Assembly: GCA_902364975.1 (NCBI GenBank)
Contig: CABJFQ010000004.1
Location: 62,001-126,000, forward strand
From: Coriobacteriaceae bacterium
GTDB lineage: Bacteria; Actinomycetota; Coriobacteriia; Coriobacteriales; Coriobacteriaceae
DNA length: 64,000 nucleotides
Reading direction: 5' to 3'
Shown here: positions 1 through 64,000 of the stretch, piece after piece
Layout: every line of letters begins with the position of its first letter
How positions within the stretch are numbered: the stretch's first letter is position 1
The notes under the pieces: generated by a model
Told to the model about the DNA's origin: nothing
Database searches by the model: none
Seen by the model: the letters and a program-made list of their open reading frames with translations, nothing else
Program-made: the position numbers and the translations under genes

Positions 1-455
1 TAGACCGCAACACAACCCGTTCGCTCCGCGATGTCGCGCAGGCAGTTCTCGTACTGGCCGATGTTGCCAACCATAAAGCCGCCGCCATGGATGAACACGA
101 GCGCGGCAGAACCGCTCTCGTGGCTCTCGGGCGTGAAGACGTGCAGGGGAATGCCCCTGTCGCCAAAATTCATGACGACGGTCTTCTTGGCAACACCCGC
201 GCCCCTCACGACATGGGTCTCCTTGTTGGGCGCGGAGCGCCACGCGATCACGTCCACCGGCCCCGCCGGCGCCGGACCAGCAGCGAGCTTCGCGTGGGCG
301 CGCGCATAGACGCGCGGATCGAGCACGTGCTCGCGCTCATCTCCCGGCACGGGCTTCAGTAGGAGCTTCAGCCCATTAGGCTCGACGACCTCCCTAGCTC
401 CACGCTCAAGGACTTCAAGCTCGGAAGTGGGGTACTTTCTCTCCTCGGCGCCCAT
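1..455 (-). CDS. alpha/beta-hydrolase (esterase/lipase), 3' part outside window
   Basis: This frame is open from an ATG at 455 to the window edge and gives 151 residues of an incomplete protein. It carries HGGGF at about residue 121, the oxyanion-hole motif of hormone-sensitive-lipase-type alpha/beta hydrolases, followed by GQYENCLRDIAERTGC. The catalytic GxSxG, Asp and His would lie beyond the window. The ATG falls two bases after the stop of the aldo/keto reductase, so the two are probably co-transcribed and translationally coupled. Its position at the end of the sugar operon suggests deacylation of an esterified sugar or metabolite, but the substrate cannot be read from the sequence. Confidence 0.8.
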   Translation of the reverse strand, partial: MGAEERKYPTSELEVLERGAREVVEPNGLKLLLKPVPGDEREHVLDPRVYARAHAKLAAGPAPAGPVDVIAWRSAPNKETHVVRGAGVAKKTVVMNFGDRGIPLHVFTPESHESGSAALVFIHGGGFMVGNIGQYENCLRDIAERTGCVAV

Positions 456-457
456 GG

Positions 458-1402
458 CTAGCCGATCTTCAGCTCGTCAAGCTTGGCATCAAGCTTGGCC
501 ATCTCATCGGCGGAAAGCTCCCACTCGAACGTCTCGCAGTTCTGAACCGCGTGGGCGTCCGTGCGCACGCCAACGAGCGCGGTGCCAACGTACTCCTTCT
601 GGGTGCTCCAGTTCACGGCGACCTGTGCCACGGGTTTGTCGTGAGCCTCGGCTATCTCGTCCATGACCTTGAGCAGCTCCTGGACGCGAGAGAACTTGGG
701 CTCCTGGAAGTAGTCGTAGAAGCCGGCGCGGACGTCGCCCTCCTCGAACTTCGGCAGCGCGCGGAACTTGCCCGACAGGATGCCTGCGCCAAGGGAGCCA
801 TAGGTGAAGGAGTCGATGCCACGCTCGTAGCCCCACTTGATGAGGTCCTCGGAGGAGCGGTCAACCATAGAGTAGGGCGGCTGCTGGACATCAATCTGAG
901 CGACCTTCTCGCACTCCTCGATCATCTCGGTCGTGAAGTTGGAGACGCCGATGTGGCGAATCTTGCCCTGCTCCTTGAGGAGCTGGAGGGCGCACATCGT
1001 CTCGGAGAACGGGGTCTTAGCGTCGGGCCAGTGCACGAAGTAGAAATCGATGTAGTCGGTGCGGAGGTTGCGCAGCGAGCTCTCGACCTCCCTCATGATG
1101 TTCTTGAACGAGGAGTCGCGGTCATAGCCGGCGGCGCTGGTGATCAGGCCAACCTTAGTCGAGAGCAGGTAGCTCTCTCGGTCGATGCCCCTGAGCGCGT
1201 TGCCGACGACCTTCTCGGACGTGCCGTTGCCATAGCACGGCGCGGTGTCAATGAGGTTGACGCCGTGATCGAGCATGGTGCGGATGGCGGACATGCTGGC
1301 GGCGTCATCGTTCTCACCAAAGGAGTCGCCGCCGATCGCCCAGGTGCCCACGGCGAGCTGGGAGACGTCAACGTCGGAGTTCTTGAGGTGCGTGTAGCGC
1401 AT
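458..1402 (-). CDS. aldo/keto reductase
   Basis: A 314-aa NAD(P)H-dependent oxidoreductase of the AKR superfamily, of normal full length. The family tetrad is visible: Asp52 and Tyr57 in the LIDTAPCYGNG segment, Lys83 in STKVG and His124 in FYFVHWPD. The ATG at 1402 is preceded by GAAGGAG. It lies downstream of PTS IID, separated by a strong hairpin at 1422-1457, and directly upstream of the esterase. The likely role is reduction of a sugar-derived aldehyde or ketone in the same pathway. The family has broad specificity, so the substrate is unknown. Confidence 0.93.
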   Translation of the reverse strand: MRYTHLKNSDVDVSQLAVGTWAIGGDSFGENDDAASMSAIRTMLDHGVNLIDTAPCYGNGTSEKVVGNALRGIDRESYLLSTKVGLITSAAGYDRDSSFKNIMREVESSLRNLRTDYIDFYFVHWPDAKTPFSETMCALQLLKEQGKIRHIGVSNFTTEMIEECEKVAQIDVQQPPYSMVDRSSEDLIKWGYERGIDSFTYGSLGAGILSGKFRALPKFEEGDVRAGFYDYFQEPKFSRVQELLKVMDEIAEAHDKPVAQVAVNWSTQKEYVGTALVGVRTDAHAVQNCETFEWELSADEMAKLDAKLDELKIG

Positions 1403-1421
1403 ATTCTCTCCTTCTAATGGG

Positions 1422-1457
1422 GCGGCACGCGTCGAATGTCCTCGATCGCGTGCCGCC
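1422..1457 (-). other. intercistronic hairpin between PTS IID and aldo/keto reductase
   Basis: Perfect 11-bp inverted repeat, GGCGGCACGCG at 1422-1432 and CGCGTGCCGCC at 1447-1457, with a 14-nt loop. On the minus strand it is not followed by a T-run but by the reductase ribosome-binding site. It is therefore more likely a processing/stability hairpin or weak attenuator, lowering expression of the two distal genes, than a full terminator. Confidence 0.6.
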
Positions 1458-1499
1458 AGGAATTGCCTTGAACAGGCTTCGAATGATCCGGAAACCGCC

Positions 1500-2336
1500 T
1501 TATACGATGCCCACGAGGCCGAGGACGAGCGCCAGAACCATGATGCCGACCAGGATGATGTTGACGTTCACGTTCTTCTTGCGCAGGAGCCAGAGGACGA
1601 CGAGAGTAAGTCCCAGGGGCACGATGCCCTTGAAGATCGAGTCGAGGTAGGTCTGGATCATGACGGGGTCGGAGTCTTGAACCGGAATGGACAGGATCGT
1701 GTTGAATTGGACGTTCGCCGCAGTCATGGCGCCGATCATCACGAGGCCGATCGTGGAGGTCGCCTTGGTGATGAGCTTCATGAGGCCACCCTCGTACATC
1801 TCGGAGATGAAGTTGGTGCCCATGCTGAAGCCGAGGTAGGTCATGAAGTATCGGCAGAGGATCGACGGGATGTTGTAGATCAGCAGGAACATGATCGCGC
1901 CGAGGGGCGAGCCGCTCATGGCGAGGTTGATTCCGATGCCGGCGGCGATAACACGCAAGACGCCCCAGAAGATTGCGTCGCCGATGCCGGACATCGGGCC
2001 CATCAGGGAGACCTTGATACCGTCGATGGACTCGGTGTCGAAGTCTTCGTGCCGCGAGTTCTCCCTCTCCATGGAGGCGACGAGGCCCATGGCGAACGTG
2101 CCGACGTTCTGGGTAATGTTGTACCAAGTCGTGTGACGCTTCATGGCGTCGGCACGGGCCTCGGGGTCATCGGCGTAGTAGCGGTTAAGCGCGGGCTGGA
2201 CGGAGTACAGCCAGCCGTCGGCGCCAGCCTTGACGGAACCGCCGGCGCAGGAGGCGAACACGGAGAAGGAGCGCAGGAAAATGCTGTTGAGCATCTTCTT
2301 GTCTTCAGGGCTCACATTCTTGGTCAGGTTGCTCAT
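1500..2336 (-). CDS. PTS system mannose/fructose/sorbose family IID component
   Basis: A 278-aa membrane subunit of a mannose-family (class II Man) phosphotransferase permease. It forms the sugar channel with IIC. The N-terminal helical part (PALNRYYADDPEARADAMKRH, then the MGPMSGIGDAIFWGV loop) and the hydrophobic C-terminus are typical of IID. The start overlaps the IIC stop by 4 bp (ATGA), indicating translational coupling. It follows IIA, IIB and IIC in the same operon. The Man family includes transporters for mannose, sorbose, fructose, N-acetylgalactosamine and other sugars; specificity is not readable here. Confidence 0.95.
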   Translation of the reverse strand: MSNLTKNVSPEDKKMLNSIFLRSFSVFASCAGGSVKAGADGWLYSVQPALNRYYADDPEARADAMKRHTTWYNITQNVGTFAMGLVASMERENSRHEDFDTESIDGIKVSLMGPMSGIGDAIFWGVLRVIAAGIGINLAMSGSPLGAIMFLLIYNIPSILCRYFMTYLGFSMGTNFISEMYEGGLMKLITKATSTIGLVMIGAMTAANVQFNTILSIPVQDSDPVMIQTYLDSIFKGIVPLGLTLVVLWLLRKKNVNVNIILVGIMVLALVLGLVGIV

Positions 2337-3145
2337 GCGAAGAAATCCTCCTCGTCGCTGGTTGCAGAGTCGCCGGAAACGGCCTGGGCGGCTATGCCCT
2401 TCTTGGTGAGATCTAAGATCTCCTTGTCGCGGAGGGCGGAGGCCACCGCGATGATGACACCGAGAACCGCGATGGCGATCATCGGGAGACCGAGGTACTG
2501 GTAGAGCGTGAAGCCCAGGAAGAAGTAGATGCTAAGCTCGGTGCTCCACAGCATCTGGAGCAGGAGCGCCATACCAACGGCGGGCAGGAGGGCGCCCACG
2601 GCGTTGAGGCCGTTCATGACATTGGCCGGAATCTGGTTAACGATGGCGGCAACGGGCTCAGCGCCGAGGTAAACGCCGAGGAAGGCGATGAGGCCAAAGG
2701 CAGCGTACTTAACGAACCAGAGAACGAAGTGCTGAAGCGCGAGGCCCTTCTCGTTGCCCTCGGCGGCCATCTTGTCAAAGGTGGCGGCGAAGAACGCAAG
2801 GAACACGTTGTTCATGAAGATCGAGAGGAACGCGGTGACGACACCCACGGGAACGGCCAGCGTGATAGCGGCACCCTGGTCGATGCCGGCGCCAACGGTG
2901 AAGGCGACGGCGAGGGCGGTCGCAGTAACGGGCTCGGCGGAGATAGCGCCACCGATGTTAACCGCGCCCATGAAGATCGCCTCGAGAGAGGCACCGATGA
3001 TAACACCGGTCTTGACGTCGCCCATCAGGAGGCCCGCAACGAGGCCCACCACGAGAGGACGCTCGATCATGCACTGACCGAGAACCCAGTTGCCGCCGTA
3101 GCAAATCAGCACGGTCAACCAGGCCATTAATGCCAACCCAATCAT
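2333..3145 (-). CDS. PTS system mannose/fructose/sorbose family IIC component
   Basis: A 270-aa polytopic membrane protein and the principal permease subunit of the Man-family PTS. Features visible include the N-terminal QCMIERPLVVGLVAGLLMGDVKTGVIIGASLEAIFMGAVNIGG segment typical of EIIC-sorbose proteins and repeated hydrophobic stretches throughout. The ATG at 3145 follows AAGGAAG at suitable spacing. It overlaps IID by 4 bp and sits 46 bp downstream of IIB. It works in the cytoplasmic membrane, moving sugar while IIB phosphorylates it. Confidence 0.95.
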   Translation of the reverse strand: MIGLALMAWLTVLICYGGNWVLGQCMIERPLVVGLVAGLLMGDVKTGVIIGASLEAIFMGAVNIGGAISAEPVTATALAVAFTVGAGIDQGAAITLAVPVGVVTAFLSIFMNNVFLAFFAATFDKMAAEGNEKGLALQHFVLWFVKYAAFGLIAFLGVYLGAEPVAAIVNQIPANVMNGLNAVGALLPAVGMALLLQMLWSTELSIYFFLGFTLYQYLGLPMIAIAVLGVIIAVASALRDKEILDLTKKGIAAQAVSGDSATSDEEDFFA

Positions 3146-3191
3146 TTGACTTCCTTTCTTTCATTTCATTTGGCCGCCTGGCCAAATCCCC

Positions 3192-3695
3192 TTATTTCCC
3201 CGCCGCCTCGATCAGACTCTTGAGAGGAGTCTTGGGATTGGATGGGATAAGCTGATGGAAAACCGGAATACCCTGCTCGCAAAGCTCCTTCGCGGCCTCG
3301 AGCTCATCCGGGTTGAGCATGATCGTGGAGTTGAGGGCGACCTTGCTATCCGGATCGGACTTGTCGAAGCGGCCGACATTGGCAACGTTCACGCCCTCGA
3401 TCTTGCCCGGTGCGCCCTTAACGAGCTCAAGCACGTCACGCACGCAGTTGGTGAGCGCGAAGATGCGCATGGAGTCCGCACGCGGATCGTTCGCGATGCG
3501 ACAGGCATCCGGAACATCCTTGACGAGGAGCTTCTGGCCCGCCGGCGTACCCATGGAAAGCGTCATGCGAAGGGCATCGCTCTCCACGGCGTGCTTGTTG
3601 GCGACGATGATCCTGGTGGTGTTGAGCTCCTTGGTCCACACCAGGGCGACCTGTCCGTGAATCAGACGGTCATCGACTCGAACCTGTACAATCAT
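3192..3695 (-). CDS. PTS system mannose/fructose/sorbose family IIB component
   Basis: A 167-aa cytoplasmic phosphotransfer protein. The phosphorylated histidine is His13 within VRVDDRLIHGQVALVW, the diagnostic IIB-Man motif. It takes phosphate from IIA (the adjacent gene) and passes it to sugar entering through IIC/IID. Length is normal for a stand-alone IIB, so IIA and IIB are separate genes here rather than fused as in E. coli ManX. The ATG at 3695 follows an AGGGAGAGAGG ribosome-binding region. Confidence 0.95.
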   Translation of the reverse strand: MIVQVRVDDRLIHGQVALVWTKELNTTRIIVANKHAVESDALRMTLSMGTPAGQKLLVKDVPDACRIANDPRADSMRIFALTNCVRDVLELVKGAPGKIEGVNVANVGRFDKSDPDSKVALNSTIMLNPDELEAAKELCEQGIPVFHQLIPSNPKTPLKSLIEAAGK

Positions 3696-3726
3696 TGTTT
3701 CCTCTCTCCCTGCTTGTTAGTACTCT

Positions 3727-4155
3727 CTAATCAAAGAAGTCTCCCTCGGACTCCTCGTTGTCCGCGGCCTTGCTCGGAGGCTCGACGACCTGCATCGTCG
3801 CCCTCGCCAGCTTGACGCTCTGCTTGATCGAATCTGCCGTGACCGGCTCGGCGCCGAGGAGCGTCTCGATCACGAGGCCGAGGTTCATACCGGTGACGTG
3901 GACGATTCCGCGCTTCTCCGGCTCCATGAGGACGACTTTCTGGAAGACGGAGCCACCGTAGATGTCGGTGAAGATGACGGCCTCGTCCTCAGGGCCCACC
4001 GAGTCAATAAAGGCCTGGATGCGAGGGGTGAAATCGGAATCGTCCACGTAGCAGTCAACTGCCTCCACCATGTCCGCCATGCCGGTCAGAATCTCGATCG
4101 AGCTCCTGATTCCGCTTGCGAGGTGGCCGTGCGACGCGACAAGAACCTTCTTCAT
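3727..4155 (-). CDS. PTS system mannose/fructose/sorbose family IIA component
   Basis: A 142-aa IIA domain protein that receives phosphate from HPr. The N-terminal VLVASHGHLASGI contains His9, equivalent to the active-site His10 of EIIA-Man. The FTDIYGGSVFQK segment matches the conserved Thr-Asp-GG region of the family. It lies between the aldolase (10 bp upstream) and IIB (31 bp downstream), with a GGAG ribosome-binding site. The C-terminus ends in an acidic tail (EESEGDFFD). Confidence 0.94.
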   Translation of the reverse strand: MKKVLVASHGHLASGIRSSIEILTGMADMVEAVDCYVDDSDFTPRIQAFIDSVGPEDEAVIFTDIYGGSVFQKVVLMEPEKRGIVHVTGMNLGLVIETLLGAEPVTADSIKQSVKLARATMQVVEPPSKAADNEESEGDFFD

Positions 4156-4165
4156 CGAGTCTCTC

Positions 4166-5020
4166 CTAGAGCGAATAGTGGTTGGGGTTCAGAAGCTGGA
4201 TCTTACTGGCGACGAACGCGCGCATGTCGGGGGCGGCGTCCATCAGGAGGCCAACGCCGTTGCCGTCGTTCTTACCGGAGTTGATGTCCTTCTCGAAGGC
4301 GCGGTACATGGAACGGAAGTACTCCGTGGCGATGTTGAACTTACTCATGCCGAGGTTCACGGCCTCCTGGAGCTGCTCGTCGGGGATGTCGGAACATCCG
4401 TGCATGACAAGGGGAACGCTGACGGCCTCCCTGCAGGCCTTGATGCGCTCCATGTCGAGGTTCGGGACCTTGACGTAGGGGCCGTGGGCATTGCCGACGG
4501 CGATGGCGAGCGAGCCGCAACCGGTGCCCTCGACGAACTCCTCGGCGAGGTTCGGGTCGGTGTAGTGGTCGCTGTTCACGAAATCGTTGGCGTCGGAGCC
4601 GTTACCGACATGGCCGAGCTCGGCCTCGATGTCGACGTCGAAGATCTTGGCGACCTGGACGACGTCCTTCGTGAGCTGGAAGTTCTCCTCATAGGGAAGT
4701 GAGGAACCGTCGACCATGACGGAGGGGAAGCCGGCCTTGACGCCCTTGACGGCGATCTCGTAACCAGCGGAGTGATCCTGGTGGACGGCGACGGGCACAC
4801 TCGCGCGCTCGGCGTAATAGCGGGCGGCGAAGGCGATGATGTCGAGGGCGCAGTGGTCCTCGAAGCCGGGCCAATACTGGATGATGATGGGCATGTGCTC
4901 ATCCTCGGCGGCCTGGATCGCATAACGGATGGTCTCCGTGTTGATGACGTTGATCGCGGACACGCCATAGTGGTGCTCGGTCGCATGTTGAAGAAGCTCG
5001 TTGACCTTGATGAGAGACAT
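4166..5020 (-). CDS. class II ketose-bisphosphate aldolase (GatY/KbaY/Fba-like)
   Basis: A 284-aa zinc-dependent aldolase that should split a ketose-1,6-bisphosphate into glyceraldehyde-3-phosphate or DHAP products. Visible family features are VAVHQDHS with catalytic Asp82 and zinc ligand His83, VMVDGSSLPYEEN, IEAELGHVG, the ligand His179 in GNAHGPY and His207 in VMHGCSD. The usual HLDHG and HGGSG motifs read HQDHS and HGCSD, so the phosphate-binding loop is slightly divergent and the substrate may not be standard fructose- or tagatose-bisphosphate. It is the gene immediately before the PTS IIA-D set, so it probably cleaves the sugar phosphate that this PTS produces. Confidence 0.92.
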   Translation of the reverse strand: MSLIKVNELLQHATEHHYGVSAINVINTETIRYAIQAAEDEHMPIIIQYWPGFEDHCALDIIAFAARYYAERASVPVAVHQDHSAGYEIAVKGVKAGFPSVMVDGSSLPYEENFQLTKDVVQVAKIFDVDIEAELGHVGNGSDANDFVNSDHYTDPNLAEEFVEGTGCGSLAIAVGNAHGPYVKVPNLDMERIKACREAVSVPLVMHGCSDIPDEQLQEAVNLGMSKFNIATEYFRSMYRAFEKDINSGKNDGNGVGLLMDAAPDMRAFVASKIQLLNPNHYSL

Positions 5021-5134
5021 CTTTATCTTCCTTTCACCTGGATAATCATTGGATCGGACAGTTCTCAGCTCGTCAGCTGGTTGAACACGAAGCGAAGCGC
5101 GAGGCAGGCAGGCGCTTGCGAAGCGCGGTGGAGC

Positions 5135-6334
5135 CTATGCGGCCGCCTCCTCAGGCTGTGGCGCCGCGCTTCTACGCCACAGCACGTACGTCACAAGAGC
5201 AACGACCGCAGCAATCGTTGAAACGAGGGCGAAGGCCAGGAAACCCGCGTGCGTGCCGAGCGCGTCGCACGCCCAACCGCCAAACAAGTTCGCAACCACG
5301 ACGGACAGACCGCTCTGGACCATCGCGAAGGCGCTCTGACCTCGAGCGCGACAATCCTCGTAGGTGTGGTTGGCAATGTAGGTAACGCAGGAGTAGTAAA
5401 CGGTCATGTAACTCACGCTCTGCAGCAGCTGTCCGCAGATCATGACCGGGACGATGCCGGTGCCCACGAGCACGAGCCTGAGAGCCGCCATGAAGCAGGA
5501 AAAGATCAGGAGGTTCATCTCGCCGAAGCGCCTGACCAGCTTGGAGGAGACGAGCAGGATGGGGATCTCGCTCGCAGCGGAGACCGCGCTCAGGACGCCC
5601 ACGAGGTTCTGACCCTCGCCAAGCTCGACCGCGTAGCGGCCCAAGAACGCCCCGATGAAGCCAATCGCGGCCGAGCTGATGAAGGCGAAGACCAAGACGA
5701 ATGCGATCTCGTTGCTGGTGAACAGCGAGAGGAGGCCCTTTCCGTGGGAGACCTTGGGATCGTCCGCAGCATTGGCGCGAACTCCCGCCTCGGGGAGGCG
5801 CCACATGTGAGCCGCGAAGGTCACCAGCGCGGCGGAGACCACCGCGAACTGGATTTGAGGAGCCACGTCAAGCAGCCAGCCGACGATCAGGACGACGATG
5901 GCGTAGCCGATGGTGCCACCCATGCGAATGCGAGAAAAGTCCAGGCCAGAGCGATCCGCGAGCTCGATGACGAGGGAGTCGCTCAGGGGCAGGAGCCCCG
6001 AGAAAAACGCCGAGAATGCAAAGGTTACGAGAAGGACCGGGACGAACGTCGACGCCAGGTAATACAGCGGAGCGAGTACCGCCGCCGCAAGGCAGAGGGC
6101 CACGATGACCGCGCGGCGGCGCCCGAGCTTGTCGGCGATCGTCGACCAGAGCGGCTGGATGGCGAGCGCACACACCGGGGTCGCCGCGAGGAGGATGCCG
6201 GTCTGGGCCGCGCTGAGGCCGAGGCTCGTGTAGTGAGCGGAGAGAAACGGCGAGTACACGCCCGCGCAGACCCAGTAGAGTACGTTCGCGAAGAACAGCG
6301 AAGTCATGCTTGCGTTTGTCCTGGCGTTGTGCAT
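5135..6334 (-). CDS. MFS transporter, 12 predicted membrane segments
   Basis: A 399-aa major facilitator superfamily protein with hydrophobic segments along its whole length and the loop DKLGRRRAV between helices 2 and 3, the conserved MFS motif. I place the start at the ATG at 6334 because GAAGGGAG precedes it; an upstream in-frame extension to 6427 runs through the operator region and lacks support. It is the first gene of the minus-strand sugar locus and divergent from the RpiR regulator, so it probably imports or exports a sugar or sugar derivative of that pathway. A 114-bp gap separates it from the aldolase. Confidence 0.88.
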   Translation of the reverse strand: MHNARTNASMTSLFFANVLYWVCAGVYSPFLSAHYTSLGLSAAQTGILLAATPVCALAIQPLWSTIADKLGRRRAVIVALCLAAAVLAPLYYLASTFVPVLLVTFAFSAFFSGLLPLSDSLVIELADRSGLDFSRIRMGGTIGYAIVVLIVGWLLDVAPQIQFAVVSAALVTFAAHMWRLPEAGVRANAADDPKVSHGKGLLSLFTSNEIAFVLVFAFISSAAIGFIGAFLGRYAVELGEGQNLVGVLSAVSAASEIPILLVSSKLVRRFGEMNLLIFSCFMAALRLVLVGTGIVPVMICGQLLQSVSYMTVYYSCVTYIANHTYEDCRARGQSAFAMVQSGLSVVVANLFGGWACDALGTHAGFLAFALVSTIAAVVALVTYVLWRRSAAPQPEEAAA

Positions 6335-6419
6335 CGTGCTTCTCCCTTCTTGCTCGCCGGGTGCCTGTCTGGGCTTCGAAGTGATCCACCATCTAGCGTG
6401 AAACGGAGTTGCGAGGCGT

Positions 6420-6442
6420 TGAAACAATGTTCTGTTGTTTCA
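6420..6442. promoter_or_regulatory. candidate RpiR operator 1
   Basis: Perfect inverted repeat TGAAACAA (6420-6427), 7-nt spacer, TTGTTTCA (6435-6442), in the divergent region between the MFS gene and the RpiR-type regulator. A further half-site TTGTTTCA lies just downstream near 6457-6464. The TGAAA/TTTCA core is of the kind bound by RpiR/MurR-family proteins. It lies upstream of the MFS start at 6334. Confidence 0.6.
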
Positions 6443-6534
6443 TCGTTTTCGTGCCGTTGTTTCACGACTCATAAGATAGCAGCTCAAGCTGAGATTGCGC
6501 CGAGGAAGTACCGATTTACCGCGAACGGTAGGAA

Positions 6535-6565
6535 ATCAGCGGTGAAACGCTATTTCACCGCTGAT
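6535..6565. promoter_or_regulatory. candidate RpiR operator 2 (13-bp perfect palindrome)
   Basis: ATCAGCGGTGAAA at 6535-6547 and TTTCACCGCTGAT at 6553-6565 form a perfect 13-bp inverted repeat around a 5-nt centre. A TGAAACA half-site follows directly. It lies 70-100 bp upstream of the RpiR-type start codon, fitting autoregulation and control of the divergent sugar operon. The rest of 6335-6634 holds a smaller palindrome, TACCG-cgaa-CGGTA, near 6518-6531, and no gene. Confidence 0.65.
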
Positions 6566-6634
6566 GAAACATTTTGCTTAATTTTCACCTCTCTTGACCT
6601 AAGATACAAAGCAAGCTAGGACCAAGGAGTAACC

Positions 6635-7498
6635 ATGGATAAGACAGGGGATGTGCTCAGCCACATCTGCGCGGTCATGAGCAGCCTATCCCCCTCGGAG
6701 AAGGCAATCGCAACGTATGTGCTCGACCACCCGTCGGATGTCGCAACGATGACCGTCCGCGAACTCGCCGCAGAAACCGGTACGTCACCGGCGTCTGTTT
6801 CGAGATTCGCAAGGACGCTTGACTACCGAACCTATTCGGACATGCGTCTGGCGCTCGGCATATCCATCAGCAGGGCATCCGGCGAAGAAAAGGCCACGGA
6901 CGGCAGGATTACTCTGGACGACGTCGAGGGCTCCATCAAGTACGTCCTGTCTCACAAGGTCAAGGAGCTCTCCCAAACCGCCTCGCTCATTGACTCCGAT
7001 GACTTTTCGGCAGTCGTCAATCTGCTCCACAACGCCAACCTCGTCCTGATCGCGGGCGTCGGCAACTCGATTAACATGGGCGTAAACGCGGCGTTCAAGC
7101 TCTCGCAGGTTGGAGTCAGAGCGTTTTGCCCCAGTACCACCGAAGCCATGGTCTCCGTCGCAACCAGCCTCAAGGAGAATGACGTTCTGCTCGTCATTTC
7201 GACGTCCGGATACTCGAAGCGCCTCGTCAACATATTCGACTCTGCCGAGGATTCGAACACCCCCATCATCATGATCACAGACAACCCGGATACGCCGCTC
7301 GCGAAGCGTGCCACGCATATCATCCGAGCCATCTCGCGAGATCAGGCCATCACCGGAACCGAGATCGCCTTCTCGCACAGCTCGATCAACTTCGTCATCG
7401 AGCTGCTGTTCCTCTTCCTGACCTCTTGCTGGGATGACCCGGTAGAGTTTAACAGGATCATCTCGAAGAATCTCATGGGAGACAAGCAATACAGCTAG
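6635..7498 (+). CDS. MurR/RpiR family transcriptional regulator
   Basis: A 287-aa regulator with an N-terminal helix-turn-helix of the HTH_6 type (residues 1-77, including the TVRELAAETGTSPASVSRFARTLDY helix) and a C-terminal SIS sugar-phosphate isomerase-like domain (about 125-250, with VLIAGVGNSINMG and VISTSGYSK). Such proteins sense phosphosugars through the SIS domain. The AAGGAG ribosome-binding site precedes the ATG. It is divergent from the MFS-aldolase-PTS operon and followed by a HAD phosphatase, so it is the likely regulator of this locus through the palindromes at 6420-6442 and 6535-6565. Activator or repressor mode is unknown. Confidence 0.94.
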   Translation: MDKTGDVLSHICAVMSSLSPSEKAIATYVLDHPSDVATMTVRELAAETGTSPASVSRFARTLDYRTYSDMRLALGISISRASGEEKATDGRITLDDVEGSIKYVLSHKVKELSQTASLIDSDDFSAVVNLLHNANLVLIAGVGNSINMGVNAAFKLSQVGVRAFCPSTTEAMVSVATSLKENDVLLVISTSGYSKRLVNIFDSAEDSNTPIIMITDNPDTPLAKRATHIIRAISRDQAITGTEIAFSHSSINFVIELLFLFLTSCWDDPVEFNRIISKNLMGDKQYS

Positions 7499-7547
7499 GA
7501 CGACGCACGCCGACGCACCGATGCCCAGACCGAAACGGGAGGACCCC

Positions 7548-8375
7548 TTGATAAAGCTCATCCTCGCAGACATGGATGGGACCCTGTTGCCGTTTGGCTC
7601 AAGGGTCGTATCGGAGCGCACGCACAGCGCGATTCTTTCGGCGCTCGATGCGGGCATCGCGTTCGGCCCCGCAAGCGGGCGCGACTACGCCGACCTGGCC
7701 GATGCCTTTGACGGCGACGCGCGCTGTTTCTCGACCGGCATCATGGCCAACGGAAAGAAGGTCTTCTCCAGCGGCGAACTCGTGTTCAAAAAGACGCTCT
7801 CGACGGAGGCCCTCGTCAAGCTCGATAGCGCTGTACGCCCCTACGCGGGGACGTCACTCTGGCTAGTCGCCGATGTCGATGAGACAGGCAAGCGCTGCGA
7901 GCAGTTCCTCTGCGCCGTCGAGCCTGGCGACGAATTCGCCTTGGAAGTCGTTAAGGACTCCGGAAGAGACATGGCGCTCGGAGACGTGCCCACGAACCGT
8001 GACGTCATAACCGCCGGCATCTTCGTCAATGTCAGCTCCGCCCCGACGGAAGTCGTTCGGAGTCGATGCAAGGAAGCCTGCCCAGAACTTGATTTCCCCT
8101 CGCCCGTCCCATTCTTCCTCGATGTTGTTCCGGCTGGCTGGAGCAAGGTAAACGGACTCGACGCGCTTCTCGGCAGCCTTGGGGTCACGCTGGACGAGGT
8201 CGCTTTTATCGGAGACTCGGAAAACGACGTGACGCTCCTCGATAAGGTGCCGAACTCCTACGCAGTCGCGGGCGCGATGCCAGAGGCGAAGGCCGCGGCC
8301 CATCACCTGATCGGGAACGCAGCCGAGGACTCCGTCGCGAAGCTCATCGAACAGATTGTCCAGCAGCGAGGCTAG
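7548..8375 (+). CDS. HAD-superfamily (Cof-type) phosphatase
   Basis: A HAD hydrolase of about 275 aa, type IIB like Cof/YidA sugar phosphatases. Motif I is LILADMDGTLLPFG with the nucleophile pair Asp8/Asp10. Motif III-IV is near the C-terminus (GWSKVNGLDALLGSLG, then FIGDSENDVTLL). I choose a TTG start at 7548 because GGGAGG lies five bases before it and the protein then begins like its family. An ATG at 7521 would add nine residues but has no ribosome-binding site. It is co-directional with and 49 bp after the RpiR-type gene, so it may dephosphorylate a surplus sugar phosphate from the same pathway. Confidence 0.88.
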   Translation: MIKLILADMDGTLLPFGSRVVSERTHSAILSALDAGIAFGPASGRDYADLADAFDGDARCFSTGIMANGKKVFSSGELVFKKTLSTEALVKLDSAVRPYAGTSLWLVADVDETGKRCEQFLCAVEPGDEFALEVVKDSGRDMALGDVPTNRDVITAGIFVNVSSAPTEVVRSRCKEACPELDFPSPVPFFLDVVPAGWSKVNGLDALLGSLGVTLDEVAFIGDSENDVTLLDKVPNSYAVAGAMPEAKAAAHHLIGNAAEDSVAKLIEQIVQQRG

Positions 8376-8427
8376 GGTTCCGCCAGCGTGGCATGCGCCG
8401 CGTGCCTCGTCATCCGTTCGTGGCGCG

Positions 8428-8577
8428 CTACCTCGTGACGATCCAGAGCGTGGCCATCGTCGCGACGCCGATGCCTACGATGAGCGCGGCCCACAGGACG
8501 CGGACCACGGGGTTCATGTCGCCCGCCACCACCATGTCGTTCGCGTGCCAGAACCAGCTCTCGTTTCCCTTGCGCAT
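8428..8577 (-). CDS. small single-pass membrane protein, 49 aa
   Basis: A 49-codon gene starting MRKGNESWFWHANDMVVAGD. The ATG at 8577 follows GGGAGG by five bases, an excellent ribosome-binding site. An aromatic, polar N-terminal half is followed by one hydrophobic helix (about residues 24-46, rich in Val, Ala, Ile and Leu) and the ending VTR. I do not recognise a family. It lies alone between the HAD phosphatase and rlmKL on the opposite strand. Codon use and the Shine-Dalgarno sequence make it a credible small protein, possibly a membrane-anchored regulator or subunit. Confidence 0.65.
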   Translation of the reverse strand: MRKGNESWFWHANDMVVAGDMNPVVRVLWAALIVGIGVATMATLWIVTR

Positions 8578-8828
8578 GATGCCCTCCCTTAGCCTCGATT
8601 ACGCCATCTATGGCCGAGCAATCGCAGGTCACGTGCCATGGATTTGCCCTACGCCCAGCTTTCAGTTCTGTAAGGCGGCGGGAGCCTGTGCGAGGCCCCG
8701 AGTCCTGAGGCTGTTGCAATGAAAATGGGAATCAAGGGGCACGCATCAATCATATGGGTTCCTTTCGGGGGCGATGGCAAACGAAGCATCCATCATATAA
8801 TGGAGCGACGCAATCAGAGAGGTCACCC

Positions 8829-11387
8829 ATGGAATTTTACGCAAGCTGCCCCGAGGGCTTTGAGTCCGCACTCGCCGACGAGCTTAAACGGCTCGGGCTT
8901 TCGCATGTCCGCCGCCTGAAGGGCCGCGCTACGTTTGAGGGCGAGCTCGAAGAAGGCTACCGCGCCTGTCTGTGGTCGCGCCTGACCAGCCGCGTGTTTG
9001 TGGTGCTTGGGCGCTTTGAGGCACAGGACGCCGATGAGTTGTACGACGGCGTTTACGACATCGCCTGGGAGAACATCGTCCGCCCCGGCGCCACCATCGC
9101 CATCACCGCCCGCGGCGTGACCGAGCAGCTGCGCAACACGCGCTTCTCGGCTCTGCGCGCCAAGGACGCGCTGTGTGACCGCCTGGCCGAGGCCACGGGT
9201 CGCCGCGCCGACGTCAATGCCGCCGATCCCGACGTTCACCTGCTGCTTTCGCTGCGTCAGCGCCGCGCGAGCATAAGCCTGGACCTTTCGGGCGACCCGC
9301 TGTTCAAACGCCTGCCGCCCGCAGCGACCCGCGCCGGCGAGGGCGCGCACGTGCTGCGCCCCGACTACGCCGCCCTGGTGCTGGCGCAGGTCGGCTGGAC
9401 CGCACTGTGCGAGCGCGAGCTGACGGCCGATGATTACGAGGATGAAGCCCTTCCCACGCTAATCGATGCCTCGTGCGCCGGCGGCGGCCTGTTGCTGGAA
9501 GCCGTGAACATTCTGACCGACCGCGCCCCGGGCGCCACACGCGAGCGCCGGGGCTTTGAGGGCTGGCAGCTGCACGACGCCGCCCTGTGGGAGCAGCTGC
9601 TTGCCGAGGCGCGCGAGCGCGAAGCGGCAGCGCGCGAGCGCCAGGCGCGCATCGTGGCCGTAGACATCGACCCCGCCGCCCGCAAGACTGCCGAGCGCAT
9701 GGTCAAGTGCGCCGGCTACAAGCGTTTTGTCAACTTTTGTGCCGCCAAGCCCGCCACCGTGCTGGACCATGCGGGCGCCGTCGCCGGTGCCGCCGTGGTC
9801 GCAGACACCACCGAGACCCCGCTTTCGCTCATGCACGACGCCATGACGCTGGTCGGCGAGCTGCGCCGCGCGCCCGAGCTCGCTTCGGCACCGGTCGCCG
9901 CACTCACCCGCGATGGCCTTATGGCCCGTGCGCTCCATGCCGAGCCCGCGCGCTCCATCGCCGTCATGCCCAACAACGAAGAGGCGACTATTGAGGTTTG
10001 GCCCTCGCTCGATCATGCTGCCGCGGCGTTTGAAGCTGCGACCAGCGCAGATGCCGAGGAGCAGACCGCGGACGCCGAAGACGAAGCCGCCAACACCCCC
10101 ATGTCCGAACCTGCCGCCACGCTCGACTTGGGCGATGGCAAGCCGCTGCCCGTGCTCATCCCGGAGTCCGAGCAGTTCGCCAACCGCCTGCGCAAGAATG
10201 CCCGTCTGCGCCGCAAGTGGGCCAAGCGCGAGGGCGTGAGCTGCTACCGCGTCTATGATGCCGACCTGCCCGATTACTCCGCCGCCATCGATCTGTACGA
10301 GGGCTGCCCGCAGACGCCGGGTCGCTGGCTCGTCATCGCCGAGTACGCCGCACCCAAGACCATCGATCCTGCGCTGGCCCAGGCCCGCATGCTCGACATC
10401 TTGGCCATCGCGCCGCGCATCCTGGATGTTCCGGCCGAGCACGTGCACGCTAAGGCCCGCATGCGTTCGCGCGGCGGCTCGCAGTACGGCAAGCAGGGCG
10501 CCGGCAAGGGCGGCCCGGGCGAGCGCGCCAACATCGCGCGCCGTCGCCTCCCGCTCATCGAAGAGGGCGGACTCACCTTTGCCGTCAACTTTGACGACTA
10601 TTTGGATGTGGGCATCTTCCTGGATCATCGCGTCACGCGCAACCTGGTGCGCGAGCACGCCAAGCAGGCGCGCCGCTTCCTCAACCTGTTTGCCTACACC
10701 GGCACTGCCACCTGCTACGCGGCCGATGGCGGCGTCGAGGAGACCGTGACGGTCGACCTTTCCAACACCTATCTGGACTGGGCCGAGCGCAACATGCGCC
10801 AGAACGGCTTTGTTGGCCCGCAGCATCATTTTGTGCGCGACGACGTGCTCGCCTGGATTCGCGACCAGCGCCAGACGCGCAACCGCTGGGACCTGATCTT
10901 TGTCGACCCGCCCACGTTCTCGAACTCGTCCAAGATGGGCCGCCGTACCTGGGATGTCCAGCGCGACCATGTTGAGCTTTTGGCCGGCGTATCGCGCCTG
11001 CTCGCACAGGGCGGGCACGCCATCTTTAGCTGCAACCTGCGCGGCTTCCGCCCCGAGACGCGCAAGCTCGCGCGAGCGGGCGTCGTGCTGGAGGACATTA
11101 CGGCGCAGACCATCCCCGAGGATTTCGCGCGCAACCAGAAGGTGCACCATTGCTATATCGTGCGCCGCCTGCCCATCGAGGACGCCATGGCCGAAGTCGG
11201 CTTTAGCGCTGAGGAGATTGCCGAGCGAACCGAGGAGCTGCGCAACCCCGAGGCCCGTAAGCCTCGCGCAACAGCGCCCGCGCACGCGCAGGCCGGCAAC
11301 GGCAAGTCCAACTTTGCCGGCAAACCCTCCCCCGCCGGCAAACCTAAAAAGAAAAAGTTCTACGCCAGCAAGCCCAAGGACAAGTAA
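8829..11387 (+). CDS. rlmL: RlmKL-type 23S rRNA methyltransferase; N-terminal MTase domain apparently degenerate
   Basis: An 852-aa protein with the layout of RlmKL: a ferredoxin-like/THUMP RNA-binding region (1-160), a first Rossmann methyltransferase domain (about 165-430), and a C-terminal RlmK-like methyltransferase (about 540-760) with NLFAYTGTATCYAA and FVDPPTFSNSSKM. The C-terminal domain should make m7G2069. In the first domain the SAM motif reads IDASCAGGG instead of D-x-x-CGSG. The NPPYG catalytic motif of RlmL is absent: the expected position, around residues 315-330, reads VVADTTETP. An acidic, Ala/Glu-rich linker and a Lys-rich tail follow. The start is the ATG at 8829 after GAGAGGT; TATAAT at 8796-8801 may be the -10 box. 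Confidence 0.9.
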   Translation: MEFYASCPEGFESALADELKRLGLSHVRRLKGRATFEGELEEGYRACLWSRLTSRVFVVLGRFEAQDADELYDGVYDIAWENIVRPGATIAITARGVTEQLRNTRFSALRAKDALCDRLAEATGRRADVNAADPDVHLLLSLRQRRASISLDLSGDPLFKRLPPAATRAGEGAHVLRPDYAALVLAQVGWTALCERELTADDYEDEALPTLIDASCAGGGLLLEAVNILTDRAPGATRERRGFEGWQLHDAALWEQLLAEAREREAAARERQARIVAVDIDPAARKTAERMVKCAGYKRFVNFCAAKPATVLDHAGAVAGAAVVADTTETPLSLMHDAMTLVGELRRAPELASAPVAALTRDGLMARALHAEPARSIAVMPNNEEATIEVWPSLDHAAAAFEAATSADAEEQTADAEDEAANTPMSEPAATLDLGDGKPLPVLIPESEQFANRLRKNARLRRKWAKREGVSCYRVYDADLPDYSAAIDLYEGCPQTPGRWLVIAEYAAPKTIDPALAQARMLDILAIAPRILDVPAEHVHAKARMRSRGGSQYGKQGAGKGGPGERANIARRRLPLIEEGGLTFAVNFDDYLDVGIFLDHRVTRNLVREHAKQARRFLNLFAYTGTATCYAADGGVEETVTVDLSNTYLDWAERNMRQNGFVGPQHHFVRDDVLAWIRDQRQTRNRWDLIFVDPPTFSNSSKMGRRTWDVQRDHVELLAGVSRLLAQGGHAIFSCNLRGFRPETRKLARAGVVLEDITAQTIPEDFARNQKVHHCYIVRRLPIEDAMAEVGFSAEEIAERTEELRNPEARKPRATAPAHAQAGNGKSNFAGKPSPAGKPKKKKFYASKPKDK

Positions 11388-11391
11388 ACAA

Positions 11392-11458
11392 AGTTGCGGT
11401 GGAATACGGACTGTTTTGCCTAGAATGAGGCAAAGTTAGGCCGTATTTCACCGCAACT
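11392..11458. terminator. bidirectional hairpin between rlmKL and the response regulator; dispersed repeat copy 1
   Basis: Inverted repeat of 18 bp with one mismatch: AGTTGCGGTGGAATACGG at 11392-11409 and CCGTATTTCACCGCAACT at 11441-11458, with a smaller hairpin (TTTGCC...GGCAAA) in the loop. It separates two convergent genes. The same arm sequence recurs at 48312-48376, so this is a mobile or maintained intergenic palindrome acting as a terminator rather than a unique one. Confidence 0.7.
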
Positions 11459-11482
11459 CATATTGGGATGGTGGATGCCGAC

Positions 11483-12196
11483 CTATCCCTGGATGACCAA
11501 TCGGTAACCAATACCCACGTGCGTCTGGATATAGCGCGGATGCGCGGGGTCGGACTCGATCTTCTTACGCAACGTGCCCATAAAGACACGCAGGCTCGCC
11601 AGGTCGCTCTTGGTCGCCGTGCCCCAGATCTCATGCAGGATAAACTGGTGCGTGAGCACCTTGTCGGCGTTGTGCGCCAGCAAGCACAAGAGCTTATACT
11701 CGATCGGCGTCAGATGCAGTTCCTCGCCATCCATCGTGGCGATGCCGGCATCAAAATCGATATGCAGCTCACCGGTATCGAACGAGCCCTCGGAGACAAC
11801 GCCGCCCGTCTGCGCATACGAAAGGCGCCTGAGCGTCGTGCGAATGCGCGCGAGCAGTTCCTCGACCGAAAACGGCTTGGTCAGATAGTCGTCGGCGCCG
11901 GCATCGAGCGCGCGGATTTTGTCCGCATCCTCGCTGCGCGCCGAGACCACGATAATCGGCATGCCCGACCATGCGCGCACCGACTCCACCACCTTGACGC
12001 CGTCCATATCGGGCAGGCCCAGATCGAGCAGCACAACGCTCGGCGCCTGCGATGAGGCGGCGGCGATGGCGGCATGGGCGGTCTCCACAGCCATATGGCG
12101 CAAGCCGTGCGTCTCGAGCGCGGCAACAATAAGATTGCGAACGGCGGGGTCGTCCTCAACGACCAAGATGAGCGGTTTTACGGCAGAGTTCGGCAC
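11483..12196 (-). CDS. OmpR/KdpE-like response regulator
   Basis: A 237-aa response regulator with an N-terminal receiver (LILVVEDDP, phospho-acceptor Asp58 in VVLLDLGLPDMDG, Lys in YLTKPF) and a C-terminal winged-helix OmpR-type DNA-binding domain (LTPIEYKLLCLLAHNADKVL). The closest family member I recognise is KdpE. I place the start at a GTG at 12196, eight bases after AAGGAG and just past the kinase stop at 12201; the longer frame has no ribosome-binding site. It forms an operon with the histidine kinase and lies next to kup, suggesting control of potassium uptake or osmotic response. Confidence 0.92.
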   Translation of the reverse strand: MPNSAVKPLILVVEDDPAVRNLIVAALETHGLRHMAVETAHAAIAAASSQAPSVVLLDLGLPDMDGVKVVESVRAWSGMPIIVVSARSEDADKIRALDAGADDYLTKPFSVEELLARIRTTLRRLSYAQTGGVVSEGSFDTGELHIDFDAGIATMDGEELHLTPIEYKLLCLLAHNADKVLTHQFILHEIWGTATKSDLASLRVFMGTLRKKIESDPAHPRYIQTHVGIGYRLVIQG

Positions 12197-12200
12197 AGCG

Positions 12201-13826
12201 CTACTCCTTATCAAACGAAACGTCGGCGGCGGGAAGTTCAATCGTAAAGACCGAACCGTGCGGGTCCGCCGCGGCAACCTCTATGCTACCGCCATGTGCC
12301 AACGCAATGGAACGGCAGAGCGAAAGACCCAGGCCAACGCTGCGGTGGCTGTCGGCCAGACCATGGTTGGCGGTATAGAACGACTCGAAGATCCGCTCGC
12401 GATCCTCGGGTGCGATGCCCGGACCATCATCGGCCACCGAGCACGCCACGCGCCCATCGTCGACGCTAATCGAAATCATGATATGCGAGCCCGCCGGCGT
12501 ATAGGTGATGGCGTTGTTCACCAGATTGACCACCAGCTGCACCATCAGGCGTGCATCGACGTTGACGAGCGCCGGCTCATCGCACGCCACCACCTTAAGG
12601 TCGTGCTCGCGCACGGCCGGACTTACGTGGCGCAGCGCCTCCTCGACGATATCGTCCATGAGCTCGAGCGTGGTCGACAGGCGCATACCGCCACCCTCGA
12701 GCTTGGTGATGGCGAGCAGATTCTCGACAGTGGCGTTGAGCCATTGCGCGTCCGAGCGAATGGATAGGAGCATGCCGCGGCGTGTCTGGTCGTCGAGCAC
12801 GGCCGTGCCGGTCGAGCCCTGGTCGAGCAACACGTCGGCATTACCCGAAATACTGGTGAGCGGCGTACGCAGGTCGTGCGAGATGGAGCGCAGCAAGTTG
12901 GCGCGCAGCTGCTCGTTTTTAGCAAGCACCGCCGCTTCCTCGCGGGCCTCCATGGCGCGGGCGCGATCGAGCGCCAGCTCGCCTTCGCTCACGATGGCAT
13001 CGGCAAGCGTCCGCTCCTCGGGCGTCAGCGCATCGGGCTCGGCGACAATGGCGAACACCCCCACCACCGAGGCGGGATCGCCCGCGCGCACCATGGTGTC
13101 GCCCGAGCGCACGGTCAGGTATATGCCGTAGAACGCCGAGGCGCCATAGGTGGCATCGAGCGGCGTTCCCACATAGGCGGACGCCGAGAGCCGCGGCGGC
13201 ATCTGCGGCGCCAGCTGGTGTACCGGCGCGGCATCGCCCACGGCCGTGTACGTCGTGCGCGGCAGCAGGTCATCGTTATCGGCATCGGCGCTATACCACA
13301 CGACCGGACAGTCCGAAAGACGCGCCAGCTGCGTTGCCATAGCGTGCACAATCTGTTGCTGATCGCCACACCGCTGCAGCATGCGGTTGGTCTCGAGCAC
13401 CATCTGCGTGCGACGGTCGCTGGCGGCGGCCTGCGCCAAGGCGCGGCGCAGGGCCAGCGCGATCGAGCTCGATACGAGCGAGACCGCAAACATGATAAAG
13501 AACATGCCGGGATAGACGCGGTCGATAAACGACAGCGCGTAGCGCGGGTCGACAAACAAGAAGTTGTAGAGCGCCACGGCGGCAGCCGAGCTCAGCAGGC
13601 AGTACAGGCGGCTCCAGGTAAAGAAAGCGCACAGCTGCACGGCAAACACATAGACGATCATGATGCTCGGCGCGAGCCCCGGATGGTCGAGCAGCGCGCC
13701 CACAATCGTCGCCGCGGCCAGCAGCCCCGCCGATACGCAGGCGTCATACAGAGGACTGCGACGCGTCAGCGTTGTACGCCGCCACCAAAAGTTCTCGGCA
13801 ATATCGCCGTCCGCACGGACGTCCAT
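12201..13826 (-). CDS. KdpD-like sensor histidine kinase lacking the N-terminal KdpD/Usp domains
   Basis: A 541-aa membrane kinase. Order: four close hydrophobic segments (about 30-125, DUF4118-type, including YNFLFVDPRYALSF typical of KdpD), a GAF-like region (140-280), HisKA with phospho-His317 in SISHDLRTPLTSISGNADVLL, and HATPase with an N box (VNLVNNAITYTPAGS), DDGPGI and GLGLSLCRSI. Canonical KdpD is near 900 aa and has a cytosolic KdpD domain with Walker motifs plus a Usp domain; both are missing here. Paired with the adjacent OmpR-type regulator. Its neighbour is kup instead of kdpFABC. Confidence 0.92.
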   Translation of the reverse strand: MDVRADGDIAENFWWRRTTLTRRSPLYDACVSAGLLAAATIVGALLDHPGLAPSIMIVYVFAVQLCAFFTWSRLYCLLSSAAAVALYNFLFVDPRYALSFIDRVYPGMFFIMFAVSLVSSSIALALRRALAQAAASDRRTQMVLETNRMLQRCGDQQQIVHAMATQLARLSDCPVVWYSADADNDDLLPRTTYTAVGDAAPVHQLAPQMPPRLSASAYVGTPLDATYGASAFYGIYLTVRSGDTMVRAGDPASVVGVFAIVAEPDALTPEERTLADAIVSEGELALDRARAMEAREEAAVLAKNEQLRANLLRSISHDLRTPLTSISGNADVLLDQGSTGTAVLDDQTRRGMLLSIRSDAQWLNATVENLLAITKLEGGGMRLSTTLELMDDIVEEALRHVSPAVREHDLKVVACDEPALVNVDARLMVQLVVNLVNNAITYTPAGSHIMISISVDDGRVACSVADDGPGIAPEDRERIFESFYTANHGLADSHRSVGLGLSLCRSIALAHGGSIEVAAADPHGSVFTIELPAADVSFDKE

Positions 13827-13854
13827 CAGCGCCCCGCCCCTCTCTCAAAAACAA

Positions 13855-13910
13855 AAACCACCACAAAGGGGACTGGCACCTTTGCGGTGGTGGCCTCCTT
13901 GTGGTGGTTT
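13855..13910 (-). terminator. terminator of kup (palindrome with internal hairpin)
   Basis: Arms AAACCACCACAAAGG (13855-13869) and CCTTGTGGTGGTTT (13897-13910), with a second inner palindrome built on GGTGCC/GGTGG. On the minus strand, downstream of kup, the stem is followed by a T-rich stretch (GGTTTTTGTTTTTG), consistent with intrinsic termination between kup and the kinase gene. The ACAAAGG core resembles the hairpins at 16115-16149 and 55146-55176. Confidence 0.7.
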
Positions 13911-13962
13911 CAAGTGTATAGCCTTTGCAGCCTGCGGTCGCTAGACAAACAGCAGACGTCGA

Positions 13963-15990
13963 CTACGGACGCTCGTCGGGAGCCAGGCGCTGCATCTTGC
14001 TCACGGCCTTAAACTTGGTGAACAGCGGCACGTACTCAAAGCTCACGTTGGAGTTCTCCAGGCCGTACCAGCGCGCAGGCGTGCCGGCGGCGCGGCGGAT
14101 GATGTACTTGAGCGTGATGGCCGTACGCTCGCTGGGCTCCACGTCGCTTTCGGGCGCCAGCAGCTTGCGGATCATGACGAACTTAAACGTACCGATGTTG
14201 CCCGGGTCCTTGTAGACCGAGTAGTCATGCGTCTGCGCCGGCAGCTCGCCGCTGGCAGCCAGGTCCTGAACAACCTGGCGCAGGTAAGCATTGACGCGCT
14301 GGTTGATCTTATAGCCCAGGTACAGATGCACGCGGAACACGTAGTCGGTGCCGAACGTCTCGACCGAGTAGGCAAAGGTATGCGGCTCCTCCATGGTCTC
14401 GACATTCACGAACCACCAGGCGCGAGCGCGCTTGGGGTGCTTATCCAAAATCGAGTAGACGATATCGCGGTCGATATAGTCGGTGTTGGTGTCCTTGGTC
14501 AGGTACACGATGTTGTCGCTCATGAGCTCGTAGCGATCGTCGTCGCGCAGGCGTTTGAGCTGCGGCAGATAGCTGCGCAGCGGCAGCAGCGTAAACTGAC
14601 GTTGCTCGACCGCCGTACCGTTGTACCAGCACACCATGATGCCCATGATGAGCGCGGCCATAAGGATGGTGAAATAGCCGCCGTGGAAGAACTTGGTGAG
14701 CGAGCTCACAAAGAAGAAGCCCTCGAGCATAAGGAAGAAGGCGGCAAAGATCCACGGCGCGACCTTGAGATTGCGCTCCACGTGCAGATAGAAGAAGAGC
14801 AGCATTGTCGTGCACATCATGGTCAGGGTAATGGCCAGGCCGTACGCGGCCTCCATGTGCGCCGAGTTCTGGAACAGCAGCACCACGACGACGCAGCCCA
14901 CGAGCATGACGTTGTTGACCATGGGGATGTAGAGCTGGCCCTTGGTCTCGGCAGGATAGAAGACCTGCATATGCGGCATGAGGTCCAGGCGGCTGGCCTC
15001 GGACACCAGCGAGAATGCGCCAGTGATGAGCGCCTGCGAGGCGATGATGGCCGCGACGGTGGAAAGGCCGACGGCAAAGGGGCGCAGACCCGGGGCAAGC
15101 ATCTGGTAGAAGGGGTTGAGGTCGGCGATACCCATGAGCTCCGGGTTGCCGGCGTTGTTGATAAGCCACGCGCCCTGGCCCATGTAGGACAGCAGCAGGC
15201 AGCACTTAACGAACGGCCAGGTGGCGTAGATGTTGCCGCGGCCCACATGGCCCATGTCGGAGTAGAGCGCCTCGGCACCGGTGGTGGCAAGGAAGCAGCT
15301 GCCCAGAATCATGATGCCCGCGTGGTTGTTGGGGCTCAGCAGAAAAGCGATGCCACGCAACGGGTTGAGGCACAGCAGCACCGCGGGATACTGGCAGACA
15401 AAGAACAGGCCCGTGCCGCCCAGGAACAAAAACCACAGCGTCATGATGGGGCCGAAGGCGTGACCGATCTTGGCCGTGCCGATGCGCTGCACCAAGAAGA
15501 GCGCGATGATGATGGCAAGCGTGATGGCGACGACACGACCCTGGTCGTCACCGAGCACGGCATGGACCGCCGGGATGGTGCGCAGGCCCTCGATGGCCGT
15601 GGTGACGGTAACGGCAGGCGTCAGGATGCCGTCGGCGAGGAGCGCCGCGCCGCCCAGCATGGCGGGGATGATGAGCCACTTGCCGCAGCGCTTGACCAGG
15701 CTGTACAGGGCAAAGATGCCGCCCTCGCCGTGGTTGTCGGCGCGCAGCGAGATCAGCACGTACTTGACGGTCGTCAGCAGCGTGACCGTCCACACGACAA
15801 GGGAGAGCGCGCCGAGCACGAACTCCTGCGTGACGCTTCCGATGCCGCCGTTGCCGGCAACGAGCGCCTTGGTTACATACATGGGGCTGGTGCCGATATC
15901 GCCATACACCACGCCCAGCGTGACGAGCATCGCCGAGATGCTCACAGGAATCGCAGCGTGCGAGGCTACTTCCTTTGCCTTTTGTTCCAT
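13963..15990 (-). CDS. kup: Kup-family low-affinity potassium uptake protein
   Basis: A 675-aa KUP/HAK/KT potassium-proton symporter. The N-terminus has the family signature LGVVYGDIGTSPMYV, followed by about twelve hydrophobic segments to roughly residue 450 and a long cytoplasmic C-terminal domain. I choose the ATG at 15990 (MEQKAKEVASHAAIP) with GGGAGG ten bases upstream; a TTG six codons earlier would place that ribosome-binding site inside the gene. TATAAT at 16026-16031 upstream could be its -10 box. It is followed by a terminator and then the KdpDE-like pair in the same direction. Confidence 0.96.
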   Translation of the reverse strand: MEQKAKEVASHAAIPVSISAMLVTLGVVYGDIGTSPMYVTKALVAGNGGIGSVTQEFVLGALSLVVWTVTLLTTVKYVLISLRADNHGEGGIFALYSLVKRCGKWLIIPAMLGGAALLADGILTPAVTVTTAIEGLRTIPAVHAVLGDDQGRVVAITLAIIIALFLVQRIGTAKIGHAFGPIMTLWFLFLGGTGLFFVCQYPAVLLCLNPLRGIAFLLSPNNHAGIMILGSCFLATTGAEALYSDMGHVGRGNIYATWPFVKCCLLLSYMGQGAWLINNAGNPELMGIADLNPFYQMLAPGLRPFAVGLSTVAAIIASQALITGAFSLVSEASRLDLMPHMQVFYPAETKGQLYIPMVNNVMLVGCVVVVLLFQNSAHMEAAYGLAITLTMMCTTMLLFFYLHVERNLKVAPWIFAAFFLMLEGFFFVSSLTKFFHGGYFTILMAALIMGIMVCWYNGTAVEQRQFTLLPLRSYLPQLKRLRDDDRYELMSDNIVYLTKDTNTDYIDRDIVYSILDKHPKRARAWWFVNVETMEEPHTFAYSVETFGTDYVFRVHLYLGYKINQRVNAYLRQVVQDLAASGELPAQTHDYSVYKDPGNIGTFKFVMIRKLLAPESDVEPSERTAITLKYIIRRAAGTPARWYGLENSNVSFEYVPLFTKFKAVSKMQRLAPDERP

Positions 15991-16025
15991 AAGCCGGTTT
16001 CCTCCCAATTTTAACGTTCGACGGG

Positions 16026-16031
16026 ATTATA
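16026..16031 (-). promoter_or_regulatory. candidate -10 box for kup
   Basis: TATAAT on the minus strand, 36 bp upstream of the kup ATG. An AT-rich ATTAAA about 16 bp further upstream could serve as a weak -35. I saw no ydaO-type (c-di-AMP) riboswitch signature in this short leader. Confidence 0.4.
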
Positions 16032-16114
16032 TGTAATCAGCCCATATTTTAATGGCACCGTTTTCCCAGCTAGATAAACATTTATGCGGCCTTTAGGCCA
16101 CCGCGGCGATATGG

Positions 16115-16149
16115 AATGTGACAAAGGGACACCCCCCCTTTGTCACATT
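16115..16149. terminator. perfect 14-bp palindrome at the 3' end of the nitroreductase gene
   Basis: AATGTGACAAAGGG at 16115-16128 and CCCTTTGTCACATT at 16136-16149. It begins two bases after the nitroreductase stop codon and lacks a following T-run on the minus strand. It belongs to a family of ACAAAGGG/CCCTTTGT palindromes (see also 13855-13910 and 55146-55176), and may act as a mRNA 3'-end stabiliser or a REP-like element. Confidence 0.6.
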
Positions 16150-16151
16150 CG

Positions 16152-17000
16152 TCATTTTCCGAGCCAGTTTTTGAACCACCACTCCATGGAGCGGCTCATC
16201 TCGGCCATAAAGGGACTCGTGTGCTTACGGGTGTAGATGTCGACGACGCGCTCACCCACCTCGCGGGCATGCGGGCGAAACATCGCGTCCATCTCGGCCA
16301 CCTGCGTGTCCATCGTCGCGGCGTCGGCGCGGCGGTAGTGCTCCTCGTGCACCAGGTTCACCACGGGATGCGCGATTGCCGGGCGCTCCTTGCGGGGTGT
16401 GCCGATGATGAGCATCGACAGCGGCATGGTATGGGCAGGCAAATCCAGCAGTGCGGCAACCTCCTCGGCGTTCTCGACGATATCTCCGATATAGCAGCTC
16501 CCCAGCCCCAGGGCCTCGGCGGCAACCACGGCGTTTTGAGCAGCGATCACGGCATCCTGCGCCGCGATGGCAAAGTCGCCCAGGCCCGGAGCACGACGGG
16601 GCGACTTGCCCGTGCGCTCTACAAACTCGGGCTCAAAGCAACCCACATGCTCAAACAGATCGATCCACTTGGCATAGTCGACTACAAATATTAATGCCCA
16701 GGGCGCCTTGGCGATCATCGGCTGGTGGTCGCACAGATCGGCCAAGCGATCGAGCGTAGCCTGCTCGCGAATGCTCACGATGGAGTACATCATCATGGCG
16801 CCTGCCGACGGCGCACGGCTCGCCGCATGCAGAATCGCCGCCCGCTGCTCGTCGGTCACCGCCACGGGACGGCCGTCGTCATCGCGCGCAAAGGCACGCG
16901 TGGAAGAACGGTGTTCCAGCGTGTCCAATACCGCGTTGCCCGTGGTCTCGACCGAATAGCCGTTCGTATCCAAAGCCGCCGCACAAACCTGCTCGCCCAT
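16152..17000 (-). CDS. nitroreductase family protein (FMN-dependent)
   Basis: A 282-aa flavin oxidoreductase. The N-terminal HRSSTRAF stretch is the FMN-phosphate contact common to the family. It is followed by ASRAPSAGAMMMYSIV, a central AAQDAVIAAQNAVVAAEALGLGSCYIGDI helix and IIGTPRKERPA, as in NfsA/FRase-like members. It is slightly longer than usual, with a 40-residue helical C-terminus ending KNWLGK. It stands alone between kup and the LTA-synthase-like gene. The physiological substrate (nitro compound, quinone, enoate) cannot be told from sequence. Confidence 0.9.
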   Translation of the reverse strand: MGEQVCAAALDTNGYSVETTGNAVLDTLEHRSSTRAFARDDDGRPVAVTDEQRAAILHAASRAPSAGAMMMYSIVSIREQATLDRLADLCDHQPMIAKAPWALIFVVDYAKWIDLFEHVGCFEPEFVERTGKSPRRAPGLGDFAIAAQDAVIAAQNAVVAAEALGLGSCYIGDIVENAEEVAALLDLPAHTMPLSMLIIGTPRKERPAIAHPVVNLVHEEHYRRADAATMDTQVAEMDAMFRPHAREVGERVVDIYTRKHTSPFMAEMSRSMEWWFKNWLGK

Positions 17001-17213
17001 TGCCCCATCCCTGCCATTTCTTTAAGAAGCCATTACGTTTCCGTGTAATTCCCGTCCATTATCGCGCAGGTCGCCACTACATTGCGCCACACCGCCACAC
17101 GCGCGCGTTAATATGGCTGGTTGTTGTGCGCAGCCACCAATTGCTGCGCATATCTTGGTAACAATCGGGTAAATCCCCGCTTTCGTAGGTTTTAGTTTGT
17201 GAGGAGTCTCAGC

Positions 17214-19514
17214 ATGTTCGCTGCCGCCATCTCGCTCGTCGGTCTTGCGGCGACCGTCTACCTTGTCTTGCGCGAGGCCAAGGCCATTTGCGCAAAGTCG
17301 GGCACCGTTGCCAAAAGCGCTCTTGGGTGGAGCGTCGCCTTCGGCCTGTTCCAGCTCTTTTTGACCATTTGGGGCGCCATTGGCCTCGTCGCTCAAAACG
17401 AGCCGCTCGCCTTTGTGATGCTCATCCTGACCAACGCCATTCTCACCGGATGCGCTTGGGCCAGCATCGCCCGCGACCGCATCGCACCGCGCGTCTTTGC
17501 GTTCGCCTCGGCCGACGCTCCCGCCCCCACTGGCAAGCTCGCCCGCCTGCGCGGCGCCTTTGTGGGCAAACCGCTCGTCGCCGCCGTCCTGTGCCTGCTG
17601 CTCGCCGGCGTCTTTGCGCTGCTGGGCATGGAGGTCTCGTCCAACCACGACTTTACCTGGGTCTACCCCCTGTGCATCCTGCTCGAGTGGGCCATCATCA
17701 CCGTGCTCATGACCGGCTTGTTCTTCCTATTCCAGCGCCACGGCGCAGCTCCCGCCGTCTTGGCCTTTGCCCTCTTTGTCCTGGGCATTGCCGAGTTCTT
17801 CGTCATCACGTTTAAATCCATGCCCATCCAGCCGGGCGACCTTTCGGCCATCTCCACTGCCGCCGCAGTCGCCGGCAACGGCTACACCTTCTCGATCTCG
17901 CTGTTCTGCGTGCTGTCCATGGGCTTTACCGCCATCGCCATGCTGCTGTGCGAGTACGCCGGCCTGGTGGCACCGCACCGTCAGAAGGGTGCCGCCAACG
18001 CCAAGCGCATGCTGCTCACCAACCTGCTCGTGGCGGTGCTGTGCCTGGGCGGCGTGACCGCGCATGTCACGCTCATCGACTACTACAACACCCTCGGCAT
18101 CACCGTCTACACCTGGCGCCCGCTCGAGAGCTACTGGCGCGAGGGCTACCTGCCCGCCTTTATTAGTGCGGCACAGTCCATCAAGCCGCCCAAACCCGCC
18201 GACTACTCCGTCGACGATGCCAAGGCCACGCTCAAAAAGTACGCCAAGGCCTACGACAAGTCCGACGCGGCCAAGAGCGACGAGCGCGCCGCCGCCCAGG
18301 AGCAGTTCGACAGCGAGAAGCCCACGGTCATCGCCATCATGAACGAGACCTTCTCGGATCTGTCAATCTACCAGAACATGCGCGCCGGCTACGAGGGCCC
18401 GCAGTACTTTAAGAGCCTGTCCAACTGCCTCAGCCGCGGCAAGCTCTATGTGAGCGCCTACGGCGGCGGTACCGCCAATACCGAGTTTGAATTTATGACC
18501 GGCAACTCCATGGCCAACCTGGGCTCGGGCGTGTACCCCTACACCATCTACAACATGGAAACGACTGGGAACCTAGCAGAGCAGTTCAAGTCGCTCGGAT
18601 ATTCCACCACGGCCATGCACCCCAACCACGCGACCAACTGGAACCGCGAGAACGTCTACAAGGACTTTGGCTTTGACCAGTTCCTGTCCATCAACGACTT
18701 CCAGGGCGCCGATACCCTGCGCGGCATGGTGACCGACCAAGCTACCTACGACAAGATTCTTGAGCTGCTCGACCAGAACGCCGATCCGCAGTTCATCTTC
18801 GACGTGACCATGCAGAACCACTCGGGCTACGACACGGGCCTGCTGCCGGTCGACAAGCAGATGCACCTGAACATCGACACGACCGACCTGGACGCCAAGA
18901 CCGTCGAGGACGGCACGCTCTCCGATGTCGACGAGTATGTCTCGTGCATCGAGCAGTCCGATCAGGCGCTGCGCTACTTCCTCAACGCCTTGAGCAAGCT
19001 CGACCGCAAGGTGGTCGTGGTGTTCTGGGGCGACCATCAGCCGTTCTTCCCGTCCAAGTTCAATGACAAGTGGTTTACCGGCGAGGACGACGCTACGCAT
19101 CAGGAGCGCCTGTGGCAGACCGACTACATCATTTGGGCTAACTACGACGTTGCCGGTTGTGACCAGACGAGCGAGGTCGACGACCTGTCCACCAACTACC
19201 TGTCCACCCAGCTCATGCAGCTGATCGGCGCACCGCTGACCGACTACCAGAAGGCGCACATGACACTGCGCGAGTCGCTGCCCGCCATCAACTCGGTCGG
19301 CTACGAGGACGCCAGCCTGCGCTGGGCGCTCTCCTCCAACGTCACCGGTGACGACGCCGCTGCCGCGGCCGCCACCAAGGCACGCGAGGATTACGCCAAG
19401 ATGCAGTACTACGAGATGTTCCGCGACGGCAAGAACGTGTATACCGAGCACTTCCAGACCGAGGCCAACGAGACCGACCCCAACCTGGCACCGGGTACGA
19501 CCAAGATCAAATAG
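17214..19514 (+). CDS. LTA synthase family protein (membrane sulfatase/phosphoglycerol transferase)
   Basis: A 766-aa protein with a hydrophobic N-terminal third (several membrane segments to about residue 270) and an extracellular sulfatase-fold domain. MNETFSDLS near residue 375 carries the catalytic threonine. YGGGTANTEFEFMTG and FWGDHQPFFP supply the conserved substrate and manganese ligands. Members transfer phosphoglycerol from phosphatidylglycerol to lipoteichoic acid or other glycans on the outer face of the membrane. The start is the ATG at 17214, seven bases after GAGGAG. It is monocistronic, ending at a strong terminator at 19598-19623. Confidence 0.93.
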   Translation: MFAAAISLVGLAATVYLVLREAKAICAKSGTVAKSALGWSVAFGLFQLFLTIWGAIGLVAQNEPLAFVMLILTNAILTGCAWASIARDRIAPRVFAFASADAPAPTGKLARLRGAFVGKPLVAAVLCLLLAGVFALLGMEVSSNHDFTWVYPLCILLEWAIITVLMTGLFFLFQRHGAAPAVLAFALFVLGIAEFFVITFKSMPIQPGDLSAISTAAAVAGNGYTFSISLFCVLSMGFTAIAMLLCEYAGLVAPHRQKGAANAKRMLLTNLLVAVLCLGGVTAHVTLIDYYNTLGITVYTWRPLESYWREGYLPAFISAAQSIKPPKPADYSVDDAKATLKKYAKAYDKSDAAKSDERAAAQEQFDSEKPTVIAIMNETFSDLSIYQNMRAGYEGPQYFKSLSNCLSRGKLYVSAYGGGTANTEFEFMTGNSMANLGSGVYPYTIYNMETTGNLAEQFKSLGYSTTAMHPNHATNWNRENVYKDFGFDQFLSINDFQGADTLRGMVTDQATYDKILELLDQNADPQFIFDVTMQNHSGYDTGLLPVDKQMHLNIDTTDLDAKTVEDGTLSDVDEYVSCIEQSDQALRYFLNALSKLDRKVVVVFWGDHQPFFPSKFNDKWFTGEDDATHQERLWQTDYIIWANYDVAGCDQTSEVDDLSTNYLSTQLMQLIGAPLTDYQKAHMTLRESLPAINSVGYEDASLRWALSSNVTGDDAAAAAATKAREDYAKMQYYEMFRDGKNVYTEHFQTEANETDPNLAPGTTKIK

Positions 19515-19568
19515 CGACTATCTGCGAGTTCATAACTGAAACGTCTGTCCGGGCGGAGGCATATAAGG

Positions 19569-19640
19569 TTCCCTGCTCAGACAGTCCTGCGCAAGACGGG
19601 GGCCACATTAAGTGGCCCCCTTTGCGTGCGGAACTCGCGA
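19569..19640 (+). terminator. terminator element of the LTA-synthase-like gene, paralogue of the element at 20106-20174
   Basis: The core hairpin is GGGGGCCAC (19598-19606), loop ATTAA, GTGGCCCCC (19612-19620), then TTT. The flanks (CCCTGCTC, CAGTCCTGCGCAAGAC, TTTGCGTGCGGAACTCGCG) are nearly identical to the reverse complement of 20106-20174. There the stem reads GAAGGCCAC/GTGGCCTTC, so both strands of the stem changed together. This is a conserved roughly 70-nt 3'-end element, more than a plain terminator. Confidence 0.75.
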
Positions 19641-19754
19641 CAGACCCTTCCCGCGCCTCCGCCTGCCGCCGCCCCTCACCCGTTGCGAGTTGAGTGGGCT
19701 GATGAGAAGCTGCGCTCGCCTCGTAGCAGAAGCGTGGCCTGGCATGCGCATCGC

Positions 19755-20074
19755 GGAAAGCTTGTCCCGGAATTCACGTCCGGAATGGGATGCGGTTTCC
19801 GTTTGTGGCCCCGTTGGGAAACCGCATCCCATTCCGATCACAAATTCCGGGTCACATTTTCCGCCAAGGCTTCAACCGGAAACCGTGTCCCATTTCTCAG
19901 CCGAATACTGGGATGCATTTTCCGCTGAGTCCCTCAATCGGAAAGTGCATCCCATTCCAAAGGCGAATTCCGGGATGAGCTTTCCGAGACCCCGCCCATC
20001 CGGAAAGCCCGTCCCACTCCGTATACATCCAGGCATGAAATCATCAGCTTATTAGGCCTTCTATCAATAAAGAG
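19755..20074 (+). repeat. hairpin-forming tandem array A (five units, period 61-62 bp)
   Basis: GGAAA-starting units recur at 19755, 19817, 19878, 19940 and 20002. Each unit's 3' half (GGGATG...TTTCCG) is complementary to the next unit's 5' half (CGGAAA...CATCCCA); the best pair, TGGGATGCGGTTTCC at 19787-19801 and GGAAACCGCATCCCA at 19817-19831, is perfect over 15 bp. The array ends with ATCAGCTTATTAGGCCTT. A related array in the same orientation lies at 29490-29746. No gene is evident in 19515-20221. Confidence 0.85.
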
Positions 20075-20077
20075 ACA

Positions 20078-20200
20078 CCCTCCCGGGCGGCGGGCACGAA
20101 GTTCATCGCGAGTTCCGCACGCAAAGAAGGCCACTTAATGTGGCCTTCGTCTTGCGCAGGACTGTAGAGCAGGGAACTTCGTGCCCGCCGCCCGGGAGGG
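20078..20200. repeat. 27-bp perfect inverted repeat enclosing the surface-operon terminator
   Basis: The arms at 20078-20104 and 20174-20200 are perfectly complementary over 27 bp; they begin CCCTCCCGGGCGGCGGGCAC and end with its reverse complement. Between them lies the 3'-end element with hairpin GAAGGCCAC-TTAAT-GTGGCCTTC (20126-20148). On the minus strand this whole 123-bp structure follows the stop codon of the LAATG-protein gene at 20222 and should terminate the surface operon. Confidence 0.85.
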
Positions 20201-20221
20201 CGTTGCGTTTAGAGGATGGAC

Positions 20222-20920
20222 CTAGTACTTATCCCTCCGGGACAAAAGCAGCGCGGCCATAAAAGCGATGATTGCAAGCGTCAGCAGCATCAAAAGCCAT
20301 GCGAGCGTGCTGTCGCCGGTTGCCGCCAGGCCAAACAGACCGGGGCTCTTACTGTCAGCAGGTTGTACGGGAATCTTCTCGCCATCGTCCTCGGCGGTGA
20401 TTTCCCAGCGGATGGTCTTGCTTGCGTCGGCAAGCTCATTGCCCACCGACGTCGGGACACTTAGTTGCAAATTGAGCACCGTGCTGCCATCGCTCGTAAA
20501 CGTTGCGACCTGCGTGGGATAGGCGAACACACTGCCCAGAGTTCCCGTCTGGAGCCAACCTGCAGACGCATCGCCCGCCGACGCCGTTAAGGTAATGGGC
20601 GACAGCAGGTGTGCCGTCTCGTGATCGACAACGGCCCGCACAAACACGCGTACCTGGGACTTTACACCAGTGGCACGAACCTCAATCTGCTGCTCGCGCA
20701 CATCGCCGGGCATTAGACCTTTAAAGGCGGGAAACAGATCGGGCTCCCCCGAGGAGCCCGTCGCCCCCGAGACCGTCAGCTGGCGCGCATTTCCGTCATA
20801 GGCAATCGCGGGAGTATCGGCAAACGCACGGGCAGGAACGGCGAGCGTGACCATGCAGAGAATAGCCGCGACCACGCAACGCAAGGAGCGCGCAACACCT
20901 TTGCGAATCGAGAACGCCAT
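20222..20920 (-). CDS. LAATG-anchored cell-wall surface protein, last gene of the SipW operon
   Basis: A 232-aa secreted protein. Signal peptide to about residue 32 (SLRCVVAAILCMVTLAVPARAFA). A beta-rich ectodomain of some 150 residues includes a MPGDVREQQIEVRATG segment, which resembles repeats seen in SipW-dependent fibre proteins. The C-terminal sorting signal is LAATGDS, then a hydrophobic helix and the charged tail SRRDKY. LAxTG is an actinobacterial variant of the sortase motif. The start is the ATG at 20920 after GGAGG; the stop of the preceding gene is two bases upstream. It probably anchors the fibre or adhesin encoded by the operon to peptidoglycan. No sortase gene is in the window. 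Confidence 0.82.
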   Translation of the reverse strand: MAFSIRKGVARSLRCVVAAILCMVTLAVPARAFADTPAIAYDGNARQLTVSGATGSSGEPDLFPAFKGLMPGDVREQQIEVRATGVKSQVRVFVRAVVDHETAHLLSPITLTASAGDASAGWLQTGTLGSVFAYPTQVATFTSDGSTVLNLQLSVPTSVGNELADASKTIRWEITAEDDGEKIPVQPADSKSPGLFGLAATGDSTLAWLLMLLTLAIIAFMAALLLSRRDKY

Positions 20921-20922
20921 AC

Positions 20923-21504
20923 TTACGCACCTCCATACGGCGGCACCAGCACGCCATCCTCGACCGAGCAACCCCATGCGTCGCGCACGGCCTCATCGGG
21001 CGTCGCCTGGACCGCCTGAGTGGAGATATCCACGACAAGATTGCGACCTTCGGTTGCCTTGAGCTCGGTAACCCTATTAATGAGCACGCCGGTTTCCGCG
21101 CCGGGAGCGACGGGCGACGTCCAGTAATAGAACCCGTCGCTCGCCTTAACCCAGTTATAAGCCGAGTTCGCGCTCGAGGCATCAGCCACGCTCCACGCAA
21201 TCTCGTAATCCGCCTCACCCTTCGGCTCCTCCTTCGGCTCATCCCACAGGCGTGCGCCATCCTGGTCCTGCCAGTAGATATCCACTGCAGCACGAATATA
21301 GGCGGGCGCAGTACCCGTGTTCTTCGCCTTGACATCGCTTTTCACTTTGCCGTTGAGCGTTTCCTGAACCGATGGCGTCACCGACCCGATGCCGAACTGG
21401 TTGACCAGCACGCCCGTAACCGAAAGCCAGGCCAGCGTGCCTGCCGTACCGGCCAGGAGGATAACCCCCACCAGCAAGGCGATGATGCGCTTGCGCTTGG
21501 ACAT
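20923..21504 (-). CDS. SipW-cognate (TasA/CalY-like) secreted protein, 193 aa
   Basis: The N-terminus MSKRKRIIALLVGVILLAGTAGTLAWLS followed by NQFGIGSV has the layout of SipW-class signal peptides: a basic start, long hydrophobic core, GT-A-W near the cleavage site, then a short F-x-G-S-V strand. The mature part includes VKAKNTGTAPAYIRAAVDIYW, a beta-sandwich-like stretch shared with the 215-aa protein encoded by this operon (VENVGAQPEYVRARLHM). The ATG follows AGGAGG and overlaps the context of the stop of the 1824-aa gene. It is probably a minor subunit or assembly/anchoring factor of an extracellular fibre. Confidence 0.8.
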   Translation of the reverse strand: MSKRKRIIALLVGVILLAGTAGTLAWLSVTGVLVNQFGIGSVTPSVQETLNGKVKSDVKAKNTGTAPAYIRAAVDIYWQDQDGARLWDEPKEEPKGEADYEIAWSVADASSANSAYNWVKASDGFYYWTSPVAPGAETGVLINRVTELKATEGRNLVVDISTQAVQATPDEAVRDAWGCSVEDGVLVPPYGGA

Positions 21505-21505
21505 G

Positions 21506-24500
21506 CTAATCCTCCTTCTTTGCTACGATGCCGTTGCTCCAAACGTTATGGGCACGATTGCTGCCGTCGATCCATTTGTCGTTCACACGCGTGTTCGTGC
21601 AGGTGAACGTGGCATCGTTCGCGCTCGATGCAGCGGAGATAGTCGCCTGCGCCTTATCGCCCGGCTGCTTGCCAGGGACGCCGATTTGGTTGCTGTAGCG
21701 CCATGCCCACGCTGAGTCCTCCTCGACGGTGTAGATACCCGCCGGGACCGCAAGCTCGATAGCGCCGGAGTACCAGGCGGAACCGTCCTTCAGCTGCGCA
21801 TCCGATGACACCGTTACCTCAACCGTGCGCTCCTCCAAGGCGTTGCCGTCCATGCCGGCCCGGGAAACCTTGAAGCGGAACGTCTTGCCCTTCGCCCAGC
21901 TATCCTGGGTTTGCTTGACGATCTTGAGCGTATGCGTAGCGGCGAAATCGAACACCGCATTGCCATCGCTCTGAGTGCCGTCGCCCGTGAGCTTGTAGTC
22001 CAAACGATTCGTCAGCTCAAACGAGCCCTCGCCTGAACCCGAACTGTAAAGCGAGACATACTTCCCGTTGACAGGCGCAGGAGTCTGGCCAGGAAGACCA
22101 TAGCCCACGCGGTCAACGTGCACCGTCAATTGCGTGCCCATGAAGGGCTTTGCAAAGCAAGCCTTGAACGGCGCCTTATCGCTCTTGTCATCTATCGTGT
22201 TCGCGGCATTGGGATCAAGCAACCACTTGAGCTGCCCGGTCACATTCTTAGGGCTCGCATCGTCCGATGTGTCGTTAGCGACGACCTTATACGTCACCGG
22301 ATACAAATCCATGTTGGCTGTAACCGGTTTACCCTTGAAGTCGCTCCACGCCACAGCTTTGTCGCCATTAACCCACTGCCACTCCAAGAACAACTCCTTC
22401 AAGCTGCTATCCGCTCGCTCGCCCAGGAATGCGACGATTGCGGAGTAGGCTTCGGGATCGTAGGCCACTTCCTTTGGCTCCATGACGGGTTCACCCTTGT
22501 CGTCATAGAACGGGTTGCCGTTCTCGTCCATCTTGGGCACCTTAACTGTCTGAACAAAGCCGGCATTGCCATCCTGGCCACGCAGAACACTCGTATCGTT
22601 CGGGTCTACCGTAGCGGTGTAGATGACGTTGCCTTCGGTGTCGTGATAGCGCACTTTAAGCGGCGTCTTCTTGTACACCGCAGTGTAGGTCACGCTCTCA
22701 AAGGGCTCGCTGCCCTCGAGGGGATACTTCTCATCGTCAGTCATCAGGGTGTACTGCCCGTCATTGACATAATCGCGCGACCAGCCGACAAAGTCGTACT
22801 TGGTGCCGTCAGTGCCCTCAACCTCCTCGGCGGCCTTGACCTCAAGAGAAATCTGGTCGCCGGAATCAGTGCGGCCGAGGCTACGGACAAGATCGGGATT
22901 CGCAAGTTCAGAGTCAATGTTCGATTGAACGGTAACCAGGCTGGGACGGTAGACCGGGTACAGCTCCATGGGGGCCTTGACCACGGTAGAAGCACTCACC
23001 ATACGGATGCCCTCTGACCAAGCGACATAGCCCTTGCCAGGTGCCGGCTCGGCTTCCGTCCAGCCCACGAAGACGTTGAACTCGCCTGTATCCGCATCGA
23101 TAGTGCTGACGTCATAAGTAGGCTTCGGGATGCCGCCATTAAGGTTGCCGAGCATATCGTCTTGCTGAGCAACTTTGCCGTCCACATCCGTGGCATTGAG
23201 GTGGTACACAACCGCCAACGGCGAATAGTACGCCACGAATGTATAGGCTCCGCCAGGTTCCACCGGATAAGAGCAAGTACCATGCTCCACATCGTAGGGA
23301 AGCGTCTTGATCTCGCCGTTCGGAAGCTCGATCTCAACCTTCTGCAACTTATACAGCTCACCGCCTGCTTTATAAACCGGCGTCGTAACGTCAGGGGTCA
23401 CCGTTGCCGTAGCAGGATTGGTGTCCGCGTTGATAACGGGAGCGATGTTGTAGCTAGGCACATTGACCTTGTCCGTACCCTCAAAACCTGCGCGATGCAG
23501 GTTGGTGGTGTAGCTGACGTCGTACTTTGCGTAGACGGGATAGGCATCCTGCCACTGGGTGACCTTGGACTCGTCGGTCGCCAGATACGGCTCTGCCTTA
23601 TCCGGATCACTCGTCACATAGGGGTCGCCGGCGACGTCGTAGATATACTTCCAGACGTCGGAATCCTTCTGAACCTCGGCGGTTGAAATCCAGCCCAGGA
23701 ACTTATAGCCCGGCACCGCCATCTCCGCATCGGTCGGAGAGGCTTCGAGTGTCAGGTTGGGATTGACGTCACCCTCCTTTCCGTGCTCGGGCGTGTTGTC
23801 TACCGTCTGTTCGGTATGGATAAACGGATATTTATAGGTGTAGGTGCTATCGGAGTCCAGCAGCAACGGAGCCTCATAACGTCGCGTGACGCTCTTAACC
23901 GAGACATCGTCCTTGCCATAAAAGCTGACGCTTGTCGTCACCATGGCACGCATGTAATACTCCGAATCGATGCCAATCTCGCTCTGAACGGGGTTGCCCA
24001 CGCAAGTCCAGCACCCGCCTTGGCGCTCGAGGGTCCAGAAATTTAAATGGTATCGCTTGCTCGCCGGCCTAAAGTAAAACTTCAGCGCTCCTGCGACCCA
24101 CTCGTCATCCAGTGTGCCCGAACCCGGGAAATCCGTATCGGCAATGACATTTTTCCGGGTATCCACACCTGTATCGTTTTTGACCGTATGCGAATACGCT
24201 TTCAAAGGCGCAACGATGAGCGTCTCTGCCCCAAAGCGCCCCTCATTGCATTCGTCCTTATAGTTTTCCTTCAGTCCGTGATAGACGTGCTCGGAACCCC
24301 AGTGCACGATATTCTCTCGCACGTAGCTCGAACCGACCTGCTCGTTAAACGAAGTTTGGTACCCGTTCCACACAGAGCAGAGGAGTCTAGAATCCTTATA
24401 GGCATCGTTCGTCATCGACTTGACGTAATAGTCCACGCGGTACTCAAAGCGGGCGATGTAGGTATGCGGCACGGTTAAATCGACATCTGCGGGGAGCGTA

Positions 24501-26980
24501 TAGCTGGGATCGCGGCTTACGCGCACCTCGAGCGGAGCATCCTCGGTTCCCTTGTTTTCGTACCAGCCCAGGAAGCAATAGCCGTCGGGCAGCTTGCCGC
24601 CATCGGACAGGGGCGTACCGTCCGTGTTGCACACCTGTACCGTGTAGACGCTAGTGCCGCCCCCGGCAGTCTTGACGTCGACTTTGGTTTTGCCCACGCC
24701 AACGCGCTGGCTCACATCATTGAGCGCGTCCTGCTCATTACCCTCGAACACAGTTATGATGTTCGACACGTAGTCGCTGTACACGGGATAGAAGTCGGCT
24801 GGACGGACAACAGTGATCTCGCTACCCGCAGGATAAAAAGCTCCCTGATTTTTAAGCTCGGCTAACTTATCCGAAGTGATGGCGGCATAGGCGCCGTTCA
24901 TACCTTCCTCGCTGCTAGGCTGCGTGGTCCAGCCGATAAATGTCGCGGTAGCGGAAAGCCCCTCGCGGTCTTCGGGAGCCGCGGGCGTCAAACCCACGCC
25001 GTAGCGATACCAATCAGTGGACTTGTCGTGCGCGGCACCGGTTTTCCAATCAAGCGTCTTGCCCTTAACGTTATAGAACAGCACCTGCGCCTCGTATGAA
25101 GCGATAAAGAGGTCGTTACCCTTGAAGCCGAATTTTTCATCGACGCCGCTTCCGTTGTTGGCGGTGTAGGTCGAAGCCTTATCGTGGTCCGTGTTCTCCT
25201 CGACGCGCTTGTCAGCAGCGACAGCAGCAGCATCGGTCTTGCCGTTAAACCAGGCGTTATCGGCATCGATGCGGTTCACATTGACTCCGGACTCGTGGAA
25301 CCAGCCCATAAAGCGGTAGCCGCCGTTCGCCTCGCTCAGCCCCGCGGGCTTTGCGGAGGTTTCCTGCCTGAACGTTACCGACGTATCGCCCTGGGCCAAG
25401 CCCTGGGCCGTTCCCGCCAGCACGGCGCTCACGGCAAAGGCGTACGGATCCGAGGTCTTCTGATCAATACCGAGTTTGGTCGCCTCGATTGTCGCGGTGC
25501 CCGCACCGGGAAAATCGATCGTCGCCTTAACGCTCTGGCCATGCACGGGGATATTCAGTCTGTAGTCCATCGCCCACTCGTTGGCATGCGAACCGCCCAG
25601 GGCCTCATCGTTAGCGGTCGAGCGCATGGTGCCGGCACAGAAGTCGTAGTCGTGCTCCTCCCACAGCTCGCGCGTGGCGTAGCGCCCGTCGTCCCACGGG
25701 CCGTAGCCGTCGCCCTTGGTGGTACCGTCGCCGCCAAAAGAGGGGATCTTCTTCTTAGCCGCGGTACCCTGGCTGCTGCCGTTTAGGCTCACGCTCGGCT
25801 TAAAGTAGCACTCGGTGACCGTGGCATCATCCTTGTTGGCACGCGCGGCAATGCCGCCCAGGTTCACATCGTTTTGAATGATGGGGATCACGGCGATGGG
25901 ATTGTACTGACGCGAGCTCAAGTCACCCGCAAAATGGCTTCGAACGAGCTCGTTGCCCTTTTCGGTTAGAATACGACCCGCCAAGCCACCCGTCCACGCG
26001 CGCGTCACGGCGACGACGCCCACGTACGACGCGGCATAGCTGTAGCACTGCGCCGTCGAGAAGCAGTCGATAATCTTGGCCTCGCCCGCCATGCAGCCCA
26101 CAAAACCCGAGGCGTACACGTTGTTGCCGCCCAGGGCGCCAATGGCCACGTCGTACTTATTGGTGACGTCGGTCATGCCCTTCTCGGCAATCGAGCCGTC
26201 GTCCTTACGCGTCGGCGTCACGCGGCAGTACTCGATAGTCGATTTCTTAACGTAGCCGGCAAACGCCGCCATATACAGACCCTCACCGCCGAGCGCCTGC
26301 ACGCCCGAGGTCGTATTGTTGACGGCACGGCCGCCACGGACCTCGCAGTTGTAGAGGGTGCAGCCGTCGAGCTCGCCGGCGATGAGACCGCCCTCAAAGC
26401 CTGCGTTGGTAATGAGGTTGAGAGCATTGTTGGCGCAGGTCACGTGCAGCGTGCTCTCCATGACCATAACGTTTTCGAAGCGCGTATTGACGGCCTTGCC
26501 CACGATAATGCCACCGCGGAAGTCCGCCCACACGTTGGCGTCCTTGACCAAGAAGTTTTTGATGGTGGCACCGTTGGTCTCGGCAAAAAATCCCGTATCG
26601 CGCTCGGGGTCAAAAGCGTCTTTATCGTAGTTCAGGCCCTCAACGGTGTGGTTTTGACCATCGAACACGCCCTTAAACGGATGCTCCTTGTTGCCAAACG
26701 ACAGATGCTTAACGGTGTTTGCAACGATGTCTTTCATGTCGTCGCTGTCGAGCTCAATGTCGTTATCGAGATAAACGTGCCAGCCGGACGTATCGCGCTC
26801 GCGCGACAGCGCCACACACGACAAAAAGTCAGCCTCGTTTTTGATGTGGAATTCGGTTTTGGCCTCGGGCGCAGTCTCGGCATGTACCGCCATCGGCAGC
26901 GCCATAACGCAGCAAAGGGCAATCGCCGCGACGGCAACTAGCCTGCTAAGCACGCCCCGGTTCATGTTCTTGATCTTCAT
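21506..26980 (-). CDS. giant secreted InlB-repeat protein, 1824 aa
   Basis: A Sec signal peptide (about 1-34, cleavage after AVHA) is followed by a region of roughly 350 residues with GLUG/right-handed-beta-helix character (FKGVFDGQNHTVEGLNY, GGLAGRI). Then come six or more Listeria-Bacteroides (InlB B/Flg_new) repeats recognisable by their GW cores (YRFMGWF, ATFIGWT, YCFLGWY, YKFLGWI, NVFVGWT, YDFVGWS) and following YPVY strands. A final SpaA/Cna-B-like domain (TLKIVKQTQDSWAKGKTF...YTVEEDS) ends the protein. There is no LPXTG signal and no terminal membrane helix, so attachment may depend on the SipW-cognate partners or the LAATG protein. It is three bases downstream of the 215-aa gene. Probably an adhesin or fibre tip. 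Confidence 0.88.
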   Translation of the reverse strand: MKIKNMNRGVLSRLVAVAAIALCCVMALPMAVHAETAPEAKTEFHIKNEADFLSCVALSRERDTSGWHVYLDNDIELDSDDMKDIVANTVKHLSFGNKEHPFKGVFDGQNHTVEGLNYDKDAFDPERDTGFFAETNGATIKNFLVKDANVWADFRGGIIVGKAVNTRFENVMVMESTLHVTCANNALNLITNAGFEGGLIAGELDGCTLYNCEVRGGRAVNNTTSGVQALGGEGLYMAAFAGYVKKSTIEYCRVTPTRKDDGSIAEKGMTDVTNKYDVAIGALGGNNVYASGFVGCMAGEAKIIDCFSTAQCYSYAASYVGVVAVTRAWTGGLAGRILTEKGNELVRSHFAGDLSSRQYNPIAVIPIIQNDVNLGGIAARANKDDATVTECYFKPSVSLNGSSQGTAAKKKIPSFGGDGTTKGDGYGPWDDGRYATRELWEEHDYDFCAGTMRSTANDEALGGSHANEWAMDYRLNIPVHGQSVKATIDFPGAGTATIEATKLGIDQKTSDPYAFAVSAVLAGTAQGLAQGDTSVTFRQETSAKPAGLSEANGGYRFMGWFHESGVNVNRIDADNAWFNGKTDAAAVAADKRVEENTDHDKASTYTANNGSGVDEKFGFKGNDLFIASYEAQVLFYNVKGKTLDWKTGAAHDKSTDWYRYGVGLTPAAPEDREGLSATATFIGWTTQPSSEEGMNGAYAAITSDKLAELKNQGAFYPAGSEITVVRPADFYPVYSDYVSNIITVFEGNEQDALNDVSQRVGVGKTKVDVKTAGGGTSVYTVQVCNTDGTPLSDGGKLPDGYCFLGWYENKGTEDAPLEVRVSRDPSYTLPADVDLTVPHTYIARFEYRVDYYVKSMTNDAYKDSRLLCSVWNGYQTSFNEQVGSSYVRENIVHWGSEHVYHGLKENYKDECNEGRFGAETLIVAPLKAYSHTVKNDTGVDTRKNVIADTDFPGSGTLDDEWVAGALKFYFRPASKRYHLNFWTLERQGGCWTCVGNPVQSEIGIDSEYYMRAMVTTSVSFYGKDDVSVKSVTRRYEAPLLLDSDSTYTYKYPFIHTEQTVDNTPEHGKEGDVNPNLTLEASPTDAEMAVPGYKFLGWISTAEVQKDSDVWKYIYDVAGDPYVTSDPDKAEPYLATDESKVTQWQDAYPVYAKYDVSYTTNLHRAGFEGTDKVNVPSYNIAPVINADTNPATATVTPDVTTPVYKAGGELYKLQKVEIELPNGEIKTLPYDVEHGTCSYPVEPGGAYTFVAYYSPLAVVYHLNATDVDGKVAQQDDMLGNLNGGIPKPTYDVSTIDADTGEFNVFVGWTEAEPAPGKGYVAWSEGIRMVSASTVVKAPMELYPVYRPSLVTVQSNIDSELANPDLVRSLGRTDSGDQISLEVKAAEEVEGTDGTKYDFVGWSRDYVNDGQYTLMTDDEKYPLEGSEPFESVTYTAVYKKTPLKVRYHDTEGNVIYTATVDPNDTSVLRGQDGNAGFVQTVKVPKMDENGNPFYDDKGEPVMEPKEVAYDPEAYSAIVAFLGERADSSLKELFLEWQWVNGDKAVAWSDFKGKPVTANMDLYPVTYKVVANDTSDDASPKNVTGQLKWLLDPNAANTIDDKSDKAPFKACFAKPFMGTQLTVHVDRVGYGLPGQTPAPVNGKYVSLYSSGSGEGSFELTNRLDYKLTGDGTQSDGNAVFDFAATHTLKIVKQTQDSWAKGKTFRFKVSRAGMDGNALEERTVEVTVSSDAQLKDGSAWYSGAIELAVPAGIYTVEEDSAWAWRYSNQIGVPGKQPGDKAQATISAASSANDATFTCTNTRVNDKWIDGSNRAHNVWSNGIVAKKED

Positions 26981-26983
26981 AGG

Positions 26984-27631
26984 CTAGTTCGCCTCCGGCC
27001 AACCCGCGACGTCGAGAACGTCGAGGACGGTATCGCTTTCCTGCTGGTTTTTGGCCTGCACGGCCTGCACATCGATATCGAGCCTGAATGAGCCGCCGCG
27101 CGCGGCATCGTGGTAGTCGCCCACAAAGCGCAGCGAGTCCATGAGGCTTTCCGTCATGGCGCCGGGGTCGAGCATGCCGCCACGTCCGGCCAAGCCGCGG
27201 TAGTAGTACCACCCATCGCCGCCATCGATCCACGGGGATCCCTCGCCCGCGTTCACATGAAACGCAACGCTGCCCGAAGCATCCGCGCTCGAACCGTCGG
27301 GCGCCACCGACGTCATGTGCAGACGAGCGCGAACGTACTCAGGCTGCGCGCCGACGTTCTCCACGCGCACAATGCGGCTGATGTCAGAGCCCCCGGCCTT
27401 GGTGTCGGGATAGTCCCCGTGCTCGTTGGGCTCAAACGGAATCTCCTCGCCATGCTCGTTGAGGGTGTATTCGCAGACTCGTACCTTCACGCTGCCAAAC
27501 GAGAGAACGTTGTTCACCGGAACCATATCAACGGTAAAAGCCAGCGTGCCGCACAGGCACGCCAGGGCCAACAGCGCCATCGCGGTAAGCGCCAAGGTGC
27601 GTTTCTGATTGTCAGAAAGATTGTTGAGCAT
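26984..27631 (-). CDS. SipW-cognate (TasA/CalY-like) secreted protein, 215 aa
   Basis: The N-terminus LSDNQKRTLALTAMALLALACLCGTLAFTVDMVPVNNVLSFGSV matches the SipW-class layout (hydrophobic core, GTLAF, then a LSFGSV strand). A motif IVRVENVGAQPEYVRARLHM parallels the 193-aa protein of this operon, implying a shared fold. The C-terminus ends WPEAN. I use the ATG at 27631; a TTG four codons earlier is possible and neither has a strong ribosome-binding site. It lies after the major-subunit gene across a hairpin at 27661-27709. Probably a minor fibre component. Confidence 0.78.
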   Translation of the reverse strand: MLNNLSDNQKRTLALTAMALLALACLCGTLAFTVDMVPVNNVLSFGSVKVRVCEYTLNEHGEEIPFEPNEHGDYPDTKAGGSDISRIVRVENVGAQPEYVRARLHMTSVAPDGSSADASGSVAFHVNAGEGSPWIDGGDGWYYYRGLAGRGGMLDPGAMTESLMDSLRFVGDYHDAARGGSFRLDIDVQAVQAKNQQESDTVLDVLDVAGWPEAN

Positions 27632-27660
27632 TACGTTCGCCAATCGTCGATAAGGGGGGA

Positions 27661-27709
27661 CCGAGATCCCGGCCCGAAAATGGGGATGGGGAGCGGGCCG
27701 GGATCTCGG
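27661..27709 (-). other. 15-bp perfect intercistronic hairpin inside the SipW operon
   Basis: CCGAGATCCCGGCCC at 27661-27675 and GGGCCGGGATCTCGG at 27695-27709. On the minus strand it sits just after the stop of the putative major-subunit gene and has no T-run behind it (a C-run follows). This placement fits a processing or stability hairpin that would keep the major-subunit mRNA in excess over the four distal genes. Confidence 0.65.
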
Positions 27710-27720
27710 TGGAGGGGGGA

Positions 27721-28458
27721 TTAAGCCTGAGTCTTAGCCCATTCCTTGGCCTGCGCGATGGCGTTCTCGGCATCGCCCTGGTCAGCGCCGAAGATGTAGC
27801 AGGAGACTGTCATAGTGGGCTTGGCGGGACTCTGAACAACATCCGTGTTGTTCATGGCAGCCGGGATATGCACGGTGCTGAACAGCTCACCGGTGTAAGC
27901 AGCCTTTGCCTCGGTAGTCTCAGTCTTTGGAGTAGGAGCAAGCTTGGCAGGGGTGTCGGTGTTACCAGCGGTATACATGAACAGACCGCTCACGTACTGG
28001 TTAGGGTTACCGTTGTTCTTAGCACCCACGGTGGTATCCGCAACCGGCTTCCAGTTATCGTTAAGCGTGAAGTACGGGGTCTTAGCAAGAGCGTCAGTGG
28101 CATCTTTCTTCACAATGGCGTTCTTCACGTAGATGAACACATAGGACTCATCAGAGTCCTTGCCGATACCAACGTTGGGGTTCTTGGCAATATTGGTGTC
28201 GGGAATCATCTTGGAATCTTTCTTCCACAGGGTCTCGAACAGATAACCATCCACTGAGGGGTCCGTGGGCTTGTCGCCGGGCTTGTTCGGATGATCAGGG
28301 TCGGGCTTCACTTCGGGCTTGTCGATGCTGCCAACCGTGAACTCGTTCGTCTCGGAGTCGGTTGCCGACAGCCATGCATAGGTGCCAACGCCGGCGGCCA
28401 GCACCAACAGCAGCAGGGCGGCAATGATGCCGTAGCGCTTTTTCTTCTTGTTTTCCAT
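27721..28458 (-). CDS. TasA/CalY-like SipW-dependent secreted protein, putative major fibre subunit
   Basis: A 245-aa protein whose N-terminus, MENKKKKRYGIIAALLLLVL then AAGVGTYAWLSATDSETNEFTVGSI, is a textbook SipW-class signal (lysine-rich start, hydrophobic core, GTYAWLS, D-x-E-T-N-x-F-T-V-G). The mature part has a proline-rich linker (residues about 48-70) and a beta-rich domain (SYVFIYVKNAIVKKDA, TMTVSCYIFGADQGD). I start at the ATG at 28458 after AAGGAAGAG. It directly follows the signal peptidase gene, like tasA after sipW in Bacillus. Expected to be exported, cleaved by the adjacent SipW and assembled outside the cell. Confidence 0.85.
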   Translation of the reverse strand: MENKKKKRYGIIAALLLLVLAAGVGTYAWLSATDSETNEFTVGSIDKPEVKPDPDHPNKPGDKPTDPSVDGYLFETLWKKDSKMIPDTNIAKNPNVGIGKDSDESYVFIYVKNAIVKKDATDALAKTPYFTLNDNWKPVADTTVGAKNNGNPNQYVSGLFMYTAGNTDTPAKLAPTPKTETTEAKAAYTGELFSTVHIPAAMNNTDVVQSPAKPTMTVSCYIFGADQGDAENAIAQAKEWAKTQA

Positions 28459-28528
28459 CGTTCTCTTCCTTTCGAGAATCGTTTTCCCCGCCAACGGCCC
28501 CTACCGCCGCCGACGCTTTTCCCTGCCG

Positions 28529-29086
28529 CTATGAACGCCGCTCCCTCGCATGCACGCGGGTATGCTTGCCCGCAGGCTCGTCGGGAACCATCCGATCGAG
28601 CACTATCGACGCCGCGACTAGCAGCGCCAGAACGGCCACCACAACAAGCAAACCGGGCATCGTCGTGCAATATGCGTCAACGAAGCCCAGGTAAGGGACA
28701 CAAAAAGAAACGACACCGATCACGCGTGAAAAAGGCGTCTGCTCGGCGTCGTGCATGATGCTTCCATCTGCATTTTTGTTTGCGATTCCCTGCGTGCCGA
28801 TCATCTGCGCCGCAGGGTCGATCTCGTACACCTGGTGCGTCACCACGGCGCCGTCCGATCGGTAAAAGGTTGCATTGTCGCCCACGGCAATATCCGTTGG
28901 ATCAACTTGGTGAACAAACACCATGGAGCCAACGGGTAGCTCGGGCTCCATAGAACCCGAAAGCACTGTATAGGGCGTGTATCCAAATGCACGAGGGACA
29001 AAAGAAACGACGGCAAGAGCCATGACGAGCGCAATCGCCAAGCTACTCAAAAGTGCAATAAATCGTTTGAGTCTACGCGCCGTCAA
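28529..29086 (-). CDS. sipW: SipW-type signal peptidase I (Ser-His, ER-like)
   Basis: A 185-aa membrane protease with an N-terminal membrane segment (about 9-30), the active-site SGSMEPEL with Ser45, a VHQVDPTDIAVGDNATFY region, and VVTHQV with His84 where ordinary bacterial type I peptidases have lysine. A second membrane helix lies at about 144-165. Ser-His signal peptidases of this kind process TasA/CalY-like substrates with SipW-class signals, exactly the proteins encoded downstream. The start codon is a TTG at 29086; no better in-frame ATG is seen. It is the first gene of a six-gene minus-strand operon; a candidate promoter lies at 29213-29241. Confidence 0.9.
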   Translation of the reverse strand: MTARRLKRFIALLSSLAIALVMALAVVSFVPRAFGYTPYTVLSGSMEPELPVGSMVFVHQVDPTDIAVGDNATFYRSDGAVVTHQVYEIDPAAQMIGTQGIANKNADGSIMHDAEQTPFSRVIGVVSFCVPYLGFVDAYCTTMPGLLVVVAVLALLVAASIVLDRMVPDEPAGKHTRVHARERRS

Positions 29087-29212
29087 AGTGATAATTCATC
29101 CCCATCGAGGCCTTATTCGACCCATCCAAAGGTCAGCAAGTTTCAACAGGAACCGCAAGGCGATTGAAAAGTGAGTCCGAAATAAGCCAATTTGGAATCT
29201 TTTCGTAATAAA

Positions 29213-29241
29213 AACATAGCGATATGCTACAAATTTTTCAA
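29213..29241 (-). promoter_or_regulatory. candidate sigma-A promoter of the SipW operon
   Basis: On the minus strand TTGAAA (29241-29236), a 17-bp spacer, and TATGTT (29218-29213), about 120 bp upstream of the sipW start. The surrounding 29100-29460 is clearly more AT-rich than the rest of the window. No gene is supported in 29087-29836; besides this promoter it contains a 9-C tract (29385-29393), array B and the flavodoxin terminator. Confidence 0.5.
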
Positions 29242-29384
29242 TGTTTTGTCGCCAAATGCTACCTATTTTGGCGTAAGTGGTCATTTATCCCCAAATTAGT
29301 CTGTTTTATCCAATATCTGTGACTGACCACCTACGCAACTTCCCCATAGAGGGATCGATTTTTTGCGAAAGTAAAATAATGGTA

Positions 29385-29393
29385 CCCCCCCCC
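29385..29393. repeat. nine-base poly-C tract upstream of the SipW operon
   Basis: Nine consecutive cytosines in otherwise AT-rich intergenic DNA, about 145 bp upstream of the predicted sipW -35 box. Homopolymers of this length are prone to slipped-strand change. A 10-C tract is similarly placed upstream of the giant adhesin at 47822-47831. Confidence 0.8.
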
Positions 29394-29489
29394 ACATTAA
29401 AACAAACTGCTGGAAGTGCCATTTATTTCCGACCCCCTTTTACCGGAGTTTTATGACGGCCCCATGTAGTTCGCAGCCCATAATCCTCT

Positions 29490-29746
29490 GAGAACTGTGT
29501 CCCAGAATTCCCGTCCGGAGTGGGATGCGGCTTCCGCTTGTGGCCCCGTTGGGAAACCACATCCCACTCCGATCACAAATTCCGGGTCGCACTTTCCGCC
29601 AAGACCCTCAACGGGAAACCGCATCCCATTCCAAAGGCAAATTCCGGGACGCAGCTTCCGCAACCCCACCCATCCGGAAATCCCATCCCACTCCGCACAC
29701 ATCCGGGCATAGAACAATCAGCTTATTAGGCCTTCCATCAATAAAG
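29490..29746 (+). repeat. hairpin-forming tandem array B (four units, period 62 bp)
   Basis: Units begin at about 29490 (GAGAAC) and, with GGAAA, at 29552, 29614 and 29676. The sequence is closely related to array A over its whole length, including the internal GTGGCCCCGTTGGGAAACC and ATCACAAATTCCGGGTC blocks and the terminal ATCAGCTTATTAGGCCTT, but with one unit fewer. Orientation is the same as A, so the two arrays form direct repeats around 20078-29489. Confidence 0.85.
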
Positions 29747-29769
29747 GGGCGCCCACGAGTGTCAAGAAA

Positions 29770-29794
29770 AAAGCCTCGAGAACTTCGAGGCTTT
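29770..29794 (-). terminator. intrinsic terminator of the flavodoxin gene
   Basis: AAAGCCTCGA and TCGAGGCTTT form a 10-bp stem with a five-base loop. On the minus strand the stem is followed by a T-rich run (CTTTTTTCTTG), a standard intrinsic terminator 43 bp after the stop. Confidence 0.85.
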
Positions 29795-29836
29795 CACATT
29801 TGTATTGTTTTGCACGAAGGACCGCGAACGGCGAAG

Positions 29837-30388
29837 CTACTCTCCCAGCACGGCCTTCTTGGCGGCTGCAGCCATGTTGTCCAGGTCTTCCTTGGTGGGG
29901 TGATCCTTCGCGGCAACCCAGTTGTCGAGCAGCATCTTAAATCGGGTGTTATCGGGATCTTGCTCGAGCATGGCCTCGTAGCGCTGCTTGACCGCGGGGC
30001 CCATCTTGCCCTGGCACATCGCCCAGCCCGCAAGCTCGGCATCCCCAGCCAAATTGGAAGTTACGCGGTCGATAATCTGCTGATAATAGCTCTGGTCGGC
30101 GCCAAAGCCGCAGGTGCCAAACAGGAACACGCGCTTGCCGTGCAAGGCGGAGAGCAACGCCGCGACCGAAGGCGTGCACGCGCCCTTGTCGCACCAAAAA
30201 CCGACGAGCACTGTGTCGGCCGCGCAGGCGCCCTGCGCCTCGAGCGCAACCTGATCTGCATCCGCATCGTCGCTCAACGCCGCGGCATGGACAAACTCAA
30301 CGCCCGCAGCCTGCAGAGCGCGCTTAATCGCGCCCGAAACCATCCTGGTATTACCGCTCTTGCTGTTGACCACCAAAGAGCATGTCAT
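29837..30388 (-). CDS. flavodoxin family protein (Flavodoxin_3-like)
   Basis: A 183-aa flavodoxin-fold protein. The FMN phosphate loop is VVNSKSGNTRMVSGAIK at the N-terminus. VLVGFWCDKGACTPSVAALLSALHGKRVFLFGTCGFG follows, where W and C residues line the flavin site in this subgroup. The C-terminal half is helical and ends KKAVLGE. The start is the ATG at 30388; longer versions would need GTG codons at 30394 or 30424. It is probably an electron carrier for a reductase encoded elsewhere. It stands alone with its own terminator, so the partner is not indicated. Confidence 0.85.
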   Translation of the reverse strand: MTCSLVVNSKSGNTRMVSGAIKRALQAAGVEFVHAAALSDDADADQVALEAQGACAADTVLVGFWCDKGACTPSVAALLSALHGKRVFLFGTCGFGADQSYYQQIIDRVTSNLAGDAELAGWAMCQGKMGPAVKQRYEAMLEQDPDNTRFKMLLDNWVAAKDHPTKEDLDNMAAAAKKAVLGE

Positions 30389-30549
30389 AGTCACGTTGCT
30401 CGTTTCCCCCAAAACTAAAGCCACTAATGCAATTTATTAGATGAATATCTTAGTACTAACGTGACAGATGTAAACCACCTTCTGCCGATTGGCGACATGG
30501 GCAACACCGATGGGGGCAAAACGTCCGCAGCGCAAGCCCCCAAATACTT

Positions 30550-30592
30550 AAGACGTGGGACGAACAAACCCGATTCATTAGCCCCACGTCTT
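30550..30592 (-). terminator. hairpin downstream of the first ABC exporter pair
   Basis: AAGACGTGGG (30550-30559) and CCCACGTCTT (30583-30592), a perfect 10-bp stem immediately after the stop at 30595. The T-run on the minus strand is weak (TTAAGTATTT), so termination may be partial. Confidence 0.6.
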
Positions 30593-30594
30593 GC

Positions 30595-32454
30595 TTACTG
30601 GGCGAACTGGCTGCGGTAGAGCTCGGCGTAAAAGCCGCCTGCCGCGAGCAGTTCATCGTGCGTGCCGCGCTCGATAATCTCGCCGTCGCGCATTACCAGG
30701 ATGCAATCGGCGTTGCGGATGGTGCTCAGGCGGTGCGCCACGACAAAGCTTGTGCGACCTGCCATGAGCTCGTCGAATGCCGCCTGAACCTGCAGCTCGG
30801 TGCGGGTATCGATGCTCGACGTCGCCTCGTCCAGCAGCAAGATCGCCGGGTCGGTGAGCATGACGCGAGCGATGCACAGCAGCTGTTTTTGGCCCTGGCT
30901 AAACGTGCCGCCGTCCTCGCCGATCACCGTATCGTAGCCTTTCGGCAGCTGCACGATAAACTTATGCGCATGAGCACGCTTGGCGGCTTCGATAACCTGC
31001 CCGCGCGTGGCGTCGGGACAGCCGTAGGCGATGTTTTCCGCCACCGTGCCCTCGAACAGCCACGTATCCTGCAGCACCATGCCAAAGGCGCGGCGCAGGC
31101 TTGCGCGCGTGTAGTCACGCGAAGACCGGCCATCGACCATGATGCGTCCAGCATCGATATCGTAAAAACGCAGCAGCAGGTTGATGAGCGTTGTCTTGCC
31201 GCAGCCCGTGGGGCCGACCAGGGCAAAGCGCATGCCGGGTTTGGCCTCGATGCAGATATCCTGCAGCAGCTTGCGATCGGGCACATAACTAAAGTCCACG
31301 TGCTCAAAGGTCACCTCGCCACGCGGGGCGGCAAGTTCCACGGCGCCCGTCGCATCGGGCTCCTGCTCGCGCGCGTCGAGCAGCGCAAACATGCGGCGTG
31401 CCGAGGCGTACGCCGTCTGGATCTGCGTAATGACGTTGGTGACCTCGTTGAACGGCTTGGTGTACTGGTTGGCGTAGGACAGGAAGATCTGCACGCCGCC
31501 CACCGTGAGTGCCGCGGGCACGCCCGTGATCACGCCCACGCAGCCAATCACGGCCACCACGGCATAGATGATGTTATTGATAAAGCGCGTGCCGGGGTTG
31601 GAGAGCGAACCCATAAACCGCGCGCGCTCACCTGCCGCATAGAGCTCGGCGTTGAGGGCATCGAAGCGCTGCTGAGCGTTGGGACCATAGGCAAAGGCGT
31701 CGACAAGTTTCTGCTCGCCTACGTATTCCTCGATATGACCACCGAGCTGCCCTTGAATACGCTGCTGTGCCGTAAAGCTTTTGTTGGAAAGCTTGGCGAT
31801 AGCACCGGCTGCAAAAATGGAAAGCGGCGTGACGAGTACCACCACGAGCGTCATGGTCAGGTTGATGGAAAGCATAAACGCGAGCGTACCCACGATGGTA
31901 ATAACACCGGTGAAGAGCTGCGTAAAGCCCTGCAGCAGGCCGTCACCCACCTGATCGACGTCGTTGACCACGCGGCTCATGAGGTCGCCGTGGGCATGGC
32001 CGTCGATAAAGCTGAGCGGCATGCGGCTGAGCTTGTCGCTCGCCCCCACGCGCATGTCGCGCACCGTCTCGTAGGACAGACGGTTAACGCAGTAGCCCTG
32101 CAGCCACTGAAAGGCCGCCGCGCCCACCACGACAATCGCGAGTTTGGTGACGAGCGGCAACAGCTCGTCAAAGTCCACCTGCCCGGCGGCAACGATCAGG
32201 TCGATGCCCTCGCCGATGAGAATAGGTGTGTAGAGCTGCAAAATCACGGAGATGGCGGCGCTCACAAACGACGCCGCAAACGAAATGCGATGCGGACGGA
32301 CGTAGCCCAGCAGGCGGCGGGTCACCGCGCCCACGGGGTAGCGCTCGGGGTCGCCGGGCTGACGCGGGCCGTCACCCAAGTCGTTGAGGCTATCGTTGCC
32401 GGACACGTTAGCCGTCATCGTGGCGACCGAACCGGAAGAAGTATACGGGTTCAT
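30595..32454 (-). CDS. ABC exporter half-transporter, catalytically competent subunit (pair 1)
   Basis: A 619-aa fused membrane-ATPase subunit. Six-helix transmembrane domain at about 50-340. ATPase domain with Walker A GPTGCGKTTL, signature FSQGQKQ, Walker B AILLLDEATSS with the catalytic Glu, and the switch His in VAHRLST. The signature deviates from LSGGQ while the Walker B Glu is intact, the pattern of the active partner in heterodimeric exporters such as BmrCD or TM287/288. The ATG follows directly on the stop (TAAATG) of the partner gene upstream. Substrate unknown; the family exports drugs, peptides or lipids. Confidence 0.93.
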   Translation of the reverse strand: MNPYTSSGSVATMTANVSGNDSLNDLGDGPRQPGDPERYPVGAVTRRLLGYVRPHRISFAASFVSAAISVILQLYTPILIGEGIDLIVAAGQVDFDELLPLVTKLAIVVVGAAAFQWLQGYCVNRLSYETVRDMRVGASDKLSRMPLSFIDGHAHGDLMSRVVNDVDQVGDGLLQGFTQLFTGVITIVGTLAFMLSINLTMTLVVVLVTPLSIFAAGAIAKLSNKSFTAQQRIQGQLGGHIEEYVGEQKLVDAFAYGPNAQQRFDALNAELYAAGERARFMGSLSNPGTRFINNIIYAVVAVIGCVGVITGVPAALTVGGVQIFLSYANQYTKPFNEVTNVITQIQTAYASARRMFALLDAREQEPDATGAVELAAPRGEVTFEHVDFSYVPDRKLLQDICIEAKPGMRFALVGPTGCGKTTLINLLLRFYDIDAGRIMVDGRSSRDYTRASLRRAFGMVLQDTWLFEGTVAENIAYGCPDATRGQVIEAAKRAHAHKFIVQLPKGYDTVIGEDGGTFSQGQKQLLCIARVMLTDPAILLLDEATSSIDTRTELQVQAAFDELMAGRTSFVVAHRLSTIRNADCILVMRDGEIIERGTHDELLAAGGFYAELYRSQFAQ

Positions 32455-34326
32455 TTAGCAGCCCTCCTTTGCGCAGACGGATGCGGAGGCAGTCGGAGCG
32501 GACACGACACCTGGGGTGGACTCGGACGCCGCACTCCCCTGCTGACCCTCGAGCTCCTCGCGACGAAGCTGCGACTGGCAAATCTCGCGATAGAGCTGGC
32601 AGCTTGCGTACAGCCCGTCGTGCGTACCCAGACCCGCGACCGAGCCGTGGTCGAGTACGCAGATCATGTCGGCGTCGCGCACGGTCGAGACGCGCTGGCT
32701 TACGATGACGGTCGTCAGCGGCAGCCCGCCCTCGGCGGCGGCGCGACCACTGCGCTCGCGAATGGCGTGGCGAAGCGCCGCATCGGTCTTAAAGTCGAGC
32801 GCCGAGGCGGAGTCGTCCATAATCAGGATCTGCGGCGAGCCCACCAGAGCACGCGCAATGGTCAGGCGCTGGCGCTGGCCACCGCTAAAGTTCTTGCCGC
32901 CCGCCTCGACCGGGGCATCGAGCCCCTGCGGCTTGTTGCGCACGAACTCGCTCGCCTGTGCCATGTCGAGCGCCGCCCAGAGCTCCTCGTCGGTTGCCGC
33001 CTCGTCGCGCCAGGTCAGGTTGCTGCGGATGGTGCCGCTCACCAGCGACGCGCGCTGCGGAACGGTCGCGACCACGTGGCGCAGTTGGTCGAGCGGCCAA
33101 GCGCGCACATCGGAGCCCATCACGTTCACACTGCCGGTGCCCGCATCGTACAGGCGCGGGATAAGCGAGACGAGCGTGGACTTACCGCTGCCTGTACCGC
33201 CGATAATGCCGAGCGTCTTGCCCAGCGGCAGCTCCAGCGTCACATCGTTGACGGCGTTGGCAGCACCGGCGCCAAACGAGAAGCTCGCATGGTCAAAGCT
33301 CAGCGCGGGGGCCAGGGCGGCATTGCCCGTCGCGCTCGGCTCGGGCAGCGCGACCGGCTCGTTGTCCTCGTCGGTGATGCTCGGCACGCAATTGAGCACC
33401 TCGTTGATACGCGACGCGCTGGCGCTCGCCTTGGTAAAGACCACGACCAGGTTGGCAACGTACACGATGGAGGTCAGGGTCTGCGTCATGTAGTTCACAA
33501 ACGCCATAACCTGGCCCTGCGTAAGCTCGCCCACGTTGACCTGGATGCCACCCACCCACAGGATGGCGCACACGCCCAGGTTCATCACAAGAAACGTGAC
33601 GGGGTTGAGCACCGACGAGAGCTTGCCCACCGCGATGGCAGTATTGGCCTGGTCATCGGCGGCTTGGGCAAAACGCTCACGCTCGTGATCTTCGCGTACA
33701 AAGGCGCGAACCACGCGGGCGCCCGAAAGGCCCTCGCGGCAAATGAGCGCGATGCGGTCGAGCTTTGCCTGCAGCTGCTTGTAGTACGGAATGCAGCGCG
33801 CCATGACAAACCAGAACACCAGGCCGATGGCGGGCGTGCAAATCAAAAAGATCATGCCGAGCTTAAGGTCGATGGCAAGGGCCGCGCACATGGATCCCAC
33901 GGCTAGGAAGGGCCAACGGATGAGCATACGCACACCGAGCGCCACAGCGAGCTGCACCTGGTTGACATCGTTGGTAATGCGCGTGATGAGCGACGGCGTG
34001 CCAAAGCGATCGAGCTCGGCATAGCTCAGCTTATTGATGTGCTCGTAGAGCGCGCCGCGAATGTCGGTGCCCATGCCCTGCGAGGTGAGCGCCGCCATCT
34101 TTTGGCAGACGAGCGTAAACGAGATACCGATCACAGCCATGGCGCCAAGCAGCATACCGTAGTGGACGACGGCACTCACGTCGTGCGCACCGATACCTTT
34201 ATCGATCATCTGGGCAATCACCAGCGGCGTAAGCAGGTCAAAGATCACTTCGATCAACTTGCACGCCGGGCCAATCACCATATACCGGCGAAACTTGCCA
34301 CCAAAACGCCTGAGCAGCTCAATCAT
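32455..34326 (-). CDS. ABC exporter half-transporter, degenerate-site subunit (pair 1)
   Basis: A 623-aa half-exporter with an N-terminal six-helix domain and an ATPase domain: Walker A GGTGSGKSTL, intact signature FSGGQRQRL, but Walker B ILIMDDSASALD with Asp instead of the catalytic Glu, and SQRVST in place of the switch-His motif. This is the non-hydrolysing partner of the 619-aa subunit encoded directly downstream. I start at the ATG at 34326 (MIELLRRFGGKFRRY) with GGGAGCG upstream, instead of a GTG at 34383. The C-terminus has a Ser/Ala-rich tail of 40 residues. Divergent from the LANTG protein gene. Confidence 0.92.
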   Translation of the reverse strand: MIELLRRFGGKFRRYMVIGPACKLIEVIFDLLTPLVIAQMIDKGIGAHDVSAVVHYGMLLGAMAVIGISFTLVCQKMAALTSQGMGTDIRGALYEHINKLSYAELDRFGTPSLITRITNDVNQVQLAVALGVRMLIRWPFLAVGSMCAALAIDLKLGMIFLICTPAIGLVFWFVMARCIPYYKQLQAKLDRIALICREGLSGARVVRAFVREDHERERFAQAADDQANTAIAVGKLSSVLNPVTFLVMNLGVCAILWVGGIQVNVGELTQGQVMAFVNYMTQTLTSIVYVANLVVVFTKASASASRINEVLNCVPSITDEDNEPVALPEPSATGNAALAPALSFDHASFSFGAGAANAVNDVTLELPLGKTLGIIGGTGSGKSTLVSLIPRLYDAGTGSVNVMGSDVRAWPLDQLRHVVATVPQRASLVSGTIRSNLTWRDEAATDEELWAALDMAQASEFVRNKPQGLDAPVEAGGKNFSGGQRQRLTIARALVGSPQILIMDDSASALDFKTDAALRHAIRERSGRAAAEGGLPLTTVIVSQRVSTVRDADMICVLDHGSVAGLGTHDGLYASCQLYREICQSQLRREELEGQQGSAASESTPGVVSAPTASASVCAKEGC

Positions 34327-34367
34327 AAAAAGGCGCTCCCTATCATCATCCACATTCAATTCGAACC

Positions 34368-35474
34368 ATGATAGTACCGCCACCCCAAAAGAAGCGTAAA
34401 CAACTCGTCATTTCTAACGGGATTCAGTTTTCAGAGGGGCATACGCGCACACCCAGCCAGTGGCGGGTCGACCACTTGGTATACTTACACGACATTCTCG
34501 CAAGAAGAGCAAGACGAGCAACTGTGGGCATCGCCCTTTCCGCGGCACTTGTCGCGGGAATCGCCCCCGCAACGGCGATCGCGGCAGAAACCAGTTCCCC
34601 CACCGGTGCAGTTGCCTTGCAGACGGAAGACGCGGCCGCCGCAAAGGAAAAAGCGTATGCAGCCATGCAGGAAGCGCTCAAAAACCTCGAAGCCGCGAAA
34701 GACGCCGCAAGTCCCGAGAAACTTGCGGAAATCGATGATGACATTGCCAGTTTTCAAGAGATCCACGACATGGTGGTGACGGAAGCCGCCAAACGGAGGG
34801 AACCCCTTCCCGCCATGCAAGCGAACGTCGATGCAGCCCAAGCCAAATACGATGAGGCCCACAACCGGACAAGCGGCCTTCAGGCAGAATTAGATAAGGT
34901 ACTCAAGGAGCTCGGCGACGAGGCGCCCAGCACAGCCATTGAGGAGCATATTAAGCAGTTGCGCAGTGAGATCATGGCGGCAGAAAGGCGAGAAGAATCT
35001 TGTGAAGATGATCTTCACCGCTACCAACGCCGGCTCGAAAGCCAGGAAAAACAGGTTCAGTATTTCGAAAGTGAGGCAAAGGAAGCTAAAGCCCACATCG
35101 ACGAGGACATAGCCAAGCGAAATGCGCTCCTTAGCGATTTGGAAAAGGCGCAAGCGGCCTATGACGACGCCTGCAAGGCATACGAAGAGGCAAAGGCCGC
35201 GGCAGACAAGGCCACCTCGCCCGAGATAGCGAAACCCGCCGAGACGACAAAACCCTCCAGCTCAGCGCAGCCGGCCGAAACGGCCCAGCCCGCCAGCTCG
35301 CCCGCGACCGGCAAATACGCTCCATCGAGCTCCACCAAGCAAGCAAATACGACCGCCGGCAAGCTCGCAAACACGGGCGACACAGCACCGAGCGCAATCG
35401 CACTCGCAGGAATCGCCGCCGCAGGACTCGGAATAACCACCGCAGCCACACGCCGCCTCAAGAACTCAAAATAG
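34368..35474 (+). CDS. LANTG-anchored coiled-coil surface protein
   Basis: A secreted, cell-wall-anchored protein of up to 368 aa. The signal peptide core is TVGIALSAALVAGIAPATAIA (about residues 53-73). A long charged coiled-coil region follows (about 85-285, rich in Glu, Lys and Ala, e.g. KNLEAAKDAASPEKL, HIKQLRSEIMAAERREES), then a Pro/Ser/Thr-rich spacer and the sorting signal LANTGDT with a hydrophobic helix and TRRLKNSK tail. The N-terminus is uncertain: the first 36 residues of the longest frame are not signal-like, so a TTG at 34476 or GTG at 34524 may be the true start. TATACT at 34480-34485 could be a -10 box. It ends at a strong terminator. Confidence 0.75.
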   Translation: MIVPPPQKKRKQLVISNGIQFSEGHTRTPSQWRVDHLVYLHDILARRARRATVGIALSAALVAGIAPATAIAAETSSPTGAVALQTEDAAAAKEKAYAAMQEALKNLEAAKDAASPEKLAEIDDDIASFQEIHDMVVTEAAKRREPLPAMQANVDAAQAKYDEAHNRTSGLQAELDKVLKELGDEAPSTAIEEHIKQLRSEIMAAERREESCEDDLHRYQRRLESQEKQVQYFESEAKEAKAHIDEDIAKRNALLSDLEKAQAAYDDACKAYEEAKAAADKATSPEIAKPAETTKPSSSAQPAETAQPASSPATGKYAPSSSTKQANTTAGKLANTGDTAPSAIALAGIAAAGLGITTAATRRLKNSK

Positions 35475-35520
35475 CCGACAGAGCATATCGCCTTCGCCAA
35501 TCTACAAGCCCAGAGAAAAA

Positions 35521-35566
35521 AAGAGGCCCGTTTCCCCAACCAAAACCAGGGAAACGGGCCTCTTTA
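35521..35566 (+). terminator. intrinsic terminator of the LANTG-protein gene
   Basis: AAAGAGGCCCGTTTCCC (35521-35537) and GGGAAACGGGCCTCTTT (35550-35566) form a perfect 17-bp stem 47 bp after the stop, with flanking A- and T-rich ends, so it could also act on the opposite strand. Confidence 0.88.
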
Positions 35567-35638
35567 CTTGTAAAAACAGATGGCAACGCCGCCGTCTCTT
35601 GAACCACGTAGCCATTGATGTCTTGGCGCAGTCAGCGA

Positions 35639-35738
35639 GCGCCATCCAGAGCGAACAAGTTGGCATGAAAAAGGCAAGGCATAGACCTTCTGGTCATGCC
35701 CTGCCTTTTGAATGACAAATTGTCGCTCTGGATGGCGC
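35639..35738. repeat. two-tier 100-bp palindrome next to the SRP RNA
   Basis: Outer perfect arms GCGCCATCCAGAGCGA (35639-35654) and TCGCTCTGGATGGCGC (35723-35738) enclose inner arms AAAAGGCAAGGCAT (35669-35682) and ATGCCCTGCCTTTT (35696-35709) with one mismatch. No reading frame explains it. It lies between the terminator at 35566 and the SRP RNA 3' end. It could be a REP/MITE-like element or a structured RNA. Confidence 0.75.
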
Positions 35739-35788
35739 GCAGCGTCGAGCATTGCGCGGTTTGGTAAAACCGCGCAAAAAGAAAGCCC

Positions 35789-35895
35789 GTGCGCTCGATG
35801 GATTCGGATGCCCGACAGAGGCTCCTTATGGCTGCTTCCTTCCGGACCTGACCAGATTCGGAACATGTCGTCATCCGAACCCATCGAACGCGCTA
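35789..35895 (-). ncRNA. ffs: signal recognition particle RNA, small bacterial (4.5S) type
   Basis: On the minus strand GGTCAGGTCCGGAAGGAAGC followed by AGCCATAAGGAGCCT is the conserved SRP RNA domain IV, with its symmetric and asymmetric internal loops and GGAAG apex. The ends GCGCGTTCGATGGGTTCGGATG and CATCCGAATCCATCGAGCGC pair to form the long helix, giving about 103-107 nt, the small hairpin form without an Alu domain. Just after it comes a T-rich stretch (GGGCTTTCTTTTT) that would end transcription. It binds Ffh to target membrane and secreted proteins. Frames of 80-140 codons overlapping this RNA are not genes. Confidence 0.95.
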
Positions 35896-35981
35896 GGCGC
35901 TCGGTATATCTTACCTGCTCCCGCCCGTCACGGCAAGTGGGGCGAACCCATCGGATGGATTCGCCCCACTCGTCCATATCG

Positions 35982-38900
35982 CTAGCGGCGCCTACGGTAC
36001 AGGACCGCGCCGCCCGCTGCGGTCAGCGCGCCGATGCCGGCCATGGCCGCGAGCGCCTCGACCGGCAGGCTGCGGTCGCCGGTGTCGGGCATGCCGCCCT
36101 TGGAGCCGTCGCCGCTGGAGCCGCTGCCGGAGCCGTTATCTGAACCGCCGCCCGAGCCGCCGCCCGGCGTGCCGGGGTTCTCGGGGGTGCCGGGCTCCTC
36201 GGCGTAGCTGTTGGTGAAGACTGGCGGCACGTTGGCGTCGCCCTCGTAGGAGACCTTCGCCGACAGATAGCCCGTCTTGGTGCCGTCTGCCGCCTCGTCG
36301 CTCACCGTGACGACGATCTTGTGCGCCGCCGTGTCGTAGGTCACGTGCGCCTGACCGTCGTCGACCTCGCTCACCGTGAAGGTGTAGGTGCCGGCCCGCT
36401 TGAACGTCAGCGCATCGAACGCGACGCTGCCGTCGGCGGCATTCTTGGCGGTCGACATGACCTTGCCGTCCCGGCCCTTGAGCTCAAAGCTAAACTGGCC
36501 AGCCTTGAGCTCGGCGCCCTCGATCACCTTGGCGGCGCCCAGCTTGAGGGTGACGGGTGCGGCCTCGTAGCCGTTGGTGAAGGTCACCGAGGTGTCGTTC
36601 GCGGCATTGCCCTCGGCATCCATGAGCTCGTGCTTGACGGCGAGCGTGCCGTTGCCGGCATCGGTGACCGTCGTGCGCACTCGGTACGTCGCCCTGTCGT
36701 ATGTCACGCCGCCCGCCGTGCCGGCGACTTCGCGCAGCTCGTAGCTGTGCGCGCCGGGCGCGGTGTAGGTGACGGGGCCGAGCGCGACCGTTCCGTCGGC
36801 GGCGTTCTTGCCCGTCGCCGCGACGCTCTCGCTGCCGTCGGCGGCAATCTCGATCAGCTGGAACTCGAACTCGCCCTCGGCCAGGTCACGGCCCTTAAGC
36901 TTCTTGTTCACCTTGATCTGGTCGGTGACGGAGCTCGGCGTCGGGTTCACGCCGTAGGTGTTGGTGAACTCGAACGCACCCCTGCCCTCGGGCGTGCCCT
37001 CTGCGGGCAGGACCTCCGCGGCGAGCGTGCCCGCATTGGTGTCCTCGACCACCTTGACCGTGAAGATCCTGCTCGCCGTCGCGTCATTGACCACGCCGTC
37101 GACCGAACCGGACTCGCTCACCCGGTAGGCAAACGTCTTGGTGCGCAGGCCGTCACCGTCGATCTCGACGCCATCGAGATCGCTCGGCTGCTTAAACGTG
37201 ACATGGCCCAGCTCGACGTTGCCGGCGGCGTCGTTGGTCGCCTCGGTCACCGTCTTGCCGGAGGCGTCGACCAGTGCGGGCGCGCCGTCCAGCGGCTCAA
37301 TCTTAAAGGCGTACCTGCCCGCGATGTCAGCCTGCGTGAGGCCGAGTCCGGCCTGGCCGAGCGCCAGCGTCTTGGCACCCGCGATGTCGACCGTCGCCTC
37401 GCCGGCGCTATAGCCGTTCACAAACGACAGCGTGCCGTCGGAGCCCTCGGGGTAGACCACGGCCACATCCAGCCCGCCCTTACCGTTATCGGTCACCTTG
37501 ACCGTAATGCCGAAGCTCGACACGGCCGCCGTCACGCCCGCGGGCAGCCGGTCCGTACCGTCCTCGGAAACGGTATAGGGAATGACCCAGGAGCCGTCGG
37601 CGGCCCTGGTGGCGATGCCGTCCGCCACCATCTGCTCGAGAGCGTCGGTGGTGTAGGAGATGGGCGAGAACGAAAGTCCCACGGCCTCGCCGTCGCCGGA
37701 GGCCCGGTTGGTCGCGGTCGCGACCACATTGCCCTGGGCATCGCGGACGGAGAACGAGAACTCGCCCGCCGCCGCGGCGCGGCCCGTCAGCGTCTTGGTG
37801 GCGTTGATGGCCACGTTGCCCTCGCCGCCGAGCTTGGTCTCGGTGACGGTGAAGCTGTAGGTCTTGTCCGCGTCGGCGTCGGTAAACTTCACGTCGCCCT
37901 CCGCGGTCCCGCCGATGAGGTCGACCAGGTCGGCCGCACCGTCATCGGCCGCGGAAACGGTATAGGCGTCCCCGTCGGTCTTGAGGCCGAGCTTGGCGGC
38001 CGTCTCGGCGTCCGCGGTCACGGTGAAGGCGAACTGCCCCGCCTCCATGGCGCGGCCGGAGAGCGTCTTGGACAGGCGCACTCCCGCGCGGGCCGAGTAG
38101 TCGAGCTCGGTCGTGTAGGTGTTGACGAAGTCGCCGCCGCTCGCCTGCGCGATCGCGGGCGTCGTGGCCGTGAGGTTGCCGGAGCCGTCGTCGGCCACGG
38201 TCACCGTCATCGTGGCGACGTGGCCGTCGTAGGCCACGCCGGCGATGGCGGAGCCGTCATCGGGCCTGACCTCGCGCACCGTGTAGGTGAAGGTCTTGGC
38301 GCGCACGCGCTTGCCGCCGACCTCGGCGAACCCGGCGTCCTTGATGTCATTGAGCGTGTAGCGGATGGGGCCGAAGTCGAAGGCGACCCTATCGCCCGCC
38401 TTGGTGCCGGCGGCCGTCACGCTGACGGTCTTGGAGCCGTCGGCAGATCCCTCGGGCATGGGAGCGCCGCCCTCGCCCGTGAGCGTGAACTGGAAGCTAT
38501 CGCCCTCCGCCCAGTCGCGGCCCTCGAGCGTCTTGGTGAAGAGCCCCACGGTGGAGACGTCCCTGCCCTCGGTGGCCGTACCGTACGTGTTGGTGAACGC
38601 CGCGGTCGCGCCGTCCTCGGTCACGGCGCCCTCGACCTTGGAGCCGTCAGCCCCGTTGACCGTGGTCGCATATCCCTCGGCGGCGTCCTCGGTCACGGTG
38701 TAGCGCGCGCCCACGGGCAGGCCGGCGATGGTCTTCTCCCCGCCGTCCCTGAGCGTGAAGGTCGCCTTGCCGTCCGCGAACGTCACGGCGTGCTCGCCCT
38801 TGCCGAAGGTGCCGGAGACGGGCTCGCCGTCCCCGTCGGTCAGCGCGACCGCAAAGCCGAACTCGCGCTGGCTGTCGCCGCCGACGACCGTCTTCTTGAC

Positions 38901-41900
38901 GGTGAGGCTGCCGGTCTTGGCGGTGTTGGTAAAGATCGCCGCCTCGACCGTGCGCTCAGCAACGTCGCCTGCGTCGTCGGTCAGCTGTGCAATCTTGGTC
39001 TTGGCAAGCAGCTCACCGGCGCCGTTGTCGGTCACCGTGACGGTGGCACGATAGGTGGCCTTCGAGAACGTGAGTGCCGCCTCGTCACCCGACTGCTCGG
39101 TAATCACATAGGTATAGGTACCGGGCTTGGTGTACTCGATGGTACCGAAGTTGCCAACCTGGGCATCCTTGTGCAACTCAATCGCCGACACGCCGTCCTT
39201 GGCGCCCTTGGGCATGGGCGCCTCACCCTGGGCAGTCAGCGTCATGGTAAAGGCATCCGATGTTATCCAGTTGCGTCCGGAGATCTTCTTTTGCACCTTA
39301 AAAGCGTTTTCCACTTTTGTGGACTCCACGCTGTAGACGTTGGTGAAGCTCGCTTGCGTCGCCTGTCTGACGGTACCCTTCTGGGGGTTCGCCTTGTCGG
39401 TAATTGCAAATCCGTCCTCACTCGTCATGAGGTTGCCCTTGGAGTCAAGCTCCTGCACCTCGTAGCGAGCGCCCACGGGCACGGTAACCGTCACGGAGCC
39501 GCCGGCCTTAAGCGTGATGGTGTCACCGCTCTTGATCTGTCCGCTTACATAAGTGCCATTGGTGCCGCCGGGGCGACCGGCGAACGCAAAGGTGCCGGCC
39601 AGAGGCGTTGTGCCATCGGCCTGGTAGAGCAGCACCTTAAAGGTAAATGCCTTGTTGGGCGCGGTGATGCCTTCGGCGGCCGTGACCGTCTTGCTCAACG
39701 TCAGGCGCCCGTCAGAAACCTGATCGGTGGTGGTGTTGGTCTTGACGGCGGGGTTGTTGCCGACCGTCACCGACGCCTGGTTGGAGATGTCGCCCGAAGC
39801 GCCACCGCTCTTAAACGCGTCCTCGGTCACGCGGACCTTAAACTGAACCGTGCCCTCCTTGCCGGCGGGAACGTCCTTCAATGTCCAAGTGAGGTTGCCG
39901 TCATTGTCCTTGGAGCCGGCGTCCTTATGGTCGCCGGCGAACTCCACGAACTCGGTTCCCGCGGGAACGGCATCGGTGATCGTCACCGTGGCAGACGCGC
40001 CCTCAGTGTTCTTGTAGCCGATGGTGTAGGTGAGCTCATCGCCCAGCGCCACACCCGACCCCGTCGAATCCTGAACATCGCTCTCGGACTTCTTGGGCAC
40101 GTAGTTGGTTGTGGTGCCGGTATAGCTCTTGTTGTCAACCGTTACGGTAGCTTTGTTCTCAACGGTGCCGACCGCACCCTGGGCATCCTTCACAGCGTCC
40201 TCGGTAATCTTGACGCGCACGCGCACCGAACCGTGGCTGCCCGCAGGCTGGTCACCCAGGTTCCAGGTGAGCACCTGGCCGCTCGCGGCGCCCTTATCGG
40301 CAAACTCGCCCTCAAATGACTCGAACACAACGCCCGTGGGCAGCTCGTCGGTCACGGTCACGTCGGCGGAGACCAGGTTGCCGTCAGCATCGGCCTCGGT
40401 ATTGACCCAGTTGATGGTATAGACGTAGGAGTCGCCCACAGAGAGCAGCTGCCCGTCGATGCCCACATCGGGCTTCGCGACCGTGCCGATCGTCTTGACC
40501 TTATCGCGTGTGTTGTGGAAGACGATCTTGCCCTTCTCGGCACCATCGCGATAGGTCACCTTGGGCGTCAGACTGCCATCGTTGTGGTCGGTCACCTCGA
40601 GCAGCACTCGGCACGTCGCAGACGTATCCACGGGACGCACACCCTCGGGCAGGTTGGCCATGCGCTCCTTTGCCACCAGGTTAAAGCTGTAGGTGGTGGT
40701 GTGGTCGGCATTGTGACGCTTGGTGGCAATGCCATCGTTGACGGCGTCGGCAAGGTCAATCGTCAGCTCATTGGATTCGCCAGCAGCATTGCCAAGCTTA
40801 AAGTAAACCTTACCAAAGTCGACCGTAGCGGTGCCGTTCTCACCCGTCTTGGTTTTACCCTCATCCATCTTTTCGAGCGAGCCGTTGACCTTCTCGGCAT
40901 ACAGGTCAAACGTATACTGGCCCGCCTCGATCTTGTCGCCGGAGTCCATTACCTTTTGGGCATGGAGGCCATCGAATGTTCCAGTCGCAGCGTAGCTGTT
41001 GGTAAAGAATACCTGAGCCTTGGCAGCACCATTCTCGGAGCTAAAGGTCTTTTCATCCTCAGAAAGCTCGACCTTCTTGGCGTCATAGTGCTTGACCGTG
41101 GTCACGGTATAGAGCGAACCATCGCGGCGATTATTAACCGCAATCTCTACCATCCAATAGGTGGAGTCGTATGTATAGCCGCCCTTGCCGCCGCCATTCT
41201 CGACAACCTTGTAGACGAACGTCTTGCCGGCATCTTCCGTCGCGAAGGTCAGGCCGCCCAAAATACCGGTGTGGGACGTGCCATCGGCCTGCGGCTCATC
41301 GTTTGTCACGGTGAGCTTGCCCTCATCCGCGCGCAGCAGCTTGTTGAGCTTTTCGATTGAAGCATCGCCCTCGCCTGTCACCGTGAAGCCAAACATGCCG
41401 GCATGCAGGTCATGCCCATTGAGCGTCTTGACGATCTCCAGACCACCCTGGAGCTCGTAGCTCGTTGAAGTTTGGTAACTATTGGTGAAGATGAAGCCTT
41501 CCGAGCCGGTCGTACCATCGGCGCGGGCCACAAGCTTGCCGCCCTCATCGGTTACAGTGATGGTCAGGTTATGGGTGTGCGCGTCATACGTCCACTCGCC
41601 GAGACCGCCATTCGGGGCCAGCTCGTTAATAGCAAACTTATACGTGCCTGGCTTGTTAAAGGTGAGCTTCGAGAAATCGAGCTTATAGTGCTCCCCGTCC
41701 TTGAGGCCCTCCTTCGTTTGTGCCTTCTCAACGTAGCCGTTGTCCGCACTCATCGAAGAGCCGGTAATGAGATTGCCGCTGATGGCAGCCTTGGTAGCAT
41801 CGTCAGCCGCGGTCATGGCAAAGGTGAACTTGTCCGGAGCATCGGCACCGACAACCACCTTTGTCACGGACGGAGTGTAGGTTGCCGCCTCGGTGACCGT

Positions 41901-44900
41901 ATAGGTGTTCTTGAATTTGACCGTCGCGACACCGGTGGACGTTGCACCCGACGGATAGATCCACTGGCCCTCGAGCTCGTCCTTGCCATCGACCTGCTTG
42001 CTTACCGCTGTCGTGACTCTAAGCGTACCGTCGCCGTTATCCGCCACGACAGCCTTAACCGTATGGACCGTCTTGTCGTACGTATAGCCCGTCGCCTTGT
42101 CGTCAATCTCACTCACCGTATAGGTGAACGTCTTGCCGGCATCATCCTGAGTGAAGGTCAACCCACCCGCAGGTATCAAACTCACGGTCTTGGGGGCGTC
42201 AGCCTCGACATTTGCGGTCTCAAAGACCTTGCCGTCCGTGGAAATGCCAACCTTGCTGGCAGATGTCTCATCAGCAGGCTTGACGATATAACGGAACGTG
42301 CTCTTGGGCGAGCCGAACACCGTCGCGTCCTTGGGATACGTCAACGTCTTCTCGATCTGCAAACCGCCAGCGGCGCCATAGTCGAGACTTGCCGTGTAAC
42401 GGTTCACAAACGAGACGGCAGGCGCGGCGCCGACCTCACTTGCATCGTACTGCTGCACGTAGGTATTCGGTTTTTGCTTGAGTTCGACGATCTTTTCGTC
42501 CGTCAACGCGCTCGCATCGGTGCCATCGCCCAGCAACTCCGTCACACCCGCACCCTTGAGCACGGTCGTCACGGTATAGAGCTTAGCGGGGTCGTCCTTG
42601 CGTGCTAGAACCTTGACGAGCACGATGGCATCGCCCGTGTAGCCGGTGTCATAGGCGTAGCCGGCAGCCGCAGGCTGGTTCTCGTGGATGCGATAGGCAA
42701 ACGTACGCCCCAGGTCCTGTTCCGTGAGCTCACGGGCAAAAAGCTTCTCTTGCCCGCTTGCGCCCACCACGGCACCGGGCACGCCGGCCCCCGCAGCCGT
42801 ATTGGATAGGCTAGCCTCGGCGCCGTCGACCGATGTCTGAACGCCGTTGTACCAAAGGCCCGTCACGGCAAAGGTAAACTGGCCCGCGGCAGAAGCGCGA
42901 CCCTCAAGGGTCTTGCTGACCGTCACGCCATCAAAGGTGCCCGACGCATGGTATGCGTTGGTAAAGGCGGCCTTGTCGGTTACGGCCTTGTCCGCATCGG
43001 AGGCGCCGGTGTTGGCGTAGGTCACGCTCGACACGCGCAGCTTGCCCGTGTGGTTGCCCGACTCGTCCAGATCGGTCACCACGACGGTCGCGCGTGCGGT
43101 GTGCTTGTCCATGGACATGCCCGCCTGGCCATCCTGCGCAGCTTTCTCGGTGATGTTGAAGCTAAAGGTGCCTGCGCGGTTGAACGTCACGGTCGGGGCG
43201 GCTTCGGTGCCAACAAAGGAGAACGAGGCCACGCGTCCCGACTCGGGCGTGCTGGCGACTGCCTGGTTGGCGTTAACGGCAACAACCCCATCCTTCACCG
43301 CCTGTGCAGTGGTTTTGCTCAAACCAGTTGCGTTGGCATCGTCCGCAGCAGCGGTGAGGTTAAAGGTATAGCGTTCGCCCTGGTTCCAGTCGCGACCGCT
43401 CACAGTCTTTTGGCCCTGCAGGGTCACGCTCGTGGGCTCCACGCTATATATATTGGTAAAGGAAGGTGTGGCATCCTTGTCCAGCTGCTTTACCGAGCCG
43501 TCCTCTGCAACCTTGTAGTACTCGATCGAAGTCTGGATGCCGGCACCCTTCTTGGCGTTGCGCACCAAGGCATAATAGACCGACCCGTCGTAGGTCATGC
43601 CCGTAATGCTACCGAGATTCTCAGCGAACTTGTACACGTAGGCGCGTCCCGCATCCGCCTTGGCGGTATAGGAGATCGCCGGCCATGCCACCGTACCGTC
43701 AGCGTTGTTGCCCACGGTTACGGTATTGTCCTCGGCACCCTCGGGCATGGGAGCCGTCACGCTCGCATCGACCGTATTGGGACTGAACACAGCGTTGACG
43801 TCCGCATAGCCGCCAACGCCCTCGAGCGTAAAGCTAAAGGCGTTCTGGGAAAGCGGGAAACTCCCGGCGTTGTCGGTCAGGATCTTTTGAGCATGGATGG
43901 TGATCTTCGCTTCGTGTGTATCGTAGTGGTTGGTGAAGGTTGCAACCTTACCGGCAACATCCGTCTTGGTGTCGGCACCCGCGTCGTCGCACTCCTGCAC
44001 CATCCTCACACTCTTAATGACAAGAGCGCCAGCCTGGTTGTCCTCCACCACGACCGTCGCGGTATAGGAGGCGGCAGAGTAGCTTATGCCATCCGCCCTG
44101 GCATCGGAGCCGGGGATAACCTCCTTGATGGTATAGGTGTAGGTACCCGGCTTTTTATAGGTGATGTCGCCAAACGTCGCCGGCTGGTCGTTGGTAAGCT
44201 CAACCGTAGCCACCTTGCTCTTGGCACCGCCGGGCATGGGAACGCCGTCGTCGGCCGTAAGCTGCACGGTAAAGGAATCGCCATCGGCCCAATCGCGACC
44301 TTCGAGCACCTTCTTGGCGCTCAGACCGTTTTTGGCCTCAAGTGTTACGCGGCTGGCGCTGTAGTTGTTGGTGAACTCAAGCGTGTTATCGGCGGGAATC
44401 TGTCCGCCCGCAAGCGCGACAATCTTGCCCTCGATGGTGTTGCCAGTTCCCGACTGCTCCTCGCCACCGGCTTTGCGGTTCACGAGGCTAAAGCCAGCCG
44501 GAAGCACCGACTCGTCGGCAGAGCCGGTAACAGTGTTAACGATACTCGCCAGCACGTTGCCGCTGGACTCCTCGCCCTTGGTGGTGAGCTCGCTCACGCT
44601 ATACTTGTCGCCCTGCTTAAGGTCGTATACGCGGATGGTCTCGCCGGCCTTGATGGAGTGGGTGTCGCCGCTCTTAAGCGTGAAAGATTTGCCCACAGCG
44701 TTGCCGTTCGCATCAAATACATGCGCCTCATAGCCCTTCTGGGACTCAGGCAGGGTGAACTTAAACGTAAACGTCAGATCTTTGCCGTCCGCATCCTTAG
44801 TGGGTGCAGTAAGCCCGTCATCTGCCGTCACGGTCTTAGTCACCTGCAGGCGCGCCACGCGACGGTCGGCATACTGCACGGCCGTACCCGTGGTAAACAA

Positions 44901-47741
44901 ATGGTTGAGCTGAAGCGTGCCCAGGTCGGTACGGGTCTTGGAGGCATCGTCTATATATGCCGAGTCATCTTCCTGGTACAGGGCCATGCGGTTGATGCCC
45001 GTGTCGGTATAGATAATTGCCAGCTGACCGTTGCGCGCGCCACCGTCCTCGACATAGCGCAAGACCGACCTGGTTCCCTGCGTCGTCTTGTCGTAGCGCA
45101 TGTGCATCAAGTTGTCTGCAAGAGAGGGCGTCACGCCCTCGGCGGTGCTCACTTGACCCCACGTCAGACCACCGCTGGCGTCGACGGTCGCACTCTGCAA
45201 CTTGCCCTTGATATGCGTAAGGGTGTTATCGATAGCATCGGGGGAGCCGAACTGCGCCAAGGAGGCAATCAGCGAACCCGGGCCACTCATACTACGCACA
45301 CCGTCGTCCACATCGCCGGCATCCACATACACGCCCGAATCATCCACAATCACCTTGGTAATCGTGCTGTTAATCTCATAGCCATCCGGGCTTTTAGACT
45401 CACGCAGGTAGTACGCACCCTTGACAAGGGGTGCATTATTTGCCGAATCGAGTGGGAAGCATGCAGCGCCCTCAATGTCATACGGATAGGTCATGCCGTT
45501 TGCCTGCACGGTGTCATACGGCGTGGCACCGGACTTGATGGCATACGTGCTGGGACTATCGCCGGTAACGTCCTTGGCCTGGTACAGCTCAAACGTCGCG
45601 CCGTTCACGGGCTTGCCCAGGTCGTCAACCTTCTGCACAAACAGACGGTTCTGAACGTTGGTGAGGTGGATCACCGTAGAAAACTGCCTGTTTATCGTTT
45701 GATATTGGACCATAGAGGTGTTGTCGATGGTTGCCTCCGCCAGAGACGATGCCGTGGTGTGGTAGACCGCTACGGTATAGTCGGCTTGACTCTTGTCTTG
45801 CAGCATGGCGGCGTATGTCTCGATATCGCCAGGCAGAGAGCTGACCGACACCTCGTAGTCACCCTTGGTGTTGACGGCAAAGACATTGGTGTCCGCTGAT
45901 TTGGCAGCTTCGACAGCGCCGGCGATGCCGTGCGTGGAGCACAGGGTATATCCGCTAAGCGGGTTGCCCGTAACTGCCGTCCACGCGCTTTCGTCCGTGT
46001 CACCCATGCTTTTATCGGTGCGCTTGAGCACGACGGCAAAGGTCGTGCCCGAGCGGATGGCTTTACCCTTGTTATCCCGTGTATCTTCAGGGAGGGAGAT
46101 GGTCTCCTTGGCGGCCAGATAGCCACCGTTCAGCCACATGCGGCTGCCCGTCCATTGGTTGTCATCGGCTGTTGTGACCGTTGTTTGCGGCGCAACCACC
46201 ACGCCACCCGTACCGCTTGCAGCAGCCGGCTTGTACTGCAGATGCAGCTCGCCTCGCTTTGCGGTGGTCGACGAGGTCAGGCTCGAGCGGTATCCCGGGG
46301 GCAGGCCAACCTCTTTGAGCACAAAGTAATCATGTCCCTCGGAATGCTGGTTGTCGAACGAAAGGACCGAACCATCTGAGTTCAGAAGCACCAGCTGGCC
46401 ATTGGCGTCCGTCGTGCCCCGGGCGATGGCCTCACCCTGCGCGTTCCAGTTGGGATCTGACCGATACAGGGCAAACGTGGCACCCTGAACTGCCTCACCG
46501 TTCTGGTCGACCTTTTCGAGCTCAGAGGACGGCAGGGTGGTGAGGTTGAACTTGAGCGACATGTTCGATGCGCCCGCGCCGCGCTCCAGATAAAAGAAGC
46601 TCAGCGTGTGCTTAGTGCTGTCGCGGAAGGTGTTGTCGCGGAAGTTGGTGGTATCTGCGCCGGCGGCTTTGAACATTGCTTTGATGGTAGTATCCGGAAA
46701 ATACTTTGGTGAACCATTCGCGCCATCAATATGTCCAACGCGCACCACACCAGTAGCGAAGTTAATATCAAGCGTCGCCTTCTCGTGGATACCACCCAGA
46801 TCGCCCACGAGCACGCCGTCGATATAGACCCAGACGTCATCGTCACCCGAGAACTTAAAGACCATGTCATTGTTATCGGTGGTCTTGCCGCCCGCAGGCT
46901 GGACGAACTCCGTGGTCATGGACATGCCAAAGTGGTGGTTGAGCTTATCGTTCGTTCCGTCCGTTATTCCTATAGGAGAGAGCTGACCGTCATTCTCTTT
47001 AAAAACCTTGGCAGCCGAGTCAAAGGGGAAGAACTGACCCCGATTCGCATCTGACACGCTGTCCTTATATACGCCAGCCTTATCGTAGACGTCAAAAGAG
47101 TTGGTCGTGTGGTTATATACGGCATAGTTGCCGTTAGAACCATACGAGTCGTAAACGTAATAGCCGCCCTTAAGCTGGAAGAGACCCTTCACGTTGTTGT
47201 AGACGGCCTTACCATTCTGCTTGCCATTTGCCTGGCTGTCGCTATTAAAGAGATAGGCCAGCGACTCGTCGGTGTACGCACCACTCGTGTTATAGGAGGT
47301 GTAGGTGCCGGCAATGATCGACGGATAGCCATTTACCAGCGTGTTCTTCACAAACGAAAGACGTCCAAAGCCGCCAATATCACTTTTTCCCGTCCACTTG
47401 TTAATGCCCGTGCCGGCACCACCATTGAACTTGAGCTGACGACCCTTATTGATGCCAGTGTTGTTATTGCCGTTGTCGTTATTGATGTTTGCCGAGCTAT
47501 CGTTGTCGCCATCGACGACCCAATAGTCGAACAAATTGACCGTAGTGCCGGTGGGATTCACCGTCTGCACGGTATGGTTGCCAAAAGGAACCGCCTGATC
47601 GGCCGACGCACTCGTCGCACCAAACATGAGCGCACACGCCGCCAGCGGGACGGCCAAAACCCTCAGGGCACGCTTGGCGGTATTGGTTTTCTTGCCAAAA
47701 GGCTTTAGCATTTCTCGAGCTCTCGCACACGCGCGATTCAT
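35982..47741 (-). CDS. giant MPDTG-anchored adhesin with fibro-slime, Cna-B, DUF11-like and many Spy0128/FctA-like domains, 3919 aa
   Basis: I start at the ATG at 47741 because GGGGAGG precedes it; the longer frame runs into the promoter. Signal peptide about 1-47 (cleavage after SASA). A PA14/fibro-slime module near 290-330 (FSGDDDVWVYIDGVLVGDLGGIH). SpaA/Cna-B domains near 411 (LEKVDQNGEAVQGATFALY) and 700 (QKVDDLGKPVNGATFELY). About fifteen Spy0128/FctA-type domains follow, each ending in a strand like YTYTIKEV or FTYTVSEID with Glu/Asn-type residues for isopeptide bonds. Two DUF11-like domains lie near 2425 and 2555 (GDSYVYTINWVN, GDELTYTIGYKN). A Gly/Ser-rich spacer and MPDTG at 3884-3888, a hydrophobic helix and YRRRR end it. 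Likely a stalk-like host or mucus adhesin. Confidence 0.93.
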   Translation of the reverse strand: MNRACARAREMLKPFGKKTNTAKRALRVLAVPLAACALMFGATSASADQAVPFGNHTVQTVNPTGTTVNLFDYWVVDGDNDSSANINNDNGNNNTGINKGRQLKFNGGAGTGINKWTGKSDIGGFGRLSFVKNTLVNGYPSIIAGTYTSYNTSGAYTDESLAYLFNSDSQANGKQNGKAVYNNVKGLFQLKGGYYVYDSYGSNGNYAVYNHTTNSFDVYDKAGVYKDSVSDANRGQFFPFDSAAKVFKENDGQLSPIGITDGTNDKLNHHFGMSMTTEFVQPAGGKTTDNNDMVFKFSGDDDVWVYIDGVLVGDLGGIHEKATLDINFATGVVRVGHIDGANGSPKYFPDTTIKAMFKAAGADTTNFRDNTFRDSTKHTLSFFYLERGAGASNMSLKFNLTTLPSSELEKVDQNGEAVQGATFALYRSDPNWNAQGEAIARGTTDANGQLVLLNSDGSVLSFDNQHSEGHDYFVLKEVGLPPGYRSSLTSSTTAKRGELHLQYKPAAASGTGGVVVAPQTTVTTADDNQWTGSRMWLNGGYLAAKETISLPEDTRDNKGKAIRSGTTFAVVLKRTDKSMGDTDESAWTAVTGNPLSGYTLCSTHGIAGAVEAAKSADTNVFAVNTKGDYEVSVSSLPGDIETYAAMLQDKSQADYTVAVYHTTASSLAEATIDNTSMVQYQTINRQFSTVIHLTNVQNRLFVQKVDDLGKPVNGATFELYQAKDVTGDSPSTYAIKSGATPYDTVQANGMTYPYDIEGAACFPLDSANNAPLVKGAYYLRESKSPDGYEINSTITKVIVDDSGVYVDAGDVDDGVRSMSGPGSLIASLAQFGSPDAIDNTLTHIKGKLQSATVDASGGLTWGQVSTAEGVTPSLADNLMHMRYDKTTQGTRSVLRYVEDGGARNGQLAIIYTDTGINRMALYQEDDSAYIDDASKTRTDLGTLQLNHLFTTGTAVQYADRRVARLQVTKTVTADDGLTAPTKDADGKDLTFTFKFTLPESQKGYEAHVFDANGNAVGKSFTLKSGDTHSIKAGETIRVYDLKQGDKYSVSELTTKGEESSGNVLASIVNTVTGSADESVLPAGFSLVNRKAGGEEQSGTGNTIEGKIVALAGGQIPADNTLEFTNNYSASRVTLEAKNGLSAKKVLEGRDWADGDSFTVQLTADDGVPMPGGAKSKVATVELTNDQPATFGDITYKKPGTYTYTIKEVIPGSDARADGISYSAASYTATVVVEDNQAGALVIKSVRMVQECDDAGADTKTDVAGKVATFTNHYDTHEAKITIHAQKILTDNAGSFPLSQNAFSFTLEGVGGYADVNAVFSPNTVDASVTAPMPEGAEDNTVTVGNNADGTVAWPAISYTAKADAGRAYVYKFAENLGSITGMTYDGSVYYALVRNAKKGAGIQTSIEYYKVAEDGSVKQLDKDATPSFTNIYSVEPTSVTLQGQKTVSGRDWNQGERYTFNLTAAADDANATGLSKTTAQAVKDGVVAVNANQAVASTPESGRVASFSFVGTEAAPTVTFNRAGTFSFNITEKAAQDGQAGMSMDKHTARATVVVTDLDESGNHTGKLRVSSVTYANTGASDADKAVTDKAAFTNAYHASGTFDGVTVSKTLEGRASAAGQFTFAVTGLWYNGVQTSVDGAEASLSNTAAGAGVPGAVVGASGQEKLFARELTEQDLGRTFAYRIHENQPAAAGYAYDTGYTGDAIVLVKVLARKDDPAKLYTVTTVLKGAGVTELLGDGTDASALTDEKIVELKQKPNTYVQQYDASEVGAAPAVSFVNRYTASLDYGAAGGLQIEKTLTYPKDATVFGSPKSTFRYIVKPADETSASKVGISTDGKVFETANVEADAPKTVSLIPAGGLTFTQDDAGKTFTYTVSEIDDKATGYTYDKTVHTVKAVVADNGDGTLRVTTAVSKQVDGKDELEGQWIYPSGATSTGVATVKFKNTYTVTEAATYTPSVTKVVVGADAPDKFTFAMTAADDATKAAISGNLITGSSMSADNGYVEKAQTKEGLKDGEHYKLDFSKLTFNKPGTYKFAINELAPNGGLGEWTYDAHTHNLTITVTDEGGKLVARADGTTGSEGFIFTNSYQTSTSYELQGGLEIVKTLNGHDLHAGMFGFTVTGEGDASIEKLNKLLRADEGKLTVTNDEPQADGTSHTGILGGLTFATEDAGKTFVYKVVENGGGKGGYTYDSTYWMVEIAVNNRRDGSLYTVTTVKHYDAKKVELSEDEKTFSSENGAAKAQVFFTNSYAATGTFDGLHAQKVMDSGDKIEAGQYTFDLYAEKVNGSLEKMDEGKTKTGENGTATVDFGKVYFKLGNAAGESNELTIDLADAVNDGIATKRHNADHTTTYSFNLVAKERMANLPEGVRPVDTSATCRVLLEVTDHNDGSLTPKVTYRDGAEKGKIVFHNTRDKVKTIGTVAKPDVGIDGQLLSVGDSYVYTINWVNTEADADGNLVSADVTVTDELPTGVVFESFEGEFADKGAASGQVLTWNLGDQPAGSHGSVRVRVKITEDAVKDAQGAVGTVENKATVTVDNKSYTGTTTNYVPKKSESDVQDSTGSGVALGDELTYTIGYKNTEGASATVTITDAVPAGTEFVEFAGDHKDAGSKDNDGNLTWTLKDVPAGKEGTVQFKVRVTEDAFKSGGASGDISNQASVTVGNNPAVKTNTTTDQVSDGRLTLSKTVTAAEGITAPNKAFTFKVLLYQADGTTPLAGTFAFAGRPGGTNGTYVSGQIKSGDTITLKAGGSVTVTVPVGARYEVQELDSKGNLMTSEDGFAITDKANPQKGTVRQATQASFTNVYSVESTKVENAFKVQKKISGRNWITSDAFTMTLTAQGEAPMPKGAKDGVSAIELHKDAQVGNFGTIEYTKPGTYTYVITEQSGDEAALTFSKATYRATVTVTDNGAGELLAKTKIAQLTDDAGDVAERTVEAAIFTNTAKTGSLTVKKTVVGGDSQREFGFAVALTDGDGEPVSGTFGKGEHAVTFADGKATFTLRDGGEKTIAGLPVGARYTVTEDAAEGYATTVNGADGSKVEGAVTEDGATAAFTNTYGTATEGRDVSTVGLFTKTLEGRDWAEGDSFQFTLTGEGGAPMPEGSADGSKTVSVTAAGTKAGDRVAFDFGPIRYTLNDIKDAGFAEVGGKRVRAKTFTYTVREVRPDDGSAIAGVAYDGHVATMTVTVADDGSGNLTATTPAIAQASGGDFVNTYTTELDYSARAGVRLSKTLSGRAMEAGQFAFTVTADAETAAKLGLKTDGDAYTVSAADDGAADLVDLIGGTAEGDVKFTDADADKTYSFTVTETKLGGEGNVAINATKTLTGRAAAAGEFSFSVRDAQGNVVATATNRASGDGEAVGLSFSPISYTTDALEQMVADGIATRAADGSWVIPYTVSEDGTDRLPAGVTAAVSSFGITVKVTDNGKGGLDVAVVYPEGSDGTLSFVNGYSAGEATVDIAGAKTLALGQAGLGLTQADIAGRYAFKIEPLDGAPALVDASGKTVTEATNDAAGNVELGHVTFKQPSDLDGVEIDGDGLRTKTFAYRVSESGSVDGVVNDATASRIFTVKVVEDTNAGTLAAEVLPAEGTPEGRGAFEFTNTYGVNPTPSSVTDQIKVNKKLKGRDLAEGEFEFQLIEIAADGSESVAATGKNAADGTVALGPVTYTAPGAHSYELREVAGTAGGVTYDRATYRVRTTVTDAGNGTLAVKHELMDAEGNAANDTSVTFTNGYEAAPVTLKLGAAKVIEGAELKAGQFSFELKGRDGKVMSTAKNAADGSVAFDALTFKRAGTYTFTVSEVDDGQAHVTYDTAAHKIVVTVSDEAADGTKTGYLSAKVSYEGDANVPPVFTNSYAEEPGTPENPGTPGGGSGGGSDNGSGSGSSGDGSKGGMPDTGDRSLPVEALAAMAGIGALTAAGGAVLYRRRR

Positions 47742-47781
47742 GAAGGCCTCCCCAATCCATGAGGACGGCAAGAAGCGGCTC

Positions 47782-47831
47782 ATTATATATGTGTCGTCGT
47801 CCCCATCGATGCAAATATACGCCCCCCCCCC
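47782..47831 (-). promoter_or_regulatory. adhesin promoter region with 10-base poly-G/C tract
   Basis: On the minus strand a perfect TATAAT (47787-47782) lies 41 bp before the adhesin start codon. A second possible -10, TATATT (47819-47814), lies just downstream of a run of ten guanines (plus-strand C at 47822-47831), with TTGCGT (47845-47840) on its other side at a 20-bp spacing. Length change of the G-run would change that spacing, or the distance to upstream activator sites. Confidence 0.55.
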
Positions 47832-48002
47832 GCGCAGAAACGCAAGGCAGGACATCGCTATATGCTTAAAATTGTAGCAATTTGGGTGACCCGAAATTTC
47901 GCCTCGGGTTGCCACTCAGGCTCAAAATCGAACCACTCGCGCCATCGACATACCCCAGTAGGACAAATCGACCGGCAATCTTTATCCCCCACAACCCACA
48001 AA

Positions 48003-48079
48003 GTAGCTAATTTGGGACGAGGCTTTTTGACTACTTGGGCAATCAGATCGGCATGTAGTCAAAATAAGCCCGTCCTAAA
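48003..48079. repeat. imperfect palindrome; contains a 22-bp block repeated at 60709-60730
   Basis: TTTGGGACGAGGCTTTTTGA and following bases (48011-48034) are nearly complementary to 48055-48079 (GTAGTCAAAATAAGCCCGTC). The 22 bp at 48003-48024 are identical to 60709-60730. Within 47742-48394 the only other features are the adhesin promoter and the terminator repeat at 48312-48376; I see no gene. Confidence 0.7.
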
Positions 48080-48311
48080 AAGACTGGTCTGACGCTGTGT
48101 CACGAAAGGGGCCTATCTACTACGTTTAAGCCGCAGGAGTCAACCATAGCCGGCTTTTTCGAAAATCGGCAAGCTTTCTACCTGCGGTTTTGTTTTTGCA
48201 AATTCCAGGATGGTCGAGGGTGGCCGGTTTAATGTAGTAGATGGCCGCATTTCGTGGCAAACGGTCCGACTAGAGACCCATGGCGACCAGCCTCGGTTGG
48301 CCATTCTCGAT

Positions 48312-48376
48312 GTTGCGGTGGAATACGGACTGAATTGGCCCCTTAAAGGCAAAAACACTCCGTATTCCACCGCAAC
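48312..48376 (-). terminator. terminator hairpin of the tadA-glycerate kinase gene; dispersed repeat copy 2
   Basis: Perfect 17-bp arms GTTGCGGTGGAATACGG (48312-48328) and CCGTATTCCACCGCAAC (48360-48376), 18 bp after the stop codon on the minus strand. The arms match the convergent-gene palindrome at 11392-11458. Confidence 0.75.
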
Positions 48377-48394
48377 TTATCGAGGGGATGGGTT

Positions 48395-50176
48395 TTAGAG
48401 GCGAGCGAGGTCATAGGCTTGGGCAGCTGCCTCGCCGGCGCAGATGAGGTTCGTCTTGGCCTCGTGCGGATCGAGCGCCTGGTCGAGGGGCATGGGCCTG
48501 CGGCAGATCGGAAGCACCAAGTCGATGCCCTGCCCATACACCGTGTCCAGCTTGACGGCGCGACCGCCCACGACGGCAACCACCGGCTTGCCATATCGCT
48601 TCGCACGACGGGCCACGCCCACCGGCGCCTTACCGGCGGCGGACTGCTCATCCATATTGCCCTCGCCCGTTATGACCAGGTCGACATCGCACACGCGCTC
48701 ATCAAACCCCACGAGATCGAGCACCGTCTCCACACCCGAACGCAACTCGGCACCGAGCGCCAGCAACGCCGCGCCCAAGCCACCGGCAGCGCCCGCGCCG
48801 GGCACGCCGAGCACCGAGCCAAATGTCCGTGCGCCCTCAGGTGTGCGCAACAACCCCTGGGCTCGAGCTCCGGCAATCGCAGCGTCGAGCAAGCGACCGT
48901 AGCCGACCATCCAGCTGTCGCACCTGCTCAGCGCCTCGGCATCATCAGCCGGCAGACCCTTCTGTCCGCCGAACACCGCAAGCGCGCCGCGACGCCCCAC
49001 GAGTGGGTTCTCGACATCCGAAAGCACCACGACACGCGCGCCATTCAGTGCCCGTAGCGCCGGTGCCAAATCGATACTCGCCACGTGTTCAAGGCCCGCG
49101 AGCCCCGGCGCGATATCGCAGCCACGGTCATCGACAAGACGCGCGCCCAGCGCCTGCAGCATGCCGGCGCCACCGTCGTTAGTGGCACTGCCGCCCAGAC
49201 CAATATAGAGTGTCTTTGCGCCCGTGCGAACCGCGCGAAGCATGAGCTCGCCCACGCCATAGGTTGTAGCAACCAGCGCCGACGACTCCGTGCAAGGCGA
49301 GTACCCAATGCCGGCCGCCTCGGCCATCTCGATGACCGCGGACTCGCGCTCGACATCAACCAGCATCCGGGCAGACGCGCGCTTGCCCAAGGGACCTGCC
49401 ACCTCGCAGGCCACAATCTCACCGCCGCACGCGGCAACGGCATCGAGCGTTCCCTCGCCACCATCTGCCAGCGGCAAAGCGCACACCTCGGCATCGGGCC
49501 ACACGCGGCGCACGCCTTCGGCAACCGTCGCCTCCGCCCGCGCGCTCGAAACGCTGCCCTTAAAGGAGTCGATCGCCAGCAGCACGCGGCGGGGCCGGCG
49601 GCACGCGGGGCCAAAGTCAACCGCCGTGCCAGCATCCTCTTCGGCACACGCGAGCGCCTCAGCATGAGCGGCATGCGCCTCAAGATCGGCCCCGCAACCG
49701 CAGCCAGCACCATCGGCGTCACGCAGCCCACTAAAATAGTCGCTCAACACCTCACGACACTCCTCCGCCAGCACGCCGGCGGTCACGTTAAACCGATGAT
49801 TCAGGCGCGAATCGGCATTCAGGTCATACAGCGAACCCAGAGCGCCCGCCTTGGCATCAGCCGCGCCATACACGCAGCGTCCTACGCGCGCGTTAACCAT
49901 AAGCCCCGCACACATGCAGCAGGGCTCGAGCGTCACGTAGACCGTACAGTCGGAAAGGCGCCAGCGACCGAGCGACCGAGCGGCAGCGCACAGGGCCGCG
50001 AACTCTGCATGCGCCGAAGGGTCCTGATCGAGCTCGCGACGATTATGCGCCTGCGCGACAATCTCACCCGCGCGCACCACCACAGCGCCAATGGGCACCT
50101 CGCCCACCGCCGCGGCGGCGCGCGCCTCCACCAACGCCTCGCGCATGAACTTCTCGTCGATTTCGGTGCTCGTCAT
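48395..50176 (-). CDS. tadA: fusion of tRNA adenosine deaminase (TadA) and glycerate kinase (GlxK/GarK type)
   Basis: A 593-aa two-domain protein. Residues 1-165 are TadA: HAE at 56-58 (zinc ligand His and proton-shuttling Glu), PCCMC at 85-89 (two Cys ligands), EALVEARAAAAVGEVPIGAVVV at the start. This domain makes inosine at tRNA-Arg(ACG) position 34. From about 196 to the end (RRVLLAIDSFKGSVSSARAE, LADGGEGTLDA, LGGSATNDGGAGMLQALGA, ITGEGNMDEQSAAGKAPVG) it is a complete glycerate kinase of the GlxK family. A Cys/Ala-rich linker joins them. The start is the ATG at 50176 after GGGAAGG. No frameshift or internal stop separates the domains; an internal second start cannot be excluded. Confidence 0.9.
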   Translation of the reverse strand: MTSTEIDEKFMREALVEARAAAAVGEVPIGAVVVRAGEIVAQAHNRRELDQDPSAHAEFAALCAAARSLGRWRLSDCTVYVTLEPCCMCAGLMVNARVGRCVYGAADAKAGALGSLYDLNADSRLNHRFNVTAGVLAEECREVLSDYFSGLRDADGAGCGCGADLEAHAAHAEALACAEEDAGTAVDFGPACRRPRRVLLAIDSFKGSVSSARAEATVAEGVRRVWPDAEVCALPLADGGEGTLDAVAACGGEIVACEVAGPLGKRASARMLVDVERESAVIEMAEAAGIGYSPCTESSALVATTYGVGELMLRAVRTGAKTLYIGLGGSATNDGGAGMLQALGARLVDDRGCDIAPGLAGLEHVASIDLAPALRALNGARVVVLSDVENPLVGRRGALAVFGGQKGLPADDAEALSRCDSWMVGYGRLLDAAIAGARAQGLLRTPEGARTFGSVLGVPGAGAAGGLGAALLALGAELRSGVETVLDLVGFDERVCDVDLVITGEGNMDEQSAAGKAPVGVARRAKRYGKPVVAVVGGRAVKLDTVYGQGIDLVLPICRRPMPLDQALDPHEAKTNLICAGEAAAQAYDLARL

Positions 50177-50227
50177 CGTTCGCCTTCCCTGTTGCAAATT
50201 CAAAACGATGCTATCATTACGACTCAC

Positions 50228-50317
50228 GGAGAGATGGCAGAGCGGTTGAATGCGGCGGTCTTGAAAACCGTTGAGCGCGAGAGCGTTCCGGGGGTTCGAA
50301 TCCCCCTCTCTCCGCCA
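50228..50317 (+). tRNA. tRNA-Ser (anticodon UGA)
   Basis: A 90-nt class II tRNA including the encoded CCA. Acceptor GGAGAGA (50228-50234) pairs with TCTCTCC (50307-50313). The anticodon loop CTTGAAA carries TGA within the CGGT/ACCG stem. There is a long variable arm (GAGCGCGAGAGCGTTC) and a T loop GGTTCGAATCC. Serine identity follows from the long variable arm, G discriminator and anticodon. It is divergent from the tadA fusion gene. Confidence 0.97.
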
Positions 50318-50319
50318 CT

Positions 50320-50916
50320 TTAGTGATTCACCGGTGTCATGGTCCGCTCAAACAGTGCATCGACCACGTCGGCTATCTCAGGTCGACGCTCAAGATCGTG
50401 GCCCGATTCCCACCATATCGTGAAAAGTCGAATAATACCGCCGGCGATAAACTCAGACGTCGTCTCGAGCGACACGGGGGCCAGGGCATTCTCGGCAAGC
50501 ACGTTCATCACACGCTCGCGGATGGAGCGGGCAATGCGGTCGCAAATAACGTTGGTCAACATGCCCGACATGCTGCTTGCCAAAATGTTATCCATGAGCT
50601 GCTCGTGCGCCAAAATCAAATCCATGGCATCGTCCAAAATCGCGTGTCGAAGCGCGCGCACGTCCTCGGCAGACACTGCGCCGGCCTCATCGGGCTGTTT
50701 TTGCGGCAAGCCCGACATAAGCTCATCGATATAAAAGGCAAAGTAATCGTTCTTGTCGCGAAAGTGCTTGTAGAACGTCGTGCGGCGAATCATGGCGCGG
50801 TCACACAGCATGGCAACCGTCAGGTCCTCAAAACGATGCTCCTCGAGAAGTTCGGTGAAGGCATCGAACAGGGCGCGGTAGGTTTTCTTAATGCGAAGGT
50901 CCACTGGTATCGCCAT
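50320..50916 (-). CDS. TetR/AcrR family transcriptional regulator
   Basis: A 198-aa regulator. The N-terminal TetR helix-turn-helix is YRALFDAFTELLEEHRFEDLTVAMLCDRAMIRRTTFYKHFRDKNDYF (about residues 13-60). The variable C-terminal ligand domain is fully helical, ending WESGHDLERRPEIADVVDALFERTMTPVNH. It resembles the TetR subgroup with a TetR_C_33/DhaS-like effector domain. I use the ATG at 50916; the region upstream is not conserved-looking and the longer frame lacks support. It stands beside the tRNA and divergent from lemA. Target genes are unknown. Confidence 0.87.
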   Translation of the reverse strand: MAIPVDLRIKKTYRALFDAFTELLEEHRFEDLTVAMLCDRAMIRRTTFYKHFRDKNDYFAFYIDELMSGLPQKQPDEAGAVSAEDVRALRHAILDDAMDLILAHEQLMDNILASSMSGMLTNVICDRIARSIRERVMNVLAENALAPVSLETTSEFIAGGIIRLFTIWWESGHDLERRPEIADVVDALFERTMTPVNH

Positions 50917-51115
50917 CCTCAGGGCAAAGACAACGTTCGTCAATCTGTCGCATATCTTACACCTGTACCTCGTGCGCTTTGTCCCGGTACCAACCCCACC
51001 GAAAACATAACGCTTACCGGAAAGTTCGGCACGGCAAAACGTTGCGGGTATACTAGTAGCGTTATACCAACGGCAGCTGGCGCATGCCGCCGCGGCCATT
51101 CGAAACGGAGACATC

Positions 51116-51667
51116 ATGATTACCGTCATCATCGGCATCGTTGTTGTCATTGTGATTGTCTGCGCCATCGCCGGCATCTACAACAACATGGTCACCAAGC
51201 GTAACCGCATCGATAACGCCTGGCAGAACATCGATACGCAGCTGCAGCGTCGCAACGACCTGATCCCCAACCTGGTCGAGACCGTCAAGGGCTACGCCAA
51301 GCACGAGCAGGAGACGCTCTCCGCCGTGATCAGCGCGCGCAACACCGCCGTCAAGGCCACCACGCCCGAGGCCAAGATGGAAGCCGACAACGTGCTGACC
51401 GGTGCGCTGCGCCAGCTCTTCGCCGTAGCCGAGGCCTATCCCGATCTTAAGGCAAACACCAACTTTACGCAGCTGCAGGCATCGCTCGAGGATACCGAGA
51501 ACAAGATTAGCTATGCACGCCAGAGCTACAACGATTGCGTGCTCAGCTACAACAACGCCATTCAGACGTTCCCGGCTGTCATCTTTGCCGGCATCTTCCA
51601 GTTTAAGGAGCGCCAGGGCTTCGAGGCCGCCGAAGCAGCCCGCCAGGCCCCTACCGTCAAGTTCTAG
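51116..51667 (+). CDS. lemA: LemA family protein
   Basis: A 183-aa protein with one N-terminal membrane helix (residues 3-24) and the conserved LemA body: NRIDNAWQNIDTQLQRRNDLIPNLVETVKGYAKHE, TGALRQLFAVAEAYPDLKAN, FTQLQASLEDTENKISYARQSYND and a C-terminal FPAVIFAGIFQF. The ATG at 51116 follows GGAG. The protein is expected at the membrane with a helical bundle; its biochemical role is unknown. No TPM-domain or peptidase partner follows here, and the gene ends at its own terminator. Confidence 0.95.
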   Translation: MITVIIGIVVVIVIVCAIAGIYNNMVTKRNRIDNAWQNIDTQLQRRNDLIPNLVETVKGYAKHEQETLSAVISARNTAVKATTPEAKMEADNVLTGALRQLFAVAEAYPDLKANTNFTQLQASLEDTENKISYARQSYNDCVLSYNNAIQTFPAVIFAGIFQFKERQGFEAAEAARQAPTVKF

Positions 51668-51703
51668 TAGTTTGACAGCGCATCCTTAATCGGCCAAATG
51701 TAT

Positions 51704-51742
51704 AAACCGCCCCGTCGAATGCATACTTCGACGGGGCGGTTT
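51704..51742 (+). terminator. intrinsic terminator of lemA
   Basis: AAACCGCCCCGTCGAA (51704-51719) and TTCGACGGGGCGGTTT (51727-51742) form a perfect 16-bp stem followed by CCTTTTTC. Confidence 0.92.
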
Positions 51743-52014
51743 CCTTTTTCGCGAAGGTCCCCCTCTAAGCGCCGTGCATTTTTAGGAGTATTCAACATAA
51801 CCAAGGGCTTCGGGCACTACGATAAATGCCAAAGACTGCGAATATCCCTGCAAATCAAACGCTGTCAGCCCATAACCCCGCCCATCATCCGTAGAAAACA
51901 TCGAGAAATCCCGATTTTTTGCCCGAGGTCGGTATGCAGGGGCCTTCGATTGCAGAATACTCGCAAAAATGCACGTCGCCACCACCCCCACATGGCGCGA
52001 ACCAAAACAAAAGC

Positions 52015-52121
52015 GCGGCCTTCCTTTCCGGCGCACTCCGCAGGACGAAAGAACCTCCGCCGCACGAAGTGCGCAGCGGAGGTTCTTTCATGTCCGAGGA
52101 CGCGCCGGAAAGGAAGGCCGC
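52015..52121. repeat. large nested hairpin downstream of ilvE (terminator plus 20-bp outer arms)
   Basis: Outer arms GCGGCCTTCCTTTCCGGCGC (52015-52034) and its perfect complement (52102-52121) enclose a perfect 14-bp stem GAAAGAACCTCCGC/GCGGAGGTTCTTTC (52047-52060 and 52076-52089) with a further GCAC/GTGC tip. It lies 26 bp after the ilvE stop on the minus strand and can terminate in both directions. The remaining 51743-52014 shows no convincing gene. Confidence 0.8.
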
Positions 52122-52146
52122 CCTCGGGCCGGACAGCTAAGACAGC

Positions 52147-53199
52147 TTACGCGACGGTGTAAACCCAGTTGTGCTTGTCCTCGACAGCACCGGACTGGAT
52201 ACCAGTCAGGGTCTCGCGAAGCTTCTTCATCACGGGACCGATCTCGGTGTAGCCAGCCGGGAAGGTCACGGTCTCATCGGCACCATAGACCTTGTTGTCG
52301 ATCTCGCCAACCGGGGAGATGACGGCAGCGGTGCCGCACAGGCCGCACTCCACAAAGGTACCGGCCTTGACCTCGGCCCACTCGACGGGGCGCTGGTCAA
52401 CGGTCATGCCCAGGTCCTGAGCAACCTGAACGAGCGAACGACGGGTGATAGAAGGCAGGATGGAGTCGGTGTGCGACTGAGGAACGACGAGGGTGCCATC
52501 CTCCTTCACGAACAGGACGTTGGCGCCACCGGTCTCCTCGACATAGGTGCGGGACTCGGAGTCGAGATACAGGTTCTCGGCATAGCCCTCGCGATGGGCC
52601 TCCATCGTGGGCTTAAGGGACATGGCGTAGTTCAGGCCGGCCTTGATGTTGCCGGTGCCGTGCGGTGCGGCACGGTCATACTCGGAAACGCGCAGCTTGA
52701 CGGGCTTGAGGCCACCCTTAAAGTACGGACCGACCGGGGTCACGAGAATGCGGAACGTGTACTCAGGAGCGGGAGCCACGCCAATCACGTCACCGGAGCC
52801 GATCATAAACGGACGCACGTACAGGGTCGCGCCGGAACCGAAGGGCGGAACCCAGGCGGCGTTGGCAGAAACGACCTGCTTGACGGCCTCAACGAACTTG
52901 TCCTTGGGGAACGGGGGCATCTCGAGGCGCTGGGCAGAGTTATACATGCGCTCGGCGTTCATATCGGGACGGAAGCAGACGATGCTGCCGTCCTCGGCGG
53001 TGTAGGCCTTCAGGCCCTCAAAGACCTCCTGACAGTAATGGAAGATGCCGCCGCACTCGGAGACATGCAGGGTGTGGTCGGTGGTCAGGCCGCCCTCGTC
53101 CCACTCGCCATCCTTCCAATGAGCCTCGTAGCTGTAATCGGTCTTCATGTAGCCAAAGCCGAGGCTACCCCAATCGATATCCTTCTTCTCGACAGTCAT
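52147..53199 (-). CDS. ilvE: branched-chain amino acid aminotransferase
   Basis: A 350-aa class IV PLP-dependent aminotransferase acting on leucine, isoleucine and valine. The PLP lysine is Lys186 in GTGNIKAGLNYA. Other family marks are GLKAYTAEDGSIVCFRPDMNAERM, LYVRPFMIGSG, YVEETGGANVLFV and GTFVECGLCGTAAVISPVGEI. The start is the ATG at 53199 after AGGAGCGACAT; the frame extends 50 codons upstream but that stretch is Arg/Cys-rich and unlike the family. It is a stand-alone gene with a large hairpin terminator. Confidence 0.96.
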   Translation of the reverse strand: MTVEKKDIDWGSLGFGYMKTDYSYEAHWKDGEWDEGGLTTDHTLHVSECGGIFHYCQEVFEGLKAYTAEDGSIVCFRPDMNAERMYNSAQRLEMPPFPKDKFVEAVKQVVSANAAWVPPFGSGATLYVRPFMIGSGDVIGVAPAPEYTFRILVTPVGPYFKGGLKPVKLRVSEYDRAAPHGTGNIKAGLNYAMSLKPTMEAHREGYAENLYLDSESRTYVEETGGANVLFVKEDGTLVVPQSHTDSILPSITRRSLVQVAQDLGMTVDQRPVEWAEVKAGTFVECGLCGTAAVISPVGEIDNKVYGADETVTFPAGYTEIGPVMKKLRETLTGIQSGAVEDKHNWVYTVA

Positions 53200-53428
53200 A
53201 TGTCGCTCCTTACATACACAGTTGCATACTCGCGAACCCGCACGCAAGGACCGAAGCCGGCCGCGTCGCAACGTCGCATACCCGGAGCGTAGAGCCGGGC
53301 AGGACACGCGGGCAGCATCAAAGCCGATGACACGTCGATTCGCATGCACGAGATTGTACTCCCCGCACGCGTCGGATAAAACGTTTTTCTTTAACTAACT
53401 AAAGTATTTTCATTCAACCGAAACTAAA

Positions 53429-53460
53429 GAGCCCCGTCACCGTAAACGGTGACGGGGCTC
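53429..53460 (-). terminator. intrinsic terminator of the DedA-family gene
   Basis: GAGCCCCGTCACCGT (53429-53443) and ACGGTGACGGGGCTC (53446-53460): a perfect 15-bp stem, followed on the minus strand by TTTAGTTTCGG. Confidence 0.85.
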
Positions 53461-53497
53461 AACGGCACAGTTTGTGCGCTGCCTCGAGCTATGCGTT

Positions 53498-54136
53498 CTA
53501 TTTGCCCAGCTTGGCCTTAACCAGACCGACCACGGTCGGGATGATCGACACGGCAACGATGCCGACGATCAGCAGCTCAAAGTGCTCCTGCACAAAGGGG
53601 ATACCGCCAAAGAAGTAGCCCAGCAGTGTAAAGAGCGTCGACCAGGTAATGCCGCCCAGCACGTTAAAGATAACGAAGTTACGCCAGTGCATGCCGCCCA
53701 TGCCGGCGATAAAGGGCACAAAGGTGCGAATAAACGGGAAGAAGCGGCCCAGGAAGATGGCCAGGTGGCCCCACTTGTCCAAGAAGTCCTCGGACTTTTT
53801 GATGCGCTCGGGCGTCATGGCCTTGACCTTGCCCGAAGCGATGATCTTTTTGCCAAAGAAGTGACCGATCATAAAGTTGCACTGATCACCCAAAATGGCA
53901 GCCGCCCATGCGGTGGCCAGAAGCGCCACGATGTTAAAGCCGCCGTTGTGGGCAAAGAAACCCGAGGCGAACAGCAGCGAATCGCCGGGAAGGAACGGGA
54001 AGAACACCACGCCCGTCTCGATAAAGATGATCAGGAACACGCAGCCGTAGGCCATAAGCGGGCCGGCGGCGATCCAGCTGGCAATCGCGGTGCGCGGGTC
54101 TTTGAGCAGCTCGGCGATAAAATTGATGAAACCCAT
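53498..54136 (-). CDS. DedA family membrane protein (VTT/SNARE-associated domain)
   Basis: A 212-aa polytopic membrane protein. Family motifs are FIETGVVFFPFLPGDSLLFASG, with a conserved acidic residue, and FLGRFFPFIRTFVPFIAGMGGMHWRNFVIFN, the conserved R-x3-P-x3-G-x2-M segment. DedA proteins support lipid-carrier recycling (undecaprenyl phosphate or phosphatidylethanolamine flipping) and proton-motive-force homeostasis. I start at the ATG at 54136 (MGFINFIAELL) after GAGAGG. It is monocistronic, divergent from cysE. Confidence 0.93.
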   Translation of the reverse strand: MGFINFIAELLKDPRTAIASWIAAGPLMAYGCVFLIIFIETGVVFFPFLPGDSLLFASGFFAHNGGFNIVALLATAWAAAILGDQCNFMIGHFFGKKIIASGKVKAMTPERIKKSEDFLDKWGHLAIFLGRFFPFIRTFVPFIAGMGGMHWRNFVIFNVLGGITWSTLFTLLGYFFGGIPFVQEHFELLIVGIVAVSIIPTVVGLVKAKLGK

Positions 54137-54359
54137 GAAGTAAAACCTCTCAGTTGTGGGCGCGGATACGTCCAAGTTGACCAGTATACGGTTGCGGCGC
54201 CCCCTCGTGCGCAACCCCACAAAAGCATGACTCCATTACCAGCAAGTTTGCATAACTGACACCTGTTGCGCAATGCCATCAAGATTGTCCTTCCTAATCC
54301 CTAGCGAATCGCTATACTTTATTGAACCGCATTGCCATGGCGCTAAGGGAGGGCGGCCG

Positions 54360-55064
54360 GTGAGCTTTATCAATACCATTCGCGAGGACATCAAGACCGT
54401 CCAGGCGCAGGACCCCGCCGCGCAAAACGGTCTAGTCATCTTCCTTTCCTATCCTGGCCTGCACGCCAAGTGGAACCACGTGCCCGAGCACTGGCTGTGG
54501 GAGCACGGTCATCGCTCGCTCGCCCGTGTGCTCTCGCAAGTCACTCGCCACATCACCGGCGTCGAGATTCACCCTGCCGCGCAGATTGGCAAGCACTTCT
54601 TTATCGACCACGCCATGGGCGTCGTCATCGGCGAAACCACCATCGTGGGCGACAACTGCGTGCTCTACCAGGGCGTCACGCTCGGCGGTACCGGCAACGA
54701 GACCGGCAAGCGCCACCCCACCCTGGGCAATAACGTCACCGTAGGCACGGGCGCCAAGGTGCTCGGCAACATTCGCATCGGCAACAACGTCAAGATCGGC
54801 GGCAACTCGGTTGTCGTCAAGGACGTGCCCGACAACTGCACCGTCGTGGGCGTGCCAGGCCGCATCATCAAGCGCAACGGCTGCCGCGTATTCGAGGAGA
54901 GCTTCGACGCCAAGCAGCATCGCGAGTACATGCCCGACGACGCCGCCGAGCAGTCCGCGCTCAACCGTCAAGGCATCACCGAGAACGCCCGCCGCGTCAA
55001 AGAGCTCGAGAAAGAGGTGGCCGAGCTCAAGGCCCTCGTCGCCAAGCTCGTGGACGAGCGCTAG
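54360..55064 (+). CDS. cysE: serine O-acetyltransferase
   Basis: A 234-aa left-handed beta-helix acetyltransferase, the first step of cysteine synthesis (serine + acetyl-CoA to O-acetylserine). [76 protein letters not shown] and VPGRI are typical; the His in IDHAMG is catalytic. I choose a GTG start at 54360 with AAGGGAGGG seven bases upstream; the longer frame from 54273 contains no family-like residues. The C-terminus has a heptad-like [20 protein letters not shown] tail. No cysK is adjacent. Confidence 0.95.
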
Positions 55065-55102
55065 GAACGCAAGCAGCACAAGATGACATCGGCACCGACA
55101 CA

Positions 55103-55141
55103 AAAGGCGCACCAGGGAATCCATCCCCGGCGCGCCTTATT
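55103..55141 (+). terminator. intrinsic terminator of cysE
   Basis: AAAAGGCGC and GCGCCTTATTT pair around an inner GGGGA...TCCCC-like stem (CCAGGGAATCCATCCCCGG). The structure is followed by TTATTTCC. Confidence 0.8.
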
Positions 55142-55145
55142 TCCG

Positions 55146-55176
55146 ATGCGACAAAGGGGCCGTCCCTATGTCGCAT
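55146..55176. other. ACAAAGGG-type palindrome overlapping the stop of the second ABC exporter operon
   Basis: ATGCGACAAAGGG (55146-55158) and CCCTATGTCGCAT (55164-55176) pair over 13 bp with one mismatch. Its last base is the last base of the ABC gene's stop codon. It is a member of the same palindrome family as 16115-16149 and may act as 3'-end hairpin for the minus-strand operon. Confidence 0.6.
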
Positions 55177-57179
55177 TATGCGAACTGGCTTAGGTAGAGG
55201 TCGGCGTAGGCGCCCTCGGCAGCCAGCAGCTCCTTGTGCGTACCCTGCTCGATGATATTGCCGTGATCCATGACCAGGATGAGGTCGGCATCGACGATCG
55301 TCGACAGGCGGTGCGCGATCACAAAGCTGGTGCGCCCGCTCATGAGCGCGTCCATGGCGCGGCCGATGGCAAGCTCAGTGCGCGTGTCCACGCTTGAGGT
55401 CGCCTCGTCCAGGATCAGAATCGCCGGGTTGTTGAGCAGCACGCGCGCAATGGTCAGCAGCTGGCGCTGGCCCTGGCTAATGCTCTCGGCATCGTTGGCC
55501 ACCCGCGTGTCATAACCCTGCGGCATGGTGCGCACAAAGAAGTCGACCTGCGCGGCGCGTGCGGCCGCCACAATCTCCTCGCGCGTTGCCTCGGGACAGC
55601 CATAGGCGATGTTCTGTGCAATCGTGCCATCGAACAGCCAGGCGTCCTGCAGCACCATGCCAAACTGTTGGCGCAGCTCGCCACGATCCATGCGGCTCGT
55701 ATCCACGCCGTCGAGCGTAATGCGCCCGCCGTCAATCTCGTAAAAGCGCATGAGCAAGTTGATGAGCGTGGTCTTGCCCGCGCCCGTGGTTCCCACCACG
55801 GCGATCTTCTGACCCGGCTCGGCGGTAAACGACACGTCGCGCATAAGCGGCTTGTCGGGCGAATAGCCAAAGTGCACGTGCTCAAAAGCGACGCGGCCCT
55901 CAACGCGACCCGGCAGCTTGGCAGCCTCGTCCGGCAGCGGATCGGCCTCCATCTCGGGCTCGTCGAGCAGGTCGAACACGCGCTCCGCACTCGCTAGCGC
56001 GCTCTGCAGCGAGTTAAAGGTAAACGACAGCTGCGTCATGGGTTCGGACGCCTCGTAGATAAACTGGAAGAACGCCTGGAACACGCCGACGGTCATGTGA
56101 CCGGCGACCAGCATGCTGCAGCCAACCAGCGCAATCACGATCTGCGCCAAACGGCCGATAAAGCGCACCGCAGGGCCGACGGCATTGATCATAAAGTCGG
56201 CCTTGGTACTCACGCGCGCTAGCTCCCTCGAGGCCTCATGCACTTCGGCAGAGCTCTGACGCTCGCGATTGAACGCGCGAATCACCAGACGGCCCGAGTA
56301 GCCTTCCTCGACCGCGCTCGTAATCTTGGACACCCACTCCTGGCGCTCGCCGGTCACGTCATGTGTGCGGCGCGAGACCACTTTGGTCACCAGCAGCGAC
56401 AACGCCGTAAAGAACAAAAAGACCAGCGTGAGCGGCACGCTAAACACGAACATCACGCCCACGGCGCCCACCACAGTGCCGATCGACACCAGCAGCTGCA
56501 GCAGTCCGCGCTGCATGCTTTCGGACATCTTGTCCAGGTCGTTGGTCGCGCGGCTGACGACCTCGCCGGGGCGATGCGCGTCAAAGTAGGCAAGCGGCAG
56601 ACGGTTGAGCTTTTGAGCGATACGGTTACGCAGACGCAGGTTGAGGCGTTCGGCCACGCTCGACATCAAAAAGCTCTGGAGCGCGTAGAACGAGGCGGCG
56701 GCCGTCCAGATCATAAAGTAGATAAAGATGGTCCTGCCGCAGTTCTCCCAGGTGATACTGAAGGTGGTGTCGTTGGCAAACGCCAGCTTCACGTGTCCCC
56801 ACAGCTCATCGATGACGCGGGCGCTGTACGCCGGCGCCGCGGTGTTAAAGATGACGTAGAACACGATGCTCGCGAACACGAGGTAAAAGCGCCAGTGATC
56901 GCCGGCGGCCTCGCTCCACAGACGGCGCACCGTCGCCCAGGTGTCGCGGGGCTTCTCGTCCTCGTCCTCGTCGTCCACATCGCGCATGCGCTCTGCCTCG
57001 GCACGGGCGCGCTCGTCCTCGGCGCGTTCGTTTTCCTCGTAGAGCGCTTGGCGGCGAGCCTCGCGCTCGGCTGCAGCCTTGGCGGCATCGTCCAGACCGG
57101 GCGCGACCGCCGTCTCCTCAGCCGTCCCCGCTGCCACGGCGTCATCAACGACGCCCTGCTTCTTGAGCCCCTCGGTCAT
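55176..57179 (-). CDS. ABC exporter half-transporter, catalytically competent subunit with charged N-terminal extension (pair 2)
   Basis: A 667-aa subunit. An unusual hydrophilic extension of about 85 residues (AAKAAAEREARRQALYEENERAEDERARAEAERMRDVDDEDEDEK) precedes the six-helix domain. ATPase: Walker A GTTGAGKTTL, signature ISQGQRQLL, Walker B AILILDEATSS with catalytic Glu, switch His in IAHRLST. It mirrors the 619-aa subunit of pair 1. I start at the ATG at 57179, eight bases after GGGAGG and one base past the upstream stop. Last gene of the MarR-ABC-ABC operon. Confidence 0.93.
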   Translation of the reverse strand: MTEGLKKQGVVDDAVAAGTAEETAVAPGLDDAAKAAAEREARRQALYEENERAEDERARAEAERMRDVDDEDEDEKPRDTWATVRRLWSEAAGDHWRFYLVFASIVFYVIFNTAAPAYSARVIDELWGHVKLAFANDTTFSITWENCGRTIFIYFMIWTAAASFYALQSFLMSSVAERLNLRLRNRIAQKLNRLPLAYFDAHRPGEVVSRATNDLDKMSESMQRGLLQLLVSIGTVVGAVGVMFVFSVPLTLVFLFFTALSLLVTKVVSRRTHDVTGERQEWVSKITSAVEEGYSGRLVIRAFNRERQSSAEVHEASRELARVSTKADFMINAVGPAVRFIGRLAQIVIALVGCSMLVAGHMTVGVFQAFFQFIYEASEPMTQLSFTFNSLQSALASAERVFDLLDEPEMEADPLPDEAAKLPGRVEGRVAFEHVHFGYSPDKPLMRDVSFTAEPGQKIAVVGTTGAGKTTLINLLMRFYEIDGGRITLDGVDTSRMDRGELRQQFGMVLQDAWLFDGTIAQNIAYGCPEATREEIVAAARAAQVDFFVRTMPQGYDTRVANDAESISQGQRQLLTIARVLLNNPAILILDEATSSVDTRTELAIGRAMDALMSGRTSFVIAHRLSTIVDADLILVMDHGNIIEQGTHKELLAAEGAYADLYLSQFA

Positions 57180-57180
57180 G

Positions 57181-58905
57181 CTACTCACCTCCCTTCATCT
57201 GCGATTCCGCAATGGCGCGGTACACCTCGCAAGTCTCCATCAACTCGTCGTGCGTGCCCAAGCCCACGACCTCGCCATCCTTGAGCACCACGATCTGGTC
57301 GGCATGCAGAATGGTCGAGATACGCTGCGCGATGATGAGTACCGCGGCATCGCGCGTCTCGTCCTGCAGCGCATGGCGCAGGGCGGCATCGGTCTTAAAG
57401 TCCAGGGCCGAAAAGCTATCGTCGAAGATATACAAATCAGCGTGCTTCATGAGCGCACGGGCGATGGCCAGGCGCTGACGCTGACCGCCCGAGAAGTTCG
57501 TACCGCCCTGCGCCACCGGGGTATCGAGTCCCTGCGGCTGGTCGAGCACAAAGGTGCTCTGGGCAACCTGCAGCGCGTGAAGCATGTCGGCCTCGGTCGC
57601 ATCCTCGTTGCCATAGCGCAGGTTGCTCGCCACCGTGCCCGAGAACAGCCACGCCTTCTGCGGCACGTAAGCGATATGCCCGCGAATCTCATCTTGCGAA
57701 AGGTCGCGCAGATCAACGCCGTCCAGGCGAATGGCGCCCTTCGAGGCATCGTGGAAACGCAACAAGAGCTTGGCCACCGTCGATTTGCCCGATCCCGTCG
57801 AGCCCACAATCGCCGTGGTCTGGCCACGACGACAGGCAAAGCTCAGGTCGCACAGGGTGTCCTCGTCGGCATCGTCAAAACGGAACGACATATGGTCGAA
57901 CATGGCGACCGCGTCTGCTCCGTCCTTTGAGTCGGACGCGCCCGCGTCGAGCGTTCGCTCGCCATCGACGATGCTCGGCTCAATCTGAAGCACCTGTTGT
58001 GCACGGTTGAGGCACGCCGCGGCACGCGGCAACGTCAGGATCACCATCTGCGCCATCATCACAAAGAACAGAATCAGCAGCGCGTATTCCAACACGGCCG
58101 AGATGCTGCCAATTTGCATGGCGTGGACGCCTACGCGATTGCCTCCCACCCACAGCACCGCCACCTCGGCGATATTCATCAGAAAGAAGCAGGAGCTATC
58201 GAGACCCACAAACAGGTGGTTGACCTTGATGGCGTTGGCCGCGTAATCACTAAACACCTCGTCTAGGCGCTGCTCCTCATGGCGCTCCTTGTTAAACGCG
58301 CGAATGACGCGCACGCCCACGATGTTCTCGCGCAGCACCACGTTCATACGGTCGATAAAACTCTGCAGGCGCATAAAAATCGGCGCTGCGTTGGCGACCG
58401 TAAAGACTGCCGCCACCAGCACAATCGCCACGACTGCACCCAGCAGCGTACCCATGGCGGGATCGATATGCCAGGCAAAGATGATGCCCGCCACGGCCAA
58501 AAACGGCACCGGCAGCACCAGCTGAATCGTCTGCAGAATCGCCTGCTGGATCACGTTGATGTCGTTGAGCGAGCGTGTGATCATCGAGCCGGTGCCAAAG
58601 CGCTCAAAGTCGCTGGCAGACAGCTCGAGTGACTTGTCGTAGACGGCGTTGCGAATGTCGCAGGCCACGTTGGCCGCCAGGCGAGCCGAAAGATAACAGC
58701 CCAGCACCGCGCCACCGCTGGCCATGCCAGTCGCGATAAGCATGTACAGGCCGTTGCGCAGGATGTAGTCGACATCACCCGTCGTGATGCCGGTATTGAC
58801 CATATTCGCCAACATCGTAGGCACCAGCAGCGTGCCGACGTTATCTATCAGCAGCACAAACAGTGTCACCGCAATCAGCCCGCGATACGGCCTCATAAAC
58901 CTCAT
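57181..58905 (-). CDS. ABC exporter half-transporter, degenerate-site subunit (pair 2)
   Basis: A 574-aa half-exporter. The six-helix domain starts almost at residue 1 (RPYRGLIAVTLFVLLIDNVGTLLVPTMLANMVNTGI). ATPase: Walker A GSTGSGKSTV, signature FSGGQRQRL intact, Walker B YIFDDSFSALD with Asp replacing Glu, and IAQRIST with Gln for the switch His. It is the non-hydrolysing half of a heterodimer with the 667-aa subunit. The start is taken at the ATG at 58905, overlapping the MarR stop (TAATG); a GTG at 58917 is an alternative. Confidence 0.92.
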   Translation of the reverse strand: MRFMRPYRGLIAVTLFVLLIDNVGTLLVPTMLANMVNTGITTGDVDYILRNGLYMLIATGMASGGAVLGCYLSARLAANVACDIRNAVYDKSLELSASDFERFGTGSMITRSLNDINVIQQAILQTIQLVLPVPFLAVAGIIFAWHIDPAMGTLLGAVVAIVLVAAVFTVANAAPIFMRLQSFIDRMNVVLRENIVGVRVIRAFNKERHEEQRLDEVFSDYAANAIKVNHLFVGLDSSCFFLMNIAEVAVLWVGGNRVGVHAMQIGSISAVLEYALLILFFVMMAQMVILTLPRAAACLNRAQQVLQIEPSIVDGERTLDAGASDSKDGADAVAMFDHMSFRFDDADEDTLCDLSFACRRGQTTAIVGSTGSGKSTVAKLLLRFHDASKGAIRLDGVDLRDLSQDEIRGHIAYVPQKAWLFSGTVASNLRYGNEDATEADMLHALQVAQSTFVLDQPQGLDTPVAQGGTNFSGGQRQRLAIARALMKHADLYIFDDSFSALDFKTDAALRHALQDETRDAAVLIIAQRISTILHADQIVVLKDGEVVGLGTHDELMETCEVYRAIAESQMKGGE

Positions 58906-59417
58906 TAAGAGTCGCACGTCTCCCCCTCTTCTTGTTTTTCCACTTGGCTCTCAGCGGCTATCTGCTGTTTAAACGCCTCGCACTCCTCGTTGAGCGCGTG
59001 GGAAAACTTGCCGACCAGACGCATAATCTCACGCTGTTCCCAGGGTTCGAGCGCGCCAAAGGCACGCTGCTCGGCTTTAACCGCCGGCAACGCATGGTGC
59101 TCGGCGAACCGCCGGCCCTCATCGGTCAAACAAACGACCTTATTCTTGCGGCTGCCTTCGGCAAATTCCAGCGTCGCAAGCCCTCGCGCCGTCAAGGTTT
59201 TAATTGCCGAGTTAATGGCCTGCTTGCTATAGAACCATTCGCTCGTGAGTTGGCTCACGGCAACGTCTTCGTCCGCCGTGCTGATATCGACGAGCATCCA
59301 ATAGGCGCAATCCGAAAGGCCGCAGGCACGCGCGAACTCTGAGTAAATACGGTCGAGCCCGTTGAGCATCCGGTCAAAATCGACCGACGTAACCGCGCAA
59401 TCCATCTCTCCCACCAT
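58905..59417 (-). CDS. MarR family transcriptional regulator of the ABC exporter operon
   Basis: A 170-aa winged-helix regulator: CAYWMLVDISTADEDVAVSQLTSEWFYSKQAINSAIKTLTARGLATLEFAEGSRKNKVVCLTDEG contains the helix-turn-helix and the wing. The stop overlaps the start of the degenerate ABC subunit by one base (TAATG), so it is the first gene of a three-gene operon. Two identical-looking operator sites lie at 59422-59439 and 59455-59472, just upstream of its start. Expected to repress itself and the exporter, with release by an exported compound. Confidence 0.92.
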   Translation of the reverse strand: MVGEMDCAVTSVDFDRMLNGLDRIYSEFARACGLSDCAYWMLVDISTADEDVAVSQLTSEWFYSKQAINSAIKTLTARGLATLEFAEGSRKNKVVCLTDEGRRFAEHHALPAVKAEQRAFGALEPWEQREIMRLVGKFSHALNEECEAFKQQIAAESQVEKQEEGETCDS

Positions 59418-59421
59418 TCGA

Positions 59422-59472
59422 TAGTCCGAATTTTGACTAATTGAGATTTCAGATTAGTCCGAGTTTTGACTA
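59422..59472. promoter_or_regulatory. twin MarR operator sites, 33 bp apart
   Basis: TAGTCCGAATTTTGACTA (59422-59439) and TAGTCCGAGTTTTGACTA (59455-59472) differ by one base. Each contains inverted TAGTC...GACTA arms around 8 nt. Their 33-bp offset is about three helical turns, so two dimers would sit on the same DNA face. They begin four bases upstream of the MarR start codon and should cover its promoter. Confidence 0.75.
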
Positions 59473-59525
59473 TCGTCAAGGGCTTCATTCGCAGCGCGCA
59501 AGCTATACAACATATCGATAAAAAA

Positions 59526-59556
59526 GACCGCCGGCGCGGGGGCAGCGCCGGCGGTC
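59526..59556 (-). terminator. intrinsic terminator of the 96-aa protein gene
   Basis: GACCGCCGGCGC (59526-59537) and GCGCCGGCGGTC (59545-59556), a perfect 12-bp stem followed on the minus strand by TTTTTTATCG. Confidence 0.92.
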
Positions 59557-59581
59557 ATGAGAGGAAATCGATTATTTGCTG

Positions 59582-59872
59582 CTAGGCGGCGACAGCCTCG
59601 TAGACCGTAGCGCCCGAGAAGCTATCATGCAGGCTCTTGCCGCAGATCCAAGGCAGCTCGACGACCTCGCAGACCGTGTTGACCAGCTCGGAGCAGTCAG
59701 TAAAGTGGCCCTTATCGTTGAGGGCCTCGCAATCCTGAACACGCCAATAGCCATCGGTGTGCGTGATGTAGTACTCGTGATCGTTAATCGACACGAAAGC
59801 GCGCGTCTTGGAACGCAGCAGCTTCAGAAATCCTTCGAAATCGGTCTCGACGACATCTCCAGCCTGGAACAT
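59582..59872 (-). CDS. uncharacterised small protein, 96 aa
   Basis: A 96-aa soluble-looking acidic protein starting MFQAGDVVETDFEGFLKLLR. The ATG at 59872 follows AGGAGGT at ideal spacing and a strong terminator lies 26 bp after the stop, so the gene is well supported. It contains a DHEYYITHTDGYWRVQDCEALNDKGHFTDCSELVN stretch with three cysteines and aromatic residues. I recognise no family, membrane helix or signal peptide. It is monocistronic between the MarR operon and a nitroreductase gene. Confidence 0.82.
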   Translation of the reverse strand: MFQAGDVVETDFEGFLKLLRSKTRAFVSINDHEYYITHTDGYWRVQDCEALNDKGHFTDCSELVNTVCEVVELPWICGKSLHDSFSGATVYEAVAA

Positions 59873-60167
59873 GATAGTTACCTCCTGGCCCGGCGCCACC
59901 ACGGCGCATTGATAAACGTTGGTACTCCTTTAGTAAAACCTTTATCAGAGGTTATACGTTCGTCATTTAGGCAAGTGGTAAAAAACCGCAGGGTAGACGG
60001 GATAAAACGTTTAACCATCCCATTTGTTTGTCACATTCTGAAGGTACTTTTATGCAAACCTACTTTCCCAATTGGAATCTATCCTTTTGGCCGGGCAATT
60101 GACCGTCTATCGTTTGAGCCCGACGGGTATGAACGGGGCATCTGCAACGCCACTACAAGGAGGCACC

Positions 60168-60689
60168 ATGGAGACTATCAAAGCGCTCATTCACCGCCGC
60201 AGCTGCCGCAAATACAGCGATCGTCCCGTCGAGGCCGAAAAGCTTGCACGTATTATCGAAGCCGGCCAATATGCACCGAGCGGCATGGGCCGCCAGCCGG
60301 TGACGTTTGTCGCCGTCACCGATCCCGCGACCGTCGAGCGTCTCTCGCAGCTTAACGCCCAAGTCATGGGTAGCAACGGCGACCCCTTCTACGGAGCCAA
60401 AACGGTTGTGGTGGTACTGGTCGACCGCAACGTGCCCACGCATCTGGAAGACGGCTCGCTCGCCATGGGCAACTTGCTCAACGCCGCCTATGCACTGGGT
60501 GTCGATTCATGCTGGATTCACCGCGCGCATGAGGTCTTTGACTCGCCCGAGGGCCTGGAGCTGCTGGCCAGCTGGAGCCTGCCCGCCGACGGCAGCCTGC
60601 GCGGTGTCGGTCACTGCATTCTGGGCTATGCCGAGGACACGCTACCCGAGCCCAAACCCCGCCGCGACAACGTCGTCTACGTAAGGTAA
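60168..60689 (+). CDS. nitroreductase family protein
   Basis: A 173-aa FMN-dependent oxidoreductase. The N-terminal IHRRSCRKYSDRPV is the FMN-phosphate contact; AGQYAPSGMGRQPVTFVAV and ALGVDSCWIHRA are further family marks. A C-terminal GYAEDTLPEPKPRRDNVVYVR matches the small nitroreductase subgroup. The ATG at 60168 follows AAGGAGG. It is shorter than, and clearly distinct from, the 282-aa nitroreductase at 16152-17000. Substrate unknown. Confidence 0.93.
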   Translation: METIKALIHRRSCRKYSDRPVEAEKLARIIEAGQYAPSGMGRQPVTFVAVTDPATVERLSQLNAQVMGSNGDPFYGAKTVVVVLVDRNVPTHLEDGSLAMGNLLNAAYALGVDSCWIHRAHEVFDSPEGLELLASWSLPADGSLRGVGHCILGYAEDTLPEPKPRRDNVVYVR

Positions 60690-60708
60690 CCCAAGAGCGT
60701 CATAGGGG

Positions 60709-60742
60709 TAGCTAATTTGGGACGAGGCTATTTTAGCCACCC
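60709..60742. repeat. second copy of the GTAGCTAATTTGGG repeat, within a small hairpin
   Basis: The first 22 bp (60709-60730) are identical to 48003-48024. Flanking GGGGTAGCTAA and TTTAGCCACCCC can pair around it. It sits 20 bp after the nitroreductase stop and may end its transcript. The two copies lie in unrelated gene contexts. Confidence 0.7.
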
Positions 60743-60752
60743 CACTCGCAAC

Positions 60753-61328
60753 TTATCTTGCCGATGGAGTTGTCGTCGTTTCGTTCGTGTGGGTCGTTTC
60801 GGCGCCGTCGCCTTGTTCGCCCTCGTCCTTTTGAGCGTCGGCGATGGTAGAGGCCGCCGCAACGATACCGCGCTGGGGCGCGACGCCCGTCTGGGTCTGA
60901 GCGCCCTCGACAATTTCTGTGCCTGCATGCGCGAGCTCGGGCGATTTAAACATCGCGTCCAAGTTGGCACCGCCGCCGGCGTAGCCAAGCGCAGCGAGTG
61001 CGATGACGATCACTGCAACGACGACCGCGATCGGAACATAACGATGCCAACCAGCCGGATTGAGTCCGCTGCGACGAGCCGCCCCGCGGCTGATGTAACC
61101 GAGCGTGCCGTCGTGCTTGAGCTTTGAGCCCACCACGCACTTGCGGCCCCACAACGAGGACTCTGCCTGCATGGCCAAGCGGGCGCTTGCCGAAGGATAG
61201 CCGTATTTAGTGCGCTTGAACGAACCATCAAACCCCGAGGCGTGTTTGCCCCACGTCACCGATGTCGTGCGTCGGTTGACCGGTGCGGCGCTCCGCCTTC
61301 TGCGGCTCGGTTTTGTAGTCTCAGCCAT
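60753..61328 (-). CDS. uncharacterised single-pass membrane protein, 191 aa
   Basis: Starts MAETTKPSRRRRSAAPVNRR at the ATG at 61328, preceded by a GCGGGGG stretch. A strongly basic cytoplasmic N-terminal half (about 95 residues, with TWGKHASGFDGSFKRTKYGYPSASARLAMQ) is followed by one membrane helix (about 98-117, VPIAVVVAVIVIALAALGY) and an outer Thr/Glu/Ala-rich C-terminus ending TTTTPSAR. The layout is type II bitopic. No known family recognised. It lies upstream-convergent to the nitroreductase gene and downstream of the Fis-type regulator on the same strand. Confidence 0.72.
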   Translation of the reverse strand: MAETTKPSRRRRSAAPVNRRTTSVTWGKHASGFDGSFKRTKYGYPSASARLAMQAESSLWGRKCVVGSKLKHDGTLGYISRGAARRSGLNPAGWHRYVPIAVVVAVIVIALAALGYAGGGANLDAMFKSPELAHAGTEIVEGAQTQTGVAPQRGIVAAASTIADAQKDEGEQGDGAETTHTNETTTTPSAR

Positions 61329-61412
61329 ACGCCCCCGCACGCCGTAACCAAATCGAAACAATAACGCTTTGGACTGTAGCACACGCGTCGCGCGCGGTCA
61401 CGGGCGCCTCGC

Positions 61413-62630
61413 TCAACGGTCATCGTCCTTCAGCAAGCGCCACAGCGTTGTTCGGCTTATGCCCAGCACCTCCGCCGCACGGGTTCGGTTGCCGTGGAGA
61501 TGATCTACAACCAGATGCGCGATATCTCGCTCGGTATCGGCCAACGGTCGCAGGATATACAGGTCGCTTTCGAGTGTCGGGGCGCCAAAGGTTGCGGTCT
61601 TAATCACGTCCTCTTGGGCTAGCACTTCCTCCGCCACAGCGCGATCCACCGTGCCCGTCCCCACCAATATATACAGTCGTTCCGAGACCTCGCGGAGCTG
61701 CAGATAGTTGCGCGGCCAGCGGTAAGCATCGAGCGCCTTCGTCGCCGCGGCAGACAGCATGGGCGCTGCCGTCCCAAATGCACCAGCGAGATATTCCAAA
61801 TAGCGCGCAACCTTCGTCGACGCGGCTCCCTGCTCGACGATTGCCGGCGCCACGCTCACCGCACAGGCGAAGCGCTCGGTCACAAAGGCGGCTTGATCAC
61901 TTTCGCTGCCGCCCGGCATGTCATTCGCCGTCAGCACCACATGGCAGCGCGTCGCCAACGCGGTGTCGGCCATCGTGGAAACGAGCTCGCGAAGGCGCTG
62001 GGGGCCAACCGCATTCCAGCCCGCAATGCAAAGTGTCAGCCCCGTTTGGAACAACGGCGATTCGGCGCTTTTGAGCACGTGGCGCCAACCGCGATCGGTA
62101 AGCTCATCGAGCGCAACGGCAACAAAGGGTTGATCGGCAAAAGGACCGTCCAGATAGAGGCGCTTGGCGATCTCGATCTGACCCGCTCCCAGCTCGCCCT
62201 CGAGCATAAGGGGCACACCGCGCGCGTAGCTCTCGGCGACCGGCGCAGCTACCGAGGCCGCCCCCTCAACGATGCCGTACGCGCTCGATTCGTAGCGGGC
62301 CTCAACTTCGTCGGCGTTGAGCCACTCGATGCCCGCATGTGCCGCGGCGCCGCGCACCTCGCGGACCACGACGACCCAAAGGCCCCCACCCTCTTTGTCG
62401 GTGGGGCGAACGGTCAGACTCAGGCGCGTACCTGCACGTCCCATAACCAGACGCGCGCCGTCTCCTATACGGTCGAGGCGCTCAGCGACAAAAGCCGCCA
62501 CATCCCGCTCAAGCGCCGCGTCATTCATGGTCGAAATCGCGACGTCCCCACGCACATCGATTGCCAATGCCGAGGCCCCGGCAGCAGCCAGGGCCTCGGT
62601 CAAGATGTTCAGCTTGGCATCGCTATCCAT
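61413..62630 (-). CDS. Fis-type regulator with degenerate NtrC-like AAA domain
   Basis: A 405-aa protein with a clear C-terminal Fis helix-turn-helix (HLHGNRTRAAEVLGISRTTLWRLLKDDDR, about 378-405). The central region (about 130-350) follows the layout of sigma-54 activators (LEGELGAGQIEIAKRLY, VVLTANDMPGG, YRWPRNYLQLREV), but the Walker A lysine (GESGxGK) is missing and I find no GAFTGA loop. It is probably a non-ATP-hydrolysing regulator of ordinary sigma-70-type promoters, like other degenerate members such as TyrR or PrpR relatives. The start is the ATG at 62630. The YeiH-type transporter lies upstream in the same direction. Confidence 0.8.
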   Translation of the reverse strand: MDSDAKLNILTEALAAAGASALAIDVRGDVAISTMNDAALERDVAAFVAERLDRIGDGARLVMGRAGTRLSLTVRPTDKEGGGLWVVVVREVRGAAAHAGIEWLNADEVEARYESSAYGIVEGAASVAAPVAESYARGVPLMLEGELGAGQIEIAKRLYLDGPFADQPFVAVALDELTDRGWRHVLKSAESPLFQTGLTLCIAGWNAVGPQRLRELVSTMADTALATRCHVVLTANDMPGGSESDQAAFVTERFACAVSVAPAIVEQGAASTKVARYLEYLAGAFGTAAPMLSAAATKALDAYRWPRNYLQLREVSERLYILVGTGTVDRAVAEEVLAQEDVIKTATFGAPTLESDLYILRPLADTERDIAHLVVDHLHGNRTRAAEVLGISRTTLWRLLKDDDR

Positions 62631-62903
62631 AATTTGCCCCTGTCCGCGGCGACGTGCAGCCGCCGACGGTCGCACGACCGAGTGTTTCAAAATTGAACGA
62701 TATTGCTCACCAAACACTATAGGGCAGAAAGCGCCGACCTGCGAGTATAGGTGTTGCCCCGCATCGCCATCCTGGCGGGGCGATAAGAGCTCTTCGGGAC
62801 TTATAAACCTGCGGACAAGCCATACCCGCAAGAGCTCCTATCGCTCCACCGTGAGAATGCGCTCACCAGCACGCAGCACGCAGCACGCAAATAAGCTACT
62901 TCT

Positions 62904-63938
62904 CTACCAGATTCCCAGCACGTGCTGCATCCCCAAACTCATGCACGCAATGCCAATCCAGCAGCAAAAGCCCAGCGCGATGGGCTTGCCGCCCTTTTTG
63001 ACAAGTTCGACGATATCGGTATTAAAGCCAATAGCCGCCATGGCCATCACGATAAAGAACTTCGACAGCTCCTTGATGGGCGCCGTAATGGACGCGGGAA
63101 GCTGAAGCACCGTGGTGATTACGCTCGCCAGCACAAAGAACAGCACAAACATGGGAAACGCGCGTTTAAGCGAGAACGTGCTTTTAGCGTCGCCGCCGGC
63201 CTTGCGCGCCAGATGCATCTGCCAACATGCGAGGACCAACGTGATGGGAATAATGGCCAGCGTTCTGGTGAGCTTGACCACCGTGGCGCTCTCGAGCACA
63301 TTGGCGCCGGGATGCATGCTGTCCCAGGCGCTCGCCGCAGCCGTTACGGACGAGGTGTCGTTGATGGCGGTGCCGGCAAACAGGCCAAAGCCCTCGTCTG
63401 TCAGCCCGAGCATACCGCCGAGCGTTGGAAACACGAGCGCCGCGATAACGTTAAACAGGAAGATGACCGAAATGGCCTGGGCAATCTCGCGATCGTCGGC
63501 ATCGATGACGGGTGCGGTCGCGGCGATAGCAGAACCGCCGCAAATCGACGAACCCACACCCACAAGCGTCGCGATCTTACCCGGCACGTTCATAACGCGG
63601 CAGAGCACAAAGGCGATGACAAGCGAGGTCGAGATTGTCGCCACGATAATCGGCAGCGACTGGGCGCCCTTGGACAGAATCTGGGAGAGGTTCATGCCAA
63701 AGCCAAGCAGGATAACCGCGTACTGCAAGACTTTTTTGGACGTATAGGTGACGCCGGCGGCGAGCTGTTCGCGACGATTCTTGGGAAAGACGAGCGCCAG
63801 GACCATGCCAAAGAGGATGGCGAATACCGGACCGCCAACCACCTCAATTTGTTTGCCGAGCAACGTCGCGGGAATGGCGATGATCAGGCAGAACAAAACG
63901 CCTTTCCAGCGCTCGCGTACGATATTTGCCAGTTGCAT
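62904..63938 (-). CDS. YeiH/UPF0324 family putative anion (sulfate) exporter
   Basis: A 344-aa polytopic membrane protein with about ten hydrophobic segments. Family signatures are VLQYAVILLGFGMNLSQIL, VGVGSSICGGSAIAATAPVIDADDREIAQAISVIFLFN and GTAINDTSSVTAAA. YeiH relatives are annotated as putative sulfate or small-organic-sulfonate exporters, but transport activity is poorly established. The ATG at 63938 follows AAGGAAT. It may be related functionally to the Fis-type regulator 273 bp downstream; that gap holds only a short GCCCCGC/GCGGGGC palindrome (62756-62781) and triple GCACGCA repeats near 62871-62890. Confidence 0.93.
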   Translation of the reverse strand: MQLANIVRERWKGVLFCLIIAIPATLLGKQIEVVGGPVFAILFGMVLALVFPKNRREQLAAGVTYTSKKVLQYAVILLGFGMNLSQILSKGAQSLPIIVATISTSLVIAFVLCRVMNVPGKIATLVGVGSSICGGSAIAATAPVIDADDREIAQAISVIFLFNVIAALVFPTLGGMLGLTDEGFGLFAGTAINDTSSVTAAASAWDSMHPGANVLESATVVKLTRTLAIIPITLVLACWQMHLARKAGGDAKSTFSLKRAFPMFVLFFVLASVITTVLQLPASITAPIKELSKFFIVMAMAAIGFNTDIVELVKKGGKPIALGFCCWIGIACMSLGMQHVLGIW

Positions 63939-64000
63939 ATGGGATTCCTTCTTTCTATTTCACGTTTGCGACGGCTTATGATACGGCAACATTGAGCGCA

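What the first reader, a model, noticed from the sequence alone, without database searches (positions are those of the whole stretch)
20078..29489. A SipW/TasA-like fibre operon with a giant InlB-repeat adhesin and an LAATG anchor
Six minus-strand genes in tight order: SipW-type Ser-His signal peptidase, TasA-like subunit, 215-aa SipW-cognate protein, 1824-aa InlB-repeat protein, 193-aa SipW-cognate protein, LAATG-anchored protein. Seen: SGSMEP with His84 in the peptidase, and GT-A-W/F plus an F-x-G-S-V-like strand in three substrates. Known: SipW processes TasA/CalY fibre proteins in Bacillus. Inferred: a wall-anchored extracellular fibre carrying a long adhesin, with the LAATG protein as the base. 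The combination of SipW fibre proteins with a giant repeat adhesin and sortase anchoring in an actinobacterium is, to my knowledge, not well described.
Basis: partly seen in the sequence, partly recalled or inferred. Interest (0 to 1): 0.85.

Follow-up and report, generated by a model that had tools for sequence, protein, structure and literature searches.

The report
Wall-anchored SipW pilus with donor-tailed adhesin
A gut bacterium (Collinsella) carries a six-gene kit that looks like a complete hair-like fibre, with a wall anchor at the base, TasA-type building blocks in the shaft and a giant sticky protein whose tail appears to copy the shaft blocks' own plug, which suggests how such fibres could be capped and attached.

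Summary
In detail: six minus-strand genes at 20222-29086, the last four nearly touching, encode SipW (Ser-His type), three SipW-type subunits (T, A, B), an 1824-aa exported repeat protein and a LAATG-anchored protein. The order sipW-T-A-giant-B-LAATG holds in 12 of 12 complete distinct loci, in Collinsella and beyond (Slackia piriformis).

(1) The LAATG protein models as a TasA-like fold whose mature chain leaves no room for TasA's N-terminal donor strand: an acceptor-only, sortase-anchored base. (2) The giant has no anchor, but its tail (WIDGSNRAHNVWSNG) repeats the pattern of the subunits' mature N-termini (WLSATDSETNEFTVG): aromatic, N at +9, F/W at +11. All 8 lineage tails fit at this spacing, against 3 of 466 control C-termini. 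The same layout, with a VWA-domain adhesin and fitting tail, occurs in a clostridium (Acetoanaerobium).

Best reading: a donor-strand pilus with donor-only adhesin and acceptor-only wall anchor, a new variant of the TasA/CalY/BsaA kind. Assembly, polarity and adhesion are untested. The pattern was set after seeing the tails; tips in Enterococcus and some Coriobacteriia do not fit it.

The parts
28529..29086 (-). sipW: ER/archaeal-type Ser-His signal peptidase
   Evidence: TIGR02228 78.2 bits over cut-off, PF10502 over cut-off; S45/H84 invariant in A5
27721..28458 (-). T: TasA/CalY-like subunit, 245 aa from ATG 28458
   Evidence: TIGR04088 and (marginally) PF12389 over cut-off; alignment A6 with invariant W29, N38, F40, G43
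28327..28374 (-). predicted mature N-terminal donor segment of T, WLSATDSETNEFTVGS (cleavage after GTYA)
   Evidence: read from sequence; place corresponds to the TasA donor region (28-38)
26984..27631 (-). A: 215-aa SipW-type subunit, beta sandwich, possible adaptor
   Evidence: 57 homologues, three with PF12389; AF2 pLDDT 75.8, residues 24-45 under 50, TasA not among listed PDB matches
27491..27538 (-). N-terminal donor-like segment of A, FTVDMVPVNNVLSFGS
   Evidence: read from sequence; misses the strict pattern at +1
21506..26980 (-). giant exported adhesin (1824 aa): Sec-type signal peptide, probable beta-helix head (by eye), F-x-G-W repeats, Cna-B-like domain, donor-like tail, no sorting signal
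21590..21925 (-). Cna-B/prealbumin-like domain (residues 1686-1797) with conserved Lys, Glu and Asn as in isopeptide-forming domains
   Evidence: SpaA_4 weak, E 0.74; K5, E70, N112 of the aligned piece invariant in 8 lineages
21527..21574 (-). C-terminal donor-like tail of the giant, WIDGSNRAHNVWSNGI (residues 1803-1818)
20923..21504 (-). B: 193-aa BsaA-like SipW-type subunit
   Evidence: TIGR04090 E 1.4e-5, below cut-off; hit by the A and T profiles
21382..21429 (-). predicted mature N-terminal donor segment of B, WLSVTGVLVNQFGIGS
   Evidence: read from sequence; fits the pattern
20222..20920 (-). LAATG-anchored base: TasA-like fold without room for a donor strand, ordinary signal peptide
20315..20329 (-). 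LAATG sorting motif followed by hydrophobic stretch and RRDKY
   Evidence: sequence; T201 and D203 invariant, G202 nearly, in A3
20075..20203 (.). 30-nt inverted repeat (97%) enclosing a smaller hairpin, at the operon's 3' end

Best explanation
The operon makes a SipW-dependent, sortase-anchored, donor-strand pilus. SipW removes the signal peptides of T, A and B and so frees an N-terminal donor strand on each (known for TasA, inferred here). Each free strand fills the groove of the next subunit. The giant adhesin has no N-terminal donor and no wall anchor, but it ends in a copy of the donor strand, so it can only donate: like TapA it would start a filament, and it would stay at the distal end. 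The LAATG protein has the TasA-like fold, no donor strand and a sorting signal, so it can only accept: it would take the last donor strand, stop growth and be fixed to the wall by a sortase. Shown here: gene content and order, one fold match and the motifs. Inferred: assembly, polarity, adhesion.
Against: The eight tails are homologous, so they are about one observation, and the pattern was written after seeing them; across spacings 2 to 10 of 466 controls fit, so the chance is about 1%. By the leave-one-lineage-out matrix the window's own tail is weak (28 of 466 controls score as high). Of eleven further SipW loci only Acetoanaerobium and G206 (L086) have the pattern on a tip, and G206's matrix p is 0.14. 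In Acetoanaerobium the runner-up ORF scores 11.5 against 13.4 (12-residue matrix; 8.8 against 14.8 with 15). A C-terminal strand would leave the groove on the other side from an N-terminal one; the geometry was not modelled. The base model is moderate (pLDDT 67; Foldseek TM 0.26-0.38 to TasA chains). No complex could be predicted.
Confidence: 0.6

Rival explanations
1. A SipW-dependent TasA/BsaA-like matrix fibre is made, but the giant is a separate secreted adhesin that decorates it or the matrix. The tail resemblance is chance or serves something else, such as folding of the last domain.
For: Tails in other SipW loci are variable or absent; in C. perfringens BsaA polymerises without BsaB and BsaC.
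Against: Exact spacing in all 8 lineages and in Acetoanaerobium; invariant Asn in the tail; no sorting signal on the giant.
Confidence: 0.25
2. The giant is a TapA-like nucleator at the cell-proximal end, so the fibre points the other way, and the LAATG protein is a free-standing wall protein or an end cap.
For: TapA is donor-only at the start of the fibre and is thought to take part in anchoring TasA to the wall.
Against: The giant has no sorting signal, whereas the TasA-like LAATG protein has one; the tip in Acetoanaerobium carries VWA, usual for distal adhesins (recalled).
Confidence: 0.1
3. The genes are a classical sortase-polymerised pilus plus unrelated SipW exports.
For: Cna-B-like domain in the giant and a sorting signal in the last gene; the three genomes checked have sortases.
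Against: Only one of the six proteins has a sorting signal; none of the six operon genes and five flanking genes is a sortase; three subunits carry the SipW/TasA motif instead; BsaA polymerises without the neighbouring SrtB.
Confidence: 0.05

Closest known systems
Bacillus subtilis TasA/TapA fibre (tapA-sipW-tasA)
   Same: SipW-type peptidase, TasA-like subunits with mature N-terminal donor segment, a donor-only accessory protein; base protein has TasA-like fold
   Different: TapA donates its N-terminus and is small; here the donor-like strand is at the C-terminus of a giant adhesin, and there is a sortase-anchored base
Clostridium perfringens sipW-bsaABCRSD
   Same: SipW plus several secreted proteins; A and B are BsaA-like (below cut-off); a sortase gene lies nearby
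   Different: The passages I saw describe no giant adhesin and no LPXTG base; I did not see the BsaB, BsaC and BsaD sequences; two regulators are in that operon and none here
Bacillus cereus TasA/CalY with CapP
   Same: Two TasA-like subunits with an accessory protein, sortase-independent polymerisation
   Different: CapP has a predicted helical N-domain and a repeat C-domain; the passages I saw describe no giant adhesin and no sortase anchor
Chaperone-usher (type I) pili (recalled)
   Same: Donor-strand shaft with distal adhesin and dedicated terminal subunits
   Different: Secretion and polarity differ: there the tip adhesin accepts a strand, here it would donate one
Sortase-assembled Gram-positive pili (recalled)
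   Same: Wall-anchored base through a sorting signal; VWA or Cna-B domains in tip or shaft
   Different: Shaft subunits here have no sorting signal, so polymerisation would be non-covalent strand exchange

Membership tests
SipW-type (ER/archaeal) signal peptidase | S26 fold with Ser-His instead of Ser-Lys dyad | tested here: met
   TIGR02228 over cut-off; S45 and H84 invariant over 9 sequences. NF046067 (Bacillus SipW equivalog) matched at 69.4 bits, below its 190 cut-off
SipW substrate (TIGR04088) | SipW-type signal peptide over the curated cut-off | tested here: met
   For T only (28.6 vs 19). B has 13.6 bits and A no hit, though both show GTLA before W or F
TasA/CalY (PF12389 camelysin) | Sequence match to the family | tested here: met
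   T at 22.6 vs 22.5 bits, marginal; homologues P0054-P0056 of A carry PF12389
TasA/CalY (PF12389 camelysin) | TasA beta-sandwich fold for subunit A | tested here: inconclusive
TasA fold (base protein) | Structural match above unrelated folds | tested here: met
TasA-type filament subunit | Polymerises by donor-strand exchange | not testable with these tools
   needs cryo-EM or biochemistry
BsaA family (TIGR04090) | Score above curated cut-off | tested here: not met
   B 25 bits and A 17.1 bits against 60; resemblance only
Sortase-anchored surface protein | C-terminal sorting motif, hydrophobic stretch, basic tail | tested here: met
   LAATG, hydrophobic stretch and RRDKY by sequence; helix 204-231. 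TIGR01167 below cut-off, 12.3 vs 15.9
Sortase-polymerised pilus | Major subunit with sorting signal and a sortase in the cluster | tested here: not met
   No sorting-signal-like C-terminus on T, A, B or giant; no sortase among the six genes and five flanking genes, and no TLxTC-like ORF of 150 aa or more in the window
InlB B-repeat protein | PF09479 above cut-off | tested here: not met
   18.5 vs 27 bits; degenerate F-x-G-W repeats visible

The most novel reading that the evidence does not exclude
A complete Gram-positive donor-strand pilus exists in which a giant adhesin carries a C-terminal mimic of the shaft subunits' N-terminal donor strand (donor-only tip), the shaft is made of SipW-processed TasA-like subunits, and a sortase-anchored TasA-like protein without donor strand closes the chain at the wall (acceptor-only base). 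Growth would go tip first with addition at the membrane, SipW cleavage acting as the step that arms each subunit. The layout would be shared by Coriobacteriia and some Clostridia.
Probability: 0.45. Interest if true: 0.85.

Novelty: new variant of a known kind. Interest (0 to 1): 0.7.

Why it matters
TasA/CalY/BsaA fibres are known as biofilm matrix; how such a fibre could be fixed to a Gram-positive wall or carry an adhesin is open as far as I know. This locus names one candidate protein for each job and one 16-residue peptide that makes the idea testable in a tube. It also offers a possible reading of why a sortase gene sits beside sipW in C. perfringens yet is not needed for polymerisation: it would anchor, not polymerise. 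Collinsella is a common human gut genus (recalled), and three of the 120 listed clusters of base relatives hold over a thousand member sequences each, so the structure may be a common surface organelle in the gut.

Tried and rejected
Automatic position matrix: noisy because the automatic substrate set (51 distinct segments) includes non-substrates. Giants' tails still took the top three ranks of 479, but several, including the window's own, scored low. An earlier version of that set failed through a faulty expression and gave five segments. It was replaced by hand-listed segments, whose omissions are stated in the full report.

A search for tips elsewhere by the Slackia giant's C-terminus in 5.8 billion proteins gave only itself, and in plasmids nothing. 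SipW searches of plasmids led to Acetoanaerobium; its T and base found only themselves there. The SipW-profile search of viral contigs gave two loci: in L147 I read sipW and a TasA-like gene, with no tip or base in the part held; L148 was only scanned for the tail pattern. Profile searches of PDB sequences gave no TasA for T or base. Phylum search: 9 of 396 genomes match, five strongly, and all five were already in the class set; G318, G419 and G256 match only the Cna-B part without the tail; G021 is a fragment.

Negative results for the tail idea: E. faecium and L. paracasei plasmid loci show sipW-tasA without tip or base; E. raffinosus and E. wangshanyuanii have a base and a large protein ending WDYKKNDLG / WDYKTNLFG, which misses the pattern. 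G203 (L070), G137 (L096) and G186 (L149) also miss it. Over eleven further loci and 132 ORFs, four fit: the Acetoanaerobium and L086 tips, and two ORFs (319 aa in L143, 201 aa in L148) that are not tips as far as I can tell.

TasA was not among the structures listed for the A model; this is inconclusive. Promoter-like sites are at chance level (4 found, 4.4 expected).
Full report
WHAT IS THERE. The window most likely lies in a Collinsella genome: the giant protein's closest DNA relatives are five Collinsella loci, best C. aerofaciens strain BSD2780061688st1_F5 at 88%. Six minus-strand genes run sipW (28529-29086), T (27721-28458), A (26984-27631), giant (21506-26980), B (20923-21504), LAATG protein (20222-20920). 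Gaps are 70, 89, 3, 1 and 2 nt. The operon ends at a 30-nt inverted repeat enclosing a smaller hairpin. A promoter-like site lies upstream at 29213-29241, but such sites occur at chance frequency. Flanking genes are a nitroreductase, a sulfatase-domain protein, a flavodoxin and two ABC transporters.

FAMILIES. SipW passes TIGR02228 and PF10502, and its Ser45 and His84 are invariant in nine aligned SipWs. T passes TIGR04088 and, marginally, PF12389. B and A resemble TIGR04090 (BsaA) below cut-off. A has 57 homologues, three of them with PF12389. Profiles built here suggest that T, A and B are related to one another (for instance the A profile finds B at 3e-12). The giant has an ordinary signal peptide and a head that looks like a beta-helix (both my reading of the sequence), seven F-x-[GE]-W repeat cores, a Cna-B-like domain and a short tail. 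PF09479 is below cut-off, so 'InlB repeats' is fair only as 'degenerate'. Lys, Glu and Asn are invariant in the Cna-B-like domain in eight lineages, as expected of an isopeptide-forming domain (recalled).

CONSERVATION. Profiles of the six proteins were run on 34 loci. All six genes in the same order and orientation appear in the window, L001, L019, L020, L021, L017, L018, L072, L076, L077, L079 and L083, that is 12 of 12 complete distinct loci with this kind of tip. L022 and L004, two copies of one locus, have all six with sipW cut by the contig end; L002 and L003 start inside the operon and have the remaining four. What I call eight lineages are the C. aerofaciens-like Collinsella loci taken as one, and L017, L018, L072, L076, L077, L079 and L083. 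L017 and L018 come from the same genus as Collinsella genome G001; the other five come from the class, without genus given; L077 is Slackia piriformis YIT 12062. L018 and L083 have almost the same tail.

In 43 genomes of the genus, the giant is in 8 and the LAATG protein in the same 8. In 197 drawn genomes of the class, SipW (E 1e-8 or better) is in 93, the tip C-terminus in 11 and the base in 21. The nine genomes with strong tip hits (E 3e-34 or better) are the nine with strong base hits (E 5e-31 or better), and all nine have SipW. The other two tip hits are a fragment in G021, next to a base fragment and without SipW, and a protein in G127 that matches only the Cna-B part. Of the 12 weaker base hits, at least those in G134, G140, G142 and G162 lie directly beside a sipW hit (coordinates). 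The base profile also finds genes in nine more SipW loci (L142 at 2e-3, L145, L070, L086, L096, L149, L071, L074, L075), but not in L146, L065, L088, L093, L084, L061 and L147.

THE TAIL. After the Cna-B-like domain the giant ends WIDGSNRAHNVWSNGIVAKKED. Other lineages have WLDGQGDAHNVF, YLDGEDRAKNVF, WLDGSARKINEF, WIDGDERRTNVF, WFDDDARAKNVF, WFSDDARIENEF and HLDGEDRAKNVF. The subunits' predicted mature N-termini read WLSATDSETNEFTVGS (T), WLSVTGVLVNQFGIGS (B) and FTVDMVPVNNVLSFGS (A). In the alignment of eight T proteins W29, N38, F40 and G43 are invariant: positions 0, 9, 11 and 14 after the cut. The tails put W/Y/H, N and F/W at the same 0, 9 and 11, and 4 of 8 have G at 14.

Anchoring candidate SipW substrates by the cleavage site alone, N stood at +9 in 26 and F at +11 in 21 of 51 distinct segments, though that automatic set contains non-substrates. 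The pattern [WYFH][LIVMFYA]x7Nx[FWLIVM] fits 8 of 8 tails, 19 of 23 substrate segments and 3 of 466 control C-termini (last 45 residues); one of the three is the 587-aa tip of another SipW locus (L086). Spacings 3-6 and 8-12 fit at most 1 of 8 tails and 1 of 23 substrates, and 2 to 10 of 466 controls. The four substrates that miss are all A-type; the T and B segments fit 19 of 19. I left out of the 23 the A proteins of L017, L018, L077 and L083 and the T of L083, whose N-termini I had not anchored, and 7 of the 23 come from Collinsella and are closely related.

The pattern was written after seeing the tails, and the tails are homologous to one another, so the honest chance is about that of one C-terminus fitting, roughly 1% from the controls. 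With leave-one-lineage-out matrices seven lineages have 0-2 of 466 controls as high, but the Collinsella tail has 28 of 466 (permutation p 0.008).

AN INDEPENDENT LINEAGE. A SipW found in Acetoanaerobium noterae (Clostridia) has just upstream an 863-aa exported protein with a VWA domain and the tail WFYDDDEEKNYFHVGG, and downstream two proteins with PF12389 (45.3 and 24.8 bits) and a 294-aa LPRTG protein that the base profile finds weakly (2e-3). The tail fits the pattern exactly, the only one of 18 ORFs of 150 aa or more in that locus to do so. A matrix made only from Coriobacteriia substrates ranks it first of the 18 (12 positions: 13.4, runner-up 11.5, true substrate 12.9; 15 positions: 14.8, runner-up 8.8, true substrate 17.9; shuffle p 0.001). 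This is the best support for the idea.

RESULTS AGAINST. Eleven further SipW loci were scanned for the pattern, Acetoanaerobium included (ten of them by matrix). Only Acetoanaerobium and L086 have it on a tip; L086's matrix p is 0.14. Two other ORFs fit that are not tips as far as I can tell. E. raffinosus and E. wangshanyuanii have a wall-anchored base-like protein (that of L146 by eye only) and a large exported protein, but its tail is WDYKKNDLG / WDYKTNLFG; the E. faecium and L. paracasei loci show neither tip nor base. L070, whose 628-aa protein the tip profile finds weakly (2e-3), and L096 end AVNHISAG and AVNEVR, which I can align to their subunits only with gaps. L149 has no such tip, and L147 shows none in the part held. 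The mechanism may therefore hold exactly for one operon family and loosely elsewhere. A C-terminal donor strand would leave the groove on the other side from an N-terminal one; whether that is sterically fine was not modelled. Subunit A was modelled (pLDDT 75.8) with its N-terminal segment disordered, but no TasA match was listed; T and B were not modelled.

MECHANISM. For TasA: an N-terminal strand completes the next subunit, a subunit cannot extend its own strand unless it has received one, and TapA's N-terminus resembles the TasA strand and can start filaments (passages of PMC9674648 and PMC10151520). In C. perfringens BsaA forms very stable polymers, needs SipW for its extracellular location, and does not need the neighbouring sortase SrtB for polymerisation (passages of PMC7395162). 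Put together: the giant as donor-only starter, T, B and perhaps A as shaft and adaptors, the LAATG protein as acceptor-only closer fixed to the wall. Growth would then be tip first, with each subunit armed by SipW cleavage. Every step about assembly is inference.

NOVELTY. No paper in the library holds both SipW and Collinsella. Other searches, judged by the titles and abstract starts of the rows listed, showed nothing on a wall-anchored TasA-type fibre with a donor-tailed adhesin: BsaA/SipW/biofilm (4 of 4 papers listed), SipW/Coriobacteri/TasA (30 of 225), SipW/donor strand/adhesin/TasA (20 of 57), camelysin/tip/filament/Clostridi/SipW (5 of 5), SipW/LPXTG/pilus/TasA (15 of 33), camelysin/BsaA/TasA-like/SipW-dependent (30 of 406), donor strand/sortase/TasA/pili (12 of 25). 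I read passages of four papers and the outline of one of them, not the others; subscription papers are mostly not held. I class it as a new variant of the SipW/TasA fibre kind.

Noticed in passing
window 35982-47915 (-): A second giant surface protein (3977 aa) with about 15 FctA/Spy0128-like isopeptide domains over three scanned pieces, two SpaA stretches and an MPDTG sorting signal; a small SRP RNA gene lies beyond its stop at 35792-35887.
   Followed up: partly
window 34368-35474 (+): A 368-aa protein with a LANTG sorting-signal-like C-terminus and only below-cut-off helical-family hits, so the window holds at least three likely wall-anchored proteins.
   Followed up: partly
window 20075-20203: A 30-nt, 97% inverted repeat with 69 nt between its arms, enclosing a smaller hairpin, at the operon's 3' end; longer than a usual terminator.
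   Followed up: partly
L151 6715-7276 (genome G021): A genome of the same genus without a SipW hit keeps fragments of the tip's Cna-B domain and of the base, which looks like a decayed remnant of the operon.
   Followed up: partly
L149 7401-9488 (genome G186): A 695-aa protein has its own SipW-type N-terminus and DMSxCxxMxxMF-like repeats at its C-terminus (DUF285/BspA-like, recalled), as if the adhesin were built into a subunit instead of being attached by a tail.
   Followed up: no
L070 10238-11059 and L096 8809-9636: Sortase-like genes directly upstream of sipW in two divergent Coriobacteriia loci (the second below the Pfam cut-off), as reported for srtB in C. perfringens.
   Followed up: partly
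L143 7664-9637 and L144 5837-9934: In E. faecium and L. paracasei plasmids a large glycoside hydrolase gene precedes a sipW-tasA pair.
   Followed up: no
window 26984-27631 and A-type relatives: All four A-type segments in my set miss the strict donor pattern at position +1, while the 19 T and B segments fit; A may be a specialised adaptor next to the tip.
   Followed up: partly
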